Of a stretch of DNA of 44,293 bases, positions 1 through 44,293 are shown piece by piece (positions within the stretch are counted from its first letter, which is position 1; the number at the start of each line of letters is the position of its first letter). The DNA is from a virus. The DNA lies in the IMG/VR virus record IMGVR_UViG_3300033153_000547, positions 1 through 44,293 of that record. One strand, given 5' to 3'. The notes beneath the pieces were generated by a model, which worked only from the letters and a program-made list of their open reading frames with translations, did no database searches and was not told the DNA's origin. The position numbers were made by a program, and so were the translations under genes.

Positions 1-1
1 A

Positions 2-151
2 GAGCGTGGCGAGGTCTTTGAATTTAAGAAAGCAAAAAGAGCTGAAAGGTTCGCAGCAGGTTCTTGGAAGAAAGGTAAAGATAAAAGAGAGGCTATGAAG
101 GCTTACCGTAAAAAGAAGAAAGAAGAAAGAAAATCAAATAAAGGGAAATGA
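2..151 (+). CDS. C-terminal part of a very basic protein, cut by window edge
   Basis: An open frame runs from base 2 to a TGA at 149-151 and encodes about 49 residues; its start lies before the window. The visible part is extremely rich in Lys and Arg, with runs such as YRKKKKEERK near the end, so it would be highly charged and could bind nucleic acid. Its stop overlaps the holin start in an ATGA junction, which indicates translational coupling and the same operon. I do not recognise a family. No function is proposed. Confidence 0.6.
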   Translation, partial: ERGEVFEFKKAKRAERFAAGSWKKGKDKREAMKAYRKKKKEERKSNKGK

Positions 152-543
152 AAGAGATTTTAATGAGACTGTTCGGTAAAGGGACAGATGTAGCCGGAAA
201 GGTTGGCGGTTTGGTAGACCGATTCGTAAGAACTAAAGATGAGAAGGCAGAGTTTGAAAAGGAGATGACAAAGATTCTAATAGACGCTGAAGCTGATATG
301 CAGAAGAACGTCACCGAGAGGTGGAAGTCAGATATGACTTCAGACTCTTGGCTGTCAAAGAATGTGCGACCATTGGTTTTGATGTTCTTAATTTTCAACA
401 CTATGCTGTTGATATTTATTGATGCAGGGTATATTGAGTTTAAGGTTGAGGCGAATTGGGTAGACCTACTACAGGTTCTTTTACTTACTGTTATTGCTGC
501 ATATTTTGGTGGTAGAACAGTAGAGAAGACAAGAAAGAAATAA
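148..543 (+). CDS. Holin-like membrane protein (GTA-type 3TM holin family)
   Basis: This 131-residue protein has a charged amphipathic N-terminal half and then two clear hydrophobic segments at about residues 74-92 and 104-121, ending in a basic tail. The stretch SWLSKNVRPLVLMFLIFN just before and within the first membrane segment is typical of the holin family first described from gene transfer agents and common in marine phages. Such proteins permeabilise the inner membrane to start lysis. The start ATG overlaps the previous stop as ATGA. No endolysin is visible next to it, so the lysis partner may lie outside the window. Assignment to a holin is from pattern and topology, not from a search. 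Confidence 0.7.
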   Translation: MKEILMRLFGKGTDVAGKVGGLVDRFVRTKDEKAEFEKEMTKILIDAEADMQKNVTERWKSDMTSDSWLSKNVRPLVLMFLIFNTMLLIFIDAGYIEFKVEANWVDLLQVLLLTVIAAYFGGRTVEKTRKK

Positions 544-547
544 TTCC

Positions 548-555
548 TATCTTTG
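548..555 (+). promoter_or_regulatory. Bacteroidota-type promoter -7 box TATCTTTG
   Basis: TATCTTTG followed by TAAG lies in the short gap between the holin gene and the next start at 577. It matches the Bacteroidota -7 consensus TAnnTTTG and is identical in core to boxes at 11259, 11641 and 18854. I see no clear -33 TTTG. It would start a transcript for the coiled-coil, fibre and co-chaperonin genes. Confidence 0.65.
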
Positions 556-576
556 TAAGAAATAAAATATAATACA

Positions 577-801
577 ATGAAAGTTAGTGAAAAAGAATTA
601 GAGACAATTCGTGGGTTACAGAATGAGGTAATGACTATGAAGGAGAAGTTAGTAAATGCCGAACTACAGAAGCATTCAATACTTAAAGGTATAGAAAGAC
701 TAAAGGAGCACTTTGCTAAACACGAAAAAGAATTAGTAAAAAAATATGGAGCCAATGCTGTCATAAACTTAGAGACAGGAGAGGTGTCAGAAAAAAAATA
801 A
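577..801 (+). CDS. Small coiled-coil protein, unknown function
   Basis: A 74-residue protein, almost entirely charged and predicted helical, with heptad-like spacing of Leu, Ile and Met from residue 8 to 55. The end, YGANAVINLETGEV, is not helical and may form a small hairpin. The A-rich leader (ATAATACA before ATG) and the promoter box 22 bases upstream support the start. Small coiled-coil proteins of this sort are frequent beside phage lysis and tail genes; I know no function. The stop is three bases before the next start. Confidence 0.7.
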   Translation: MKVSEKELETIRGLQNEVMTMKEKLVNAELQKHSILKGIERLKEHFAKHEKELVKKYGANAVINLETGEVSEKK

Positions 802-804
802 AAG

Positions 805-1851
805 ATGGCAAGAATAAGTACATACGATAATGCAAAACCGGTTAGCTTAACTGACAAAGTTATTGGAACAAATGTTACAGGGAGTCCTTCAAACGTAACC
901 AAGAACTTTTTAATTTCTGACCTATTGTCTTTATTTCAAGACAACATAACACTTCAAAATGTACTTGATGCCGGAAACACAGCCACAGAAGATATCAACC
1001 TTACAGGAAATATCTCTATTGATGGAGGCAACCTTACGTTGAACTCTACCGCCGATTTATATGTGGGTGGTCTTTTGATAGATTCCACAGGAGCAACAGG
1101 AGCTTTGGGTCAGACCCTTACTTCTGATGCAAGTGGTAACCCTGTTTGGGGTTCCGGTGGAGGTGGAAGCCAAAACTTAGAGCAAGTATTAGCTATAGGT
1201 AACACGGCTACAAATAACATTAATCTTACAGGAGATTTAAATCAGACAGGTACTATACAGCTTATAGGTAACATAGAGCAAACAGGTAATATAGAAATTA
1301 CTGCGGGCAATATAGAACTTGTAGGTGATATCGAGCAAACAGGTAATTTTACTATAGTAGGTGACCCTGATATAACAGGAGATGTAACACATTCGGGGAG
1401 CTACTTGTTTGAAGTTGGTCAGTTTAAATTAGAAGCTACAGCTTCACTTTTTTTAGAAGGTACAGTTAAAGACTCAACGGATACTTTAGGTTCGGATGGA
1501 GAGGTTCTTGTTTCTGATGCAAGCGGTAACCTTACTTGGCAATCTCTATCGCAGTTACCAACTACTACTACAGTAGATTCTGCGACTGACCCTTCAGCAA
1601 ATGCAGATGTAATATTTTACAGTGCAAGCTCAGGGGGAGGCACAATTTACTTAGATGCAGCATTAAGGGTAGCAGGGAAAAAAGTTGTTTTAGTTAGGAA
1701 ATCTACTACTACTGCTGCAAGCATAGCGGCTAATGGTGGAGCATTAGTTAATGGTTCTTTAACTAAACCATTACCAACGACACTTTATACCGCAACCACC
1801 TGTGTATGTGATGGTACTGATTGGTACTGCAGTAATGGGCAGGCTTTATAA
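805..1851 (+). CDS. Tail fibre-like protein with internal repeats
   Basis: 348 residues, rich in Gly, Thr, Ser and Asn, with few charged stretches. Two copies of a motif are visible: QNVLDAGNTATEDINLTG (about 49-66) and EQVLAIGNTATNNINLTG (about 126-143). A second pair reads LTSDASGNPVW and LVSDASGNLTW. Between them lies a run of short beta repeats built on TGNI/TGDI. The SDASGN..W motif recurs in phage fibre and tailspike proteins before the distal domain. The C-terminus has paired cysteines (CVCDGTDWYC). This suggests a trimeric beta-structured fibre that binds the host surface. The role as receptor-binding protein is inferred from composition, repeats and the place beside virion genes. Confidence 0.65.
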   Translation: MARISTYDNAKPVSLTDKVIGTNVTGSPSNVTKNFLISDLLSLFQDNITLQNVLDAGNTATEDINLTGNISIDGGNLTLNSTADLYVGGLLIDSTGATGALGQTLTSDASGNPVWGSGGGGSQNLEQVLAIGNTATNNINLTGDLNQTGTIQLIGNIEQTGNIEITAGNIELVGDIEQTGNFTIVGDPDITGDVTHSGSYLFEVGQFKLEATASLFLEGTVKDSTDTLGSDGEVLVSDASGNLTWQSLSQLPTTTTVDSATDPSANADVIFYSASSGGGTIYLDAALRVAGKKVVLVRKSTTTAASIAANGGALVNGSLTKPLPTTLYTATTCVCDGTDWYCSNGQAL

Positions 1852-1869
1852 AAATTAAATAAAATAAAA

Positions 1870-2097
1870 GTGGACGTTAGAAAAATATCAATAGGAACAG
1901 ATTTCAAGACTGCCATGCACTACCTTGTAGGCCAAAGCATCTTGGGAGACTCCTATGTGATACACCTTATAAAGTTTAACCCAAAAAACTCTTCTTACAA
2001 ACTCTATATAGAGGAAGTGAATGGAGATGTGGTTGTTCTTTGGAAGGAGTTTAACTCTAACCTCCCTATAACAGTAGAATATAATATAAACTTTTGA
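1870..2097 (+). CDS. Small conserved-looking protein of unknown function
   Basis: A 75-residue protein starting with GTG at 1870 after a very A-rich leader. The only in-frame ATG is at residue 16, but the sequence before it (VRKISIGTDFKTAMHYLVGQ) reads like a real N-terminus. It has alternating hydrophobic and charged residues suggesting a compact alpha-beta fold, with no membrane segment. Its stop overlaps the TTG start of the next gene by four bases, so the two are probably coupled. I recognise the general look from other phages but know no function. Confidence 0.6.
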   Translation: MDVRKISIGTDFKTAMHYLVGQSILGDSYVIHLIKFNPKNSSYKLYIEEVNGDVVVLWKEFNSNLPITVEYNINF

Positions 2098-2657
2098 GGT
2101 CACCAAGTCAATTTATAGTAACACCACACACAGGCAAAAGATATAATAACACAAAGAAACTCGGAGGAGTTGATTTAATAGTAAGCACATCAGAGGAAGA
2201 CCACAGGTTTTCAAACAGATACGCTACAGTTATTGCATTACCTTTGTCCTATAAGGGAGGAGCACAGGTTGGTGATACTCTTTTGGTTCACCATAATGTT
2301 TTTAAATTTTACAACGACATGAAAGGGAGTCGTCAAAGCGGAAAAAGTTTTTTAAAAGAAGACTTGTTCCTAATAGATAATGACCAATTCTATATGTATA
2401 AAAATAAAAACGGATGGAATCCTCACGACAGATATTGCTTTGTTAAGCCGAGTCCTGTAGAGGAGTCTTATATATTTAAACCATTTAGTGAAGAACCCTT
2501 AGTTGGTATAATTAAGTATCCAAACAAATACTTAATAGATAAGGGCGTTAGGGTAGGTGACAAAGTTAGCTTTAAACCTGAGAGCGAATATGAGTTTATT
2601 GTAGACGGAGAAAAGTTATACAGAATGTATGACCATCAAATAACCCTTATGCTATGA
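2094..2657 (+). CDS. GroES-like co-chaperonin with two GroES-type domains
   Basis: A 187-residue protein. The second half (about 112-187) reads like a complete GroES subunit: DRYCFVKP at the start, a GII strand in the middle, then KGVRVGDKVSFKP and IVDGEKLYRMYDHQITLML at the end, matching the GroES pattern of VGDxVxF, then xxDGExYxxxxxxDIxAxx. The first half (about 26-104) repeats the same plan, with VIALP, QVGDTLLVHHNVFKFY and KEDLFLIDNDQFYMY. GroES caps GroEL to fold substrates; phages such as T4 (gp31) encode their own to fold the capsid protein. The gene sits upstream of terminase, portal and capsid genes. The start is TTG, overlapping the previous stop; the next ATG would cut away the first domain. 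The flexible GroEL-binding loop is not obvious. Confidence 0.72.
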   Translation: MRSPSQFIVTPHTGKRYNNTKKLGGVDLIVSTSEEDHRFSNRYATVIALPLSYKGGAQVGDTLLVHHNVFKFYNDMKGSRQSGKSFLKEDLFLIDNDQFYMYKNKNGWNPHDRYCFVKPSPVEESYIFKPFSEEPLVGIIKYPNKYLIDKGVRVGDKVSFKPESEYEFIVDGEKLYRMYDHQITLML

Positions 2658-2929
2658 CTCACAAGGAATTAAAACAAAATATAATTACAGCAGGGAGAAG
2701 AGCGGTAGAGCAGTTGATAAAGGTTGCAAAAGAAGATATCATTAAGCCGGACCCTGAAGATGAATTAGCAGCAGATAGATTAAAGAATGCGGCGGCTACA
2801 AAAAAGTTAGCCATCTTTGATGCTTTTGAAATATTAAATAAAATAGAAGACGAGGAGGAGAAGCTGAGTGATGAGCCAAGTAAAAAGAAACAAACAAATC
2901 AAGGGTTTGCAGAAAGAAGGTCAAAATAA
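2654..2929 (+). CDS. Small helical protein before terL; candidate small terminase subunit
   Basis: 91 residues, strongly helical and charged, with a central block AADRLKNAAATKKLAIFDAFEIL and a basic C-terminal tail. It starts at an ATGA overlap with the co-chaperonin gene and its end overlaps the terL start by about 59 bases. Its place directly before the large terminase and its size fit a small terminase (DNA recognition) subunit, but I see no helix-turn-helix clear enough to prove it. It could instead be a packaging accessory protein. The terL ribosome site (AGGAGGAG, 2853-2860) lies inside this gene. Confidence 0.55.
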   Translation: MTHKELKQNIITAGRRAVEQLIKVAKEDIIKPDPEDELAADRLKNAAATKKLAIFDAFEILNKIEDEEEKLSDEPSKKKQTNQGFAERRSK

Positions 2930-3935
2930 ACTTTATAGGGTACTAAAAAATTACATACCTAAATCTGTCTTTGCAAATAAGAACAGAAGTAAAAGTTGGA
3001 AGTACGGGTACGATGAGAAGTATGACCTTGTAGTGATATCAAAAACAGGACAGATAGGAGAGGTTGTAGATATTCAAGGATTACAAATAGGACTACCCAA
3101 GACTCCTAAAGATTGTCACCAAAGAAACTCAAAAAAAACAGAGCAGTATTGGGAGCGATTAGATATTCCAAAAGAACTTTCAAGAATAAATTCTATATTC
3201 CGGTGGAATGAAATGAGCTCTACCTTCAAGGATAGGTGGGTAGATTATATTGAGTCTGAGTTTGACAAAAGGGAATATGGTTATTGGTTTATGAACAACG
3301 GAGTTCCCACTTATATTACAGGGGCACACTATATGTACTTGCAATGGACGAGTATAGATGTTGGATATCCTGATTTCAGAGAGGCGAACAGAATATTATT
3401 CTTGTATTGGGAGGCTTGTAAAGCTGACAAGAGAAGCTTTGGAATGACGTACTTAAAGATTAGACGTTCAGGCTTTTCGTTTATGAGCTCTTCAGAGTGC
3501 GTTAACATTGCCACATTAGCAAAAGATTCTCGAATAGGAATATTATCAAAGACAGGTTCAGATGCTAAGAAGATGTTTACGGATAAAGTGGTACCAATAT
3601 CACAGAGGCTTCCATTCTTTTTTAAACCCATACAGGATGGTATGGACAAACCAAAAACAGAGTTAGCATTTAGGATTCCTGCATCTAAGATTACAAAAAA
3701 GAATATGCACGAAGTAGCCAATGATGACATGGAAGGACTTGACACTACCATAGATTGGAAGAACACAGATGACAACAGTTATGATGGTGAGAAGCTTTTG
3801 ATGTTGGCACACGATGAGAGTGGTAAATGGCTTAAGCCAAACAACATACAGAATAATTGGCGAGTAACAAAGACTTGTCTAAGGTTGGGTAGTAAAATTA
3901 TTGGCAAGTGTATGATGGGACAACATACAGAATAA
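2871..3935 (+). CDS. terL: Large terminase, N-terminal ATPase part (gene broken by duplication)
   Basis: This frame carries the packaging ATPase of the large terminase. A deviant Walker A, IRRSGFS at about residues 197-203, resembles the RRxGFS form seen in Bacteroidota phages. Walker B is LLMLAHDE, with Asp315-Glu316. I choose ATG 2871 because AGGAGGAG sits about ten bases upstream; a GTG lies one codon earlier. The frame ends after residue 354 at a TAA (3933-3935) that exists only because an exact 79-bp segment is repeated. Removing one copy joins this frame to the next without further change and gives a protein of about 760 residues, a plausible full length. The motor pumps DNA through the portal encoded downstream. 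Confidence 0.85.
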   Translation: MSQVKRNKQIKGLQKEGQNKLYRVLKNYIPKSVFANKNRSKSWKYGYDEKYDLVVISKTGQIGEVVDIQGLQIGLPKTPKDCHQRNSKKTEQYWERLDIPKELSRINSIFRWNEMSSTFKDRWVDYIESEFDKREYGYWFMNNGVPTYITGAHYMYLQWTSIDVGYPDFREANRILFLYWEACKADKRSFGMTYLKIRRSGFSFMSSSECVNIATLAKDSRIGILSKTGSDAKKMFTDKVVPISQRLPFFFKPIQDGMDKPKTELAFRIPASKITKKNMHEVANDDMEGLDTTIDWKNTDDNSYDGEKLLMLAHDESGKWLKPNNIQNNWRVTKTCLRLGSKIIGKCMMGQHTE

Positions 3936-3998
3936 TTGGCGAGTAACAAAGACTTGTCTAAGGTTGGGTAGTAAAATTATTGGCAAGTGTATGATGGG
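3841..3998 (+). repeat. Exact 79-bp tandem duplication inside terL
   Basis: Bases 3841-3919 and 3920-3998 are identical over 79 bases; identity stops exactly at both outer ends (base 3840 differs from 3919, and 3920 from 3999). Seventy-nine is not a multiple of three, so the second copy shifts the frame and brings in a stop at 3933. Deleting one copy leaves a single frame. It may be an assembly error or a recent mutation. Confidence 0.95.
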
Positions 3999-5232
3999 CT
4001 CAACTGTTAACTCAAAAAGTAAAGGTGGAGGAGCGTTCAAATCTTTATATGAAGACTCCAACCTTAAAACTCGAAACGCAAACGGTCAAACCAAAAGTGG
4101 GCTGTATAGTTTATTTGTTCCTATGGAGTGGAATATGGAAGGGTTTATTGATGTGTATGGAATGCCGGTGTTTAGAAAACCTGCTGTCTCTGTGTTGGGC
4201 GTTGACGGTGAGATTATTTCAAATGGAGCTATTGATTATTGGGAAGCAGAGGTTGATTCTTTAAAGAACGACCCTGATGCTTTAAATGAATTTTATAGAC
4301 AGTTTCCCCGAACAGAGTCTCACGCATTTAGGGATGAGAGTAATCAGTCATTATTTAATCTTACTAAGATATACCAACAGATTGACTATAACGATGCTAT
4401 GATTAAAGAACACTACATTACTCGAGGTTCTTTTCATTGGAAGAATGGTGCTAAAGATACTGAGGTTATATGGAGTCCTGACAAAAGGGGTAGGTTCAAT
4501 GTATCTTGGACACCGAGAAAGGGTATGAATAATAAAGTGGAAACTCGAGGTGGAATTAAGTATCCGGGCAATGAGCATATAGGAGCGTTCGGATGTGACT
4601 CTTATGACATATCAGGAACTGTAGGCGGTGGAGGTTCTAACGGAGCTCTTCATGGTCTTACTAAGTTTAGTATGGATGAGGCACCAAGCAATGAGTTTTT
4701 CTTGGAGTATGTGGCCCGGCCTCAAACAGCAGAAATATTTTTTGAAGAAGTATTGATGGCGTGTGTGTTTTATGGTATGCCTATACTTATAGAGAATAAT
4801 AAGCCAAGACTTTTATACCATTTTAAAAACAGAGGTTACAGGGGGTTCTGCATGAATAGACCTGACAAACACTATACGAAGCTGTCTAAGGCAGAAAGAG
4901 AACTCGGAGGTATACCTAATACAAGTGAGGATGTTAAACAGGCTCACGCTGCAGCTATAGAGTCTTACATTGAAAAGTATGTAGGTATGGATACTGAGGG
5001 CACATTTAGGGATAGTGAGTTAATGGGCACCATGCCTTTCGCAAGAACTCTTGAGGATTGGGCAAGGTTTGATATAACAAACCGAACCAAGTTTGATGCA
5101 TCTATAAGTTCAGGGCTTGCTATAATGGCTTGTCAAAAGCATTTGTATACACCTCAGAAAAAAGAGTCGAAAATAAGTATTAACTTTGCAAGGTATACTA
5201 ATAAAGGAACAACAAGTGAAATAATCAGATGA
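3964..5232 (+). CDS. terL: Large terminase, C-terminal nuclease part
   Basis: About 420 residues continuing the terminase after the duplication. It begins with GSKIIGKCMMGST..KGGGAF, which fits the ATPase coupling motif region. The RNase H-like nuclease follows: GAFGCDSYD around base 4591 gives the first acidic residues, and DITNRTKFDASIS near the end gives the late Asp. The first usable codon in this frame is a TTG at 3964 or ATG at 3991, neither with a credible ribosome site, so this is the 3' half of a broken gene rather than a separate one. The nuclease cuts concatemeric DNA at the start and end of packaging. Its stop overlaps the portal start as ATGA. Confidence 0.85.
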   Translation: MGSKIIGKCMMGSTVNSKSKGGGAFKSLYEDSNLKTRNANGQTKSGLYSLFVPMEWNMEGFIDVYGMPVFRKPAVSVLGVDGEIISNGAIDYWEAEVDSLKNDPDALNEFYRQFPRTESHAFRDESNQSLFNLTKIYQQIDYNDAMIKEHYITRGSFHWKNGAKDTEVIWSPDKRGRFNVSWTPRKGMNNKVETRGGIKYPGNEHIGAFGCDSYDISGTVGGGGSNGALHGLTKFSMDEAPSNEFFLEYVARPQTAEIFFEEVLMACVFYGMPILIENNKPRLLYHFKNRGYRGFCMNRPDKHYTKLSKAERELGGIPNTSEDVKQAHAAAIESYIEKYVGMDTEGTFRDSELMGTMPFARTLEDWARFDITNRTKFDASISSGLAIMACQKHLYTPQKKESKISINFARYTNKGTTSEIIR

Positions 5233-7673
5233 GAGACGTAAAGATAAACATTTCATCTGCGGGTTTTCCGAGTCAATTTGTTTCTGATGCTGAGAAAGCA
5301 ACAGACGAATTTGGATTACAGATTGGTCAAGCCATTCAATATGAGTGGTTCAAGAAGGACGGGAATCAGTGCAGGTACTATAGCCAATGGAGAGACTTCC
5401 ATAAACTTAGACTATATGCTCGAGGAGAGCAGTCAGTTGCAAAGTATAAAAATGAACTCGCTGTAGATGGTGACCTCTCATACTTAAACCTTGATTGGAC
5501 ACCTGTTCCTATCATACCTAAGTTTGTTGATATAGTTGTGAATGGAATGTCAGACAGATTGTTTCAAGTCAAAGCTTATGCTCAGGATGCTTTATCTCAG
5601 CAGAAGAGAAACAAGTATCAAGATATGGTTGAGGGGCAAATGGTTGCCAAGGATACTTTGGAGATTATACAAGAGAAGACAGGGGCGAATCCATTTATAA
5701 TGGAGCCTGATGACCTTCCTCAAAACGATGAAGAACTTTCTCTCTATATGCAGCTTAACTACAAGCCTGCTATAGAGATAGCAGAAGAAGAAGCAATCAA
5801 TACTATATTCGAAGAAAATCACTACATAGACTTAAGAAAGAGATACGATTATGATTTGATGACTCTTGGGATATCTGTTGCTAAGCACGAGTTCCTTGAA
5901 GGAGCCGGCGTAAAAGTCTCTTATGTGGACCCTGCTAATGTAGTATACAGTTACACAGAGGACCCACACTTTAAAGATTGTTTTTATTGGGGCGAGATTA
6001 AAACGCTTCCCATAACAGAGCTTTTAAAAATAGACCCAACACTTACTAATGATGACTTAGAAGAAATTAGTAAATACAGTCAGAGTTGGTACAACTATTA
6101 TAATGTTGCTCAGTATTACGAGAATGACATTTTCTACAGAGATACAGTTACGGTAATGTACTTTAACTACAAGACCACAAAGAAGATGGTCTACAAGAAA
6201 AAGATTCTTGAGACAGGTGGTTCTAAGGTAGTTGAGAAAGACGATACCTTTAACCCTCCACAGGAGATGATGGAGGAAGGTAGATTTGAGAAGTTCGAAA
6301 AGACTATTGATGTTTGGTATGATGGTGTTATGGTTATGGGAACAAACATCCTACTTAAGTGGGAGCTTGCTCATAATATGGTAAGACCAAAGTCTGCAAG
6401 TCAGCACGCTTTACCAAACTATGTTGCAGTAGCACCACGAATGTACAAGGGAGTTATTGAGTCATTGGTTAGAAGGATGATTCCTTTTGCTGATTTAATT
6501 CAAATTACCCACCTTAAGTTACAGCAGGTTATATCAAGGGTAGTACCTGATGGTGTCTATATAGATGCAGATGGATTAAACGAAGTAGACTTGGGGACAG
6601 GTCAAGCGTATAATCCGGAGGATGCGTTACGTCTTTATTTTCAAACCGGTAGTGTTGTAGGTAGAAGCTACACTCAAGACGGGGATTACAATCAAGGCAA
6701 GGTTCCAATCAAAGAGCTTCAGTCTTCTTCAGGCGGCTCCAAAACTCAGATGCTAATAGCTAATTACAATCACTACCTGAATATGATTAGGACGGTTACA
6801 GGATTAAACGAAGCGAGAGACGCTTCAACCCCTGACCCTAACTCATTGGTGGGTATACAAAAATTAGCAGCCTTAAATTCAAACACGGCAACTCGACATA
6901 TACTCGATGCAAGTCTTTATGTTTACAGAAGTTTAGCTGAAGCATTGACATATAGGGTGGCTGATATTTTAGAGTACGCAGATTTCAAAGATGACTTTGT
7001 AAATAAAATAGGAAAGTATAATGTTAGTATATTGAATGACATTTCAGACTTATACATATATGACTTTGGAGTCTTCATAGATGTAGCACCCGATGAAGAG
7101 CAAAAAGCTTTGCTTGAGCAGAACATTCAGATGGCCCTACAAAAACAAGATATTAATCTTGAAGATGCTATTGACATCAGAGAGGTAAAGAATATAAAAT
7201 TAGCTACTCAGTTACTCAAGGTAAAACGTAAACAAAAGCAAGAAAGAGACAAGAAGGCTGAACAAGAAAAACAGGCTTTCCAAGCACAGCTAAATATGCA
7301 GTCTCAACAGCAAGCAGCACAGAATGCAATGCAAAAGCAGGAGGTTGAGTTAAATGCAAAGATGCAACTTAAGCAGGCTGAGATAGCATTTGAGCTCGAG
7401 AAACTTAAAGGAGAAGCTCAGCTTAAGAGTCAGCTTATGGCCGAGGAGTTTGATTACAATATGAAGCTACGAAACATTTCTGAGAATGCACTACAAAGTA
7501 GAGAGACGCAGAGGGAAGATGCTAAGTCAGAAAGAATTAGCAAACAAAATACACAGCAGTCTAAGTTAATTGACCAACGAAAAAATAATCTACCCCCGCA
7601 AAACTTTGAGACTTTTGAATCCAATGAGGATAGCTTAGATGGGTTTGATTTGGCAGAGTTCTCGCCAAGATAA
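5229..7673 (+). CDS. Portal protein
   Basis: 814 residues, directly after terL and coupled to it by an ATGA overlap. The order terminase-portal-scaffold-capsid, the length, and features such as IIPKFVDIVVNGMSDRL near residue 95 and a long Gln/Lys/Glu-rich helical C-terminus (about 655-770) fit portal proteins of Bacteroidota podoviruses. Twelve copies would form the ring at the capsid vertex through which DNA enters and leaves. The C-terminal Q-rich coiled region, unusually long, probably forms a barrel extending into the capsid, as in P22. Assignment rests on context plus overall similarity; I see no frameshift or gap. Confidence 0.85.
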   Translation: MRDVKINISSAGFPSQFVSDAEKATDEFGLQIGQAIQYEWFKKDGNQCRYYSQWRDFHKLRLYARGEQSVAKYKNELAVDGDLSYLNLDWTPVPIIPKFVDIVVNGMSDRLFQVKAYAQDALSQQKRNKYQDMVEGQMVAKDTLEIIQEKTGANPFIMEPDDLPQNDEELSLYMQLNYKPAIEIAEEEAINTIFEENHYIDLRKRYDYDLMTLGISVAKHEFLEGAGVKVSYVDPANVVYSYTEDPHFKDCFYWGEIKTLPITELLKIDPTLTNDDLEEISKYSQSWYNYYNVAQYYENDIFYRDTVTVMYFNYKTTKKMVYKKKILETGGSKVVEKDDTFNPPQEMMEEGRFEKFEKTIDVWYDGVMVMGTNILLKWELAHNMVRPKSASQHALPNYVAVAPRMYKGVIESLVRRMIPFADLIQITHLKLQQVISRVVPDGVYIDADGLNEVDLGTGQAYNPEDALRLYFQTGSVVGRSYTQDGDYNQGKVPIKELQSSSGGSKTQMLIANYNHYLNMIRTVTGLNEARDASTPDPNSLVGIQKLAALNSNTATRHILDASLYVYRSLAEALTYRVADILEYADFKDDFVNKIGKYNVSILNDISDLYIYDFGVFIDVAPDEEQKALLEQNIQMALQKQDINLEDAIDIREVKNIKLATQLLKVKRKQKQERDKKAEQEKQAFQAQLNMQSQQQAAQNAMQKQEVELNAKMQLKQAEIAFELEKLKGEAQLKSQLMAEEFDYNMKLRNISENALQSRETQREDAKSERISKQNTQQSKLIDQRKNNLPPQNFETFESNEDSLDGFDLAEFSPR

Positions 7674-7701
7674 TTAAATAAAATGCAAAAAAAATTATTA
7701 T

Positions 7702-7709
7702 TAAATTTG
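7702..7709 (+). promoter_or_regulatory. Possible promoter -7 box TAAATTTG before scaffold gene
   Basis: TAAATTTG followed by TAAAAA fits TAnnTTTG and lies 15 bases before the scaffold start, in the only sizeable gap (51 bases) between portal and scaffold. The surroundings are very AT-rich, so a chance match is possible and no -33 element is clear. It would let scaffold and capsid be made in excess of terminase and portal. Confidence 0.45.
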
Positions 7710-7724
7710 TAAAAATTAAATTAA

Positions 7725-8858
7725 ATGGAAATTAAAGTAAGAGAAGTTGGTGGTTCTGAAGAGAAATCACGGGCTCAAGTTGAGCAAGAATTATTAGACA
7801 AGGCTGAGAAAGATAATTTTGGAGAAGAGAATGCTAACACTGACGGAGTGGAAGGAAGCACTGAGGGTGCCACCGCCACACCGGAACAAGAAGAAATACA
7901 GCCGCAAGGCGAAGCACAAGAATCCTCAGAGTTAAATGAGGAAGACGTTCTTTCATATATTAAGAATAGGTACGATAAGCAGATAGACTCTGTGGGTCAG
8001 TTGTTTGAAGAAAAAGAATCAAACGAAGAGCTACCCGAAGATGTTGCTGCTTATTTTGAGTACAAGAAAAAAACAGGCCGTGGAATCTCAGACTATGTTA
8101 AGTTACAACAGGACTTTGATTCTATGGACGAAAACACTTTGCTAAGAAACTACCTTGCTACAACAGAGGAAGGTTTAGATTCTGATGACATAGATGTCCT
8201 TATGTCTGATTATGAATATGATTCAGATATTGACGAGGAGTCTGACATTAAGAAAATAAAAATAGCAAAGAAAAAAGCGATTGGAAAAGCCAAGAGATTT
8301 TTTAATGAGCAGAAAGAGAAGTATCACAAGCCCCTTGAGTCAAGTACGGCTAAGCTCTCTGAAAGTGATTCTAAAAAACTTGAGGAATACAACCAATATA
8401 TAAAGCAGGCGACAAGCTTAGAAGAGGAGCAAAAACGGAGACGTGATTGGTTCGTGGAAAAGACAAACGAAGTGTTCTCAGATTTCAAAGGTTTTGATTT
8501 CAAAGTAGGAGAAGACATTGTTTTAAATTACAAACCCACAAATGCTGAAGAATTAAAAAATATAAACTTAGACACAAACAACTTTATGAAGAAGTTTGTA
8601 GACGAGAATGGATTGATTAAGGACGCAACAGGATTCCATAAAGCTTTAGCTATTGCATCGAACGCCGACAGATATGCCCGGTTCTTTTATGAGCAAGGTT
8701 TATCAGCGGGAACCGAGGATGTGACGAAGAAGATGAAAAACATAAATATGTCTGAGCGTCAAGCACCCGAAGCGACTTCTAAAGGAGGCGTTCAAATAAG
8801 GTCTTTAAGCCCTGACAGTGGTCGAGGTTTGAAGATAAAGAAAATAAAAAAAGTATAA
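7725..8858 (+). CDS. Probable capsid scaffolding protein
   Basis: 377 residues, very acidic in the first 170 (many Glu and Asp, with runs such as SDDIDVLMSDYEYDSDIDEES) and then Lys-rich and helical, ending in a basic tail (LKIKKIKKV). It contains no enzymatic motif. Its position between portal and major capsid genes, with this composition, is typical of scaffolding proteins that guide procapsid assembly and bind the capsid shell by a basic C-terminus. I see no protease domain. The call is from context and composition. Confidence 0.7.
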   Translation: MEIKVREVGGSEEKSRAQVEQELLDKAEKDNFGEENANTDGVEGSTEGATATPEQEEIQPQGEAQESSELNEEDVLSYIKNRYDKQIDSVGQLFEEKESNEELPEDVAAYFEYKKKTGRGISDYVKLQQDFDSMDENTLLRNYLATTEEGLDSDDIDVLMSDYEYDSDIDEESDIKKIKIAKKKAIGKAKRFFNEQKEKYHKPLESSTAKLSESDSKKLEEYNQYIKQATSLEEEQKRRRDWFVEKTNEVFSDFKGFDFKVGEDIVLNYKPTNAEELKNINLDTNNFMKKFVDENGLIKDATGFHKALAIASNADRYARFFYEQGLSAGTEDVTKKMKNINMSERQAPEATSKGGVQIRSLSPDSGRGLKIKKIKKV

Positions 8859-8881
8859 ACAAAAATTAAAAATTAGAAATT

Positions 8882-10318
8882 ATGGCAGTAGATGCTACTC
8901 CCGGTTTTGATTTGCAGCCGTCGGCACAACAAGTACCAACGTCAACAAATTATATAACAAACTTTGATTTCTTGAATCAGTATCTTCCTGATACTTACGA
9001 GAAAGAATTTGAGCGATATGGGAATCGCACAATTAGTTCATTCCTAAGATTAGTTGGAGCAGAGATGCCTTCTAACTCTGACTTAGTAAAATGGGCAGAA
9101 CAAGGAAGACTTCATACTAAGTATGTAGATTGTCAATCAGATGCTGCAGCAACAGACGCTGTAGCAACTATCACTGTTAACGATGCAGGTGTACCCGGAT
9201 TTACGGCTACTAACGGTATCGCAGTTCGTGTAGGACAAACAGTTATGATTACAGATAATGCAGGTGGTGGATTCAATAAAGCCATCGTTACAGCTGTTGA
9301 CCTTGCAAATGACGAGTTTGATGTTGCTTTCTATGAGAATGCAGGTCAAGCGTTTGCAGGTGGTGGTGTAACTTCCTGTACTGTGTTTATCTATGGTTCT
9401 GAGTTCAAGAAAGGAACAGACGGTATGGATGGTTCTTTAGAGGCTGATGACATCTTCTTTGAGAACTCTCCAATTATCTTGAAAGATAAGTATTCAGTAT
9501 CAGGTTCTGATATGGCACAGATTGGATGGGTTGAAGTAACAACTGAGAACGGTGCGACAGGATACCTATGGTACTTGAAGTCTGAGCACGAAACTCGTTT
9601 ACGTTTCGATGACTACTTGGAAACTTCAATGATTGAAGCAGTTCCTGCTGAACCCGCTGCAGGTGCAGCTCCTGCATCAGGTGCTCAAGCATTAGGTTTT
9701 AAAGGTTCTGAAGGTATATTCTACACGGTTCAAAATCGTGGTAACGTATGGTCAGGTGGTAACCCTGTAGCCTTAGCGGACTTTGATGCTATTATCTCAC
9801 GTCTTGACAAGCAAGGTGCTATCGAAGAGAATGTTATTTTCCTCGACAGAGACTTCGGATTTGATATCGACGATATGTTGGCAGCTCAAAACTCTTACGG
9901 AGCAGGTGGTACATCTTACGGATTGTTTGACAATGACGAAGAGATGGCTTTGAATCTTGGATTCACAGGATTCCGTAGAGGTTATGACTTCTATAAGTCT
10001 GATTGGAAATACCTAAACGACCCAACAATGCGAGGCGGTTTGCCTGCAGGTGCAGGTTCAGGACAGGTAAATGGATTAATGGTTCCTGCAGGTTCTACAT
10101 CTGTATATGACCAAATCCTTGGAAAGAACGCTAAGCGTCCATTCCTTCACGTTCGTTACCGAGCTTCAGAAACTGAAGACCGACGATACAAAACGTGGAT
10201 TACAGGTTCAGCCGGTGGTGCAGCTACATCTTCTTTAGATGCAATGGAAGTTCACTTCCTTTCTGAAAGATGTGTATGTACTATGGGTGCAAACAACTTC
10301 TTCATTTTTGAGGACTAA
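8882..10318 (+). CDS. Major capsid protein (HK97 fold expected)
   Basis: 478 residues. The N-terminal part (NYITNFDFLNQYLPDTYEKEF, then NRTISSFLRLVGAEMPSNSDLVKWAEQGRLHTKY) is the pattern I associate with major capsid proteins of Bacteroidota podoviruses. Residues about 85-165 form a Gly/Val/Ala-rich insert with VGQTVMITDNAGGGFNKAIVTAVD, likely a surface beta domain. It is followed by the scaffold-capsid order expected and closed by the strongest terminator in the window, as fits a highly expressed gene. Codon use looks more uniform than in neighbours (many GGT, GCA, CGT), in line with high expression. HK97 fold is assumed from the family, not shown. Confidence 0.85.
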   Translation: MAVDATPGFDLQPSAQQVPTSTNYITNFDFLNQYLPDTYEKEFERYGNRTISSFLRLVGAEMPSNSDLVKWAEQGRLHTKYVDCQSDAAATDAVATITVNDAGVPGFTATNGIAVRVGQTVMITDNAGGGFNKAIVTAVDLANDEFDVAFYENAGQAFAGGGVTSCTVFIYGSEFKKGTDGMDGSLEADDIFFENSPIILKDKYSVSGSDMAQIGWVEVTTENGATGYLWYLKSEHETRLRFDDYLETSMIEAVPAEPAAGAAPASGAQALGFKGSEGIFYTVQNRGNVWSGGNPVALADFDAIISRLDKQGAIEENVIFLDRDFGFDIDDMLAAQNSYGAGGTSYGLFDNDEEMALNLGFTGFRRGYDFYKSDWKYLNDPTMRGGLPAGAGSGQVNGLMVPAGSTSVYDQILGKNAKRPFLHVRYRASETEDRRYKTWITGSAGGAATSSLDAMEVHFLSERCVCTMGANNFFIFED

Positions 10319-10336
10319 GAGTTGATACAATACAAG

Positions 10337-10366
10337 GGAGTGTCGTTAGCGACACTCCTTTTTTTT
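10337..10366 (+). terminator. Strong intrinsic terminator after major capsid gene
   Basis: A perfect 9-bp stem, GGAGTGTCG / CGACACTCC, with a TTAG loop is followed by eight T residues. It lies 18 bases after the capsid stop codon and would end the capsid transcript. Confidence 0.9.
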
Positions 10367-10387
10367 AATTAAATTAAATTCACTATA

Positions 10388-11137
10388 ATGAAAAAACCAC
10401 AACAATACGTTGACAAAACGTACAGACTAATGAGGGATGCAGCACCTCTTACTTTTATGCTGCCTGTCCGAAACTCAAGAAGAAGTCCGCTTCTTCATTT
10501 TGACGAGGACAAAGGAATTAACAGAGCACTTCGTTACGCAGTAAACCAAAAGACACCTTTCGAGGATGAGCAAGATGGCAATGCTATAGTAGAGCCTATT
10601 ATTTTTGAAGATGGTATGTTAAGAGTTCCAAGAACGAATCAAGTTTTACAGGAGTTTTTACATTATCACCCATTGAATGGTACACGGTTTGAAGAAATCA
10701 ATGAAGAGAAAGACGCTCAACAGCTCGTTGACAGTCTCAATATAGAGGTTGATGCTTTGATTGAAGTACGCCAATTAAGTGTAGAACAGCTTGAAGTATT
10801 AGGAAGAGTAATGATTGGTTCCGGAGCGGCAAGTATGACCACCGCTGAACTTCGTAGGGATATGTTGATATATGCCAAGCGAGACCCAAAGGGATTTTTG
10901 AATGCGGTATCAGACCCTGCCATGAAGTTGCAATCAGACGTACAAAAGTTCTTTGACGAAAAACTTGTATCTTTTAGAAACCAAAAGAAAGATGTCTACT
11001 TTAATCTTCCCGGAAACAAAAAGAGAATGATGACCATTCCTTTTGGTGAAGACCCTATGTATGTAGTAAGTTCTTACTTTCAATCAGATGAAGGTATGGA
11101 GGTATACGAATATCTTGAAAAACAGTTGGAAGAATAA
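10388..11137 (+). CDS. Virion-associated protein of unknown function
   Basis: 249 residues between the capsid gene and the connector genes, in the rightward structural operon. The sequence is soluble, mixed alpha-beta with a helical second half, including SIEVDALIEVRQLSVEQLEVLGRVM-like spacing near residues 115-140, and a C-terminal segment YVVSSYFQSDEGMEVYEYLEKQLEE. It contains no cysteine, no enzyme motif and no membrane segment that I can see. Position suggests a head or head-completion protein. The start ATG follows an AATTAAATT-type A/T leader after the capsid terminator; no convincing promoter box is present, so it may depend on read-through. Confidence 0.7.
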   Translation: MKKPQQYVDKTYRLMRDAAPLTFMLPVRNSRRSPLLHFDEDKGINRALRYAVNQKTPFEDEQDGNAIVEPIIFEDGMLRVPRTNQVLQEFLHYHPLNGTRFEEINEEKDAQQLVDSLNIEVDALIEVRQLSVEQLEVLGRVMIGSGAASMTTAELRRDMLIYAKRDPKGFLNAVSDPAMKLQSDVQKFFDEKLVSFRNQKKDVYFNLPGNKKRMMTIPFGEDPMYVVSSYFQSDEGMEVYEYLEKQLEE

Positions 11138-11148
11138 GTATTTTTAAT

Positions 11149-11156
11149 TACATTTG
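11149..11156 (+). promoter_or_regulatory. Possible promoter TTG-N21-TACATTTG
   Basis: TACATTTG fits the TAnnTTTG box and a TTG lies 21 bases upstream (11125-11127), inside the end of the previous gene. A transcript from here would be about 95 bases long before the terminator at 11226. Confidence 0.5.
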
Positions 11157-11170
11157 TTGTAAGAAAAAAA

Positions 11171-11242
11171 ATGCAAGTCAATAGATATAGGAGTCAAATC
11201 AAAAATCTGTTGCAAATTTTTAAAGAAGAGGGCTTTAAATAG
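11171..11242 (+). CDS. Possible 23-residue peptide gene between promoter and terminator
   Basis: ATG at 11171 after AAGAAAAAAA opens a frame of 23 codons, basic and amphipathic (MQVNRYRSQIKNLLQIFKEE), whose TAG falls inside the stem of the next terminator. The unit promoter-short frame-terminator is complete in itself. The transcript could equally be a small non-coding RNA. The frame is too short to prove by sequence alone. Confidence 0.3.
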   Translation: MQVNRYRSQIKNLLQIFKEEGFK

Positions 11243-11255
11243 TCCTCTTTTTTTT
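11226..11255 (+). terminator. Intrinsic terminator, copy 1 of a repeated cassette
   Basis: Stem AAGAGGGCT / AGTCCTCTT (one G-T pair) with a six-base loop and a T run. It is followed within four bases by a promoter box. A near-identical copy lies at 11607-11637. Confidence 0.85.
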
Positions 11256-11258
11256 GTT

Positions 11259-11266
11259 TATCTTTG
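11259..11266 (+). promoter_or_regulatory. Promoter -7 box TATCTTTG before 92-aa gene
   Basis: TATCTTTGTAAC starts directly after the T run of the terminator. It serves the gene at 11308. Because it is a promoter, the longer open frame that starts at 11254 is not used. Confidence 0.7.
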
Positions 11267-11307
11267 TAACGATAATTATTTTTTATAACCCATTCAATTT
11301 TTTACAA

Positions 11308-11586
11308 ATGGAAAAATTTTTAAAAGTTAAAAACGCACCCAACACGGGTCAGCTTATTGCGATTAGCGGAATTAAATCAGTAGGTACATCAAGTGCCACA
11401 GCAACTACTGTTGTTATTGATTATTCTGACGGAACTGCAACCACAGTTACAACAGCAGCTCAAGTAGCTTCAGATGTGTATACTGAAATTTTAAATTCGA
11501 TTGAAACAGCTCTTGCCACATCTTGGCAAAAAGCTTACTTCGAAGTTACTCTTCCAAAAGCAGTTACAAGTATTGTTAATGCTTAA
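11308..11586 (+). CDS. Small separately transcribed virion-type protein
   Basis: 92 residues from ATG 11308. The open frame reaches back to 11254, but that part holds the promoter box, so I take the internal ATG, which follows TTTTTTACAA. The protein is rich in Thr, Val and Ala, with beta-prone stretches (ATATTVVIDYSDGTATTVTT) and a short helix SDVYTEILNSIETALA. It has no cysteine and no membrane segment. Its own promoter and terminator and its place two genes after the capsid suggest a protein needed in many copies, such as a decoration or head protein. The gene is flanked by near-identical 40-bp terminator-promoter repeats, so it might be a mobile cassette. Family not recognised with certainty. 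Confidence 0.75.
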   Translation: MEKFLKVKNAPNTGQLIAISGIKSVGTSSATATTVVIDYSDGTATTVTTAAQVASDVYTEILNSIETALATSWQKAYFEVTLPKAVTSIVNA

Positions 11587-11606
11587 GGTTTAATTAAATC
11601 TTTGGA

Positions 11607-11637
11607 AAGAGGGCTTTAACGAGTCCTCTTTTTTTTT
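11607..11637 (+). terminator. Intrinsic terminator, copy 2 of a repeated cassette
   Basis: Stem AAGAGGGCT / AGTCCTCTT with loop TTAACG and a run of T. It ends the 92-aa gene transcript, and the next promoter box starts three bases after the T run. Nearly the same sequence occurs at 11226. Confidence 0.85.
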
Positions 11638-11640
11638 GTT

Positions 11641-11648
11641 TATCTTTG
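11641..11648 (+). promoter_or_regulatory. Promoter -7 box TATCTTTG before the tail operon
   Basis: TATCTTTGTGTAAAG lies 18 bases before the first connector gene. It is preceded by TTTTTTTTTGTT, the same context as the box at 11259. It likely drives the connector and tail genes. Confidence 0.7.
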
Positions 11649-11665
11649 TGTAAAGAAAATTACAG

Positions 11666-12613
11666 ATGATAAACTCCGTTAGAAATACCGTTCTATCTAT
11701 TCTTAACAAAAATAATTACGGGTACATATCCCCTTCAGATTTTAACTTATACGCTAAGCAGGCTCAGTTGGATATATTCGAGGATTATTTCTATCAGTAC
11801 AACTATCAGATACAGAAAGAGAATGCAAGACAATCAGGTACAGGGTACGCTGATATCAAGAAAGGATACGAAGAGGTTATTGAAATGTTCTCAGAAACAA
11901 AATACCTTCCGGCAAATTCTAACAATACATTCTTTTTACCTGCTCAAATATATACGGGAGACGATTATTATTTAATCAATAAGGTATTGGGATTTGAAAC
12001 AGAGGTTGCAGCCGGTACGGTAACAGCTGTGTCAGCGGGGCAGCTTGTTGATGGGGCGGCAACTTTTTTATCATTGGTACAGGTGGGAGACATTGTTCTT
12101 AACCTTAGACCTACGGTGCCCGTGTTTGCTACAGTAACAAGCGTAGTAGATAATACCACGCTAAATTTATCTTCAGGAATATTTGATGGTCTTGCAGACC
12201 TTGGAGCTGCATACGTTATATTTAAGCCTAAGCAGAACGAACTTGAAAAGGTTACGTTGAGTAAAATAACAATGCTTAATAATTCTATGCTTACCGCTCC
12301 ATCAAGAATGTTTCCTGCATATACGCAAGAGGCAGACAAGCTTACAGCTTATCCATCTACAATTACAGCGGGAGTATTGTGTCAATACTTTAGGTATCCA
12401 ACGGACCCTAAATGGACTTACAATACATTGACGGGTGGTGAGCCTGTCTTTGATTCCACTCAAGCTGACTTTCAGGACTTTGAGTTACCTACTGATGATG
12501 AGCCCTCATTGATAATGAAGATACTTCAGTTTGCAGGAATGTCTATAAGAGAAATTCAGACAGTTCAGTTTGCACAAGCACAGGACCAAGAAGACACACA
12601 AGAAGAAAAATAA
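11666..12613 (+). CDS. Head-tail connector/ring-type protein 1
   Basis: 315 residues. Helical ends (INSVRNTVLSILNKNNYGYISPSDFNLYAKQAQLDIFEDYFYQYN at the start, and SLIMKILQFAGMSIREIQTVQF at the end) enclose a beta-rich middle. Residues about 111-190 form an insert with VGDIVLNLRPTVPVFATVTSVVDNTTLNLSS, which resembles the insert in the capsid protein. The order after the capsid and before another connector-like gene fits the stacked ring or adaptor proteins that join portal and tail in podoviruses. Its acidic, Gln-rich C-terminus is probably disordered. The function is inferred from position and fold pattern. Confidence 0.65.
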   Translation: MINSVRNTVLSILNKNNYGYISPSDFNLYAKQAQLDIFEDYFYQYNYQIQKENARQSGTGYADIKKGYEEVIEMFSETKYLPANSNNTFFLPAQIYTGDDYYLINKVLGFETEVAAGTVTAVSAGQLVDGAATFLSLVQVGDIVLNLRPTVPVFATVTSVVDNTTLNLSSGIFDGLADLGAAYVIFKPKQNELEKVTLSKITMLNNSMLTAPSRMFPAYTQEADKLTAYPSTITAGVLCQYFRYPTDPKWTYNTLTGGEPVFDSTQADFQDFELPTDDEPSLIMKILQFAGMSIREIQTVQFAQAQDQEDTQEEK

Positions 12614-12616
12614 ACT

Positions 12617-13540
12617 ATGGCATATATAACAGCATATCAATACTACGAAAACAACGGCAACAATCCTGAGAATGCGAATTGGGGCTCGTATCAATATGTA
12701 TCACTATATGACATAGTGAACAACTTTATGTTAATGTATAGTGGTAATCATAGCCTTGTTAATAACGAGGAAAGGTATAAAGTATTGTTTCATGCAAAGC
12801 GTGCTATACAGGAACTAAACTACGATGCTTTTAAAGAAATAAAAATATTAGAGCTTGATGTATGCGATTCACTTAGATTTGTTTTACCTCCTGATTTTGT
12901 AAATTGGGTTCGAGTTTCTATATATCAGAACGGAGTGTTAAGACCTCTAACAGAAAACATTCAAACCAACTACAGTGGTGCTTACCTTCAGGATAATAAT
13001 TGTAGAATTTTATTTGACCAAGATGGCAACATACTAAAGCCTGAACAATCTAACTTAGACTTTGACAGAATAACAGGTAGTAAGAAGTCAATATACTTAA
13101 ATCAAAATAGTGTATACAACAACTATGAGGGATGGAACATTGACGGGACTTGGTACTTTGACTATAGTATAGGCTCAAGGTTTGGGTTGAATACTGAGAC
13201 GGCAAATATAAATCCTACCTTTAAGGTGGATAAAAAAGGTGGGGTTATAAACTTCAGTTCTGATATGGCCAATCAACAATGCGTATTAGAATATGTATCC
13301 GATGGTATGGAAAATGGGGACGACTCATTGGTTAGTGTAAACAAAATGTTTGAGGACTATGTATATGCACATATTGAATATGCTATTCTTAGTTCTAAAG
13401 TGGGTGCTCAGGAATACGTTATTGCTCGATTGAGAAAAAAGTCTACAGCATTATTAAGAAATGCTAAAATTAGAATGAGTAATATTCATCCGGGAAGATT
13501 ACTAATGAATCTTCGTGGAAGAGACAAGATGATTAAATAA
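12617..13540 (+). CDS. Head-tail adaptor/tail tube-type protein 2
   Basis: 307 residues, beginning three bases after the previous stop. The section ERYKVLFHAKRAIQELNYDAFKEIKILELDV followed by SLRFVLPPDFVNWVRVSIYQNGVLRPL is the plan seen in T7 gp11 and P22 gp4-like adaptor proteins: a helical bundle, then a beta strand pair with a Pro-rich loop. The C-terminus returns to helices (MFEDYVYAHIEYAILSSK) and ends very basic. Adaptors bind under the portal and hold the tail hub. The following 1489-aa hub-like protein supports this. Similarity is by pattern only. Confidence 0.65.
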   Translation: MAYITAYQYYENNGNNPENANWGSYQYVSLYDIVNNFMLMYSGNHSLVNNEERYKVLFHAKRAIQELNYDAFKEIKILELDVCDSLRFVLPPDFVNWVRVSIYQNGVLRPLTENIQTNYSGAYLQDNNCRILFDQDGNILKPEQSNLDFDRITGSKKSIYLNQNSVYNNYEGWNIDGTWYFDYSIGSRFGLNTETANINPTFKVDKKGGVINFSSDMANQQCVLEYVSDGMENGDDSLVSVNKMFEDYVYAHIEYAILSSKVGAQEYVIARLRKKSTALLRNAKIRMSNIHPGRLLMNLRGRDKMIK

Positions 13541-13543
13541 AGT

Positions 13544-16500
13544 ATGGCGAACTTACAAAGAAATTTTATTCAGGGGATAATGAACAAAAGTCTCGATGAG
13601 AGACTTGTGCCTAATGGGCAGTACGTTGATGCATTAAATGTACGTCTTGGCTCTACTGAGGATTCAGAGATAGGCTCAGTGGAAAATACAAAGGGAAACA
13701 CAAGGCTTACTACATTAGAGTTTAATGGAACTCCTTTAAGTTCAAACGCAAAGTGTATTGGAGCTTGTGAAGATTCTTCCCGAGAGACTATATATTGGTT
13801 TGTACATGACCGTTCATTTGGTGTGGGGGCAACAGGAAAGATTGACCTTATTGTTTCCTTAGATGTAAAGGATGATGTTCTTACATATCACGTTATATCT
13901 ATAGATGATGGAGGAGGTAATGATACCACACTGAATTTTAATCCTGATTATTTAATTACGGGTGTTAACTTTATTGGCACAAACTTATTGTACTTTACAG
14001 ATAACTACAATCAGCCAAGGTTTATTAATACTCAAACCAATTATGCTGACCCTGATACAGGAACTTTAATAGACGGGTTTGATGGGGAACAGTTGCTTGT
14101 AGTAAAAAGACCCCCTGTAACATCTCCGAATATAGAGACTAATACTATACCGGGTAACGATGACTTTATAAAAGAAAGGTTTTTGTGTTTTGCTTACAGG
14201 TATAAGTATGCAGACAATCAATACTCTGCTATATCTCAGTTCAGTAACCCTGCATTTGAACCTGATTTTTTTAATGTAACTATAGCCACGTTCCTAAACG
14301 AAGGAATGCAAAACGCAGACAACAATGTAAAGATAACAATGGACACAGGCGGTCCTTTAGTTGTTGGTTTTGATTTGTTATACAAAGAGTCTACGAACTC
14401 TGTTGTACGAGTTGTGCAGAAATTTGACAAGTCCATAGATGGTATTGCTGACAATACTACATTTACCTATGAGCTAAGTGGGTATAAAATATTTACAGTA
14501 TTACCTGATTCTGAGATTTTAAGAACGTATGACAACGTACCTTTATTAGCTAAAGCTCAGACCTTAATGGGTAATCGTCTTATATATGGGAACTATGTAG
14601 AAGGTTATGATTTAAAGGACAAGAATGGAAACAATGTAAATTTAAACTTCAACACCTCATTAGTGGCTGAAGAGATATCTACAGTGGAAATTCCTACAAC
14701 GCTTGGTAATCCGGGTTACCAAGCAGACCCTGCCAATTCCCCATATTTAGTTCTCAATGCTTTAATGCAGATGGACTTCAATGGCATTGAACTTACAGAG
14801 GGCTCTACAATATCTATAGACTTTACATTAGACCACGCAGACTTTACAAGCAACACTGCTCCCCCTTTAGGTGAGGAACAGCCGCCTGTGGATATTACTT
14901 GGGAGTATACTCTTCTTCAAGATTATCTTACTGATGGAACTTCTACAGGAGCATATAAACTTGCTACATCTCCTGACTTTTTAAATGCACTTGGTACATC
15001 TCCCCCTACAGGTACAAGTCTTCCTGTGTATGATGCAACCAATCCTACATCTTGTAATGGATTCACTCTTACGGATGTTATAAACTGTGCCATTCAGAAC
15101 ACCTTGGATGCAACAGGAGCAAACCCAAGAACAAAGTTTGAGGCGGGATATGTCGATATTCCTACAAATGGCAACCAAGGTATAGCGTATGTATTAGCAT
15201 TAAGTCCACCTGCCTTAACATCGAATGTGATAAACATACAGCTTCCTGCAATGCGAAGGGTAGACAGTGTTGTTACCCCAACAGCAAGCACCTATGAATA
15301 CTTTCAAGTAGTTAATCCACTAAATAGATTTAGTTCTGTTAAGACTCCATTGAGCTTACACAGTAATAGAAACTATGAGGTAGGTTTAATATATATGGAT
15401 GAGTACAATAGAGCCACAACCGCTTTGGTAAGTACCAATAACTCGGTTCAGGTTCCTTGTTCTAATTCAATATTTAAGAACTCTATTCAAGTAAATATAC
15501 CGCCTTCTCAACTTGCCCCTTCATTTGCTACAAGATATAAGTTCTGTATCAAGCCTGACCAAAAGGGATACGATACTGTTTATTCTAATTTCTATGTTCA
15601 AGACCCAAGCACAGGGGATACTTACATTCTATTGGAGGGTGAGAATACACGGAAGGTAGAAGAGGGTGATACTTTAAATGTAAAGAGAGATGCTGTTGGT
15701 CCGATTGGCACCTGTACTCAGGTAGTGATATTAGAAAAGAAAGCACAGACAGAAAACTTTTTAGACCCTGCACCCGAAGACGACGCAGGTGATGACATTC
15801 CTTTACCTTCGGGTACATACATCAAGGTGGCTACAAATAGCATTAGCTTAGACCTGCCTGATGACGCCTTGGTGAATCCGGGACAGAAGTATGTATTCAA
15901 TAACTTCAACGGCAATGACCAACCTCTTATGGTTTATAGTGGTCTTGGTGATTTTACGATTCCCGAAAGAGCAAGGATAGTTTTAAAGTTTAGGTTTGAA
16001 AGACTTGGTACAGGAGATGGTAACAATAACTGTGAGAGAAGAATATATGAGTACGAGCGTACCTTTTTTGCGGATGCTAACTATCCTGATATTGTAACTT
16101 GGTTTGAAGGACAAGGAATACAGGGAACATTATCAAGCGGTGAGGCAACCACAGGAGATGGTAGCTCTATTACCAATACTTATTTAGCACCTACATCGAG
16201 TACAGCTAACGATTATCAGATGCCAACCGGAGACTTTACCAACTATTATAGGTGGTATAAAAACGGAACAGACATTAGGTTTATTATGTCGGGACCGCCG
16301 AGATGTGGTAGCGGTAACAGCGAAAAGAAAAGGTCATCTATTACTTGTGAGTGGCAGGTATTCCGTTCAGAAAATCTTCTTGTATTTGAAACACAACCTC
16401 AAGATGCGGAACCTGACCTTTGGTATGAGTCTTCCGATTCCTACGCAATAGACCAAGCCACAGGATTTCATAGCGGTTCGGCTGCCATAGGAGGAGGTCA

Positions 16501-18013
16501 AGACCAAACGGCAGTAGACGATGCGATTGTTAAAACTACTTTTGGAAACTGCTACTCTTTTGGTAACGGAGTTGAAAGTTTTAAGATATTAGATTCCATC
16601 GTAGGTAAGCCAATGGAGCTTGGAGAAAGATTCTTTTCTACTTCTGCTGAAGAGTATGAAAGAGTACACAGGTTTGCAGACCTAACATACAGCGGTGTAT
16701 TTAACGACGAGACGAATGTAAATAAGCTTAATGAGTTCAACTTAGGTCTTGCTAACTTTAAGCCCTTAGAGGACTCCTTTGGGTCAATAGAACTTATTGA
16801 TGGTAGAGAGACAGATATACTTACGCTTCAGGAAGACAAAGTTTCTTATGTGCTTGCAGGAAAGAACTTGCTTAGTGACTCAACGGGCGGAGGAAGTATT
16901 GCTTCTATACCTGAGGTGTTAGGTACTCAGATTGCACGAATTGAAAAGTATGGAATAAGTAATAACCCTGAGAGTTATGTAAAGTGGGGATATAATAAAT
17001 TCTTTACCGATGCAAAAAGAGGAGCCGTAATACAGCTTAAGGGACAAGGCCAAGCAGAACAGTTAACAGTTATATCTGAAGCAGGAATGCGAGGATGGTT
17101 TAGAGACTTGTTTATTGGAAGTGGAGACACTCAAAAGCTTGGTGCATTTGACCCCTATATGAATGAGTTTGTATTAGCTTCTAACGATGTTAAGCTACCA
17201 CAAGAAGTACAAGTTCAAAACTGTGGTGTTAAAAGAACCGTTACAGTAAGTGCCGCTGACCCCCTTGTACTTACCATCAATGTAGGTAATACAGTCGGGA
17301 TATGTGATATAGATTACAATATACTATCTATTGATTCTGCACTTGGAACAGGAGGAGGTATAACTATAGCTGAAGACTATCAAGGTACATCAACATTTGT
17401 TAACACTCTTGGAACAGGTACCTTTAGCTTTAATAAAGACAGCGTAGGTGACACAGAGGTTGAGGTTACGCTCACTCCATTCTCGCCTGCAGGAAAGCAA
17501 GTTGTAGAGCTTGAAATTTCCGTTGGTTGTCCACAAGCACAAGAGATAACACTTACCACTTTTTGCGTTACTGATGCTGCTGATGCCGGAAAATTTATTC
17601 ACAATGAATATCAATGGACAGATGGTTCATTTACATCCGCACTGCAAAGCGAGCAGGTTCAATTTGCTCCGGGTAAACCTACAATATCTGCTCCCATCGT
17701 ATCATCTACAACTGTGGTTACAGCACCTCAAGGTGGCGGTATTATTCCTAACAATGGAGATGTACTATCGGTAATAAGCAATGCTATTCCGCCATCGGAT
17801 AACTACAAGTTTCAACCAAGTAACAGGTTACTGTTCTGTAGAAGTGCAACTCTTTATCCACCGACGTTTTTAGGATATAACTCTTTATTGACTGACCCCG
17901 GATTACAGGTACTTCCGCAAACGGGAGCAATACCTACAATCACAGGCACCTACACCCTGCCTGCGGGAGGAACGGAAGAGTATATGTATATTGTTTTTGA
18001 TTACTTTAGCTAA
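13544..18013 (+). CDS. Large tail hub/stabilisation-type structural protein
   Basis: 1489 residues, beta-rich, with many Thr, Asn, Gly and Asp and few helices. The N-terminus NFIQGIMNKSLDERLVPNGQYVDALNVRLG and the following SEIGSVENTKGN resemble the opening of hub proteins that bind DNA at the tail (the P22 gp10-like, beta-propeller type), where an asparagine-aspartate-rich segment starts the first blade. Further on there are Ig-like stretches near the C-terminus (about 1225-1489), for example KRTVTVSAADPLVLTINVG. It starts four bases after the adaptor gene and is followed by a smaller partner. Likely the hub of the short tail, sealing DNA in the head; the C-terminal Ig-like part may reach the cell surface. 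Alternative: a large fibre-bearing tail protein. Confidence 0.65.
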   Translation: MANLQRNFIQGIMNKSLDERLVPNGQYVDALNVRLGSTEDSEIGSVENTKGNTRLTTLEFNGTPLSSNAKCIGACEDSSRETIYWFVHDRSFGVGATGKIDLIVSLDVKDDVLTYHVISIDDGGGNDTTLNFNPDYLITGVNFIGTNLLYFTDNYNQPRFINTQTNYADPDTGTLIDGFDGEQLLVVKRPPVTSPNIETNTIPGNDDFIKERFLCFAYRYKYADNQYSAISQFSNPAFEPDFFNVTIATFLNEGMQNADNNVKITMDTGGPLVVGFDLLYKESTNSVVRVVQKFDKSIDGIADNTTFTYELSGYKIFTVLPDSEILRTYDNVPLLAKAQTLMGNRLIYGNYVEGYDLKDKNGNNVNLNFNTSLVAEEISTVEIPTTLGNPGYQADPANSPYLVLNALMQMDFNGIELTEGSTISIDFTLDHADFTSNTAPPLGEEQPPVDITWEYTLLQDYLTDGTSTGAYKLATSPDFLNALGTSPPTGTSLPVYDATNPTSCNGFTLTDVINCAIQNTLDATGANPRTKFEAGYVDIPTNGNQGIAYVLALSPPALTSNVINIQLPAMRRVDSVVTPTASTYEYFQVVNPLNRFSSVKTPLSLHSNRNYEVGLIYMDEYNRATTALVSTNNSVQVPCSNSIFKNSIQVNIPPSQLAPSFATRYKFCIKPDQKGYDTVYSNFYVQDPSTGDTYILLEGENTRKVEEGDTLNVKRDAVGPIGTCTQVVILEKKAQTENFLDPAPEDDAGDDIPLPSGTYIKVATNSISLDLPDDALVNPGQKYVFNNFNGNDQPLMVYSGLGDFTIPERARIVLKFRFERLGTGDGNNNCERRIYEYERTFFADANYPDIVTWFEGQGIQGTLSSGEATTGDGSSITNTYLAPTSSTANDYQMPTGDFTNYYRWYKNGTDIRFIMSGPPRCGSGNSEKKRSSITCEWQVFRSENLLVFETQPQDAEPDLWYESSDSYAIDQATGFHSGSAAIGGGQDQTAVDDAIVKTTFGNCYSFGNGVESFKILDSIVGKPMELGERFFSTSAEEYERVHRFADLTYSGVFNDETNVNKLNEFNLGLANFKPLEDSFGSIELIDGRETDILTLQEDKVSYVLAGKNLLSDSTGGGSIASIPEVLGTQIARIEKYGISNNPESYVKWGYNKFFTDAKRGAVIQLKGQGQAEQLTVISEAGMRGWFRDLFIGSGDTQKLGAFDPYMNEFVLASNDVKLPQEVQVQNCGVKRTVTVSAADPLVLTINVGNTVGICDIDYNILSIDSALGTGGGITIAEDYQGTSTFVNTLGTGTFSFNKDSVGDTEVEVTLTPFSPAGKQVVELEISVGCPQAQEITLTTFCVTDAADAGKFIHNEYQWTDGSFTSALQSEQVQFAPGKPTISAPIVSSTTVVTAPQGGGIIPNNGDVLSVISNAIPPSDNYKFQPSNRLLFCRSATLYPPTFLGYNSLLTDPGLQVLPQTGAIPTITGTYTLPAGGTEEYMYIVFDYFS

Positions 18014-18018
18014 AATAT

Positions 18019-18846
18019 ATGGAAGGACTAACAGGAAACTACACACTTACTTATAGCGAATCATCCAAAGGGTTCCCATCCTTTTATTCATACTACCCTG
18101 ACTATATGATTGGTATGAATAGATATTTGTATACATTCAAGGGAGGTAACTTATGGAGACACAACAGCAATGAACTAAGAAACACTTTCTACGAACAGGC
18201 AGCAGTGTCTTCGACAATGACAAGTGTCTTCAACGACACTCCATTACAAAATAAAATATTCAAGACTCTTAATCTTGAATCTGATGACGCTTGGAAAGCT
18301 ACACTAACAAGCGACATCCAAACCACAGGATTTATAGAGGCTGAGTATTTTGAAAAGAAAGAGCGTGATTGGTTTGCTTTTGTAAGAAACTCAGGAGCGA
18401 CACCTGCTGATGTAGATGAGTACGCTTTACGTTCACTCAATGGTATAGGCTCAAGCTCAAGTACAGATGTAGCTGTGCCTGCCGCTGTTGAGATATCGTT
18501 TGCACTCACTACAAACATTGGAAGTATTGTAAGTATTGGTGACAATCTATATTACATAGCATCCCCTGTAGCACCAAATGCAACTCCTGTTTTTTGTGGA
18601 AAAATAATTGACATTCAAGTAGACCTACCCGAGGGTATAAACAAAATAATAGTTAATACATCGGTAGCATCAGGTAGTTTACCTCCGGGAGCTACAGATT
18701 ATTTCTTATACATAAAGAATCAGGTGGCAGAATCACACGGAATACTTGGCCACTACTGTGAGTTTACATTAGAACTGCCAAGCACTGTAACAACTAAATC
18801 AGAGTTATTTGCAGTAGAATCTGAAGTGATGAAAAGTTTCCCTTAA
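18019..18846 (+). CDS. Tail protein, partner of the hub protein
   Basis: 275 residues, five bases after the hub gene. The first third has an aromatic-rich motif, SSKGFPSFYSYYPDYMIGMN followed by YLYTFKGGNLWRHN, which also occurs in large tail proteins of Bacteroidota phages, where it seems to close a propeller-like domain. The rest is beta-rich with SIGDNLYYI and PEGINKIIVNTS and ends with EVMKSFP. Together with its neighbour this looks like one structural unit split into two chains. I see no enzyme motif. The next gene has its own promoter, so this may be the last gene of the tail transcript. Confidence 0.65.
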   Translation: MEGLTGNYTLTYSESSKGFPSFYSYYPDYMIGMNRYLYTFKGGNLWRHNSNELRNTFYEQAAVSSTMTSVFNDTPLQNKIFKTLNLESDDAWKATLTSDIQTTGFIEAEYFEKKERDWFAFVRNSGATPADVDEYALRSLNGIGSSSSTDVAVPAAVEISFALTTNIGSIVSIGDNLYYIASPVAPNATPVFCGKIIDIQVDLPEGINKIIVNTSVASGSLPPGATDYFLYIKNQVAESHGILGHYCEFTLELPSTVTTKSELFAVESEVMKSFP

Positions 18847-18853
18847 TTTTTTC

Positions 18854-18861
18854 TATCTTTG
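18854..18861 (+). promoter_or_regulatory. Promoter -7 box TATCTTTG almost touching the GNAT gene start
   Basis: TATCTTTGTAGGAGT runs directly into the start ATG at 18869, only seven bases after the box. A transcript starting at the usual distance would have almost no leader. The AGGAG between could act as a weak ribosome site if it is transcribed. Confidence 0.7.
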
Positions 18862-18868
18862 TAGGAGT

Positions 18869-19279
18869 ATGCCGTTAGAGATAAAGACCTTAACAGATTC
18901 TGATTACGAAAACATTTTATGCGAATGGTGGAAGGATTGGAATTGGGAGGCACCCCCTAAAAAATTTCTACCCGATAACGGAAAAGGTGGATTAATTATA
19001 TATGATGGGGATACTCCTGTTTGTGCGGGCTTTATGTATGCTACAAATTCTGCAGTAGCTTGGGTGGATTGGATAATATCAAACAAGAACTACAGAAAAA
19101 AACCAAATAGAAGTGAGGCTTTGAGATTGTTAGTAGAGTCACTGACAAGTATATGTAAAAGCACGGGGCACGAATATGTATATGCACTAATAAAGCATAG
19201 TTCTTTATTGCAAACATATAGAGACGTGGGTTATGTGGATGGTGATACTTATAACAAAGAAATGATAAAAACATTTTAA
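18869..19279 (+). CDS. GNAT-like acetyltransferase
   Basis: 136 residues. The central part, PVCAGFMYATNSAVAWVDWIISNKNYRKKPNRSEALRLLVE, follows the GNAT plan: strand 4 (AWVDWIISN), the acetyl-CoA pyrophosphate loop region with Arg/Lys and a small turn, then helix 3. A later strand (HEYVYALI) and the C-terminal QTYRDVGYVDGDTYNKEM fit strands 5-6. The canonical Q/RxxGxG/A loop is degenerate (KKPNRSEA), so activity is uncertain. GNAT enzymes move an acetyl group to an amine. It lies between tail and ejection genes, with its own promoter box close to the start. Target unknown; it could modify host proteins early or a virion protein. Confidence 0.6.
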   Translation: MPLEIKTLTDSDYENILCEWWKDWNWEAPPKKFLPDNGKGGLIIYDGDTPVCAGFMYATNSAVAWVDWIISNKNYRKKPNRSEALRLLVESLTSICKSTGHEYVYALIKHSSLLQTYRDVGYVDGDTYNKEMIKTF

Positions 19280-19280
19280 T

Positions 19281-20135
19281 ATGGCAATAGCAACGACAAC
19301 AGCATTAGCAATCGGAGGATTAGCTTTATCCGCAGGTACAACTGCGGCATCGTTTGGTCAAGCAAACAAGCAGAAAAAAATTCAACAACAAGCAGAAAAA
19401 GATGCCGAGAAATCTATGGAGAAAGCTCGTAAGGCACTTGGTGTAAATTACTTTGAGGACCTTGCGGTACAAAAAGAAAAGTTTGAATTAGAAAGAGATG
19501 CTACACTACAAGCTCAGGCAGGTGCTACTCAGGCATTACAGGAGGGCGGAGCTCGAGCTGTTGCAGGAGGAGTTGGTAGAGTAGGCTTAGCGGGTCAGCA
19601 ACAACAGGCGGCTACAAGAACTGCGATGGGTAAAGAGCTTAGCGAACTACAAAGATTAACTGCTCAAGAAGACACAAGACTTAGAGACTTGGGTGTTCAG
19701 TTAGACTTGGAAGAAGCAGCGGGAGCACAGCTTGCGGCTCAGAATGCTCAAGAGATTAGAGCTCAAAAAATTGGAGAAGGAATCCAAGGGGCAATGAGTG
19801 TCGCTCAACAGGGACTTTCTATGGTTCCATTATACCAACAAAATATCGGGGCTCAGAAAGCAGCTATAAATCAACTTACGCAAGCGGAGCAGGGTATGAA
19901 TGTGCTAAGAAATGCTTCGCCTCAAAACTATGCAGGACAAATAGGCGGTCAAGCCCTTGGAGATATTGCAACGCAGCAGCAGTTTCAAGGCGTAGCGAAT
20001 ATGAGTAATAGAGATTTTCGACAATTTAAAAAAGGTCTTACGCCTCAGCAAGGACAAGCTATATTTGGTAATCAAACATTTCTTGATGCGTATAGTAATG
20101 CTGATACTTCGTACTTGAACCCTTTTCAACTATAA
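19281..20135 (+). CDS. Internal virion/ejection protein 1 (T7 gp14-like position)
   Basis: 284 residues starting one base after the GNAT stop. The N-terminus is hydrophobic (ATTTALAIGGLALSAGTTAAS) and could span a membrane. Then come long Ala/Gln/Glu-rich helices with few aromatic residues (ARKALGVNYFEDLAVQKEKFELER, then LQRLTAQEDTRLRDLGVQLD-like repeats). A small protein with one hydrophobic segment, followed by a medium and a giant protein, matches the order gp14-gp15-gp16 of T7 (ejected to build a channel). Sizes here are 284, 643 and 3271 residues. Function is inferred from this order and composition. Confidence 0.65.
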   Translation: MAIATTTALAIGGLALSAGTTAASFGQANKQKKIQQQAEKDAEKSMEKARKALGVNYFEDLAVQKEKFELERDATLQAQAGATQALQEGGARAVAGGVGRVGLAGQQQQAATRTAMGKELSELQRLTAQEDTRLRDLGVQLDLEEAAGAQLAAQNAQEIRAQKIGEGIQGAMSVAQQGLSMVPLYQQNIGAQKAAINQLTQAEQGMNVLRNASPQNYAGQIGGQALGDIATQQQFQGVANMSNRDFRQFKKGLTPQQGQAIFGNQTFLDAYSNADTSYLNPFQL

Positions 20136-20141
20136 TAAACT

Positions 20142-22073
20142 ATGGCTACTTACTATAAATATGCAGAGCGAAGTGCGGACTCCACAATAAATTGGGCTGA
20201 GGTCGGTCAGAATATGACTGATATGCTTCAGGAAGAAGCAAGAGTTAGAGAAGCTAAAAAGGCAGCTATTGATGAGGAGACTCGAAAACTTGGAGAGAAT
20301 CTATCTAATGCCCCTATGGGTGAGTTTGAGCCTGCCAATCAGTTCGCTTTAAACTTTGCCGGTGATGCACAAGAAACAAGATTAATTCAGGACAGGTTAT
20401 TACGCTCAGGTATGTTAAGGCCAAAGGACTACGCTATTATGCGTCAGAATCTAAACGATGGAACTAAGACAATGTTTGATTTGTCCAAGGCATATCAAGA
20501 AGAGGCGGCGAGAAAAAGAGAAAGGATGAATGCTGTAGAACCCGCCAAAAGAAGCCAACTATTAGAGTCGTGGTTTATGGAGCAGGTAGAAGGTTTGGGA
20601 AATTTATCTCAAGCTAAAGCTGTGATAAACCAAACTAACGGGCAGGTAAGTATAGGTAAAATGATTAAAGGTAAAGATGGTGTCATGACCCTCGACCCTA
20701 ATTATAATTACACCGTCAATGAATTGAACACTCGAATCAAGCAGGACTTTAATTACTTTGACGTTGACAGAGCAATGCTTGAAGAAGAGGCAATGATTGG
20801 AGAGGCCAAATCTATGATACTTAATTCAGCAGACTCTAAGGGAGAGCTCAATATGATTTACAGTATTGTGGATAAAAAACAAGGCGAGTATTTAACAGAC
20901 TCCGAGGAGGCAGCTTTACAGGCTGCAGTTGACAATGCTACTACAGAAACAGAGAGAGCGGCAGCTTATAAAAGACAGCAGGAAGCTCTTGCAGCCAACT
21001 CTTATTTAGCAGCGGAAGATGCCATTATTAAAAAGCAGATGGTTAATCAGTTTAATACCACGTCTATACTTACCAATGATATTGGTGGGTATACTTATGA
21101 GTTTGATGAGAAGAAAGCTTTTGATGAAAATGGAAACAGAAGACAAGACGTAATCTTAATTAAAAAGAATCCATCGGGTGCTATTGAGGTAGAGTTTACT
21201 GACGAGCAAAAGCAAAAGGCAGAAGACTTTATGAGGTTAAATCTTAGAAGCAAGATATCAACATCTGAAGAAGCTAAGAGTGCAGGACTTAAACCTTACA
21301 GTCCTTATGATACTGCAGCAGCAAGTAAGCTTGCTAAGGAGGATGCTGCATCAGGTAACCTTCTATCTTGGAATGAGATATACAGAACGAATGACCCTGC
21401 AGTAGTTAAGAGTCAGTTTGAATCATTGACCAATTCAACAGGAGTAGAGTTCACAGGATTTGAATCATTAACAGTGGATGAGAATGGACAGCTCACAGGT
21501 GAAATACAAGCCATTAAAGGTGATGTTAAAGAAACGATTACCTTCCCTCCTGTAAATCAATTAGAATGGTCAGAGCAAGGTAAATTTATTCACGGTGTTC
21601 AAGACAGAAGTGTTCAAGAAAGAATACTCAAGAAAAATAAATACGACCTTGACTTCACAAGAGATACTTGGGATACTAATTTAACGGATGGTTGGAAAAC
21701 TTCTGAGACAGAGATAGAATCTCTTAAGGAAGACAAGCCTCAAATAGTTGCTGACCAATGGGAGAGTGATTTGGATACTCTACGTTCAGGACAGGGAGAT
21801 GCTAAAATGGCAGAAAGATTGTTAGGTGATGCAGGGTACCTTGTAACTCAAAAAACAAAAACTGATGACGAGGGTAGAGAGTCTGTGGTTACTGTAATTG
21901 TCTCGGCTAAAAATCCTGATAAGGTATTAGAGCAACAGGCCGGAGGAACTATTAGTGTAGAGAAGATGGTTGATGTTCTTAATACTGTAGACCCTAAAAC
22001 AAACACAGGAGTTCAGAGTGCTTACAAAAAGAAAGGAAAGAAAGAGTTACCAAAAGCAGAAAAAAAGCAATAA
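20142..22073 (+). CDS. Internal virion/ejection protein 2
   Basis: 643 residues, mostly helical and highly charged, with no hydrophobic segment. The start has SADSTINWAEVGQNMTDMLQEEARVREAKKAAIDEE and the C-terminal end is very Lys-rich (YKKKGKKELPKAEKKQ). It sits between the small hydrophobic and the giant ejection proteins and corresponds in order to gp15 of T7. It may form the periplasmic tube through which DNA travels. I find no catalytic motif. The gene follows its neighbours at six- and three-base gaps. Confidence 0.6.
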   Translation: MATYYKYAERSADSTINWAEVGQNMTDMLQEEARVREAKKAAIDEETRKLGENLSNAPMGEFEPANQFALNFAGDAQETRLIQDRLLRSGMLRPKDYAIMRQNLNDGTKTMFDLSKAYQEEAARKRERMNAVEPAKRSQLLESWFMEQVEGLGNLSQAKAVINQTNGQVSIGKMIKGKDGVMTLDPNYNYTVNELNTRIKQDFNYFDVDRAMLEEEAMIGEAKSMILNSADSKGELNMIYSIVDKKQGEYLTDSEEAALQAAVDNATTETERAAAYKRQQEALAANSYLAAEDAIIKKQMVNQFNTTSILTNDIGGYTYEFDEKKAFDENGNRRQDVILIKKNPSGAIEVEFTDEQKQKAEDFMRLNLRSKISTSEEAKSAGLKPYSPYDTAAASKLAKEDAASGNLLSWNEIYRTNDPAVVKSQFESLTNSTGVEFTGFESLTVDENGQLTGEIQAIKGDVKETITFPPVNQLEWSEQGKFIHGVQDRSVQERILKKNKYDLDFTRDTWDTNLTDGWKTSETEIESLKEDKPQIVADQWESDLDTLRSGQGDAKMAERLLGDAGYLVTQKTKTDDEGRESVVTVIVSAKNPDKVLEQQAGGTISVEKMVDVLNTVDPKTNTGVQSAYKKKGKKELPKAEKKQ

Positions 22074-22076
22074 GAA

Positions 22077-25000
22077 ATGGATGAAGATTTATTAGCTCTA
22101 TACGAAGATATAAAGGACGAGTATAATGTAGGTTCATTTGATGAGTTTAAAACTTACATATCAGACGACGGAAATGCCCAAGCCTTTTATGAGGGTGTAG
22201 TTGAGCCCAATTACAATGTGTCCTCCTTTGATGAATTCAAAGCTACATATATTAGCCCATCGAGTCCGATGAGTGAAAAAAAAAACTTCGATTCGGAATC
22301 TGTATCGGAAGTTGGTTCTTTGGAGCCGCAAGAATCCGTTGAGACAGACTTCCTTGATTACACGCAGGCTGTCAATGCTCCAATGATGCAAGACAGGGAG
22401 CCAATATCAACTGCAGATGCTCCTCAAACTATAGAAGAATTACAAGAAAAGATTCAGGACCCCGGTGCATTCAATCGTCAACCTGAAATGTATTACATTG
22501 GTAGTGAGCAGGTAGACGTTAACCATCCTGACAAAGCAACACGAGTTGCAAATCAAAAGCGAGTATTGAATATGCCTATCCCCTCTGTAGAGGCATTAAC
22601 CACACGAGGTATGGGAATTAGTGAAGCGGTAAGTCAACACTCCGAAGCCGTAAACAAAAGAGCTGAGTTGGCGGCGAGGTATAAAAGAGAAAGATTAGAG
22701 GAGTCCGGAATCAAAGAACAACCCACGTTTCAAGAAGTATTAGATGGTGCTCGACCTACTGTAGAATTACCTGACAACTTTTATGACATTGCCTCCACCC
22801 CTTTAGAGGAAAGAAGTGAAGATGATTTGTTTGCTGCGGAAATTATTTATAATGAAAGAGCAAAAGCAAACAACAGAAAGCAAAAAAAAGAAGCAGGCTT
22901 TATTGAAGTAAACGGAGAGCTTATGGACCCTGAAGCACTCGACGAAGGGTTTGGTTTTGATGCAGCCTTAAACACTCTTACATTTTCAGGCGATAAAGGT
23001 TCCCTATCTAAAGATGGAGTTACTTTGCGTAACGAGTCTGATATGAGAAGTTTATTAGAGAACAAGTTTAAGCAGTATGGTTTTACTGTTAGTGAAGATG
23101 TAATCGGTCAAGACTTTATTGTTATTACAGGACCTGATGGTAGTGAAAAAAGATTTAGTCTTGGGGGAGCAGGAAATGCAAAGTTACAGGCAAGTGCAAT
23201 TAAAAGATTCATAAACAATTCCTATGCCAATGCAGGCTTTACTTTAGAGGAACAGGCTGAGCAAGCGGGTAGGATGGTATCTGATACCGACTTGGTAGGT
23301 ATAGATGACTTGAGTCCTGAAAAGATAATGAATGGAAGGTCTAAGTATGTAACGGCAGAAACGGAAAAACTTTTTCAAGACAGAGAAAAATTAGAGAAGG
23401 TCGGCACTATGCTAACTGCCAAAAGTCAAGACATAAAAAATACAGAGAAAGATATAAACGATTTACTATATTACAATGACAAGTTTCAAAGCCGAGACGG
23501 CAGCATATCTTTTAGAAATTCAGAAGTTCAAAAGGAATACGATAGGCTTACCGAGCTTTATTTAAAACAGGGAAAAGATATAAGGAACTTGGCAGATGCG
23601 GGCGGTTCATTGGAAAATGACTTCAACAAAAAGGCTAAAGACTTAGAGTATTACGCAGGAGAAAGAGCATTGATGCTTGCAAATGCGTGGGACATAGAAG
23701 ACATACCTGCTTTTACAGCGGGTGAGTTTATGCGAGGGGCAGGTAGTGTGGTATCAGGATACACAAGATTAGGACATGACCTGTATTCAAACATCAATAA
23801 TCTTTTTTACAATGAAGGTGATGAGGAATACATCACAGACAAGGAGAGAAAACAGTTTAAGCAGGGCTTAGCAATGACAAGCGAGATGCGAGGCATGAGT
23901 GATATGGATACAGAAACTCAGCAGGCCATACGAGAATCAGGAGGTATAATTACTGAAGGTTTATTTGGACTTGCAGGCTCATTACCTGCGATGTTTACCG
24001 GGCCTGCATCTATTCCTTCTTTTGCTGCAATGTCTATAGATGCGGTGTCTTCTGAAATGGAAAAGATTCCTGAGTTTGCAAACATATCTGAAAATGAAAA
24101 GCTACTACTAACTGTTCCTATTGGTGTAACTGTAGGGGTATTAGAAAACTATGGTTTTAGAAGTGCCCTCAACAACTCTTCTTTAGTTTCTCGTATTACT
24201 ATAAATGCACTTAAGAAATTTGGAGCTCAGAACCTTGCTAAGGCAGGGACCAAAAAAACTTTTCAAGAGATTGTGGAAAGGTCTGCGTTAGGTTCAATAA
24301 AGAAAGCGGGTATACTTACCCTGTCGTCTGCTGCTTCAGAGTTTGAAACAGGGGCTGCTCAGGAATTAGCTGAGGTATATGCAAAGGAGATATATGACGT
24401 GGCTAAAGGCAATAACTTTTTTGACCAAGCAGTAGATTTTCAAAAGGGTGAAATGTGGAATTGGAATCTTACCAAACAAGTATTAAGAGCCGGTGCAGCA
24501 GAAGCTGTTGGTGGTTTTGTTATGGGTATGCCTAATGCTATATCTCGAGCAACAGTTGGAGAGAAACTACCACAGGTTTCTGATATGGGGTTTGACTTAT
24601 TTAGATTGTTAAACAACAGTGAGAATGTAGATAAGACCATAGCGGCACAAAAGGCAAATTGGTATGCTAAAGTAGGTGTAAAAGAGAATCCTGAAACAGG
24701 AGAGGTATATACCAAGAAAGAAGTTGATGATATGTTTAATCTCTACGAAGACGTGATAGGTCAGAGTAAACAAATCAAGGAGGAGTATGGTGCTGAGTAT
24801 CAAAAGAAAATTCTTCAGAAACTTATTCAGAAAAAACAATTAGAGGAGGAGATTGAGGAGTATGCTAAACCTACCACTAAAGAACAGCAGAGACAGGTAG
24901 CTGTAATCAATGAAGATATTGAAGCGTTAACTGAGTTAGCCGAGAAGCAACTTGTAAAAGACGAGGCAAGATATGAGAAGGCTAAGAAGAAAGGTTTTAA

Positions 25001-28000
25001 GGGTGACTTTAAATCGTTTATGACGGGCACCAATCTTGCTGAAGAGATAGCAAGTGGTGTACAAAAAGAAGATGCAGTAGAACAGGCTGAAGACGAGGCT
25101 GTACCTGAGCCTATCGAAAACGTAACCAACGCACAGTTTGTTCAATACCAAAAAGACCTTGAGAAAGGAGAGTTAGATGAGGGAATCAGGGATGGTATAC
25201 TGTCTCGAGTCATAGATAAAGAGCAGGACAATCTTAAACTAACACCTTTACAGCAGCAGATTAAGGAGCAGAACGAATCAAGATACAATGAGATATCAAC
25301 TCTTAAGGAGGCTCAGAAACAAAGAGATGAGGTTGCACAAAAAGAAGCACAGCTTGAGGAACTAAAAGTAAAAGAAGCAGAAGAACAAAAGCAAAAAGAA
25401 TCAGAAGCACAACAGCAAGCTATTGCTACAGAGTTTGAGGAGCAGAGTGAAGAGCAGCAAGTAAAAATGTTGGAGGAAGCTGAGGCTGAACTAATAGAAG
25501 AGAAGGGCCCCGGAAAAAGACGTATGCTTATTGGTAAAAGAGTTGCTCCTGTAGTAACAGAGGAAGAGGTTAGAGCAAGAGCTTTAGAAAATCTTGTAGC
25601 ACAGAAAGAAGTGGCCAAGCAAAAAGCAGAAGAGGTGGCTAAGATTGAGGAGGAAGGTGAAGCAATGGTTGAGCTTGCGGCTCCTATTACAAGAGTAACC
25701 AAGCAGATGAAGCAACAGTTCGAAGATGGAACTATTGCAGAGGAAACTGTAGATGGTATCATATCAAACATCCTACAAAAAGAAGAGCAGGGTAAAAAGC
25801 TTACACCGTTTCAGCAACAACTAAAAGATAAGAACAAAGCCCGATACAATCAGTTGGTATCTGCAGGTACAGTGAGAGCTGAGGCATCAGAACTTGAAGG
25901 GTTGATTCAAGAGGATGAGCAAGCCCCTGATTTTAGAAGAGAAACAACAGACGAAACAGTAGAGGTAGACTCCGAAGGCTACAGAGTTGGATTTGAGAAG
26001 TCTAAAAAAGGTAAACTTTTTGGATACAAAGTTATGACTGTTAACGATAAAGGAGAGTTAGAGTCAGGAGCGGATAGTAGACAAAGACTTGTTAATAAGA
26101 AAGGCGAAGTTCATACGATGCCCGGAGCAGGAATATTCATATCCAATGACCCGAACTATGTAAAGGATTATTACTCTGCAAGAGAAACATCTGAAGACCC
26201 TAAAGAGGTGTTAATAAAATACGAGTTTGATGAAGCGGATATCGAGTCAGGAAAGCTACAGCTAAACGAATCACAACCTGAGATATCCATATCAAAAGGT
26301 AAGGTGGTACAGGTTTTTGAATTAGAGCTTTCTCCTCAAGACCAAGTAGAAAAGATAGTAGAAGAGATAAACTCTAAAGAGTCTCCTAACGTAGAGTTAG
26401 ATATCAGCTCTAATGAGATGACTGCTGAGGGTACTAAGATTGACAAGAAAGGTTTACTGAGTAGACTTAAAAATAAAATACCATTCATTAAGAACTTGGA
26501 CATCATTAAGAATATCCCTGTAGTATTCAACATATCTGACCAACTTACCACGGGTAATGCAGTGAATCCACAAACAGGAAACACAATAGATAAGTTGATG
26601 GGTGGTCTTGGGTTTACAGGTTCACCCGGAAACAGTGGCCTTGCTTGGGCAAGTGTAAGTAAGACAAAGGGGAATGAATTTGTAAATAAAGCTCGTAAAG
26701 CTTATGAGCAGAATAAAGAGGTATTAGAAAAGTTTTGGGCAGCGAACCCTCAGTTTGCAGGACTTGTTCCAATGGTAGTAGTTAAGATGGGTGAGAAGTC
26801 TATGGTTTCTAATGAGGCTGTAATGAGAGTGTTCTTAGATAATCTTACTCAGATTCCTAAAGCAAATCAAAAAAAGGCTTTAGGTATGTTGGTGGAAGAA
26901 CTTGAATCAGTGTTTCCTAAGTTAAAGAAAAACGAGAAGCCCGGAGTTAGAGATTTCATTGAGGCTTTTAAAAAGAAAAAACCAAAGACTTTTAATGAGG
27001 TTCTAAACATAGACTTCTTAAGAGAAAATAATATATCCCTTGCAGCCCGAACTGTACTTATGGACAGGCTCACAGTGGGTTCGGCAAACGAAGCAGGAAA
27101 GAAAAAGGTTCAGCCGGGGAAACCGGGAACTCCAATTACAAAAGCTTTGACGGAAGGCTTGGTGGGTGCAGAAGCAAGTGAGCTTCTTGCTCTTAGTCTA
27201 ATAACAGACACCGTCACTGAGAAGGCTATGGAGAATGTGCCTGCTAACTCTATCATTGCTGTTCAGGGTGTAGAGGTGGCCAAGAAAGATAGCAAGGGTA
27301 ATTGGGTAGAGTCCGGTGGTACAGGCGAGACAACACACCCCAACTACCCCGGAGGTATAAAAGGAAAGACCATAGGTATACTTGAGAATCCTGTGTCGTT
27401 AGCTGATGCTTTTCCTGTAGCCTATCAGCGTGCATTAGAAAGAATCATTGATGCAGATACAACTGTCACAGCTAAAGGTGAACCAAAAGCAAAAACAAAG
27501 AAGTCAATTAAGGATGTACTGTCTAAGGCTTTCTTCCTTTCAGCAGGTATTCCAATGAATAGTTTTATTGGTGCCATATCACGGGGTAAGGTAGACAACA
27601 TAGCTAAGCTTACATCATTCCTGAATGCGGCATTCCCTAATGTACAAATCAGTACAGACCAAGCAACTTTTGATGAGGTCATAAGCTCGGATAAAGTGAA
27701 GCAGTACATACGCAAGGGAGATGTAATATATGGTGTCACTGTGGATGGAGATATATACATAAACCCTCAGGTTCACAACAGCGACTCTGCTTTGTTCAAT
27801 ACTGCTATTCACGAGATGGGCCACGTTTGGCAAAGCTATCTGCTCACTACACCTGAAGGTAAGAAGATATACGATAAAGGGGTAGAGCTTGTTACTGAGA
27901 CTGAAGAGTATCAGAAGCAATTAAAAGTATTCAATGGCAACAAGGAAAGAGCTGCCAAAGAAGCTATGGCTATACTGATTGGTAACAAGGGTGAGACTAT

Positions 28001-31000
28001 AGCGAACGCATCTATAAAAAGTAAATTCAAGGAATGGCTTCTTGGTATGTGGACTTACATCAAAGACAAGTTCAAGATGTCAAAGGACCTTACTGCAAAA
28101 GAAGTTCAGGACCTTACGCTTGATGAGTTCTTAGGAACAGCTTTAGCAGATGTAATGAGTGGTAAACCAATTAAACTGAGCAAGGTACAGCAGAGAGAGA
28201 TGAAAAATCCTGAGGTGCTTTTCAGTAAGGTTGAAGACCCATCACGAATTGTTTCTCGAGGAAGAGAGAATGGATTCTCTGACGCATCTATCAGACAGGT
28301 ACTTAGAGGTAGAGGTTTCTCTGCTGAGGTAATCAACGAAGCTATGACTGTTCAGGTAGACTTAGTCACTACCTTGCCAAGAGCATTTGAAAAGGTAGAG
28401 GGTGGACCTAATCAGGGTAATGAACTTTTCTCTCAAGTAAAAGAAAGACTAAGACAGTTTGCTGTTGCCGGTCCAAGAGGTGGTGTCAAGGGAGATAGGA
28501 AGCGTACAAAAACATACGGTGAAATCAGGCAGAAGGCTCAAGACTTAATGAAGGAGAATGAAATCTTTAAGGCTCAAGCAGAACAGGTACAGCAGGAGTT
28601 ATTGTTGGCTATGGACAGAACCCTTCAGACAAATGCTAATGCAACTGTAGAGGCTCAGATGGCTGCCATAAGAAAGACCTTGAGGGAGCGACGAACTGCA
28701 GAGAAAAATCTAAGAGAGCTTCAGGAAAGTTTACGCAAAGATATTGCTGAAGCACTTCCAAAGAATGACAGATACTCTAAGAGAACTATAAGCAAGATGA
28801 ATGCACTGATTGCTGCGGTAACTGTAGACAATTATCAATCTCAGTTAGAGGAAGTAATCAAGGAGGTATACAAGCAGAAGACCAAGATAGAAAATGCAGA
28901 GATAAAGCGTATCGAAAAACAGATACGAGATACTATCCGAGACAAAAAGATTGGTGTTCGTGAGGGACAAAAAGATTTAAGGAACCTACAAGTAAGATTG
29001 AAAAATTATATTCGATTAGCATTACCACCAAGCAACAAGTATACCCGTGGTGCTGTTACTCGTATGAACGCATTGATTTCAAACCTGAAGGCATCCAACT
29101 ATCAGGATACTATAGAAAAGGTTGAGAAAGAAGTAGAGAGACAGCGAGCTAAAATGAAACGAGACCTCATCAAAGACCTCGTAAAAGAAGTTCGAAAGAA
29201 TGCTCGTAAGAACAGAACTCGTTCAGGTAAAATCAGAGCGAGAGGAAAGGATGCAAGAGGTCAGCTTTACTTTGAGGAACTAAATCCTATACTCAATGCT
29301 ATTGTAAAGGGAGACATTAATACTTTGTTGGACATTATGAATGACCTTGCTGAAAAGAACAGTGAGATAAACCAAGCCTTAGCAAAGGAGCAGAAGGGAG
29401 AGAAGCTAACAACCAATGAAGAGAGGCTGCTTACCCGTGTTCAAGCGTTCGATACGTTTGGGAAAGTACCGGAGATGGAGCTCGAAGAACTACAGCAGTT
29501 ATACGATACAGTATTGGAGATGAAGTCTGAGTCTATTGCAAACCTCAAATCTATACAGGCAGAGAGAAGACAAGTGAGAGCTTCTTTGGAAGACAGAGTT
29601 ACTGAGCAGATTAAAGAAACTAATCCTGAGTTGTTCGATGAAGATGGAGAGTTGTTAGATGAGAATGAACTTGCGGCAAAGAAGGATGAAGTACAGTCTG
29701 AGTTTCAAAAGAAAGGAATCAGGGAAGGATTAAACAAATGGTATACCTCTTCATTTAAGTTTGGGAACATAAAGGAAATGCTTAGAAGTGCGAGAGACTC
29801 AATGCTTCACTTGGGTGCCTTAACAAATATAGCAGATAGGGTTACGGAAGGTAAGTCTGTATTCACGGAAAACATATACCGCAATCTAAATCGTATGGAC
29901 GAGAATAGAAACAGAGGTGTATATAATACTAACAGAAAACTAAACCTGTTGGCCAAGTCTGTTGGTATAATAGATGGTATCAAAGGAGTAAAAAGAAAAC
30001 TTCTTACAGGTAATGCAGGAGGTCTTCACGAGTTTGTAGTAATAAGTAGTAAGAAAGGAACGAAGACTAAAACCGATTTTACTTCTGACCAACTAATGAG
30101 AATCTATGCCCTGTCTTTAAACGAAGTTCAAAGGGCAAAGTTAGAGCGTCAGGGTATTGGACCTGCTGAAATAAAAAGAATCAAAGAAGAAATACTTGGG
30201 CCTGACTTAGTTCAGTTTACTGATAAGGTTGTTGAGTTCTTAAGTGGGGAATACTATGAGCAAGTAAACCAAGTATACTCCGAACAGAATAATATAAACT
30301 TGGGATACATTGAAAACTACTTCCCAACTAAGACCACTCGAAGCAAGGTAGATGCTAAGATGATTGAGGACGGAGACTTCAGTTCAATATTCACGGCAGA
30401 GACTGCTCCTGCTTTTAAGGAGAGAATAGACAAGACCTCTGACATCAATCTAAAAGAGGCAGACTTTATGGGTACTCTTGACAATCACGTCGAGACAATG
30501 GAGAAGTATATGTCCTATGCTCAAGGTCTAAGACAGCTTACAGATTTCTTTAAGATTCCTGCAGTAGATGTGTTATTGGATGAGCTGAATATAAAGCGAA
30601 TGACTAAGTTCTTAATAAACCAAACTGTAAATCCTAACGCAGGAATGAGCCCTGAGAATAAATTAATCAGTGATATAGGTAGCAAGTTTACAGGCTTCGC
30701 ATTATCATTTAAGGCTATACAAATACTTAAGCAGGCTACATCTTTTGTAAACGCATTCGAAGAGTACAGCTACAGGGGTAAAGGGAAAAAGAAAATCCCC
30801 GGCGTGGACGCTATTATGTTTATGGTAGACTTTGGAAAGATGCTTTCGACACTACCGATGGACCTCTTTGGTAAGGGACCTATCAATGAAGCGATGGAAA
30901 TGTCTGCTACATTTAGGAAAAGGGTAGAGCAAGGAATAGAAGGAGATGTATATGGATTGGAGTCGGGTTCTAAAACATTTAAAAGAGCAGACAAGAACTC

Positions 31001-31892
31001 ATCTAAATGGAAGAAAACAAAAGCGGGATTCAAGACCGGTGCTGCATTCCCTACAGTTCTCGGAGACATAATGGGAGTTATGGGTTACATGATTAACTAC
31101 AAACGAAACATTAAGAACGGAATGACAAAGGCAGAAGCGGTAGAGGCTTTCAATGATTACAATGCTACTCAGCAATCAAGGAGAGGTACTGATAAAAACA
31201 AACTTCAGTTTTCCAACAGTGCATTAACGAGAAGCTTTACAATGTTTGGAAGTGTGCTGTTCTTACAGATGAACAAGGTTCAGATGGCAGCATTAAACAT
31301 AGGGCGAGACACAATGAAGTCGGGCAAGTTGGCACTAAAAGGTAAGGTAAAAGAGGCTGCCAAAGCAGCACCTAAATCTAAAGACCTCAGAGCTTTTTAT
31401 TTGAACCTTGCTGTTGCTAACGTACTGTTTGTTATTACTGCCAACATATCCAAGATGATTAATGGTGATGACGATGATAGGGATGAGGTGATGGATAAAG
31501 TAGTTGAAGCAATGTTTGGTTTGAATCAGCTGTATAAGATTCCTTTCCTTGGTCCTGCATTCAGTAGGCACGTTATGGGTAACAGGTATACACCTGATGT
31601 GGTAAACCCATTAGAGCAAGTGATAAGAAAAGTTAAGAAAAAAGCTGATGCAGATGAGAATCCTGTCGTACCAATCATAGAGTTAATAATAGGAGCTCAG
31701 GTTGACCCTGTTATAGGTTTGTATAATGCAGGCTTCGGAGCTGAAGAAGACTTCGAAGATAATATGCAGGACGCCTTAGGTATCTCTAAGTCTTACAGAC
31801 CCGGTAGTGGGAGCTCAGGTAAGAAAAAGAGTAAGGGCTTTGACAGCTTTGACAAGTTCGATAAATTTGACAAGTTCGATAAATTTGATTAG
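22077..31892 (+). CDS. Giant 3271-aa multidomain virion (polyvalent-type) protein
   Basis: 3271 residues, nearly a quarter of the window. Domains I can see in order: two short N-terminal repeats (YNVGSFDEFKTYIS and YNVSSFDEFKATYIS); hydrophobic stretches at about 624-655, 676-694 and 803-822; long charged coiled regions with a duplicated unit (about 1016-1074 and 1203-1260); an ADP-ribosyltransferase-like region at about 1300-1420 (LFGYKVMTVNDKGE, then GIFISNDPNYVKDYYSA); a zincin metallopeptidase motif HEMGH at 1912-1916; a second duplicated unit (about 2213-2270 and 2301-2356); a long helical C-terminal part with a hydrophobic segment near 3107-3128; and a tail of FDK repeats. Such mixtures are known as polyvalent proteins of phages and plasmids, and as T7 gp16-like ejected proteins. 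I saw no RNA polymerase motifs. ART-like assignment is tentative. Confidence 0.75.
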   Translation: MDEDLLALYEDIKDEYNVGSFDEFKTYISDDGNAQAFYEGVVEPNYNVSSFDEFKATYISPSSPMSEKKNFDSESVSEVGSLEPQESVETDFLDYTQAVNAPMMQDREPISTADAPQTIEELQEKIQDPGAFNRQPEMYYIGSEQVDVNHPDKATRVANQKRVLNMPIPSVEALTTRGMGISEAVSQHSEAVNKRAELAARYKRERLEESGIKEQPTFQEVLDGARPTVELPDNFYDIASTPLEERSEDDLFAAEIIYNERAKANNRKQKKEAGFIEVNGELMDPEALDEGFGFDAALNTLTFSGDKGSLSKDGVTLRNESDMRSLLENKFKQYGFTVSEDVIGQDFIVITGPDGSEKRFSLGGAGNAKLQASAIKRFINNSYANAGFTLEEQAEQAGRMVSDTDLVGIDDLSPEKIMNGRSKYVTAETEKLFQDREKLEKVGTMLTAKSQDIKNTEKDINDLLYYNDKFQSRDGSISFRNSEVQKEYDRLTELYLKQGKDIRNLADAGGSLENDFNKKAKDLEYYAGERALMLANAWDIEDIPAFTAGEFMRGAGSVVSGYTRLGHDLYSNINNLFYNEGDEEYITDKERKQFKQGLAMTSEMRGMSDMDTETQQAIRESGGIITEGLFGLAGSLPAMFTGPASIPSFAAMSIDAVSSEMEKIPEFANISENEKLLLTVPIGVTVGVLENYGFRSALNNSSLVSRITINALKKFGAQNLAKAGTKKTFQEIVERSALGSIKKAGILTLSSAASEFETGAAQELAEVYAKEIYDVAKGNNFFDQAVDFQKGEMWNWNLTKQVLRAGAAEAVGGFVMGMPNAISRATVGEKLPQVSDMGFDLFRLLNNSENVDKTIAAQKANWYAKVGVKENPETGEVYTKKEVDDMFNLYEDVIGQSKQIKEEYGAEYQKKILQKLIQKKQLEEEIEEYAKPTTKEQQRQVAVINEDIEALTELAEKQLVKDEARYEKAKKKGFKGDFKSFMTGTNLAEEIASGVQKEDAVEQAEDEAVPEPIENVTNAQFVQYQKDLEKGELDEGIRDGILSRVIDKEQDNLKLTPLQQQIKEQNESRYNEISTLKEAQKQRDEVAQKEAQLEELKVKEAEEQKQKESEAQQQAIATEFEEQSEEQQVKMLEEAEAELIEEKGPGKRRMLIGKRVAPVVTEEEVRARALENLVAQKEVAKQKAEEVAKIEEEGEAMVELAAPITRVTKQMKQQFEDGTIAEETVDGIISNILQKEEQGKKLTPFQQQLKDKNKARYNQLVSAGTVRAEASELEGLIQEDEQAPDFRRETTDETVEVDSEGYRVGFEKSKKGKLFGYKVMTVNDKGELESGADSRQRLVNKKGEVHTMPGAGIFISNDPNYVKDYYSARETSEDPKEVLIKYEFDEADIESGKLQLNESQPEISISKGKVVQVFELELSPQDQVEKIVEEINSKESPNVELDISSNEMTAEGTKIDKKGLLSRLKNKIPFIKNLDIIKNIPVVFNISDQLTTGNAVNPQTGNTIDKLMGGLGFTGSPGNSGLAWASVSKTKGNEFVNKARKAYEQNKEVLEKFWAANPQFAGLVPMVVVKMGEKSMVSNEAVMRVFLDNLTQIPKANQKKALGMLVEELESVFPKLKKNEKPGVRDFIEAFKKKKPKTFNEVLNIDFLRENNISLAARTVLMDRLTVGSANEAGKKKVQPGKPGTPITKALTEGLVGAEASELLALSLITDTVTEKAMENVPANSIIAVQGVEVAKKDSKGNWVESGGTGETTHPNYPGGIKGKTIGILENPVSLADAFPVAYQRALERIIDADTTVTAKGEPKAKTKKSIKDVLSKAFFLSAGIPMNSFIGAISRGKVDNIAKLTSFLNAAFPNVQISTDQATFDEVISSDKVKQYIRKGDVIYGVTVDGDIYINPQVHNSDSALFNTAIHEMGHVWQSYLLTTPEGKKIYDKGVELVTETEEYQKQLKVFNGNKERAAKEAMAILIGNKGETIANASIKSKFKEWLLGMWTYIKDKFKMSKDLTAKEVQDLTLDEFLGTALADVMSGKPIKLSKVQQREMKNPEVLFSKVEDPSRIVSRGRENGFSDASIRQVLRGRGFSAEVINEAMTVQVDLVTTLPRAFEKVEGGPNQGNELFSQVKERLRQFAVAGPRGGVKGDRKRTKTYGEIRQKAQDLMKENEIFKAQAEQVQQELLLAMDRTLQTNANATVEAQMAAIRKTLRERRTAEKNLRELQESLRKDIAEALPKNDRYSKRTISKMNALIAAVTVDNYQSQLEEVIKEVYKQKTKIENAEIKRIEKQIRDTIRDKKIGVREGQKDLRNLQVRLKNYIRLALPPSNKYTRGAVTRMNALISNLKASNYQDTIEKVEKEVERQRAKMKRDLIKDLVKEVRKNARKNRTRSGKIRARGKDARGQLYFEELNPILNAIVKGDINTLLDIMNDLAEKNSEINQALAKEQKGEKLTTNEERLLTRVQAFDTFGKVPEMELEELQQLYDTVLEMKSESIANLKSIQAERRQVRASLEDRVTEQIKETNPELFDEDGELLDENELAAKKDEVQSEFQKKGIREGLNKWYTSSFKFGNIKEMLRSARDSMLHLGALTNIADRVTEGKSVFTENIYRNLNRMDENRNRGVYNTNRKLNLLAKSVGIIDGIKGVKRKLLTGNAGGLHEFVVISSKKGTKTKTDFTSDQLMRIYALSLNEVQRAKLERQGIGPAEIKRIKEEILGPDLVQFTDKVVEFLSGEYYEQVNQVYSEQNNINLGYIENYFPTKTTRSKVDAKMIEDGDFSSIFTAETAPAFKERIDKTSDINLKEADFMGTLDNHVETMEKYMSYAQGLRQLTDFFKIPAVDVLLDELNIKRMTKFLINQTVNPNAGMSPENKLISDIGSKFTGFALSFKAIQILKQATSFVNAFEEYSYRGKGKKKIPGVDAIMFMVDFGKMLSTLPMDLFGKGPINEAMEMSATFRKRVEQGIEGDVYGLESGSKTFKRADKNSSKWKKTKAGFKTGAAFPTVLGDIMGVMGYMINYKRNIKNGMTKAEAVEAFNDYNATQQSRRGTDKNKLQFSNSALTRSFTMFGSVLFLQMNKVQMAALNIGRDTMKSGKLALKGKVKEAAKAAPKSKDLRAFYLNLAVANVLFVITANISKMINGDDDDRDEVMDKVVEAMFGLNQLYKIPFLGPAFSRHVMGNRYTPDVVNPLEQVIRKVKKKADADENPVVPIIELIIGAQVDPVIGLYNAGFGAEEDFEDNMQDALGISKSYRPGSGSSGKKKSKGFDSFDKFDKFDKFDKFD

Positions 31893-31897
31893 AAGAT

Positions 31898-32044
31898 ATG
31901 CCATTTAAAAAGATAGGAGAAAACAAAAATCAAAGCCCGAGCGGTAAGGTTTTTACAGACAAGCAGGTAAGGTATTATTATGCAACAGATGGGTTCACAA
32001 AGAAGCCAAAGAATCTAAGACCTCCGAAGCGGAGGTATAGTTAA
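31898..32044 (+). CDS. Small basic protein at end of structural operon
   Basis: A 48-residue frame from ATG 31898, six bases after the giant gene stop, to TAA at 32042-32044. It is basic at the end (KKPKNLRPPKRRYS) and contains VFTDKQVRYYYATDGF. Start and spacing fit the operon, and its stop overlaps the convergent nuclease gene stop by four bases. The hairpin CCTCCG/CGGAGG is inside its last codons. I know no function. Confidence 0.65.
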   Translation: MPFKKIGENKNQSPSGKVFTDKQVRYYYATDGFTKKPKNLRPPKRRYS

Positions 32045-32060
32045 TAGTATTTTAAATACT
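32021..32060. terminator. Hairpins between the convergent arms, possible terminators
   Basis: Two inverted repeats lie where the arms meet: CCTCCG-AAG-CGGAGG (32021-32035) and AGTATTT-T-AAATACT (32046-32060). Neither is followed by a good T run on either strand, so factor-independent stopping is not certain. They are the only candidates for ending both arms. Confidence 0.35.
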
Positions 32061-32460
32061 TAAATGTTTTTTGTTTGGGGTAATAGAGCATAAGCTCTTC
32101 GTCTGAGTATGAATCCTTTCTTGGGGGCCTTCCACCCCATCTTACTTCTCCAATTATGTCACTCACTTTAGCATAAATGATTCCATCTTCACACGCCCAT
32201 ATAATAACAGGGTTTAATCTTTTAGCACAGAGCTTGGTAACTTTCGTAGCGGATATGGGAAGAGGGTAGGCATCAGCCATTTCTCTGAGTCTTCCTTTCA
32301 CCTCAACGTATGCGATTAGGTTGTTGTCTTTGTCGTATACACGATAGTCAATATCAAACGGGTCAAGCTTTTCATACGAACCCTTGAACCTACCGACAAA
32401 TTTTTTTATTGCTTTTAGTTCTCGGTCTCGGTCTTCTTCCTTTTCAAAAAGAGCCACCAT
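32041..32460 (-). CDS. PD-(D/E)XK-type nuclease-like protein
   Basis: 139 residues, last gene of the minus-strand arm. The motif DPFDIDYRVYDKDNNLIAYVEVKGR has the acidic residue (Asp36/38), then Glu53-Val-Lys55, in the arrangement of the PD-(D/E)XK nuclease core; an N-terminal helix carries several Glu. A later Arg/Lys/Trp segment (GEVRWGGRPPRK) may contact DNA. This could be a resolvase- or endonuclease-like enzyme acting on replication intermediates. Substrate is unknown. Its stop overlaps the convergent 48-aa gene. Confidence 0.65.
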   Translation of the reverse strand: MVALFEKEEDRDRELKAIKKFVGRFKGSYEKLDPFDIDYRVYDKDNNLIAYVEVKGRLREMADAYPLPISATKVTKLCAKRLNPVIIWACEDGIIYAKVSDIIGEVRWGGRPPRKDSYSDEELMLYYPKQKTFKYLKYY

Positions 32461-32462
32461 TA

Positions 32463-32723
32463 CTACTCAGGTATATATACATAAATAGGAAACCCATCCC
32501 CACCTGCACCTGCAATGTTGTAATTAAAATGGTCTATAGCATCCACCTCGCTTAAACCTTCGGTTACTATTAGCTTATTAATAATTTTATTAGAGTCCAT
32601 TATGAGTACATCGCTCGCATACTGAAGACCAACTACACAGTCTTCATAACCTGTAGGGTACAGGAATGTTCCATCCGGAAAGTCTTCTGTTATCTTTTCT
32701 AAAATTGTTTTTGATTCTGACAT
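32463..32723 (-). CDS. Small conserved-looking protein, unknown
   Basis: 86 residues, starting after the HNH gene with a four-base gap and ending two bases before the nuclease start. It contains FPDGTFLYPTGYEDCVVGLQY and a later EVDAIDHFNYNIAGAGGDGFPIYVY, with mixed helix and strand and no catalytic pattern. I do not recognise a function; position suggests late steps of DNA metabolism. Confidence 0.65.
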   Translation of the reverse strand: MSESKTILEKITEDFPDGTFLYPTGYEDCVVGLQYASDVLIMDSNKIINKLIVTEGLSEVDAIDHFNYNIAGAGGDGFPIYVYIPE

Positions 32724-32727
32724 ATAC

Positions 32728-33117
32728 TTAATTTAATTTATCGTGTTCTTCTGCATGGCACCTCGCACAAAGCACCATGCATTTTTTAATTTCTTCTACA
32801 ATTCTTTTACGAGAGTAACCGGTATGGATTCCATCTCCAATGGTAAACTCTTTATCATTATTAGTATGATGAAACTGAATTGCGTGAGGGCTAAAATCTT
32901 CGTGTGTTAAGTTTGAGTATCCACACTTCTCACAGGTTAAGTTCTTCTTTAGATTATTGTACCATTCTTTTTTTCTTTTTTTATAATCTCTCTTTACCTT
33001 CCTGTAGCAATCAATACAGGTTCTTCTTTGGTGTTGCTTACCGTTTTTTATTCCGGCAGACCAATAATCTTTTATTGACTTAGCCTCCCCACATTTTATA
33101 CAAACCTTACAGCTCAT
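32728..33117 (-). CDS. HNH endonuclease
   Basis: 129 residues. Cysteine pairs at about 6/9 and 34/37 look like an N-terminal zinc ribbon, and a second pair (CEKCG, about 62/65) together with LCARCHAEEH near the C-terminus (about 116-125) binds another zinc. The HNH core is IQFHHTNND (His83-His84) with Asn and the final His. Such enzymes cut DNA; many are free-standing homing endonucleases, others nick during packaging or recombination. Here it is not beside terL, so a homing or recombination role is as likely as packaging. It overlaps the start side of the next upstream gene by 11 bases. Confidence 0.8.
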   Translation of the reverse strand: MSCKVCIKCGEAKSIKDYWSAGIKNGKQHQRRTCIDCYRKVKRDYKKRKKEWYNNLKKNLTCEKCGYSNLTHEDFSPHAIQFHHTNNDKEFTIGDGIHTGYSRKRIVEEIKKCMVLCARCHAEEHDKLN

Positions 33118-33295
33118 CCGTTAGGGATAGTTGAAGTTCTTTAAGTTTGTTTATCAAGGATTCAACCTCCGATTTACACTCATCTATCTCTCGGTCAACA
33201 AGATGTTCGTAGATGTTTGAGTTGTGAGTATAGAGTTGGTCCATCAACACATTAATATGTGTAAGTCTTCTTTGCTCAACAGCTGATGCACTCAT
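33107..33295 (-). CDS. Small helical protein, unknown
   Basis: 62 residues, almost fully helical, rich in Leu, Glu, Ser and His (NVLMDQLYTHNSNIYEHLVDREIDECKSE-type heptads). Its start follows a short gap from the DnaA-like gene and its end overlaps the HNH gene start by 11 bases. A coiled-coil adaptor is possible. No function can be given. Confidence 0.55.
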   Translation of the reverse strand: MSASAVEQRRLTHINVLMDQLYTHNSNIYEHLVDREIDECKSEVESLINKLKELQLSLTDEL

Positions 33296-33306
33296 AACAT
33301 TTTGGT

Positions 33307-33831
33307 TTAATGTATGCCATTAGCTATTGCTCTTAATTTTCTCTTAAAGGCGTCTACGTTTTTTTCTGTAACCCTTTCCTTAATTATTTCAAGTAGCGGT
33401 GCATACTTTCCTTGTTTCTCTATAGACGAATGTAAAGATTTATTTTCATTAATCAAAGATTTGTTTTCTATTTTCAATCTTAGTATCTCGTTTCTAAGTG
33501 ATTCTATATTTGTAAAATCAAAGATACTAAAGTTACCATCTTCCTTATAATCAGCAAAGTGCTGACGGCATTCATCGTATCTGAATCGTAGCATAGGGTC
33601 TTGATTAAGGTATATTGAAAACATCCTAAGCGTATGGATTATAGTAGCGTGGTGCTGATTTAAAACTTTAGCAATGTTTACCTTGGAATATCCTTGGTCG
33701 TAAAGTATTTTACACGCAACACTTCTTGCGTCTATAGTAGACCTGTCTCTTCCTTTTCTTTTTACATCTACATTGAAGTGGGTATTTACAATATTAATTA
33801 GTCGATTCTCTAAATGATTATTCCTTTCCAT
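33307..33831 (-). CDS. DnaA domain IV-like DNA-binding protein with coiled coil
   Basis: 174 residues. Residues about 25-70 match the DnaA domain IV pattern: a basic lead (KRKGRDRSTIDARSVACKIL), a turn (SKVNIAKVLN) and a recognition helix HHATIIHTLRMF, comparable with the DHTTVLHA signature of DnaA. A Leu/Asn-rich coiled coil follows at about 110-145 (LRNEILRLKIENKSLINENK-type heptads), then a basic end. DnaA domain IV binds DNA at replication origins; here it is free of the AAA+ part. It may bind the phage origin, regulate genes, or block host DnaA. A second such protein is encoded at 41161-41451. Confidence 0.65.
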   Translation of the reverse strand: MERNNHLENRLINIVNTHFNVDVKRKGRDRSTIDARSVACKILYDQGYSKVNIAKVLNQHHATIIHTLRMFSIYLNQDPMLRFRYDECRQHFADYKEDGNFSIFDFTNIESLRNEILRLKIENKSLINENKSLHSSIEKQGKYAPLLEIIKERVTEKNVDAFKRKLRAIANGIH

Positions 33832-34153
33832 TATTAAATTTAATTACTTTGTTTTCTATTATATAATCTAAGTATGTGTCCACATCTGTTTGCTCAACAC
33901 CCAAGAACACACACATTTCATTTGGTTCATTAATATATTCAAGAAGAAAAAAGAATGCCTCGTCACCAACGTGAGACACTCCTGCTATAACTTGTGACCA
34001 CTCCCTCTTCTCGGGTAATGTCTTTACCTGACTCACAATTTGTGAAGCAATGTTAAAAGCGTGGTCCATTGGTATCTCTTTTATCTGATGGATAAACCAA
34101 TCATCCACATCATACGCAATATTTTCACCCCTTGTATATTTCTGTTGTACCAT
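33818..34153 (-). CDS. Small protein, unknown
   Basis: 111 residues, acidic and mixed helix and strand; FHIQ-type aromatic stretch near residue 20 and WSQVIAGVSHVGDEAFFFLLEYI in the middle. It overlaps both neighbours by short lengths (about 14 and 29 bases), typical of this operon. No motif or family is recognisable to me. Neighbours are nuclease, helicase and DnaA-like genes, so a DNA-metabolism role is conceivable. Confidence 0.6.
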   Translation of the reverse strand: MVQQKYTRGENIAYDVDDWFIHQIKEIPMDHAFNIASQIVSQVKTLPEKREWSQVIAGVSHVGDEAFFFLLEYINEPNEMCVFLGVEQTDVDTYLDYIIENKVIKFNNGKE

Positions 34154-34361
34154 AATGTTTTAGTTCTTTTAATCTATACTCTTGTAATTTAGACAGCTTT
34201 CCCCCCGGTCTTTTGACCTCGCTGAATATAACATCAGAGTTAGGGGGGATAGCAATTAGGTCGGGGATTCCATTCTTATTTGTCTTGATAAGCTTAATAA
34301 CATAATAGCCCTGCTCCTCAAGTTCCTTTATCCTTTTCGTCTGTATCTGCTGTTCCGTCAC
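34125..34361 (-). CDS. VRR-NUC domain nuclease
   Basis: 78 residues forming nearly only the VRR-NUC core. KNGIPDLIAI gives the Asp (Asp34), and IFSEVKRPGGKLSKLQ gives Glu48-Val-Lys50 and Gln60, the PD-(D/E)XK active-site layout of this family. In phages it commonly lies next to a SNF2-like helicase, as here, and probably acts with it on branched DNA. The start is GTG at 34361, 44 bases inside the helicase end; a TATCTTTG box ends five bases before it. No nearby ATG would keep the full domain. Confidence 0.8.
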   Translation of the reverse strand: MTEQQIQTKRIKELEEQGYYVIKLIKTNKNGIPDLIAIPPNSDVIFSEVKRPGGKLSKLQEYRLKELKHYGTTEIYKG

Positions 34362-35811
34362 CTACCAAAGATAATAAATCTCTTTTGAAGTGGCGAACCG
34401 TGTAGTCTTTCTTCTTTGATACTGCTTTGTATATCTCCTGTTCGATTCCACCTACAGAGAAGACCCAATAAACATCGCTCTTAAGCCTATCCTTTGTTGT
34501 CATTCGGTCTCTGCTCTGCCAATAACTTGTAGCACTAAAGTCTATGTTGTAGTATACTAAAGCATCAGCCTGCTTCAGGGATATACCTTCTCTCCCTGAC
34601 ACTATCTGAAGTGCAATAGATTTTTTACTCCTGTTAAAATCGTCAAGGTCAGTGGTCAAGTAGTCGGTCCCATATACGCCCATCAATACCTTGAGCTCAT
34701 GTTTAAACTTATAGAATATTCCTATCTTCTTTCCCTTAAAAGTATCTCTAATGTACTCTGCCTTACTGTCATCCAATGTCATAGTGTTACCGCTCTCAAA
34801 CTTTACCGTGCCTGAATATATCTGATGCAGTTTTGACATAAGCTTTACAGGTGTATCTGCAAGTATCACCTCATCCTTTCCTTCAACCACAAGATTTTGT
34901 TTAAGGTTCTTAGCAATACTATGAACAACGGGCTTCATATCTACAAGGAGTATGTGCTCTTTCGTTTCTACTTTAAAACCTGCCTCAGATTGCGTGTAAT
35001 TTATCGTGTAAGGGGACATCTCCTGAATGATGGTATCATACCCCTTCGAGTAATCTCTAATCGTCATAGAGTTAATTCTTTTTTCGGTGACTTTTACATA
35101 GTCATCACAGAACCTGTAGAAGTTCTTGTACTGACTGAATGGATTGGTTGGTATCCCATATACTTGGTGATACATCTGAGAGTATGACTCCGGAGTAGGT
35201 GTACCTGATAGTAGTATAACTTTACTATGGTTCTTTCGTATCAATTCTTTAACAGCCTTGGCCCTGTTGCTTGGCTTTGGGAATGCTCCCATCGAGTGTG
35301 ACTCATCACATATAATCACATCCCATTTCAAATCAGGAATCTTATGTATAGATTCGTAGTTGATTGTGAATAGAGCAAAGTTTGTAGGACACATCTTGGT
35401 GTAGTCATCACTGATAGAACCTATTGCCTTCTTCTTTGTGAGGAACAGTACGTTATCAACATTCAGTTGTTGACAAATCCCTAAACTCGTAAGCGTTTTT
35501 CCTGTCCTTACCTCCATCGCAAGATACAAGAACCCTCTCTGCTTCACTATCTCAGTTCCTTTAATTATGATTTCTTTTTGGTATTCTCTAAGTTCTATCA
35601 CGTCTTTCTTTTTGTAATATTCTAAACTGTTTTTTATTCTCTGCTTTATATCATCCGGGAAGTTGTGAACAGGAACGTCAACCATTACAGCGTGCTTCCC
35701 CTTCCCTTTCTTTATTTTTTTTGTGAGACATATAACTCTGTGTATGGTTTCACAATAGTCAAACATCATCTTGTTATTATATGCCGGTCTTCTCTTTACT
35801 ACATCCTTCAT
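34318..35811 (-). CDS. SNF2-like SF2 helicase/ATPase
   Basis: 497 residues with clear helicase motifs: Gln/Tyr motif near ELREYQKE (about 73-80), Walker A EVRTGKT (Lys105), Walker B DESH (169-172), motif III LSGTP (201-205), and a C-terminal helicase half with VSGREGISLKQADALVYYNIDFSA and QSRDRM (motifs V-VI). The order and spacing match SNF2-type phage ATPases. These remodel or branch-migrate DNA at forks and are usually paired with VRR-NUC nucleases in phages, as here. It is preceded by AGAAGG seven bases before ATG, one of the few visible ribosome sites. Confidence 0.88.
   Translation of the reverse strand: MKDVVKRRPAYNNKMMFDYCETIHRVICLTKKIKKGKGKHAVMVDVPVHNFPDDIKQRIKNSLEYYKKKDVIELREYQKEIIIKGTEIVKQRGFLYLAMEVRTGKTLTSLGICQQLNVDNVLFLTKKKAIGSISDDYTKMCPTNFALFTINYESIHKIPDLKWDVIICDESHSMGAFPKPSNRAKAVKELIRKNHSKVILLSGTPTPESYSQMYHQVYGIPTNPFSQYKNFYRFCDDYVKVTEKRINSMTIRDYSKGYDTIIQEMSPYTINYTQSEAGFKVETKEHILLVDMKPVVHSIAKNLKQNLVVEGKDEVILADTPVKLMSKLHQIYSGTVKFESGNTMTLDDSKAEYIRDTFKGKKIGIFYKFKHELKVLMGVYGTDYLTTDLDDFNRSKKSIALQIVSGREGISLKQADALVYYNIDFSATSYWQSRDRMTTKDRLKSDVYWVFSVGGIEQEIYKAVSKKKDYTVRHFKRDLLSLVGDGTADTDEKDKGT
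34366..34373 (-). promoter_or_regulatory. Possible internal promoter TATCTTTG before VRR-NUC gene
   Basis: On the minus strand, TATCTTTGGTAG runs into the GTG start at 34361. The layout repeats that of the GNAT promoter at 18854. It lies within helicase coding sequence, so the match may be chance. Confidence 0.35.
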
Positions 35812-35877
35812 ACCTTCTTGTATATTCTAAACTTATATCCAAAGAGATTTAGTTTAAATACTCTTTTCCACATATAG

Positions 35878-36342
35878 TTAATTGTTAAAGGTAAATCTAT
35901 AGTTCGTTTTTGTACTGTCTTCTATGTGACTCATTGTCATTATGTAAGAGCCATTCTCTTTTATCACATCCATAAACTCTTTGTACTCAACGCCTTCGAA
36001 GTATATCATACCGTCAAAACAAAAAGCCTCAACCGACCTCATCTCTCCTGAGGGCTGCTTGATTATGGCCCATTGAAATGTTTCTTGTTTCCATACGGCT
36101 TCTTTATTTTTTCCATACGGATAAACTGTGATGATAAATGTTTTGTCTATGAGGTCGTGCTCTAAAAAATAACTACACGATTTACTTTTCTTTTTACCTC
36201 TACCGAATTTACCAATGGAAGTTTGGTGTAGAAATATTTCACCCGTCTCCATTCCATTCTCGTCCACATAATCTCCTACCTCCCATTGAGAGTAGGCTGT
36301 CACCGATAGCATCACTGATGCAAATAAAAATAATTGTTTCAT
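35878..36342 (-). CDS. Small secreted protein, unknown function
   Basis: 154 residues. The N-terminus MKQLFLFASVMLSVTAYSQW is a classical Sec signal peptide: two-residue positive start, a hydrophobic core and probable cleavage before Gln19, a form common in Flavobacteria. The mature part is basic then beta-rich (FIITVYPYGKNKEAVWKQ, SYIMTMSHIEDSTKTNYRF) with two Cys (about 55 and 107) that could pair in the periplasm. It lies between primase-helicase and helicase genes but can have no direct part in DNA replication if secreted. A role at the envelope, such as blocking other phages, is possible. I know no family. Confidence 0.7.
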   Translation of the reverse strand: MKQLFLFASVMLSVTAYSQWEVGDYVDENGMETGEIFLHQTSIGKFGRGKKKSKSCSYFLEHDLIDKTFIITVYPYGKNKEAVWKQETFQWAIIKQPSGEMRSVEAFCFDGMIYFEGVEYKEFMDVIKENGSYIMTMSHIEDSTKTNYRFTFNN

Positions 36343-36352
36343 TGTATTTGAT

Positions 36353-38776
36353 TTATAGGTTTAAATTTCTCTGTGAGTTTATCTCATCAGGTCTTTTCAT
36401 TCTCATCCATTTACCTGTGGCATCACGCCCCTCCTGAGGGGATGCTCCGGTGTGGTATACAGCATAAGCCACAAGCCACTTGTTGAATTTTATTCTTGAG
36501 ATAGACATCTTTGCCCTTGGTGCATAGTCAGGATACTCTGAAATAAAATCAAGGTAACAGTCTGACATTGTAATCTTGTAGTCTACCGCAAGTCTATCGT
36601 TAGCCTGAGCACCGTTGATTAATCCACACCACTCAATAAAATCATGAGAGGTTTCTGCAGATAGTTGCCTGACTTTAAGGTTTACGAACTTGCTTTCTAT
36701 TAGTCCTGTGTTCAGGTATCCCTGCAAGCAAGACACCATATAGTTGTCAAACTCACACCACTCATCGTCGTTCCAATCTCCAAACATTAACTTACCAAAC
36801 TCATCGAAAGGTGTAAAGTTTTTGTTGTAGTGTTGGTGTAGTTCAAGTTCCCATTTGCGTCGTGCAAAACTATTACCCGCTCCCTTGATGGCATAGTTGG
36901 TAGTGATGGCAATCTTAGGTGACTTGCTGAATGGTATCTTGATTGCATCTTTGTTCTTCTTCTCTAAGGTCAGACCTTCAGTAACAACGCTAAACAATCT
37001 TTCAAACTCAAAGTGTTTTTTTACATCGTCGAAGACAAGAACCTGAGTGTCTGCACTCACAAGCTGATATGCAAATGAACGCTCGAATGCAAATGACTTT
37101 CCATCAATGGTCACCACCTTCTTCATCTTGGATAGTGCATTCATAAACAATCCTTTTCCGGTACCTCCTTCAGGGTTATCTGATATCACCTCGTCATTCA
37201 GAATGATTGCCGGACAGTAGGATAAGTTCTTATATCCGTGCATCATAAACCCAATGGTTGATTCCATTGAACTAACTCTGTCCTCTTCACTCTTGCATAT
37301 ATTTGATATGAACTTTTTAAAACTAAAGTCTTTGCTTACATTACAGGAGTTGAAGTTCCTATTTATAACGTGGTCCTTCCATACATAACCACCTAAGTCT
37401 AAGTAATCAAGTGTGGTTATATCATCCTTTGTAATCTTTACAGCACAGTTTAGGTAGTACAAGTACGATGCGTTCTTGGTATCCTCTATAAAGTATATAT
37501 CTATAGTTGATAGCAGTGTAAGAAACTCCTCCCTAAAGAATCTTGTTTGGTCAGCGAAGTAATTGTATATGCTGATGTCATCAAGTTCTATTAGGTAGTT
37601 CAAGATGAAGTCCTTGATACTCTTCTCATCGGTATGGTCGATGAGGTTGTTTGTAACCTTGACAAAGATATAATTCTTTCCACCTTCAGGACAATACTTA
37701 TAGAATCCATTGTCTTCCAAGAACTGCTTGAACAGGATGTGGGTAATCTTGATTACTCCCTTTTCGGTCTTGGACCAAAATTGTTTCTCTTGATTCTCTT
37801 CGTCTACTCTTGTGAGCACTGACTCAATAGTCTCAGAGTCAAGCTGAGAATCTGCTAACTGACTCCGGATTTCTTTTTTTGGCACACCTCTTCTAAGCTT
37901 TGCTTTGACTGAGTTCATTCGGTCCTCATCTTCGTAATACTTGGTACCAAAGTTTTGTGTATTGGCATACGCTGACTCAATGGTTCTGATTATCTCTCGC
38001 TCAGAGAAGTCTGAAGATATGTATCTATTGAGCACATACTTAGCGAGGGAGCGGTTGATTCCATAGTCGTTGAAAGCAGCTGCCAATACATAGCAGTTAT
38101 GGTTCCGTTGCCCTTCAACCATAGGATACTTTTTCTCCCACCACTTCTGAAGTATGTCAACTATTTTATTCTCATCAGTGATTGGTATTGTCAGTGCGTC
38201 TCTATACTTATGCTTCTCTTCGTAGGTCCTCTCGTCAATCCTGTCCCATATACTTGAGTTCTCATTGGTATATATCAGTGCATCGTAAGACTCGTAGCAC
38301 ACACGGGAAATATTCTTACAGGTTATATCAAAGTGAGCATTGTTAAAGTGATTCTTTAGTGCATTGAAATAGTTAACGTGGTTGTCCACATCCTGTGGTA
38401 TCTTCACCAATACTTTAAGCCCCTGACCTGATGGAGATATAAACACAGAGTATACATACTTGTCTCGTGTCATCTGCTCCTTGTCCTGAAGCATATCTTT
38501 TTTCTTTTCGTATCCATCGAAGTCCAAGCAAATCAATCCGCTATGCTCCTGAATAGAAGAGTCGTTTCTCTTTACAAACTTTCCTGAGAAACAAATAGCC
38601 GGTAACTCTTTCTTGAGTTCGTTCCTTTGTGCCTTTACTTTTTCTGCTCGTATTCTTTTTACAAGTTCCTTGTTCGCTCCCTCTTTTATCCTATCTAATA
38701 TTTCACTTACAGGTCTATGGAATGGAGTGTCCGTTTCTTTAATGTTTTTGAATATTGTTATTGTATAATCTGTCAT
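36353..38776 (-). CDS. Primase-helicase: BT4734/VirE-type N-terminus plus SF3 helicase
   Basis: 807 residues. The N-terminal section has ICLDFDGY (about 83) and VYSVFISPSGQGLKVLVKIP, the hallmark of the BT4734/VirE N-terminal domain, which is found in Bacteroidota elements and resembles the primase-polymerase fold (catalytic acidic pair DFD). A middle region has helical PriCT-like features with HNCYVLAAAFNDYGI. The C-terminal SF3/D5-type ATPase has Walker A PEGGTGKG (Lys541), Walker B VLVFDDV (Asp583-Asp584), and PKIAITTNYAI followed by an arginine-finger region SFARRKWE. It would make primers and unwind DNA at the origin, and host polymerase would extend. Leader is AC-rich (ACTAACACTAACAACA before ATG). 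Confidence 0.85.
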   Translation of the reverse strand: MTDYTITIFKNIKETDTPFHRPVSEILDRIKEGANKELVKRIRAEKVKAQRNELKKELPAICFSGKFVKRNDSSIQEHSGLICLDFDGYEKKKDMLQDKEQMTRDKYVYSVFISPSGQGLKVLVKIPQDVDNHVNYFNALKNHFNNAHFDITCKNISRVCYESYDALIYTNENSSIWDRIDERTYEEKHKYRDALTIPITDENKIVDILQKWWEKKYPMVEGQRNHNCYVLAAAFNDYGINRSLAKYVLNRYISSDFSEREIIRTIESAYANTQNFGTKYYEDEDRMNSVKAKLRRGVPKKEIRSQLADSQLDSETIESVLTRVDEENQEKQFWSKTEKGVIKITHILFKQFLEDNGFYKYCPEGGKNYIFVKVTNNLIDHTDEKSIKDFILNYLIELDDISIYNYFADQTRFFREEFLTLLSTIDIYFIEDTKNASYLYYLNCAVKITKDDITTLDYLDLGGYVWKDHVINRNFNSCNVSKDFSFKKFISNICKSEEDRVSSMESTIGFMMHGYKNLSYCPAIILNDEVISDNPEGGTGKGLFMNALSKMKKVVTIDGKSFAFERSFAYQLVSADTQVLVFDDVKKHFEFERLFSVVTEGLTLEKKNKDAIKIPFSKSPKIAITTNYAIKGAGNSFARRKWELELHQHYNKNFTPFDEFGKLMFGDWNDDEWCEFDNYMVSCLQGYLNTGLIESKFVNLKVRQLSAETSHDFIEWCGLINGAQANDRLAVDYKITMSDCYLDFISEYPDYAPRAKMSISRIKFNKWLVAYAVYHTGASPQEGRDATGKWMRMKRPDEINSQRNLNL

Positions 38777-38945
38777 TGTTGTTAGTGTTAGTGTTTACCT
38801 TATGTTGACTTTATGTTAAGTTTCTTTCTGATTATCAGGCAGTTGCTTCTTTTGTTAACTTTTATTCATAGTACAAGAATAAAAAAAAATAAATAAAGAA
38901 ACAATAGAGAGAATATATAAACCAAAACTTAACATTCTTGTTGTC
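38777..38945. other. AT-rich control region, possible origin, before primase-helicase
   Basis: No gene is seen in these 169 bases, between the terminator after the SSB-like gene and the primase-helicase start. It holds an A/T tract (38881-38897), an exact 11-bp inverted repeat ATGTTAAGTTT / AAACTTAACAT (38813-38823, 38925-38935), a palindrome CTGATTATCAG (38828-38838) and a candidate promoter. Such content fits an operator or replication origin next to its initiator gene. This is inference. Confidence 0.4.
38874..38904 (-). promoter_or_regulatory. Weak candidate promoter for primase-helicase operon
   Basis: On the minus strand, TTG (38904-38902), a 20-base spacer and TATTCTTG (38881-38874) approach the Bacteroidota pattern, with one mismatch in the -7 box. 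A strong terminator just upstream means a new promoter is needed here. Confidence 0.35.
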
Positions 38946-38973
38946 AAAAAAAAGAGTGTCTCGGAAGACACTC
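38946..38973 (-). terminator. Strong terminator after the recombination genes
   Basis: On the minus strand, GAGTGTCT-TCCG-AGACACTC is a perfect 8-bp stem with a UUCG-class loop, followed by eight T. It ends the transcript after the SSB-like gene. Confidence 0.9.
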
Positions 38974-38999
38974 CTCTCTTGAACTTTAAATCGACCAAT

Positions 39000-39296
39000 T
39001 TAAAACGGTAGGTCTTCCGCCGGCTTCTTCTCTGCCGGAGCCTTCTTGGTATCCATAACTGATTTGTCCGGCTCCCAAGTATCCAAGTCACAGTAGAAGT
39101 TTCCTCCTTTCGACTTCTTGATATTGATGTTGGCCCATCCTGATTTGTTTGTGTTGGCTTTCAACCAAGCAATAAAATCCTCTGCCTTTATACTTAACCT
39201 ACCTAAGACAAAGCCCTGCTCCCCGAGAGGTATGAGGTACTCGTTTTCTTTTCTTTGGAATGACATTCCATCTGCAAAAATTTTTTCTTCTGCCAT
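39000..39296 (-). CDS. Single-stranded DNA-binding protein-like (acidic EDLPF tail)
   Basis: 98 residues. The first 75 are beta-rich (YLIPLGEQGFVLGRLSI and WANINIKKSKGGNFYCDLDTW, with several aromatic residues), then a short Lys/Pro/Ala-rich linker, then AEDLPF at the very end. That acidic-Pro-Phe tip copies the bacterial SSB tail (DDDIPF) that recruits repair proteins. Its neighbours upstream are an annealing protein and an exonuclease, so it completes a recombination set. The core is shorter than the classical OB-fold SSB, so the family is not certain. Confidence 0.6.
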   Translation of the reverse strand: MAEEKIFADGMSFQRKENEYLIPLGEQGFVLGRLSIKAEDFIAWLKANTNKSGWANINIKKSKGGNFYCDLDTWEPDKSVMDTKKAPAEKKPAEDLPF

Positions 39297-39375
39297 TTTA
39301 TTTATTTTATTTTCCGATGATTAGAAAATAAACCCACACACAATACATCGGATACACCGTGCGTGAGTTGTAAAG

Positions 39376-40134
39376 TTATATCTCGTCCCTGACGTAGTAA
39401 TTCTTTATATCCACAGTTGCTTCTTCAGAAAAGAATTTATGGTGCACCTTTATTGCTTGGTGCATCTTGTCCTGTCCTCTCTGATAGAAGTCATCGTTAC
39501 CTGTGAACATTCCCATTCTACCTGTCTGCTTCTCAATGACTAAGAACATCATTGGTTTACCGAATAGTTCTCTATAGATGAATGCTTGACTATCGTAGTT
39601 GTACTTTCTTGCGTTCCATTTAAAGTCATCTATACTCGACGTAGTCTTTAGGTCTATCACATAGTCATTATGTATGACGTCTGCCTTTCCTTTCCACTTA
39701 GTCCATATAGATTCACCATTTAAAACTGCGTTACCGTAATCCATAACACTTGGCTCTTCGTATGTATTGCCTTTGTGATATATGAGTTCGAAGAAGTCAA
39801 GGTTGCCTTTCATTCTTGATACAAGATTCTCTATGTTATCTGCTTCTTTCTTTAGTAGCAACACCTCAAGGTTCATATCAAGACAGGCTTCTTTGTATCC
39901 CTTTGTGTTACGACTTGCGAAGTCTACGATGTGAGTTTCTTTTGCCTTCTCCGGTTCAAGAATCAGTTGATGAAAGTATCTACCCTCTGCAAAGTTCTTG
40001 TTGTCGGGACGTGATACCCCGAAGTCTTCGGGGTTCTTTAGCAGTGTTCCAATGTCTGAGTTGGATAGGTACTGCTTACCTACCCCTCCGTAATACTCTT
40101 GGTCATTACGGAGTAGTTCTATTACGTCGCTCAT
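39376..40134 (-). CDS. RecE-like PD-(D/E)XK exonuclease
   Basis: 252 residues. The conserved GRYFHQLILEP (about 51-61) gives the early His; KGKADVI (Asp152) and YVIDLKTTSS (Asp161, Lys163) give the PD-(D/E)XK core, and YDSQAFIY (about 180-187) the Gln/Tyr motif. This is the pattern of phage exonucleases of the RecE/exonuclease VIII-like group, which degrade one strand from DNA ends. It starts at a TAATG overlap with the annealing protein gene, the usual partner. Together they act in phage recombination and repair. Confidence 0.82.
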   Translation of the reverse strand: MSDVIELLRNDQEYYGGVGKQYLSNSDIGTLLKNPEDFGVSRPDNKNFAEGRYFHQLILEPEKAKETHIVDFASRNTKGYKEACLDMNLEVLLLKKEADNIENLVSRMKGNLDFFELIYHKGNTYEEPSVMDYGNAVLNGESIWTKWKGKADVIHNDYVIDLKTTSSIDDFKWNARKYNYDSQAFIYRELFGKPMMFLVIEKQTGRMGMFTGNDDFYQRGQDKMHQAIKVHHKFFSEEATVDIKNYYVRDEI

Positions 40135-40754
40135 TATCCTGTAATCTTTTTGATTTCCTTCAGTTGAGCCTGAGTCAGGGTATACTTTGCCTCTATGTTC
40201 GCAACAAGTTGATTGTAACCCATCTGCTTGTTAGCTGTAACATACATCACAAAGTCTTCCCATTTACCTTTAGGTATTCCCGGTAACTTAGGTGACTTGT
40301 TCTCAGGTTTTTTCTTTGGGATTTCTTTTGTTTCAGATGAGTTAATGTCTGATAAATCCTCTGCGTTCTTCCACCATAAACTGATTCCAAGTCCGTGCAT
40401 TGCAATAGCCTTTGCAGTTGCTCTTTGAATGGTCTTGTTCACATCGAACGAAGACATCTTGTCTACGGATATAGATTTATTACGGTAGTCCATTACAGGT
40501 AGCATATCAATGTGCTCTTCCCCTTCTACAGTAACACCCACCTTGACGTAGGCTGTATGCCCATCGGTAAAAAAGTTAAGTCCTGTGTGGTCGTGCTCAT
40601 ATATAGTACGAGTTGCATTCGGATATGTTTTTTTTATTATACCCCAAGCTACTGCCCACGATAGATAATCCATTCCTCCTTTCTTTTCAACGTAATTAGT
40701 AACGTCGATTGCTGACAGTGTTTCGAACACTGATTTCTTTTTAGCGTTTGCCAT
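40134..40754 (-). CDS. DUF1071/Sak3-type single-strand annealing protein
   Basis: 206 residues. The opening KKSVFETLSAIDVTNYVEKKGGMDYLSWAVAWGIIKKTYPNA is the DUF1071 signature (YLSWA-W), and the central DYRNKSISVDKMSSFDVNKTIQRATAKAIAMHGLGISLW fits its conserved part, including the phrase RATAKAIAMHGLG. Members are single-strand annealing proteins that pair with phage exonucleases. After residue 130 a Lys/Pro-rich linker leads to a small C-terminal helical domain. The gene is coupled to the exonuclease by a one-base stop-start overlap. Confidence 0.82.
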   Translation of the reverse strand: MANAKKKSVFETLSAIDVTNYVEKKGGMDYLSWAVAWGIIKKTYPNATRTIYEHDHTGLNFFTDGHTAYVKVGVTVEGEEHIDMLPVMDYRNKSISVDKMSSFDVNKTIQRATAKAIAMHGLGISLWWKNAEDLSDINSSETKEIPKKKPENKSPKLPGIPKGKWEDFVMYVTANKQMGYNQLVANIEAKYTLTQAQLKEIKKITG

Positions 40755-40759
40755 AATTA

Positions 40760-41164
40760 TTATTTTATTTTATTTAATTTTTTACTTATTTCTGCGTACT
40801 GATTCAGGAGGTTTTCCCTTGATGTCTTGTAACTTTGAACTTGCTTTGGATTCTTCTTCCCGTTCATCTCGTTACGAATCATCTTTTCAATCTTTGAAAG
40901 TTTACGTCTATAGTTAGACAAAGATAAGACATAACATCCATACCTCCAACCTTTTTCTATAAAAACTTTCTCTTGTTCTTCATTTAACTTTTGGTAGTAG
41001 TCTCCTCCCTGACCTGTATTGTAAAGTTCAATCTCGTTAGTGAGCCTGTCCTTTACAATCCGGCACCCGTAAACTATTCTCGCTTCATACCCGGTTGAGT
41101 CTAATGTTGTAGCAAATTGGTCTGCCAATGCTTCGGTCCATACGTCCTGAATATTTCTACTCAT
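40760..41164 (-). CDS. Unknown protein of early operon
   Basis: 134 residues, basic, helical in the C-terminal half (LSLSNYRRKLSKIEKMIRNEM, then a Lys/Asn-rich coiled tail). The N-terminal part has VWTEALADQFATTLDSTGYEARIVYGCRIVKDR. It overlaps the DnaA-like gene by ATGA and leads to the annealing protein gene with a five-base gap. A TATCTTTG match (minus, 40919-40926) occurs in it but is probably coding. I do not recognise a family. Confidence 0.65.
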   Translation of the reverse strand: MSRNIQDVWTEALADQFATTLDSTGYEARIVYGCRIVKDRLTNEIELYNTGQGGDYYQKLNEEQEKVFIEKGWRYGCYVLSLSNYRRKLSKIEKMIRNEMNGKKNPKQVQSYKTSRENLLNQYAEISKKLNKIK

Positions 41165-41451
41165 TTCAGCTTCTCTATTAGGTCGACATAGTCTTGGTCA
41201 CTTTCAATCTTCTTGGTCACCTGATTGATTCCGTAATGAATCGTAGAGTGAGGTGGCTCATATCCATTACGAGCCATATAGTCTTTGATGTATGTGATTC
41301 GCATGGGTCTTTGATAACACAGGTAGTAGATGAGTTGACGTGCGTCAACTACTTTTCTTTTCTTCGTGTTGGTGAAGATGTCTTCCCTCGGTACGTTAAG
41401 TTTCTTTGATACCGTGTTGACAAGGTTATTAAATACTTTTTCTTTTATCAT
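41161..41451 (-). CDS. DnaA domain IV-like DNA-binding protein
   Basis: 96 residues forming one DnaA domain IV-like unit. VVDARQLIYYLCYQ (about 34-47) fits the first helices, ITYIKDYMA the helix-turn-helix, and PPHSTIHYGINQVTKKIE (about 67-84) the recognition helix, where PHSTIHYG replaces DnaA's DHTTVLHA. The basic leader TNTKKRK may aid DNA contact. No AAA+ domain is present. It may bind an origin or an operator, or compete with host DnaA. It lies in the early operon, coupled by ATGA overlaps on both sides. A second, longer DnaA domain IV-like protein is encoded at 33307-33831. Confidence 0.75.
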   Translation of the reverse strand: MIKEKVFNNLVNTVSKKLNVPREDIFTNTKKRKVVDARQLIYYLCYQRPMRITYIKDYMARNGYEPPHSTIHYGINQVTKKIESDQDYVDLIEKLK

Positions 41452-41609
41452 TTGACTTTATTTTGTGGCACCTTCTTAGGTCCCTGATTATTTTTTCTTT
41501 CTATCCATCTTGAGTACATCTTACTTGCCACTGCTAATCTTTGTGGCCTGAACCTGTAGTCATTCTTTAGCAATGCCATTGCTATCCTTATGAATCTATC
41601 TCTATCCAT
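41448..41609 (-). CDS. Small basic protein, unknown
   Basis: A 53-residue frame between two recognised genes: ATG at 41609, TGA at 41450-41448 overlapping the next ATG. Sequence is basic with MALLKNDYRFRPQRLAVASK and a Lys-rich end. Overlaps at both ends (8 and 4 bases) fit the operon style and make a real gene likely. It could bind nucleic acid; no family is known to me. Confidence 0.6.
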   Translation of the reverse strand: MDRDRFIRIAMALLKNDYRFRPQRLAVASKMYSRWIERKNNQGPKKVPQNKVK

Positions 41610-41709
41610 TGCCTTGAGATTTAGCCTGACAAATTCTTATGTACAATCCATAGTCAAAGTTATCCCAATGCTCTATCCAATCTGCGATGTTGGTGTAGTT
41701 CTTTTTCAT
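41602..41709 (-). CDS. Very small protein, unknown
   Basis: A 35-residue frame, ATG at 41709 overlapping the previous stop as ATGA and its TAG overlapping the next start. It is aromatic-rich (ADWIEHWDNFDYGLYIRI). The precise coupling on both sides supports it, though it is too short to prove. Confidence 0.5.
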   Translation of the reverse strand: MKKNYTNIADWIEHWDNFDYGLYIRICQAKSQGNG

Positions 41710-41918
41710 TGGCTTCCCTTTAGTATTGATTCAATCTCTTCTATACCCTTACTGACAGGGATAGTTCTTGCCCTTACCTGTAGCATCAGGCTATTGATTT
41801 TCTTTACTGATTCCATTGGAGTTACACGGTAACCCTGTTCCTGTAGAAGTTCTTTCGCCTCCCTTACTTGCTCGGTGAGTTGTCTCCCGGCTTCAAATGT
41901 TTCGTTTACTATACTCAT
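41706..41918 (-). CDS. Small helical protein, unknown
   Basis: 70 residues, helical throughout, with alternating charged and Leu/Val/Ile residues (VNETFEAGRQLTEQVREAKELL). Start and stop lie in ATGA overlaps with the neighbours. Probably a small oligomeric or adaptor protein; no family is recognised. Confidence 0.6.
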   Translation of the reverse strand: MSIVNETFEAGRQLTEQVREAKELLQEQGYRVTPMESVKKINSLMLQVRARTIPVSKGIEEIESILKGSQ

Positions 41919-42715
41919 TGCTTCTTGTTTTTAAAAATTTTACCCGCTTCATCCCTGTTGTTGTCGCTCCACTGAATATCTTTGTCGCTTAACTTAAGGT
42001 CAGACACATCAGCGAATTGTGTGCCTGTTATTCTTGGCATCCCCTCGAACTCAGTGAGGCTACTATTGTCTTCGTGTTGTAGGTACTCATCGGTTTCCAA
42101 TCCCCCCGGAACTTCGATTGTTCTTGTAACAGTTCGGGTGTAGGTTTCGGTGAGTGTGATTGTTATTTCTTTGTTGTCAGGAGTGGTAAAGTCTTTTATG
42201 AATCGGCTCACCTTGTCATCCATTTTCAACCCATCGTAATTTTCTTTTATGAATCTTGGCGGTAGTGCTTTCCAATTCCCTGAATAGATTTTTGCAAACA
42301 TCTTTGTCGTGTCTGCATTCCAATTAAACTTCTGCTCCTCCGTTTCGTTAACCACATTTTTAAGTGTCGTTGTTTCCTCCTCTAATTGTTTCCCGGTTCT
42401 TATTGCCTCTCTATTTCTTTTACGCTTACACTCAAGAAGGTATTTGTTGTGGTCATCGAGAACCATACGAACGTGGATGGGATTGATTTCTCTCAGGTCA
42501 ATAAACTTAAGTAATGATACGGTATACTTTCTTCCGTTAGGCTTATCGTAAGATTTTTTTGCCCACCCTCTTTGTAGTATGAATGGCTCAAGCCCGTTCC
42601 GTACTCCATGTTCTTTCGCCATCTTCTGCATATTGGTTCTTGTGATGGTTTGATTTGAGAGTTCTTTAAAGAATCCCACTGCCCTGTCTAATGTGTCTTT
42701 GCTTTTTCTTCGCAT
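41915..42715 (-). CDS. Putative DNA-binding protein, unknown family
   Basis: 266 residues. The first 75 read like a winged-helix or helix-turn-helix unit: TRTNMQKMAKEHGVRNGLEPFILQRGWAKK, then a strand pair KKSYDKPNGRKYTVSLLKF. A basic coiled helix follows (YLLECKRKRNREAIRTGK). Then comes a beta segment KEITITLTETYTRTVTRTIEVP and a disordered acidic end. DNA binding is inferred from this plan. Upstream lies a leader of about 150 bases with strong hairpins that could control it. Start ATG is preceded by AAAATTATATT. Confidence 0.6.
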   Translation of the reverse strand: MRRKSKDTLDRAVGFFKELSNQTITRTNMQKMAKEHGVRNGLEPFILQRGWAKKSYDKPNGRKYTVSLLKFIDLREINPIHVRMVLDDHNKYLLECKRKRNREAIRTGKQLEEETTTLKNVVNETEEQKFNWNADTTKMFAKIYSGNWKALPPRFIKENYDGLKMDDKVSRFIKDFTTPDNKEITITLTETYTRTVTRTIEVPGGLETDEYLQHEDNSSLTEFEGMPRITGTQFADVSDLKLSDKDIQWSDNNRDEAGKIFKNKKQ

Positions 42716-42763
42716 AATATAATTTTATTTTAGTTTCCGTTTCATCCTTTCGGAATCATCAGC

Positions 42764-42849
42764 CGGGACACACATCCCGATACGGTTGGTGCAGTGCTCG
42801 GAGAGGGGCCCAATGGAAAATGAATAAACCAATCCCCTCTCGTTGCACC
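42764..42849 (-). ncRNA. Structured leader element with two hairpins
   Basis: The stretch 42716-42863 has no convincing gene. On the minus strand it can fold into a long hairpin: outer GGTGCA/TGCACC (42849-42844 with 42793-42788) and inner GAGAGGGG/CCCCTCTC, with a further imperfect stem inside; then a second hairpin CGGGA/TCCCG (42779-42764). There is no T run, so it is not a simple terminator. It may be a leader regulating the 266-aa gene, or a small RNA. A 16-codon frame starting in the second hairpin (ATG at about 42776) and an overlapping 29-codon GTG frame are also open. Confidence 0.4.
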
Positions 42850-42863
42850 TTACACACAAAAAA

Positions 42864-43022
42864 CTATTCTTTAAGTTCTTCTTCCAAGTCCGCTTGTCTT
42901 TCAAGCAGTTCTCTCATTGTCAATAACCTTGAGCAATTAGATTGCTTTATCCAATGGCGAACCTGTTCTAATGAGGCGGTTCTGATTTGGTCAATGTGCT
43001 TCAAGTCTTTTAAGTCTTTCAT
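42864..43022 (-). CDS. Small helical protein, unknown
   Basis: A 52-residue frame from ATG 43022 to TAG at 42866-42864, sited directly after the previous gene's stop. It is helical, charged, with VRHWIKQSNCSRLLTMRELL and an acidic end EEELKE. Length and close fit in the gap suggest a true gene. No family is recognised. Confidence 0.55.
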   Translation of the reverse strand: MKDLKDLKHIDQIRTASLEQVRHWIKQSNCSRLLTMRELLERQADLEEELKE

Positions 43023-43023
43023 C

Positions 43024-43266
43024 TTACTTCAGTTTAATTATTTCGTTTACCTTTTGGATGGCATCTCTCTTGGATGTTGCCGAGATGATTCCGCATCCTT
43101 CAGATGCACACTCGTATCCTTCTTTAAGTCCGATGAGTATAGAAGCCCTGTCTCTTGCAGACAATTCGTAGTCTACGTCTCGGTCATCTAAATACATTAC
43201 TGCTTCGTGATTAGTAATGTCTCTGAATGCTCTTACCTTTTTCATTGTGTGTGTTTTAGTTTTCAT
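43024..43266 (-). CDS. Small protein of early operon, unknown
   Basis: 80 residues from ATG 43266, or 73 from ATG 43245. Both ATGs follow the same ACACACACA leader because that leader is duplicated in tandem (period 21 bases = 7 codons), so the first seven residues, MKTKTHT, may be leftover leader; I think 43245 is at least as likely. The protein contains an alpha-beta pattern (AVMYLDDRDVDYELSARDRASILIGLKEG, then ISATSKRDAIQKVNEIIKLK) and two Cys. No family is known to me. Confidence 0.6.
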   Translation of the reverse strand: MKTKTHTMKKVRAFRDITNHEAVMYLDDRDVDYELSARDRASILIGLKEGYECASEGCGIISATSKRDAIQKVNEIIKLK

Positions 43267-43278
43267 TGTGTGTGTTTT
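43239..43278 (-). repeat. Tandem repeat of translation start leader (19 bp, period 21)
   Basis: The 19-base units 43239-43257 and 43260-43278 are identical and each has, on the minus strand, an ACACACACA leader followed by ATGAAA. A similar leader (ACACA before ATGAAA) precedes the gene at 43490. Two starts in frame result. Confidence 0.85.
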
Positions 43279-43490
43279 TAAAGTTCAATTAAACCGGAAG
43301 AAGTTACAACCCTGACATCTTCCTCTATAGGAAAGAATATAGAGCGTGTCTTGGATACCCAATACTTAAACCTGTTGCGGTCTTCTTGTACGACCACCTT
43401 CTTAATAGTGTACTCCTTGGTACCTTTGAGACCACCGTGGTTGAATGTGATTTTGTCTCCTACTTTTTTCACTTGATTGATTTTTTTCAT
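43278..43490 (-). CDS. Small beta-rich protein, unknown
   Basis: 70 residues, basic at the N-terminus and beta-rich (VGDKITFNHGGLKGTKEYTIKKVVVQED, KYWVSKTRSIFFP), which suggests a small barrel of SH3-like type; it may bind nucleic acid or protein. It is first after a good promoter at 43524-43555, so probably among the earliest expressed genes. Leader is ACACATACACACA. No family is recognised. Confidence 0.65.
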   Translation of the reverse strand: MKKINQVKKVGDKITFNHGGLKGTKEYTIKKVVVQEDRNRFKYWVSKTRSIFFPIEEDVRVVTSSGLIEL

Positions 43491-43523
43491 TGTGTGTATG
43501 TGTTAGTTAATGAATGATTAATA

Positions 43524-43555
43524 CAAACCTACGAAATAAATTCGACATTTCCAAA
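43524..43555 (-). promoter_or_regulatory. Bacteroidota promoter TTTG-N20-TAGGTTTG
   Basis: On the minus strand, TTTG (43555-43552), a 20-base spacer and TAGGTTTG (43531-43524) match both boxes and the spacing expected for Bacteroidota housekeeping sigma factor. It lies in the 103-base gap between two small genes and points to the gene at 43490. This is the best two-box promoter I see. Confidence 0.75.
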
Positions 43556-43593
43556 TAAATAAAAAGTTTTTTTTTCGACGGGTCCATTTCAGG

Positions 43594-44280
43594 TTACTTT
43601 TTTTGTAGGTACCTCATGTGGTTTGTGACCTGTTCTTTACTCATCCATCCACGAACCCTGTAGCAATCCCTGTTAAGTATCTTTGAACTCAGCCTGTCTT
43701 TGATGCTTGACATCACCTCAAAAGATGTGGTCCCATTCCCGTATAAGTATCCCTTACCTGAACTACATCCGATTACTGATATCCATTCACCATTAGGGAA
43801 CTCCAATCGAGCGGCGACCCCGGTATCAGGATAAGTTTCGTGAGGTATAAACTCTAAGTCTTTAAATGTTTTCATCTTATCCTTAGGTTTGTTCCTGACG
43901 TGGATGCTTGTGCCCTGAATCACGGCGTACTCAAACTCCTGTCCATCCATATTCTCTGCCCCAATCTTACCCATCTGATTAGGCTGAGTCCAATACGGTG
44001 TTAGTCTTGGGTTGAATGATACCGGGGTGAAAAACTTCCGCTCAAAAAAGAACAGGTCCCTATCAACGTGCTCATCAAACTCAATCCACGCACACACAGT
44101 CTTGTTCTCGCCTTTGTATATCTTGTCGGCTACCTTTCGTTGGTTGCGTAACCTTACATTACTTAGTGTCAGGAACATATCATCAGGGTGTATATACTCT
44201 ACGGTTCCATCCTGATTTCGTAACTGCCACTTCATGTAGTTCTCTCCTTTGCCTAAGTGAAATCTTAATCTTGCTTTCAT
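43594..44280 (-). CDS. Unknown protein at start of minus-strand arm
   Basis: 228 residues, mixed, with a basic N-terminus (KARLRFHLGKGENYMKWQLRN) and aromatic-rich beta stretches (VCAWIEFDEHVDRDLFFFERKFFTPVSF). The sequence also has AARLEFPNGEWISVIGCSSGKGYLYGNGTTSFE. No catalytic motif is clear. An early-gene position is likely, as its leader would lie past the window end (only 13 bases remain). ATG 44280 is the first start in the frame; an ATG at residue 16 (MKWQL) is an alternative. No family is known to me. Confidence 0.6.
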   Translation of the reverse strand: MKARLRFHLGKGENYMKWQLRNQDGTVEYIHPDDMFLTLSNVRLRNQRKVADKIYKGENKTVCAWIEFDEHVDRDLFFFERKFFTPVSFNPRLTPYWTQPNQMGKIGAENMDGQEFEYAVIQGTSIHVRNKPKDKMKTFKDLEFIPHETYPDTGVAARLEFPNGEWISVIGCSSGKGYLYGNGTTSFEVMSSIKDRLSSKILNRDCYRVRGWMSKEQVTNHMRYLQKK

Positions 44281-44293
44281 TTTACTTGGTTTT

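What the first reader, a model, noticed from the sequence alone, without database searches (positions are those of the whole stretch)
22077..31892. Giant 3271-aa virion protein with zincin and ART-like regions
One chain combines hydrophobic segments, coiled regions, two pairs of internal duplications, an HEMGH metalloprotease motif (1912-1916), and a region resembling ADP-ribosyltransferase-type effectors (about 1300-1420). It is the last of three ejection-type genes, so it may enter the cell with the DNA and act on host proteins at once. The combination resembles polyvalent proteins, but the domain order seems not one I know.
Basis: partly seen in the sequence, partly recalled or inferred. 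Interest (0 to 1): 0.8.

Follow-up and report, generated by a model that had tools for sequence, protein, structure and literature searches.

The report
Phage-injected giant protein with swappable cargo
This marine phage encodes a 3271-residue protein, probably packed in the virus particle and shot into the bacterium, that carries a conserved zinc-protease-type domain next to a slot whose enzyme-like cargo differs even between near-identical relatives; the protein type is known, and this family and its cargo slot appear to be new.

Summary
The ORF (22077-31892, 3271 aa) is real. It is the last of three genes after a portal, capsid and crassvirus-type muzzle block. Synteny and weak similarity link that cassette to Cellulophaga phage phi18:3, whose counterparts were found in virions by mass spectrometry.

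HEMGH is real and functional-looking. H1912, E1913, H1916 and a downstream E1962 are invariant in the relatives that carry the domain and lie on confidently modelled helices. The family misses Pfam's MPTase-PolyVal model.

The 1300-1420 region is a genuine mobile module. Six further distinct homologues (36-44% identity) occur stand-alone, or fused to NUDIX, nucleotidyltransferase or GNAT domains. The ADP-ribosyltransferase (ART) fold stays unproven: no Pfam, PDB or profile match, and only a suggestive strand/helix order.

New point: relatives 90-100% identical along most of the chain carry unrelated sequence in the slot holding this module (about 1050-1450). Cargo types recur across contigs in different combinations, while the zincin and C-terminal third stay conserved.

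Best reading: an ejected polyvalent protein with a hot-swapped internal payload, possibly released by the adjacent zincin (cleavage and release are inferred). The concept is known (PMC5512222). This is a new variant.

The parts
22077..31892 (+). Giant 3271-aa virion-cargo (polyvalent-type) protein
   Evidence: relatives L001-L018
22080..22256 (+). N-terminal duplicated ~30-aa motif (aa 2-60), like phi18:3 gp122 / phrog_24532, which is a separate gene there
   Evidence: phrog_24532 E 4e-06; phmmer to gp122 E 8e-10; duplication score 67 vs shuffle max 39
25113..25307 (+). Copy 1 of 60-aa repeat (aa 1013-1077)
   Evidence: not found in the relatives
25686..25868 (+). Copy 2 of 60-aa repeat (aa 1204-1264)
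25224..26441 (+). Variable payload slot (aa ~1050-1455); unrelated sequence in close relatives
   Evidence: Pairwise mosaic identity and payload comparison; boundaries approximate
26013..26351 (+). GYKVM/GI[YF]xS/E module (aa 1313-1425), ART-like by layout only; invariant residues include Y1317, K1318, S1356, Y1361, YYS1365-1367, E1402
   Evidence: A7/A12 alignments, homologues L024, L025, L026, L031, L035-L037
26424..27566 (+). Accessory middle domain (aa 1450-1830), present in most but not all relatives
   Evidence: no PDB match
27594..28046 (+). Zincin-type domain (aa 1840-1990)
   Evidence: A2: invariant H, E, GH, W and downstream E; helices at pLDDT about 85-91
27810..27824 (+). HEMGH motif (aa 1912-1916)
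27960..27962 (+). Invariant Glu1962, candidate third zinc ligand on a downstream helix
28701..29207 (+). Tandem duplication of an ~80-aa helical unit (aa 2209-2288 and 2298-2377); relatives have about one copy
   Evidence: Score 154 vs shuffle max 53; occupancy of 2201-2300 low in relatives
29034..31826 (+). Conserved helical C-terminal region (aa 2320-3250), family core
   Evidence: A6; AlphaFold mostly helical but low confidence, pLDDT 54
20142..22073 (+). Second cassette gene (643 aa), phrog_35506-like
   Evidence: phrog_35506 E 3.7e-23; MW202828 homologue E 1.7e-45
19281..20135 (+). First cassette gene (284 aa), related to phi18:3 gp120 (seen in virions by MS/MS)
   Evidence: phrog_13764 virion structural protein E 9.7e-11; gp120 E 4.6e-07
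13544..18013 (+). Crassvirus-type muzzle protein
   Evidence: PF25731 crAss_MUZ E 3.8e-13; phrog_14478 E 7.9e-213
18019..18846 (+). Muzzle C-terminal part as a separate gene
   Evidence: PF25729 crAss_MUZ_C E 3.7e-16; phi18:3 gp115 E 1.4e-28

Best explanation
It is a virion-packaged polyvalent protein of a Bacteroidota-type short-tailed phage with a crassvirus-like muzzle. The conserved N-terminal and C-terminal parts probably serve packaging and ejection together with the two smaller cassette proteins (inferred from synteny). The middle is a payload slot that evolves by exchange of whole modules (shown by comparison). In this phage the slot holds a small module of an undescribed family with an ART-like layout. 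The conserved zincin downstream most likely cuts the chain during assembly or after entry, releasing payload (inferred, as proposed in general for polyvalent proteins); acting on host proteins instead is possible. The payload would act on host macromolecules or defence as the first DNA enters (inferred).
For: Synteny muzzle - muzzle C - 136-aa gene - cassette A - cassette B - giant in window and MW202828 and, with variations, phi18:3 and elemo; phi18:3 gp120, gp121 and gp123 annotated from MS/MS. Gundel_1 homologue (31% in the zincin) annotated structural. Zincin catalytic residues invariant in the relatives aligned, including divergent zincin versions in L012 and Gundel_1. Payload exchange: L004 vs L011 mostly 90-100% identical except about 1100-1670; L012 vs L013, L008 vs L002 and L005 vs L016 similar in kind; two payload types recur over many contigs and a 184-aa module is 92-93% identical between different contexts. 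Polyvalent concept with MPTase and ART in PMC5512222; virion ARTs and Nudix in PMC9503650; cargo ejection in crassvirus in PMC10172136.
Against: No virion data for this phage. phi18:3 gp123 is not detectably homologous by phmmer or by the A6 profile and has no zincin, so the virion link rests on position, the smaller genes and Gundel_1. No cleavage site is known. Structure models are of low overall confidence (pLDDT 54-57) and no PDB fold match reached E 0.001.
Confidence: 0.62

Rival explanations
1. The zincin is itself the effector: it cleaves a host protein after injection, and the swapped slot has another role such as host-specific adaptation of ejection.
For: The zincin is among the most conserved parts of the mid-chain and is kept whatever the payload. 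PMC5512222 lists this as an alternative. L012 carries a divergent zincin within an otherwise close backbone (30-38% to the others), which could fit an exchanged effector.
Against: Constancy of the zincin beside hypervariable neighbours fits a processing role at least as well; no host substrate is suggested by anything seen here.
Confidence: 0.2
2. The 1313-1425 module is an active mono-ADP-ribosyltransferase acting at once on host proteins. (This concerns the nature of the payload and can hold together with the best explanation.)
For: Predicted order strand (GIFI) - helix (PNYVKDYY) - strand (VLIKYEFD) - strand (EISI) - strand (VVQVFELE), with invariant E1402, resembles ART C-lobes (from general knowledge of PARP-like ARTs). 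A homologue is fused to NUDIX (PF00293 E 4e-16). A rifampin ART appears in the fold list, but at E 0.99, prob 0.15.
Against: No match to ART-PolyVal or PARP models, Pfam or PDB sequences; hhalign with KptA prob 0.2-0.3%, though its profiles are very thin. The strand-1 His of H-Y-E/D ARTs is not seen (GYKVM instead).
Confidence: 0.35
3. The giant protein is a structural or ejection scaffold only; the enzyme-like modules are decayed.
For: Large helical, low-complexity stretches; the GYKVM module is absent from the aligned relatives at this position.
Against: Invariant H, E, H and E in divergent zincins and invariant residues across seven GYKVM modules in unrelated contexts indicate selection for function.
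Confidence: 0.12

Closest known systems
Polyvalent proteins (Iyer et al. 2017, PMC5512222), e.g. N4-type vRNAP with MPTase, Roseovarius podovirus 1 vRNAP with ART
   Same: Very large phage protein, virion-associated context, zincin plus other enzyme-like modules, modular exchange
   Different: No match to Pfam MPTase-PolyVal or ART-PolyVal models; no RNA polymerase domain recognised; an internal slot swapped between near-identical backbones, flanked by conserved parts
Crassvirus cargo proteins (PhiCrAss001 gp45-gp50, PMC10172136)
   Same: Same genome neighbourhood type (crassvirus muzzle family), proteins stored in the virion and ejected
   Different: No family match to them found; PhiCrAss001 large cargos are RNAP-associated, here zincin plus payload. 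A direct sequence comparison was not run
Cellulophaga phage phi18:3 gp122/gp123 (Pachyviridae)
   Same: Last genes of the same cassette; gp122 matches the N-terminus of the giant; gp123 is an MS/MS-detected structural protein
   Different: gp123 is 1935 aa, not detectably homologous and has no zincin
Tenacibaculum phage Gundel_1 gp74
   Same: 2482-aa structural protein with a homologous zincin
   Different: 31% identity over the zincin only; different gene order
Polymorphic toxins
   Same: Conserved delivery part with exchangeable effector module
   Different: Payload is internal, not C-terminal; delivery by phage ejection (inferred); no immunity gene was sought

Membership tests
Polyvalent proteins | Multiple distinct domains in one polypeptide of a phage or conjugative element | tested here: met
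   Zincin, GYKVM module, middle domain and helical C-terminus
Polyvalent proteins | Delivered into the host with the DNA | not testable with these tools
   Only synteny with virion proteins of phi18:3
Polyvalent proteins | Match to the curated MPTase-PolyVal model PF18818 (common but not obligatory in the class) | tested here: not met
   No match at E 10 in window or 7 relatives
Zincin metallopeptidase | HExxH plus downstream third ligand (Glu) on a following helix | tested here: met
   H1912, E1913, H1916, E1962 invariant; helices in the model
Zincin metallopeptidase | Zincin fold matched to a solved structure | tested here: inconclusive
   No PDB fold match at E 0.001; M61 peptidase at E 0.72. 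SprT-like viral model only at E 0.22, prob 0.89
ADP-ribosyltransferase (ART) superfamily | Sequence match to a known ART family | tested here: not met
   KptA profile comparison
ADP-ribosyltransferase (ART) superfamily | Split-sheet ART fold | tested here: inconclusive
   Beta-rich model at moderate confidence with a compatible element order; no significant fold match
ADP-ribosyltransferase (ART) superfamily | Catalytic triad (H-Y-[ED] or R-S-E) | tested here: inconclusive
   Invariant E1402 and S1356; no conserved strand-1 His, YK instead
Phages with crassvirus-type tail | Muzzle protein homologue in the genome | tested here: met
   PF25731 and PF25729 above their cut-offs; membership in the order Crassvirales was not tested

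The most novel reading that the evidence does not exclude
The giant protein is an injected, polymorphic-toxin-like delivery system in which a conserved zincin releases whichever effector sits in an internal, recombining slot, and the GYKVM module is the founding member of an undescribed NAD-using effector family.
Probability: 0.22. Interest if true: 0.8.

Novelty: new variant of a known kind. Interest (0 to 1): 0.52.

Why it matters
If the giant protein is ejected, near-identical phages deliver different first-strike proteins from one protein scaffold. The slot would then be a natural catalogue of phage weapons or counter-defences against marine Bacteroidota, readable by sequence alone, and would make the long-suggested role of polyvalent zincins (self-processing or attack) directly testable. 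The GYKVM module, shared by a virion-type giant protein, a NUDIX fusion and stand-alone genes of 300-kb viral contigs, is not in Pfam at the sensitivity used.

Tried and rejected
Searching the module with single-sequence patterns found no relative in viral contigs, genome contigs or phages. DNA patterns built on GI[YF]xS....YV.DYY then found them; some pattern hits were chance (L023, L027, L033, L034). A first combined alignment put the module rows at the wrong place and was replaced by A5 after testing row sets. PDB fold search of the 803-aa model gave no significant match; its PPAR-gamma list is taken as chance. hhalign with KptA was uninformative because the profiles are thin. Searches of relatives by taxonomy are not possible for a virus record. 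The idea that the 60-aa repeats flank payloads in all relatives was rejected: they occur only in the window. Chimaeric assembly as the cause of the payload mosaic is thought unlikely, because payload types recur in contigs of different samples, but reads were not checked. Weak Pfam hits (RecX_HTH2, INO80E, T4SS_pilin) and AiiA in NCBIfam are below cut-off and disregarded.

Full report
Observation. The window is an IMG/VR virus record of 44,293 bases. ORF 22077-31892 is open and encodes 3271 aa. HEMGH lies at 1912-1916; with 12 His in the chain 0.004 such motifs are expected. Three internal duplications are well above shuffles. Two hydrophobic segments near the C-terminus pass a usual threshold.

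Surroundings. The late block reads P22-type portal (5229), capsid (8882, by match to structural proteins of phi18:3 and elemo), two further structural-type genes, a crassvirus muzzle (13544; PF25731 and phrog_14478), the muzzle C-terminal part as its own gene (18019; PF25729), a 136-aa gene, two small cassette genes and the giant. The same order from the muzzle on is in the uncultured phage MW202828 and, with insertions, in Cellulophaga phi18:3 and Flavobacterium elemo phages. In phi18:3 the counterparts gp120, gp121 and gp123 are annotated from MS/MS. The first cassette gene matches gp120 (E 5e-7), and the giant's first 60 residues match gp122, a separate small gene there. gp123 itself does not match. 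Tenacibaculum phage Gundel_1 carries a 2482-aa structural protein with a homologous zincin. So presence in virions is likely but inferred.

Zincin. Seventeen viral contigs encode relatives. In the alignments H1912, E1913, G1915, H1916 and E1962 are invariant, including in MW202828 and Gundel_1. In the AlphaFold model the HEMGH helix and the helix with E1962 are among the best-predicted parts. No solved structure matches significantly, and Pfam's MPTase-PolyVal model does not reach it. I take it as a divergent zincin; catalytic activity is not shown.

The supposed ART. The aligned relatives do not have this region, and it has no Pfam, PDB, phage or plasmid match. A DNA pattern scan found homologues: stand-alone genes of 121-131 aa (one of them in two related contigs of over 300 kb), the start of a nucleotidyltransferase protein, the end of a NUDIX protein and the middle of a 668-aa protein with a GNAT domain. 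Seven distinct sequences share GYK.M, GI..S....Y...YYS and a late invariant Glu (window E1402). The model shows strand-helix-strand-strand-strand, compatible with an ART C-lobe, and NUDIX fusion fits ADP-ribose chemistry. But profile comparison with KptA is negative, Pfam ART-PolyVal and PARP are negative, and the usual strand-1 His is missing. I give ART about one in three.

Payload slot. The strongest new result is the mosaic. L004 and L011 are mostly 90-100% identical over about 1-1050 and from about 1670 to the end, yet unrelated in most of the stretch between; L012/L013, L008/L002 and L005/L016 behave alike with lower flanking identity in some pairs. Two payload types recur, one in L002, L003, L007-L011, L013 and L016, the other in L004, L005, L006, L012, L015 and L017. 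A 184-aa module is 92-93% identical between L010 and L012/L015, which otherwise carry different types. L012 even has a different zincin version in a close backbone. One member of the family has weak GNAT-type Pfam hits. The window's GYKVM module sits in this slot, just before the middle domain; the window's own backbone is more divergent, so its slot limits are set by analogy.

Mechanism. Shown: the gene, conservation of the zincin residues, module exchange. Inferred: packaging and ejection, cleavage by the zincin, action of the payload in the host. Iyer et al. (PMC5512222) proposed self-processing, or attack on host proteins, for such zincins; PMC9503650 collects evidence for virion-packaged ARTs and Nudix proteins; PMC10172136 gives the crassvirus cargo model.

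Verdict. Known in concept, new in detail: a family of polyvalent-type proteins with a hot-swapped internal slot and an undescribed payload module.

Noticed in passing
window 3841-3998: Perfect 79-base tandem duplication that splits the presumed large terminase gene (2868-3935 and 3964-5232) by a frame shift; possibly an assembly artefact.
   Followed up: partly
L004 7883-8686, L005 9074-9880, L012 7979-8929, L015 7838-8755: Payload type with a long invariant motif around FRFVHDFFGH and MYSP.ARRAMTTETRGQNS; no PDB match.
   Followed up: partly
L002 7946-8884, L008 7967-8884, L010 7919-8851, L013 7934-8827, L016 9083-10033: Second recurrent payload type (about 310 aa, 55-90% identity to L002), no function assigned.
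   Followed up: partly
L031 2623-3303: NUDIX domain fused to the GYKVM module in a 75-kb viral contig.
   Followed up: partly
L035 5675-7678, minus strand: 668-aa protein with GNAT, the GYKVM module and a region that looks ParB-like by eye.
   Followed up: partly
window 31820-31892: The giant protein ends in a short FDKFD repeat, unlike the tails of its relatives.
   Followed up: no
window 18869-19279: 136-aa gene conserved at the same place in MW202828, phi18:3 and elemo (annotated acetyltransferase complex subunit in MW202828), between muzzle and ejection cassette.
   Followed up: no

What the first reader, a model, noticed from the sequence alone, without database searches (positions are those of the whole stretch)
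35878..36342. Secreted protein inside the replication operon
A gene with a clear Sec signal peptide sits between primase-helicase and helicase genes. A secreted protein has no place in replication, so it may be an early-expressed envelope factor, for example excluding other phages or countering a periplasmic defence.
Basis: partly seen in the sequence, partly recalled or inferred. Interest (0 to 1): 0.6.

Follow-up and report, generated by a model that had tools for sequence, protein, structure and literature searches.

The report
Phage-made exported protein, probably blocks rivals
A virus of marine Flavobacteria-like bacteria carries, in the middle of its DNA-copying genes, a gene for a protein that the host cell exports; relatives of that protein sit beside the 'stay dormant' switch of unrelated dormant viruses, which suggests that it keeps rival viruses out of an infected cell.

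Summary
ORF 35878-36342 (-), 154 aa, has a textbook Sec/SPI signal peptide (MKQLFLFASVMLSVTAYS|QW, obeying the Bacteroidetes Q-rule). It lies 10 bp after a primase-helicase gene and 66 bp before an SNF2-type helicase gene. Conservation with purifying selection shows that it is a real gene. No Pfam, PHROGs, NCBIfam, PADLOC or PDB family covers it. From related loci I assembled an undescribed family: one exported all-beta domain of about 135 aa (motif W...YVDEFGDxTG...GxFSNSATxNS; model pLDDT 93). In the window's phage clade the gene is an optional cassette: L002-L004 swap it for another small gene, with homology breaking within 5 bp of both its ends. Other phages carry it in other early or nucleotide-metabolism slots. 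In six loci the domain directly follows a Cro/CI-type repressor-like gene; in four of these an integrase lies close by. That is the place of known superinfection-exclusion lipoproteins (Ltp). About 1% of sampled Bacteroidota genomes carry copies. Best explanation: an early-expressed periplasmic superinfection-exclusion protein, working like T5 Llp or Ltp but of a separate family. Function, timing and target are inferred, not shown.

The parts
35878..36342 (-). Gene of the exported 154-aa protein (the finding)
   Evidence: homologues; profile match 2.8e-43 (profile includes this sequence)
36289..36342 (-). Sec/SPI signal peptide, residues 1-18; predicted cleavage S18|Q19 (Q-rule)
   Evidence: sequence; residues 1-19 are 89-95% identical between the window and relatives whose mature parts are 47-81% identical; Q-rule PMC5837995
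35881..36288 (-). Mature exported domain, all-beta, about 135 aa from W20
   Evidence: AlphaFold2 model mb20cd713a4d6, mean pLDDT 93.3 on 15-sequence alignment A6
35873..36340 (-). Replaceable cassette: homology with L002-L004 stops at 36340 and resumes at 35873
   Evidence: blastn breakpoints; other gene content at this slot
36353..38776 (-). Primase-helicase (upstream neighbour, same operon)
34318..35811 (-). SNF2/ResIII-type helicase (downstream neighbour, same operon)
39376..40754 (-). Exonuclease (39376-40134) and Sak-like annealing protein (40134-40754); in L097 and L098 the exported gene sits directly after the exonuclease-position gene instead
33818..34153 (-). 111-aa ORF whose homologues lie, repeated, beside the exported gene in MAG contig L087 (possible partner, weak lead)

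Best explanation
The gene is an optional exclusion cassette (a moron) carried in the early operon. Because it lies inside the replication transcription unit, it should be made soon after DNA entry. The product is exported by the host's Sec pathway, cleaved before Gln19 and released as a small soluble beta-sandwich protein in the periplasm. There it would bind an envelope component used by incoming phages (receptor, DNA-entry pore or incoming tail protein) and stop a second phage from infecting or injecting. Temperate phages appear to use the same domain, tethered as a lipoprotein or secreted, encoded directly behind a repressor-like gene so that it can be made in the lysogen. Shown by sequence: gene, signal peptide, family, cassette behaviour, repressor/integrase context. 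Predicted: fold and periplasmic location. Inferred: early timing, exclusion, target.
For: Same gene at the same slot in window, L083-L086, L096 and L099; a different early slot in L097 and L098; other phages' early or ribonucleotide-reductase modules in L100, L113-L120 and L136-L140. Clean swap with L002-L004; absent from most of 80 primase relatives. Export signal in all 35 family members. In six loci (L101, L102, L104, L109, L110, L133) the domain directly follows a co-oriented HTH/CI-type gene with gaps of about 4-226 bp, and in L101, L102, L104 and L133 an integrase or serine recombinase is adjacent or separated by one gene; only 5 of 74 ORFs in these loci match HTH_3 and 5 match HTH_26. 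Precedents: Ltp, gene 2 next to int, transcribed in the prophage and blocking DNA injection; Glo of K139, a soluble periplasmic exclusion protein (PMC3952083); T5 Llp, an exclusion lipoprotein of a lytic phage expressed early (PMC9586334); Rtp45 (PMC12685063).
Against: No functional or expression data. The window copy has no lipid anchor, unlike Ltp, Llp and Rtp45. Carriers L103 and L111 are not next to a repressor-like gene. Lone chromosomal copies outside any visible prophage exist (L091/L157, L105/L158, L092/L159, L153/L156), so the domain may have a host role. Several HTH assignments are below Pfam's gathering score. No structural match names a function.
Confidence: 0.5

Rival explanations
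1. Periplasmic counter-defence: the exported protein blocks an envelope-based host defence or stress response that would otherwise stop the infecting phage itself.
For: Early-operon position and patchy presence suit an anti-defence gene; the segment FSNSATTNS has diverged in window/L083 (FGRGKKKSKS), as an arms race might produce.
Against: A position behind a repressor-like gene in prophage-type loci suits protection of the lysogen better than help for an infecting phage; lone copies in host chromosomes are hard to explain as anti-defence.
Confidence: 0.15
2. A captured host envelope protein giving a host-physiology or metabolic benefit during infection or lysogeny, or a near-neutral passenger.
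For: Chromosomal homologues in Bacteroidota genomes, including L091, 46% identical to L086 and placed among phage copies in the tree.
Against: Chromosomal copies are rare (6/399, 3/395 and 4/395 genomes) and the four regions read have no common neighbours, which looks like acquisition; repeated presence next to repressor-like genes suggests a phage-related role.
Confidence: 0.2
3. A lysis or virion-associated exported protein, or a protein serving replication at the membrane.
For: Sits inside the replication operon.
Against: It is replaceable, absent from most relatives with the same primase and helicase, exported, and not in the structural or lysis part of the genome; no phage structural family matches.
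Confidence: 0.05

Closest known systems
Ltp superinfection-exclusion lipoprotein of Streptococcus thermophilus phage TP-J34
   Same: Small exported phage protein; scattered 'moron'; gene beside the integrase in the lysogeny module, much as for L101, L102, L104 and L133; active part outside the cytoplasm
   Different: No Pfam match to any Ltp-type domain; all-beta rather than Ltp's repeat domain (Ltp's fold recalled, not compared here); the window copy has no lipid anchor and lies in an early replication operon
T5 Llp (and Rtp45) exclusion lipoproteins
   Same: Made by lytic phages, early for Llp; small periplasmic proteins that change an outer-membrane receptor
   Different: Llp and Rtp45 are lipoproteins (Rtp45 about 6 kDa); the window protein is a 135-aa domain without lipid anchor; no sequence link seen; receptor unknown
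Glo of Vibrio phage K139
   Same: Soluble periplasmic exclusion protein (as described in PMC3952083)
   Different: Not compared by sequence here; from a prophage of Vibrio cholerae
Chromosomal Bacteroidota homologues of the same domain (L091, L092, L094, L105, L153)
   Same: Same domain with export signal, E down to 2.3e-40
   Different: Lone host genes, some with an additional N-terminal region (L092, L156); function unknown

Membership tests
Exported protein via Sec/SPI of Bacteroidota (Q-rule) | n-h-c signal peptide with small residues at -3/-1 and Gln at +1 | tested here: met
   A16-Y-S18|Q19; Q after the signal also in L083-L087, L091, L096-L100 and others; rule from PMC5837995
The YVDEFGD/FSNSAT exported family assembled here | W...YVD[ED][FN]G..T, G.F, C-terminal Y.F strand, export signal | tested here: met
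   alignments A2, A5, A6; the window copy keeps WEVGDYVDENG and YRF but has lost FSNSAT
Ltp-type superinfection-exclusion lipoproteins | Lipobox cysteine at the cleavage site | tested here: not met
   No lipobox in the window copy; present in L101-L104 and L111
Ltp-type superinfection-exclusion lipoproteins | Ltp repeat domain | tested here: inconclusive
   No Pfam match; no direct comparison with Ltp was made
Ltp-type superinfection-exclusion lipoproteins | Gene in the lysogeny module beside repressor and integrase | tested here: not met
   Window copy is in the replication operon; met for relatives L101, L102, L104 and L133
Superinfection-exclusion proteins in general | Expression blocks infection by a second phage | not testable with these tools
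   needs a phage assay
T5 Llp-type receptor blockers | Lipid-anchored (lipobox) periplasmic protein | tested here: not met
   No lipobox in the window copy
T5 Llp-type receptor blockers | Binds the periplasmic face of an outer-membrane receptor | not testable with these tools
   needs binding or structural work
Known anti-phage defence proteins (PADLOC) | Match to a PADLOC model | tested here: not met
   No match for the window copy

The most novel reading that the evidence does not exclude
An undescribed family of exported beta-sandwich exclusion proteins is shared by lytic and temperate phages and by some host chromosomes: lytic phages deploy it from early replication operons as a soluble periplasmic protein, temperate phages tie it to the repressor as a lipoprotein or secreted protein, and hosts keep captured copies.
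Probability: 0.4. Interest if true: 0.65.

Novelty: new variant of a known kind. Interest (0 to 1): 0.52.

Why it matters
How flavophages keep rivals out of an infected cell is little described; none of the papers listed by the few searches made here was seen to describe an exclusion protein of Bacteroidota phages (a limited search, mostly by title and abstract). The family has no database model, yet it turns up repeatedly in phages and, rarely, in host genomes. One small protein would make the question directly testable in laboratory flavobacteria, and repressor-linked versus replication-linked copies would show one domain serving both lysogeny and lytic infection.

Tried and rejected
Direct searches with the window protein found nothing in phage records, in viral contigs with single-sequence patterns, or in Pfam, PHROGs and NCBIfam; the family appeared only after adding L001/L086 and then mature-domain profiles. 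A weak proheadase match of L086 (E 0.03, 14.5 bits against a cutoff of 59) was rejected. L089 was a chance match: a 21-residue similarity in an unrelated phage. The first structure model, with 5 sequences, had pLDDT 66 and was not used. PDB and BFVD fold searches gave no match with E<=0.001, and the best VIA Z was 6.5 (CrdA; then FetP and other beta-sandwiches), below the tool's own caution line, so no function is read from the fold. No PDB sequence match was meaningful. Phage and plasmid collections gave nothing for L101, and phages nothing for L102. A replication function was rejected because the gene is exported and dispensable across relatives. A last viral scan added no new carriers. Unusual conservation of the signal-peptide DNA (third-position identity at identical residues 13/16 against about 36/61 in the mature part) was noted, but too few sites exist to claim a second function.

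Full report
What is there. The ORF at 35878-36342 (-) encodes MKQLFLFASVMLSVTAYSQWEVGDYVDENG..., 154 aa. The signal peptide is of the ordinary Sec/SPI kind, with the glutamine after the cleavage site that most Bacteroidetes SPI substrates have (PMC5837995). It is 10 bp behind the primase-helicase gene and 66 bp before a helicase gene, all on one strand with Sak annealing protein, exonuclease, VRR-NUC and DnaA-C-like genes. The window is a virus record. Its primase has a 72%-identical match in an uncultured Caudoviricetes record and partial 41%-identical matches in the Flavobacterium 'elemo' podophages.

A real gene. Four viral contigs carry it at the same position between primase and helicase: L083 at 82%, L084-L086 at 53-55% identity. 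Where dS could be estimated, dN/dS is 0.16-0.38. Residues 1-19 are 89-95% identical between the window copy and these relatives, while the mature parts are 47-81% identical. That is unusual, because signal peptides normally drift faster than the mature protein (general knowledge); upstream bases and silent sites in the leader are also rather conserved, but the sites are few.

An optional cassette. Among 80 loci with a related primase, the primase-helicase slot is empty in many, holds other small genes in others, and holds this gene in L001 (the same contig as L086). L002-L004, whose primase and helicase are about 86-88% identical to the window's, carry a 72-87-aa ORF without an export signal instead; DNA similarity stops at window 36340 and resumes at 35873, that is within 5 bp of the gene's ends. 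A profile of the family finds no second copy in the window and only L001 among L001-L080. L069 has two lipoprotein-like ORFs in the same slot that the profile does not match.

A family without a name. Profiles built from these copies reached 35 members that I aligned. All start with a hydrophobic export signal; L101-L104 and L111 have a lipobox by the simple pattern, and L092 also ends its signal with a possible one (FSC). The domain reads W....YVDEFGDxTG...GxFSNSATxNS...IYEYG...IK.PSGE...Y.F. Pfam, PHROGs, NCBIfam, PADLOC and PDB sequence searches gave no usable match. AlphaFold2 with 15 sequences gives a confident all-beta domain (pLDDT 93.3, pTM 0.86). Foldseek and VIA-align show only generic beta-sandwich similarity.

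Where relatives live. (a) Same clade, same slot: window, L083-L086, L096, L099. (b) Same clade, different slot, upstream of a small gene and the primase: L097, L098. (c) Other phages, early or nucleotide modules: L100, L113-L118 and L120 beside a RusA-like ORF (named by eye), and L136-L140 between the two ribonucleotide reductase subunits. (d) Repressor-associated: L101 (HTH ends about 4 bp before the lipoprotein; a membrane-protein-like ORF and then a serine recombinase follow), L102 (HTH, lipoprotein, tyrosine integrase), L104 (HTH, lipoprotein, serine recombinase), L109 and L110 (CI-type HTH, then a secreted copy), L133 (HTH 11 bp before a secreted copy, integrase convergent). Some of these HTH matches are below Pfam's gathering score. 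In these six loci 5 of 74 ORFs match HTH_3, 5 match HTH_26 and 2 match CI_repr. If about one ORF in ten were HTH, finding it directly upstream in all five separate lineages would have odds near 1e-5; this is a rough figure of mine, the sample was not designed for the test, and L103 and L111 do not show the pattern. (e) Chromosomes: 6 of 399 genomes of the order, 3 of 395 of the class and 4 of 395 of the phylum sample have a match, partly the same genomes; the four regions read have a lone gene without recognisable prophage neighbours. L087, a short MAG contig, holds a copy whose mature domain is 86% identical to L086's, next to tandem homologues of the phage's 111-aa protein.

Interpretation. 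Exported, dispensable, carried in early operons by some phages and next to the repressor in others: this combination fits superinfection exclusion better than replication, lysis or structure. Published cases cover both halves. Ltp is encoded next to int, transcribed in the prophage, and blocks DNA injection from outside the membrane, and Glo is soluble and periplasmic (PMC3952083). T5 Llp is made early by a lytic phage and disables the receptor from the periplasm (PMC9586334); Rtp45 does so with LptD (PMC12685063). None of this shows what the window protein does: export is predicted, early timing follows from the operon only, and no target is known. I put exclusion at 0.5, periplasmic counter-defence at 0.15, host-type cargo at 0.2.

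Membership and novelty. It may work like the exclusion proteins named but should not be filed as an Ltp or Llp protein: the lipid anchor was tested and is absent in the window copy, and no sequence link was found. It is best called a new variant of a known kind: an unnamed exported family with exclusion-like genomic behaviour.

Noticed in passing
L087:799-2491: In a Flavobacteriales MAG contig (end gene: glycosyltransferase), a copy of the exported gene follows three tandem homologues of the phage's 111-aa ORF (window 33818-34153) and precedes two similar ORFs of another unknown family; this may be a phage-derived island or a misbinned fragment.
   Followed up: partly
L064:7773-9210: The helicase reading frame runs from the DEAH box into an intein-like segment (CFLGNTLIDGIKIKDIKLG...) followed by an endonuclease-like ORF, before the rest of the helicase.
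   Followed up: no
window 34318-35811 compared with L083-L086: The helicase has about 70 extra N-terminal residues in the window and L002-L004 that are missing in L083-L086, where it starts directly after the exported gene or other small ORFs.
   Followed up: partly
L069:9059-11045: Two lipoprotein-like ORFs not matched by the family profile sit in the same primase-helicase slot of another relative, so the slot may have received exported proteins more than once.
   Followed up: no
L118:5433-5837 and L120:5433-5837: The exported gene is followed by a second ORF with a signal peptide (MKNLLLIGMLLMSVASFSQ...), a possible exported pair.
   Followed up: no
window 36286-36357: The signal-peptide coding region and the bases just before the start codon are more conserved than the mature part, also at silent sites; this could be a recombination anchor or a translation-start constraint.
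   Followed up: partly
window 22077-31892: A single 3271-aa ORF fills almost 10 kb at the end of the plus-strand gene block; probably a giant polyvalent virion protein (not analysed).
   Followed up: no
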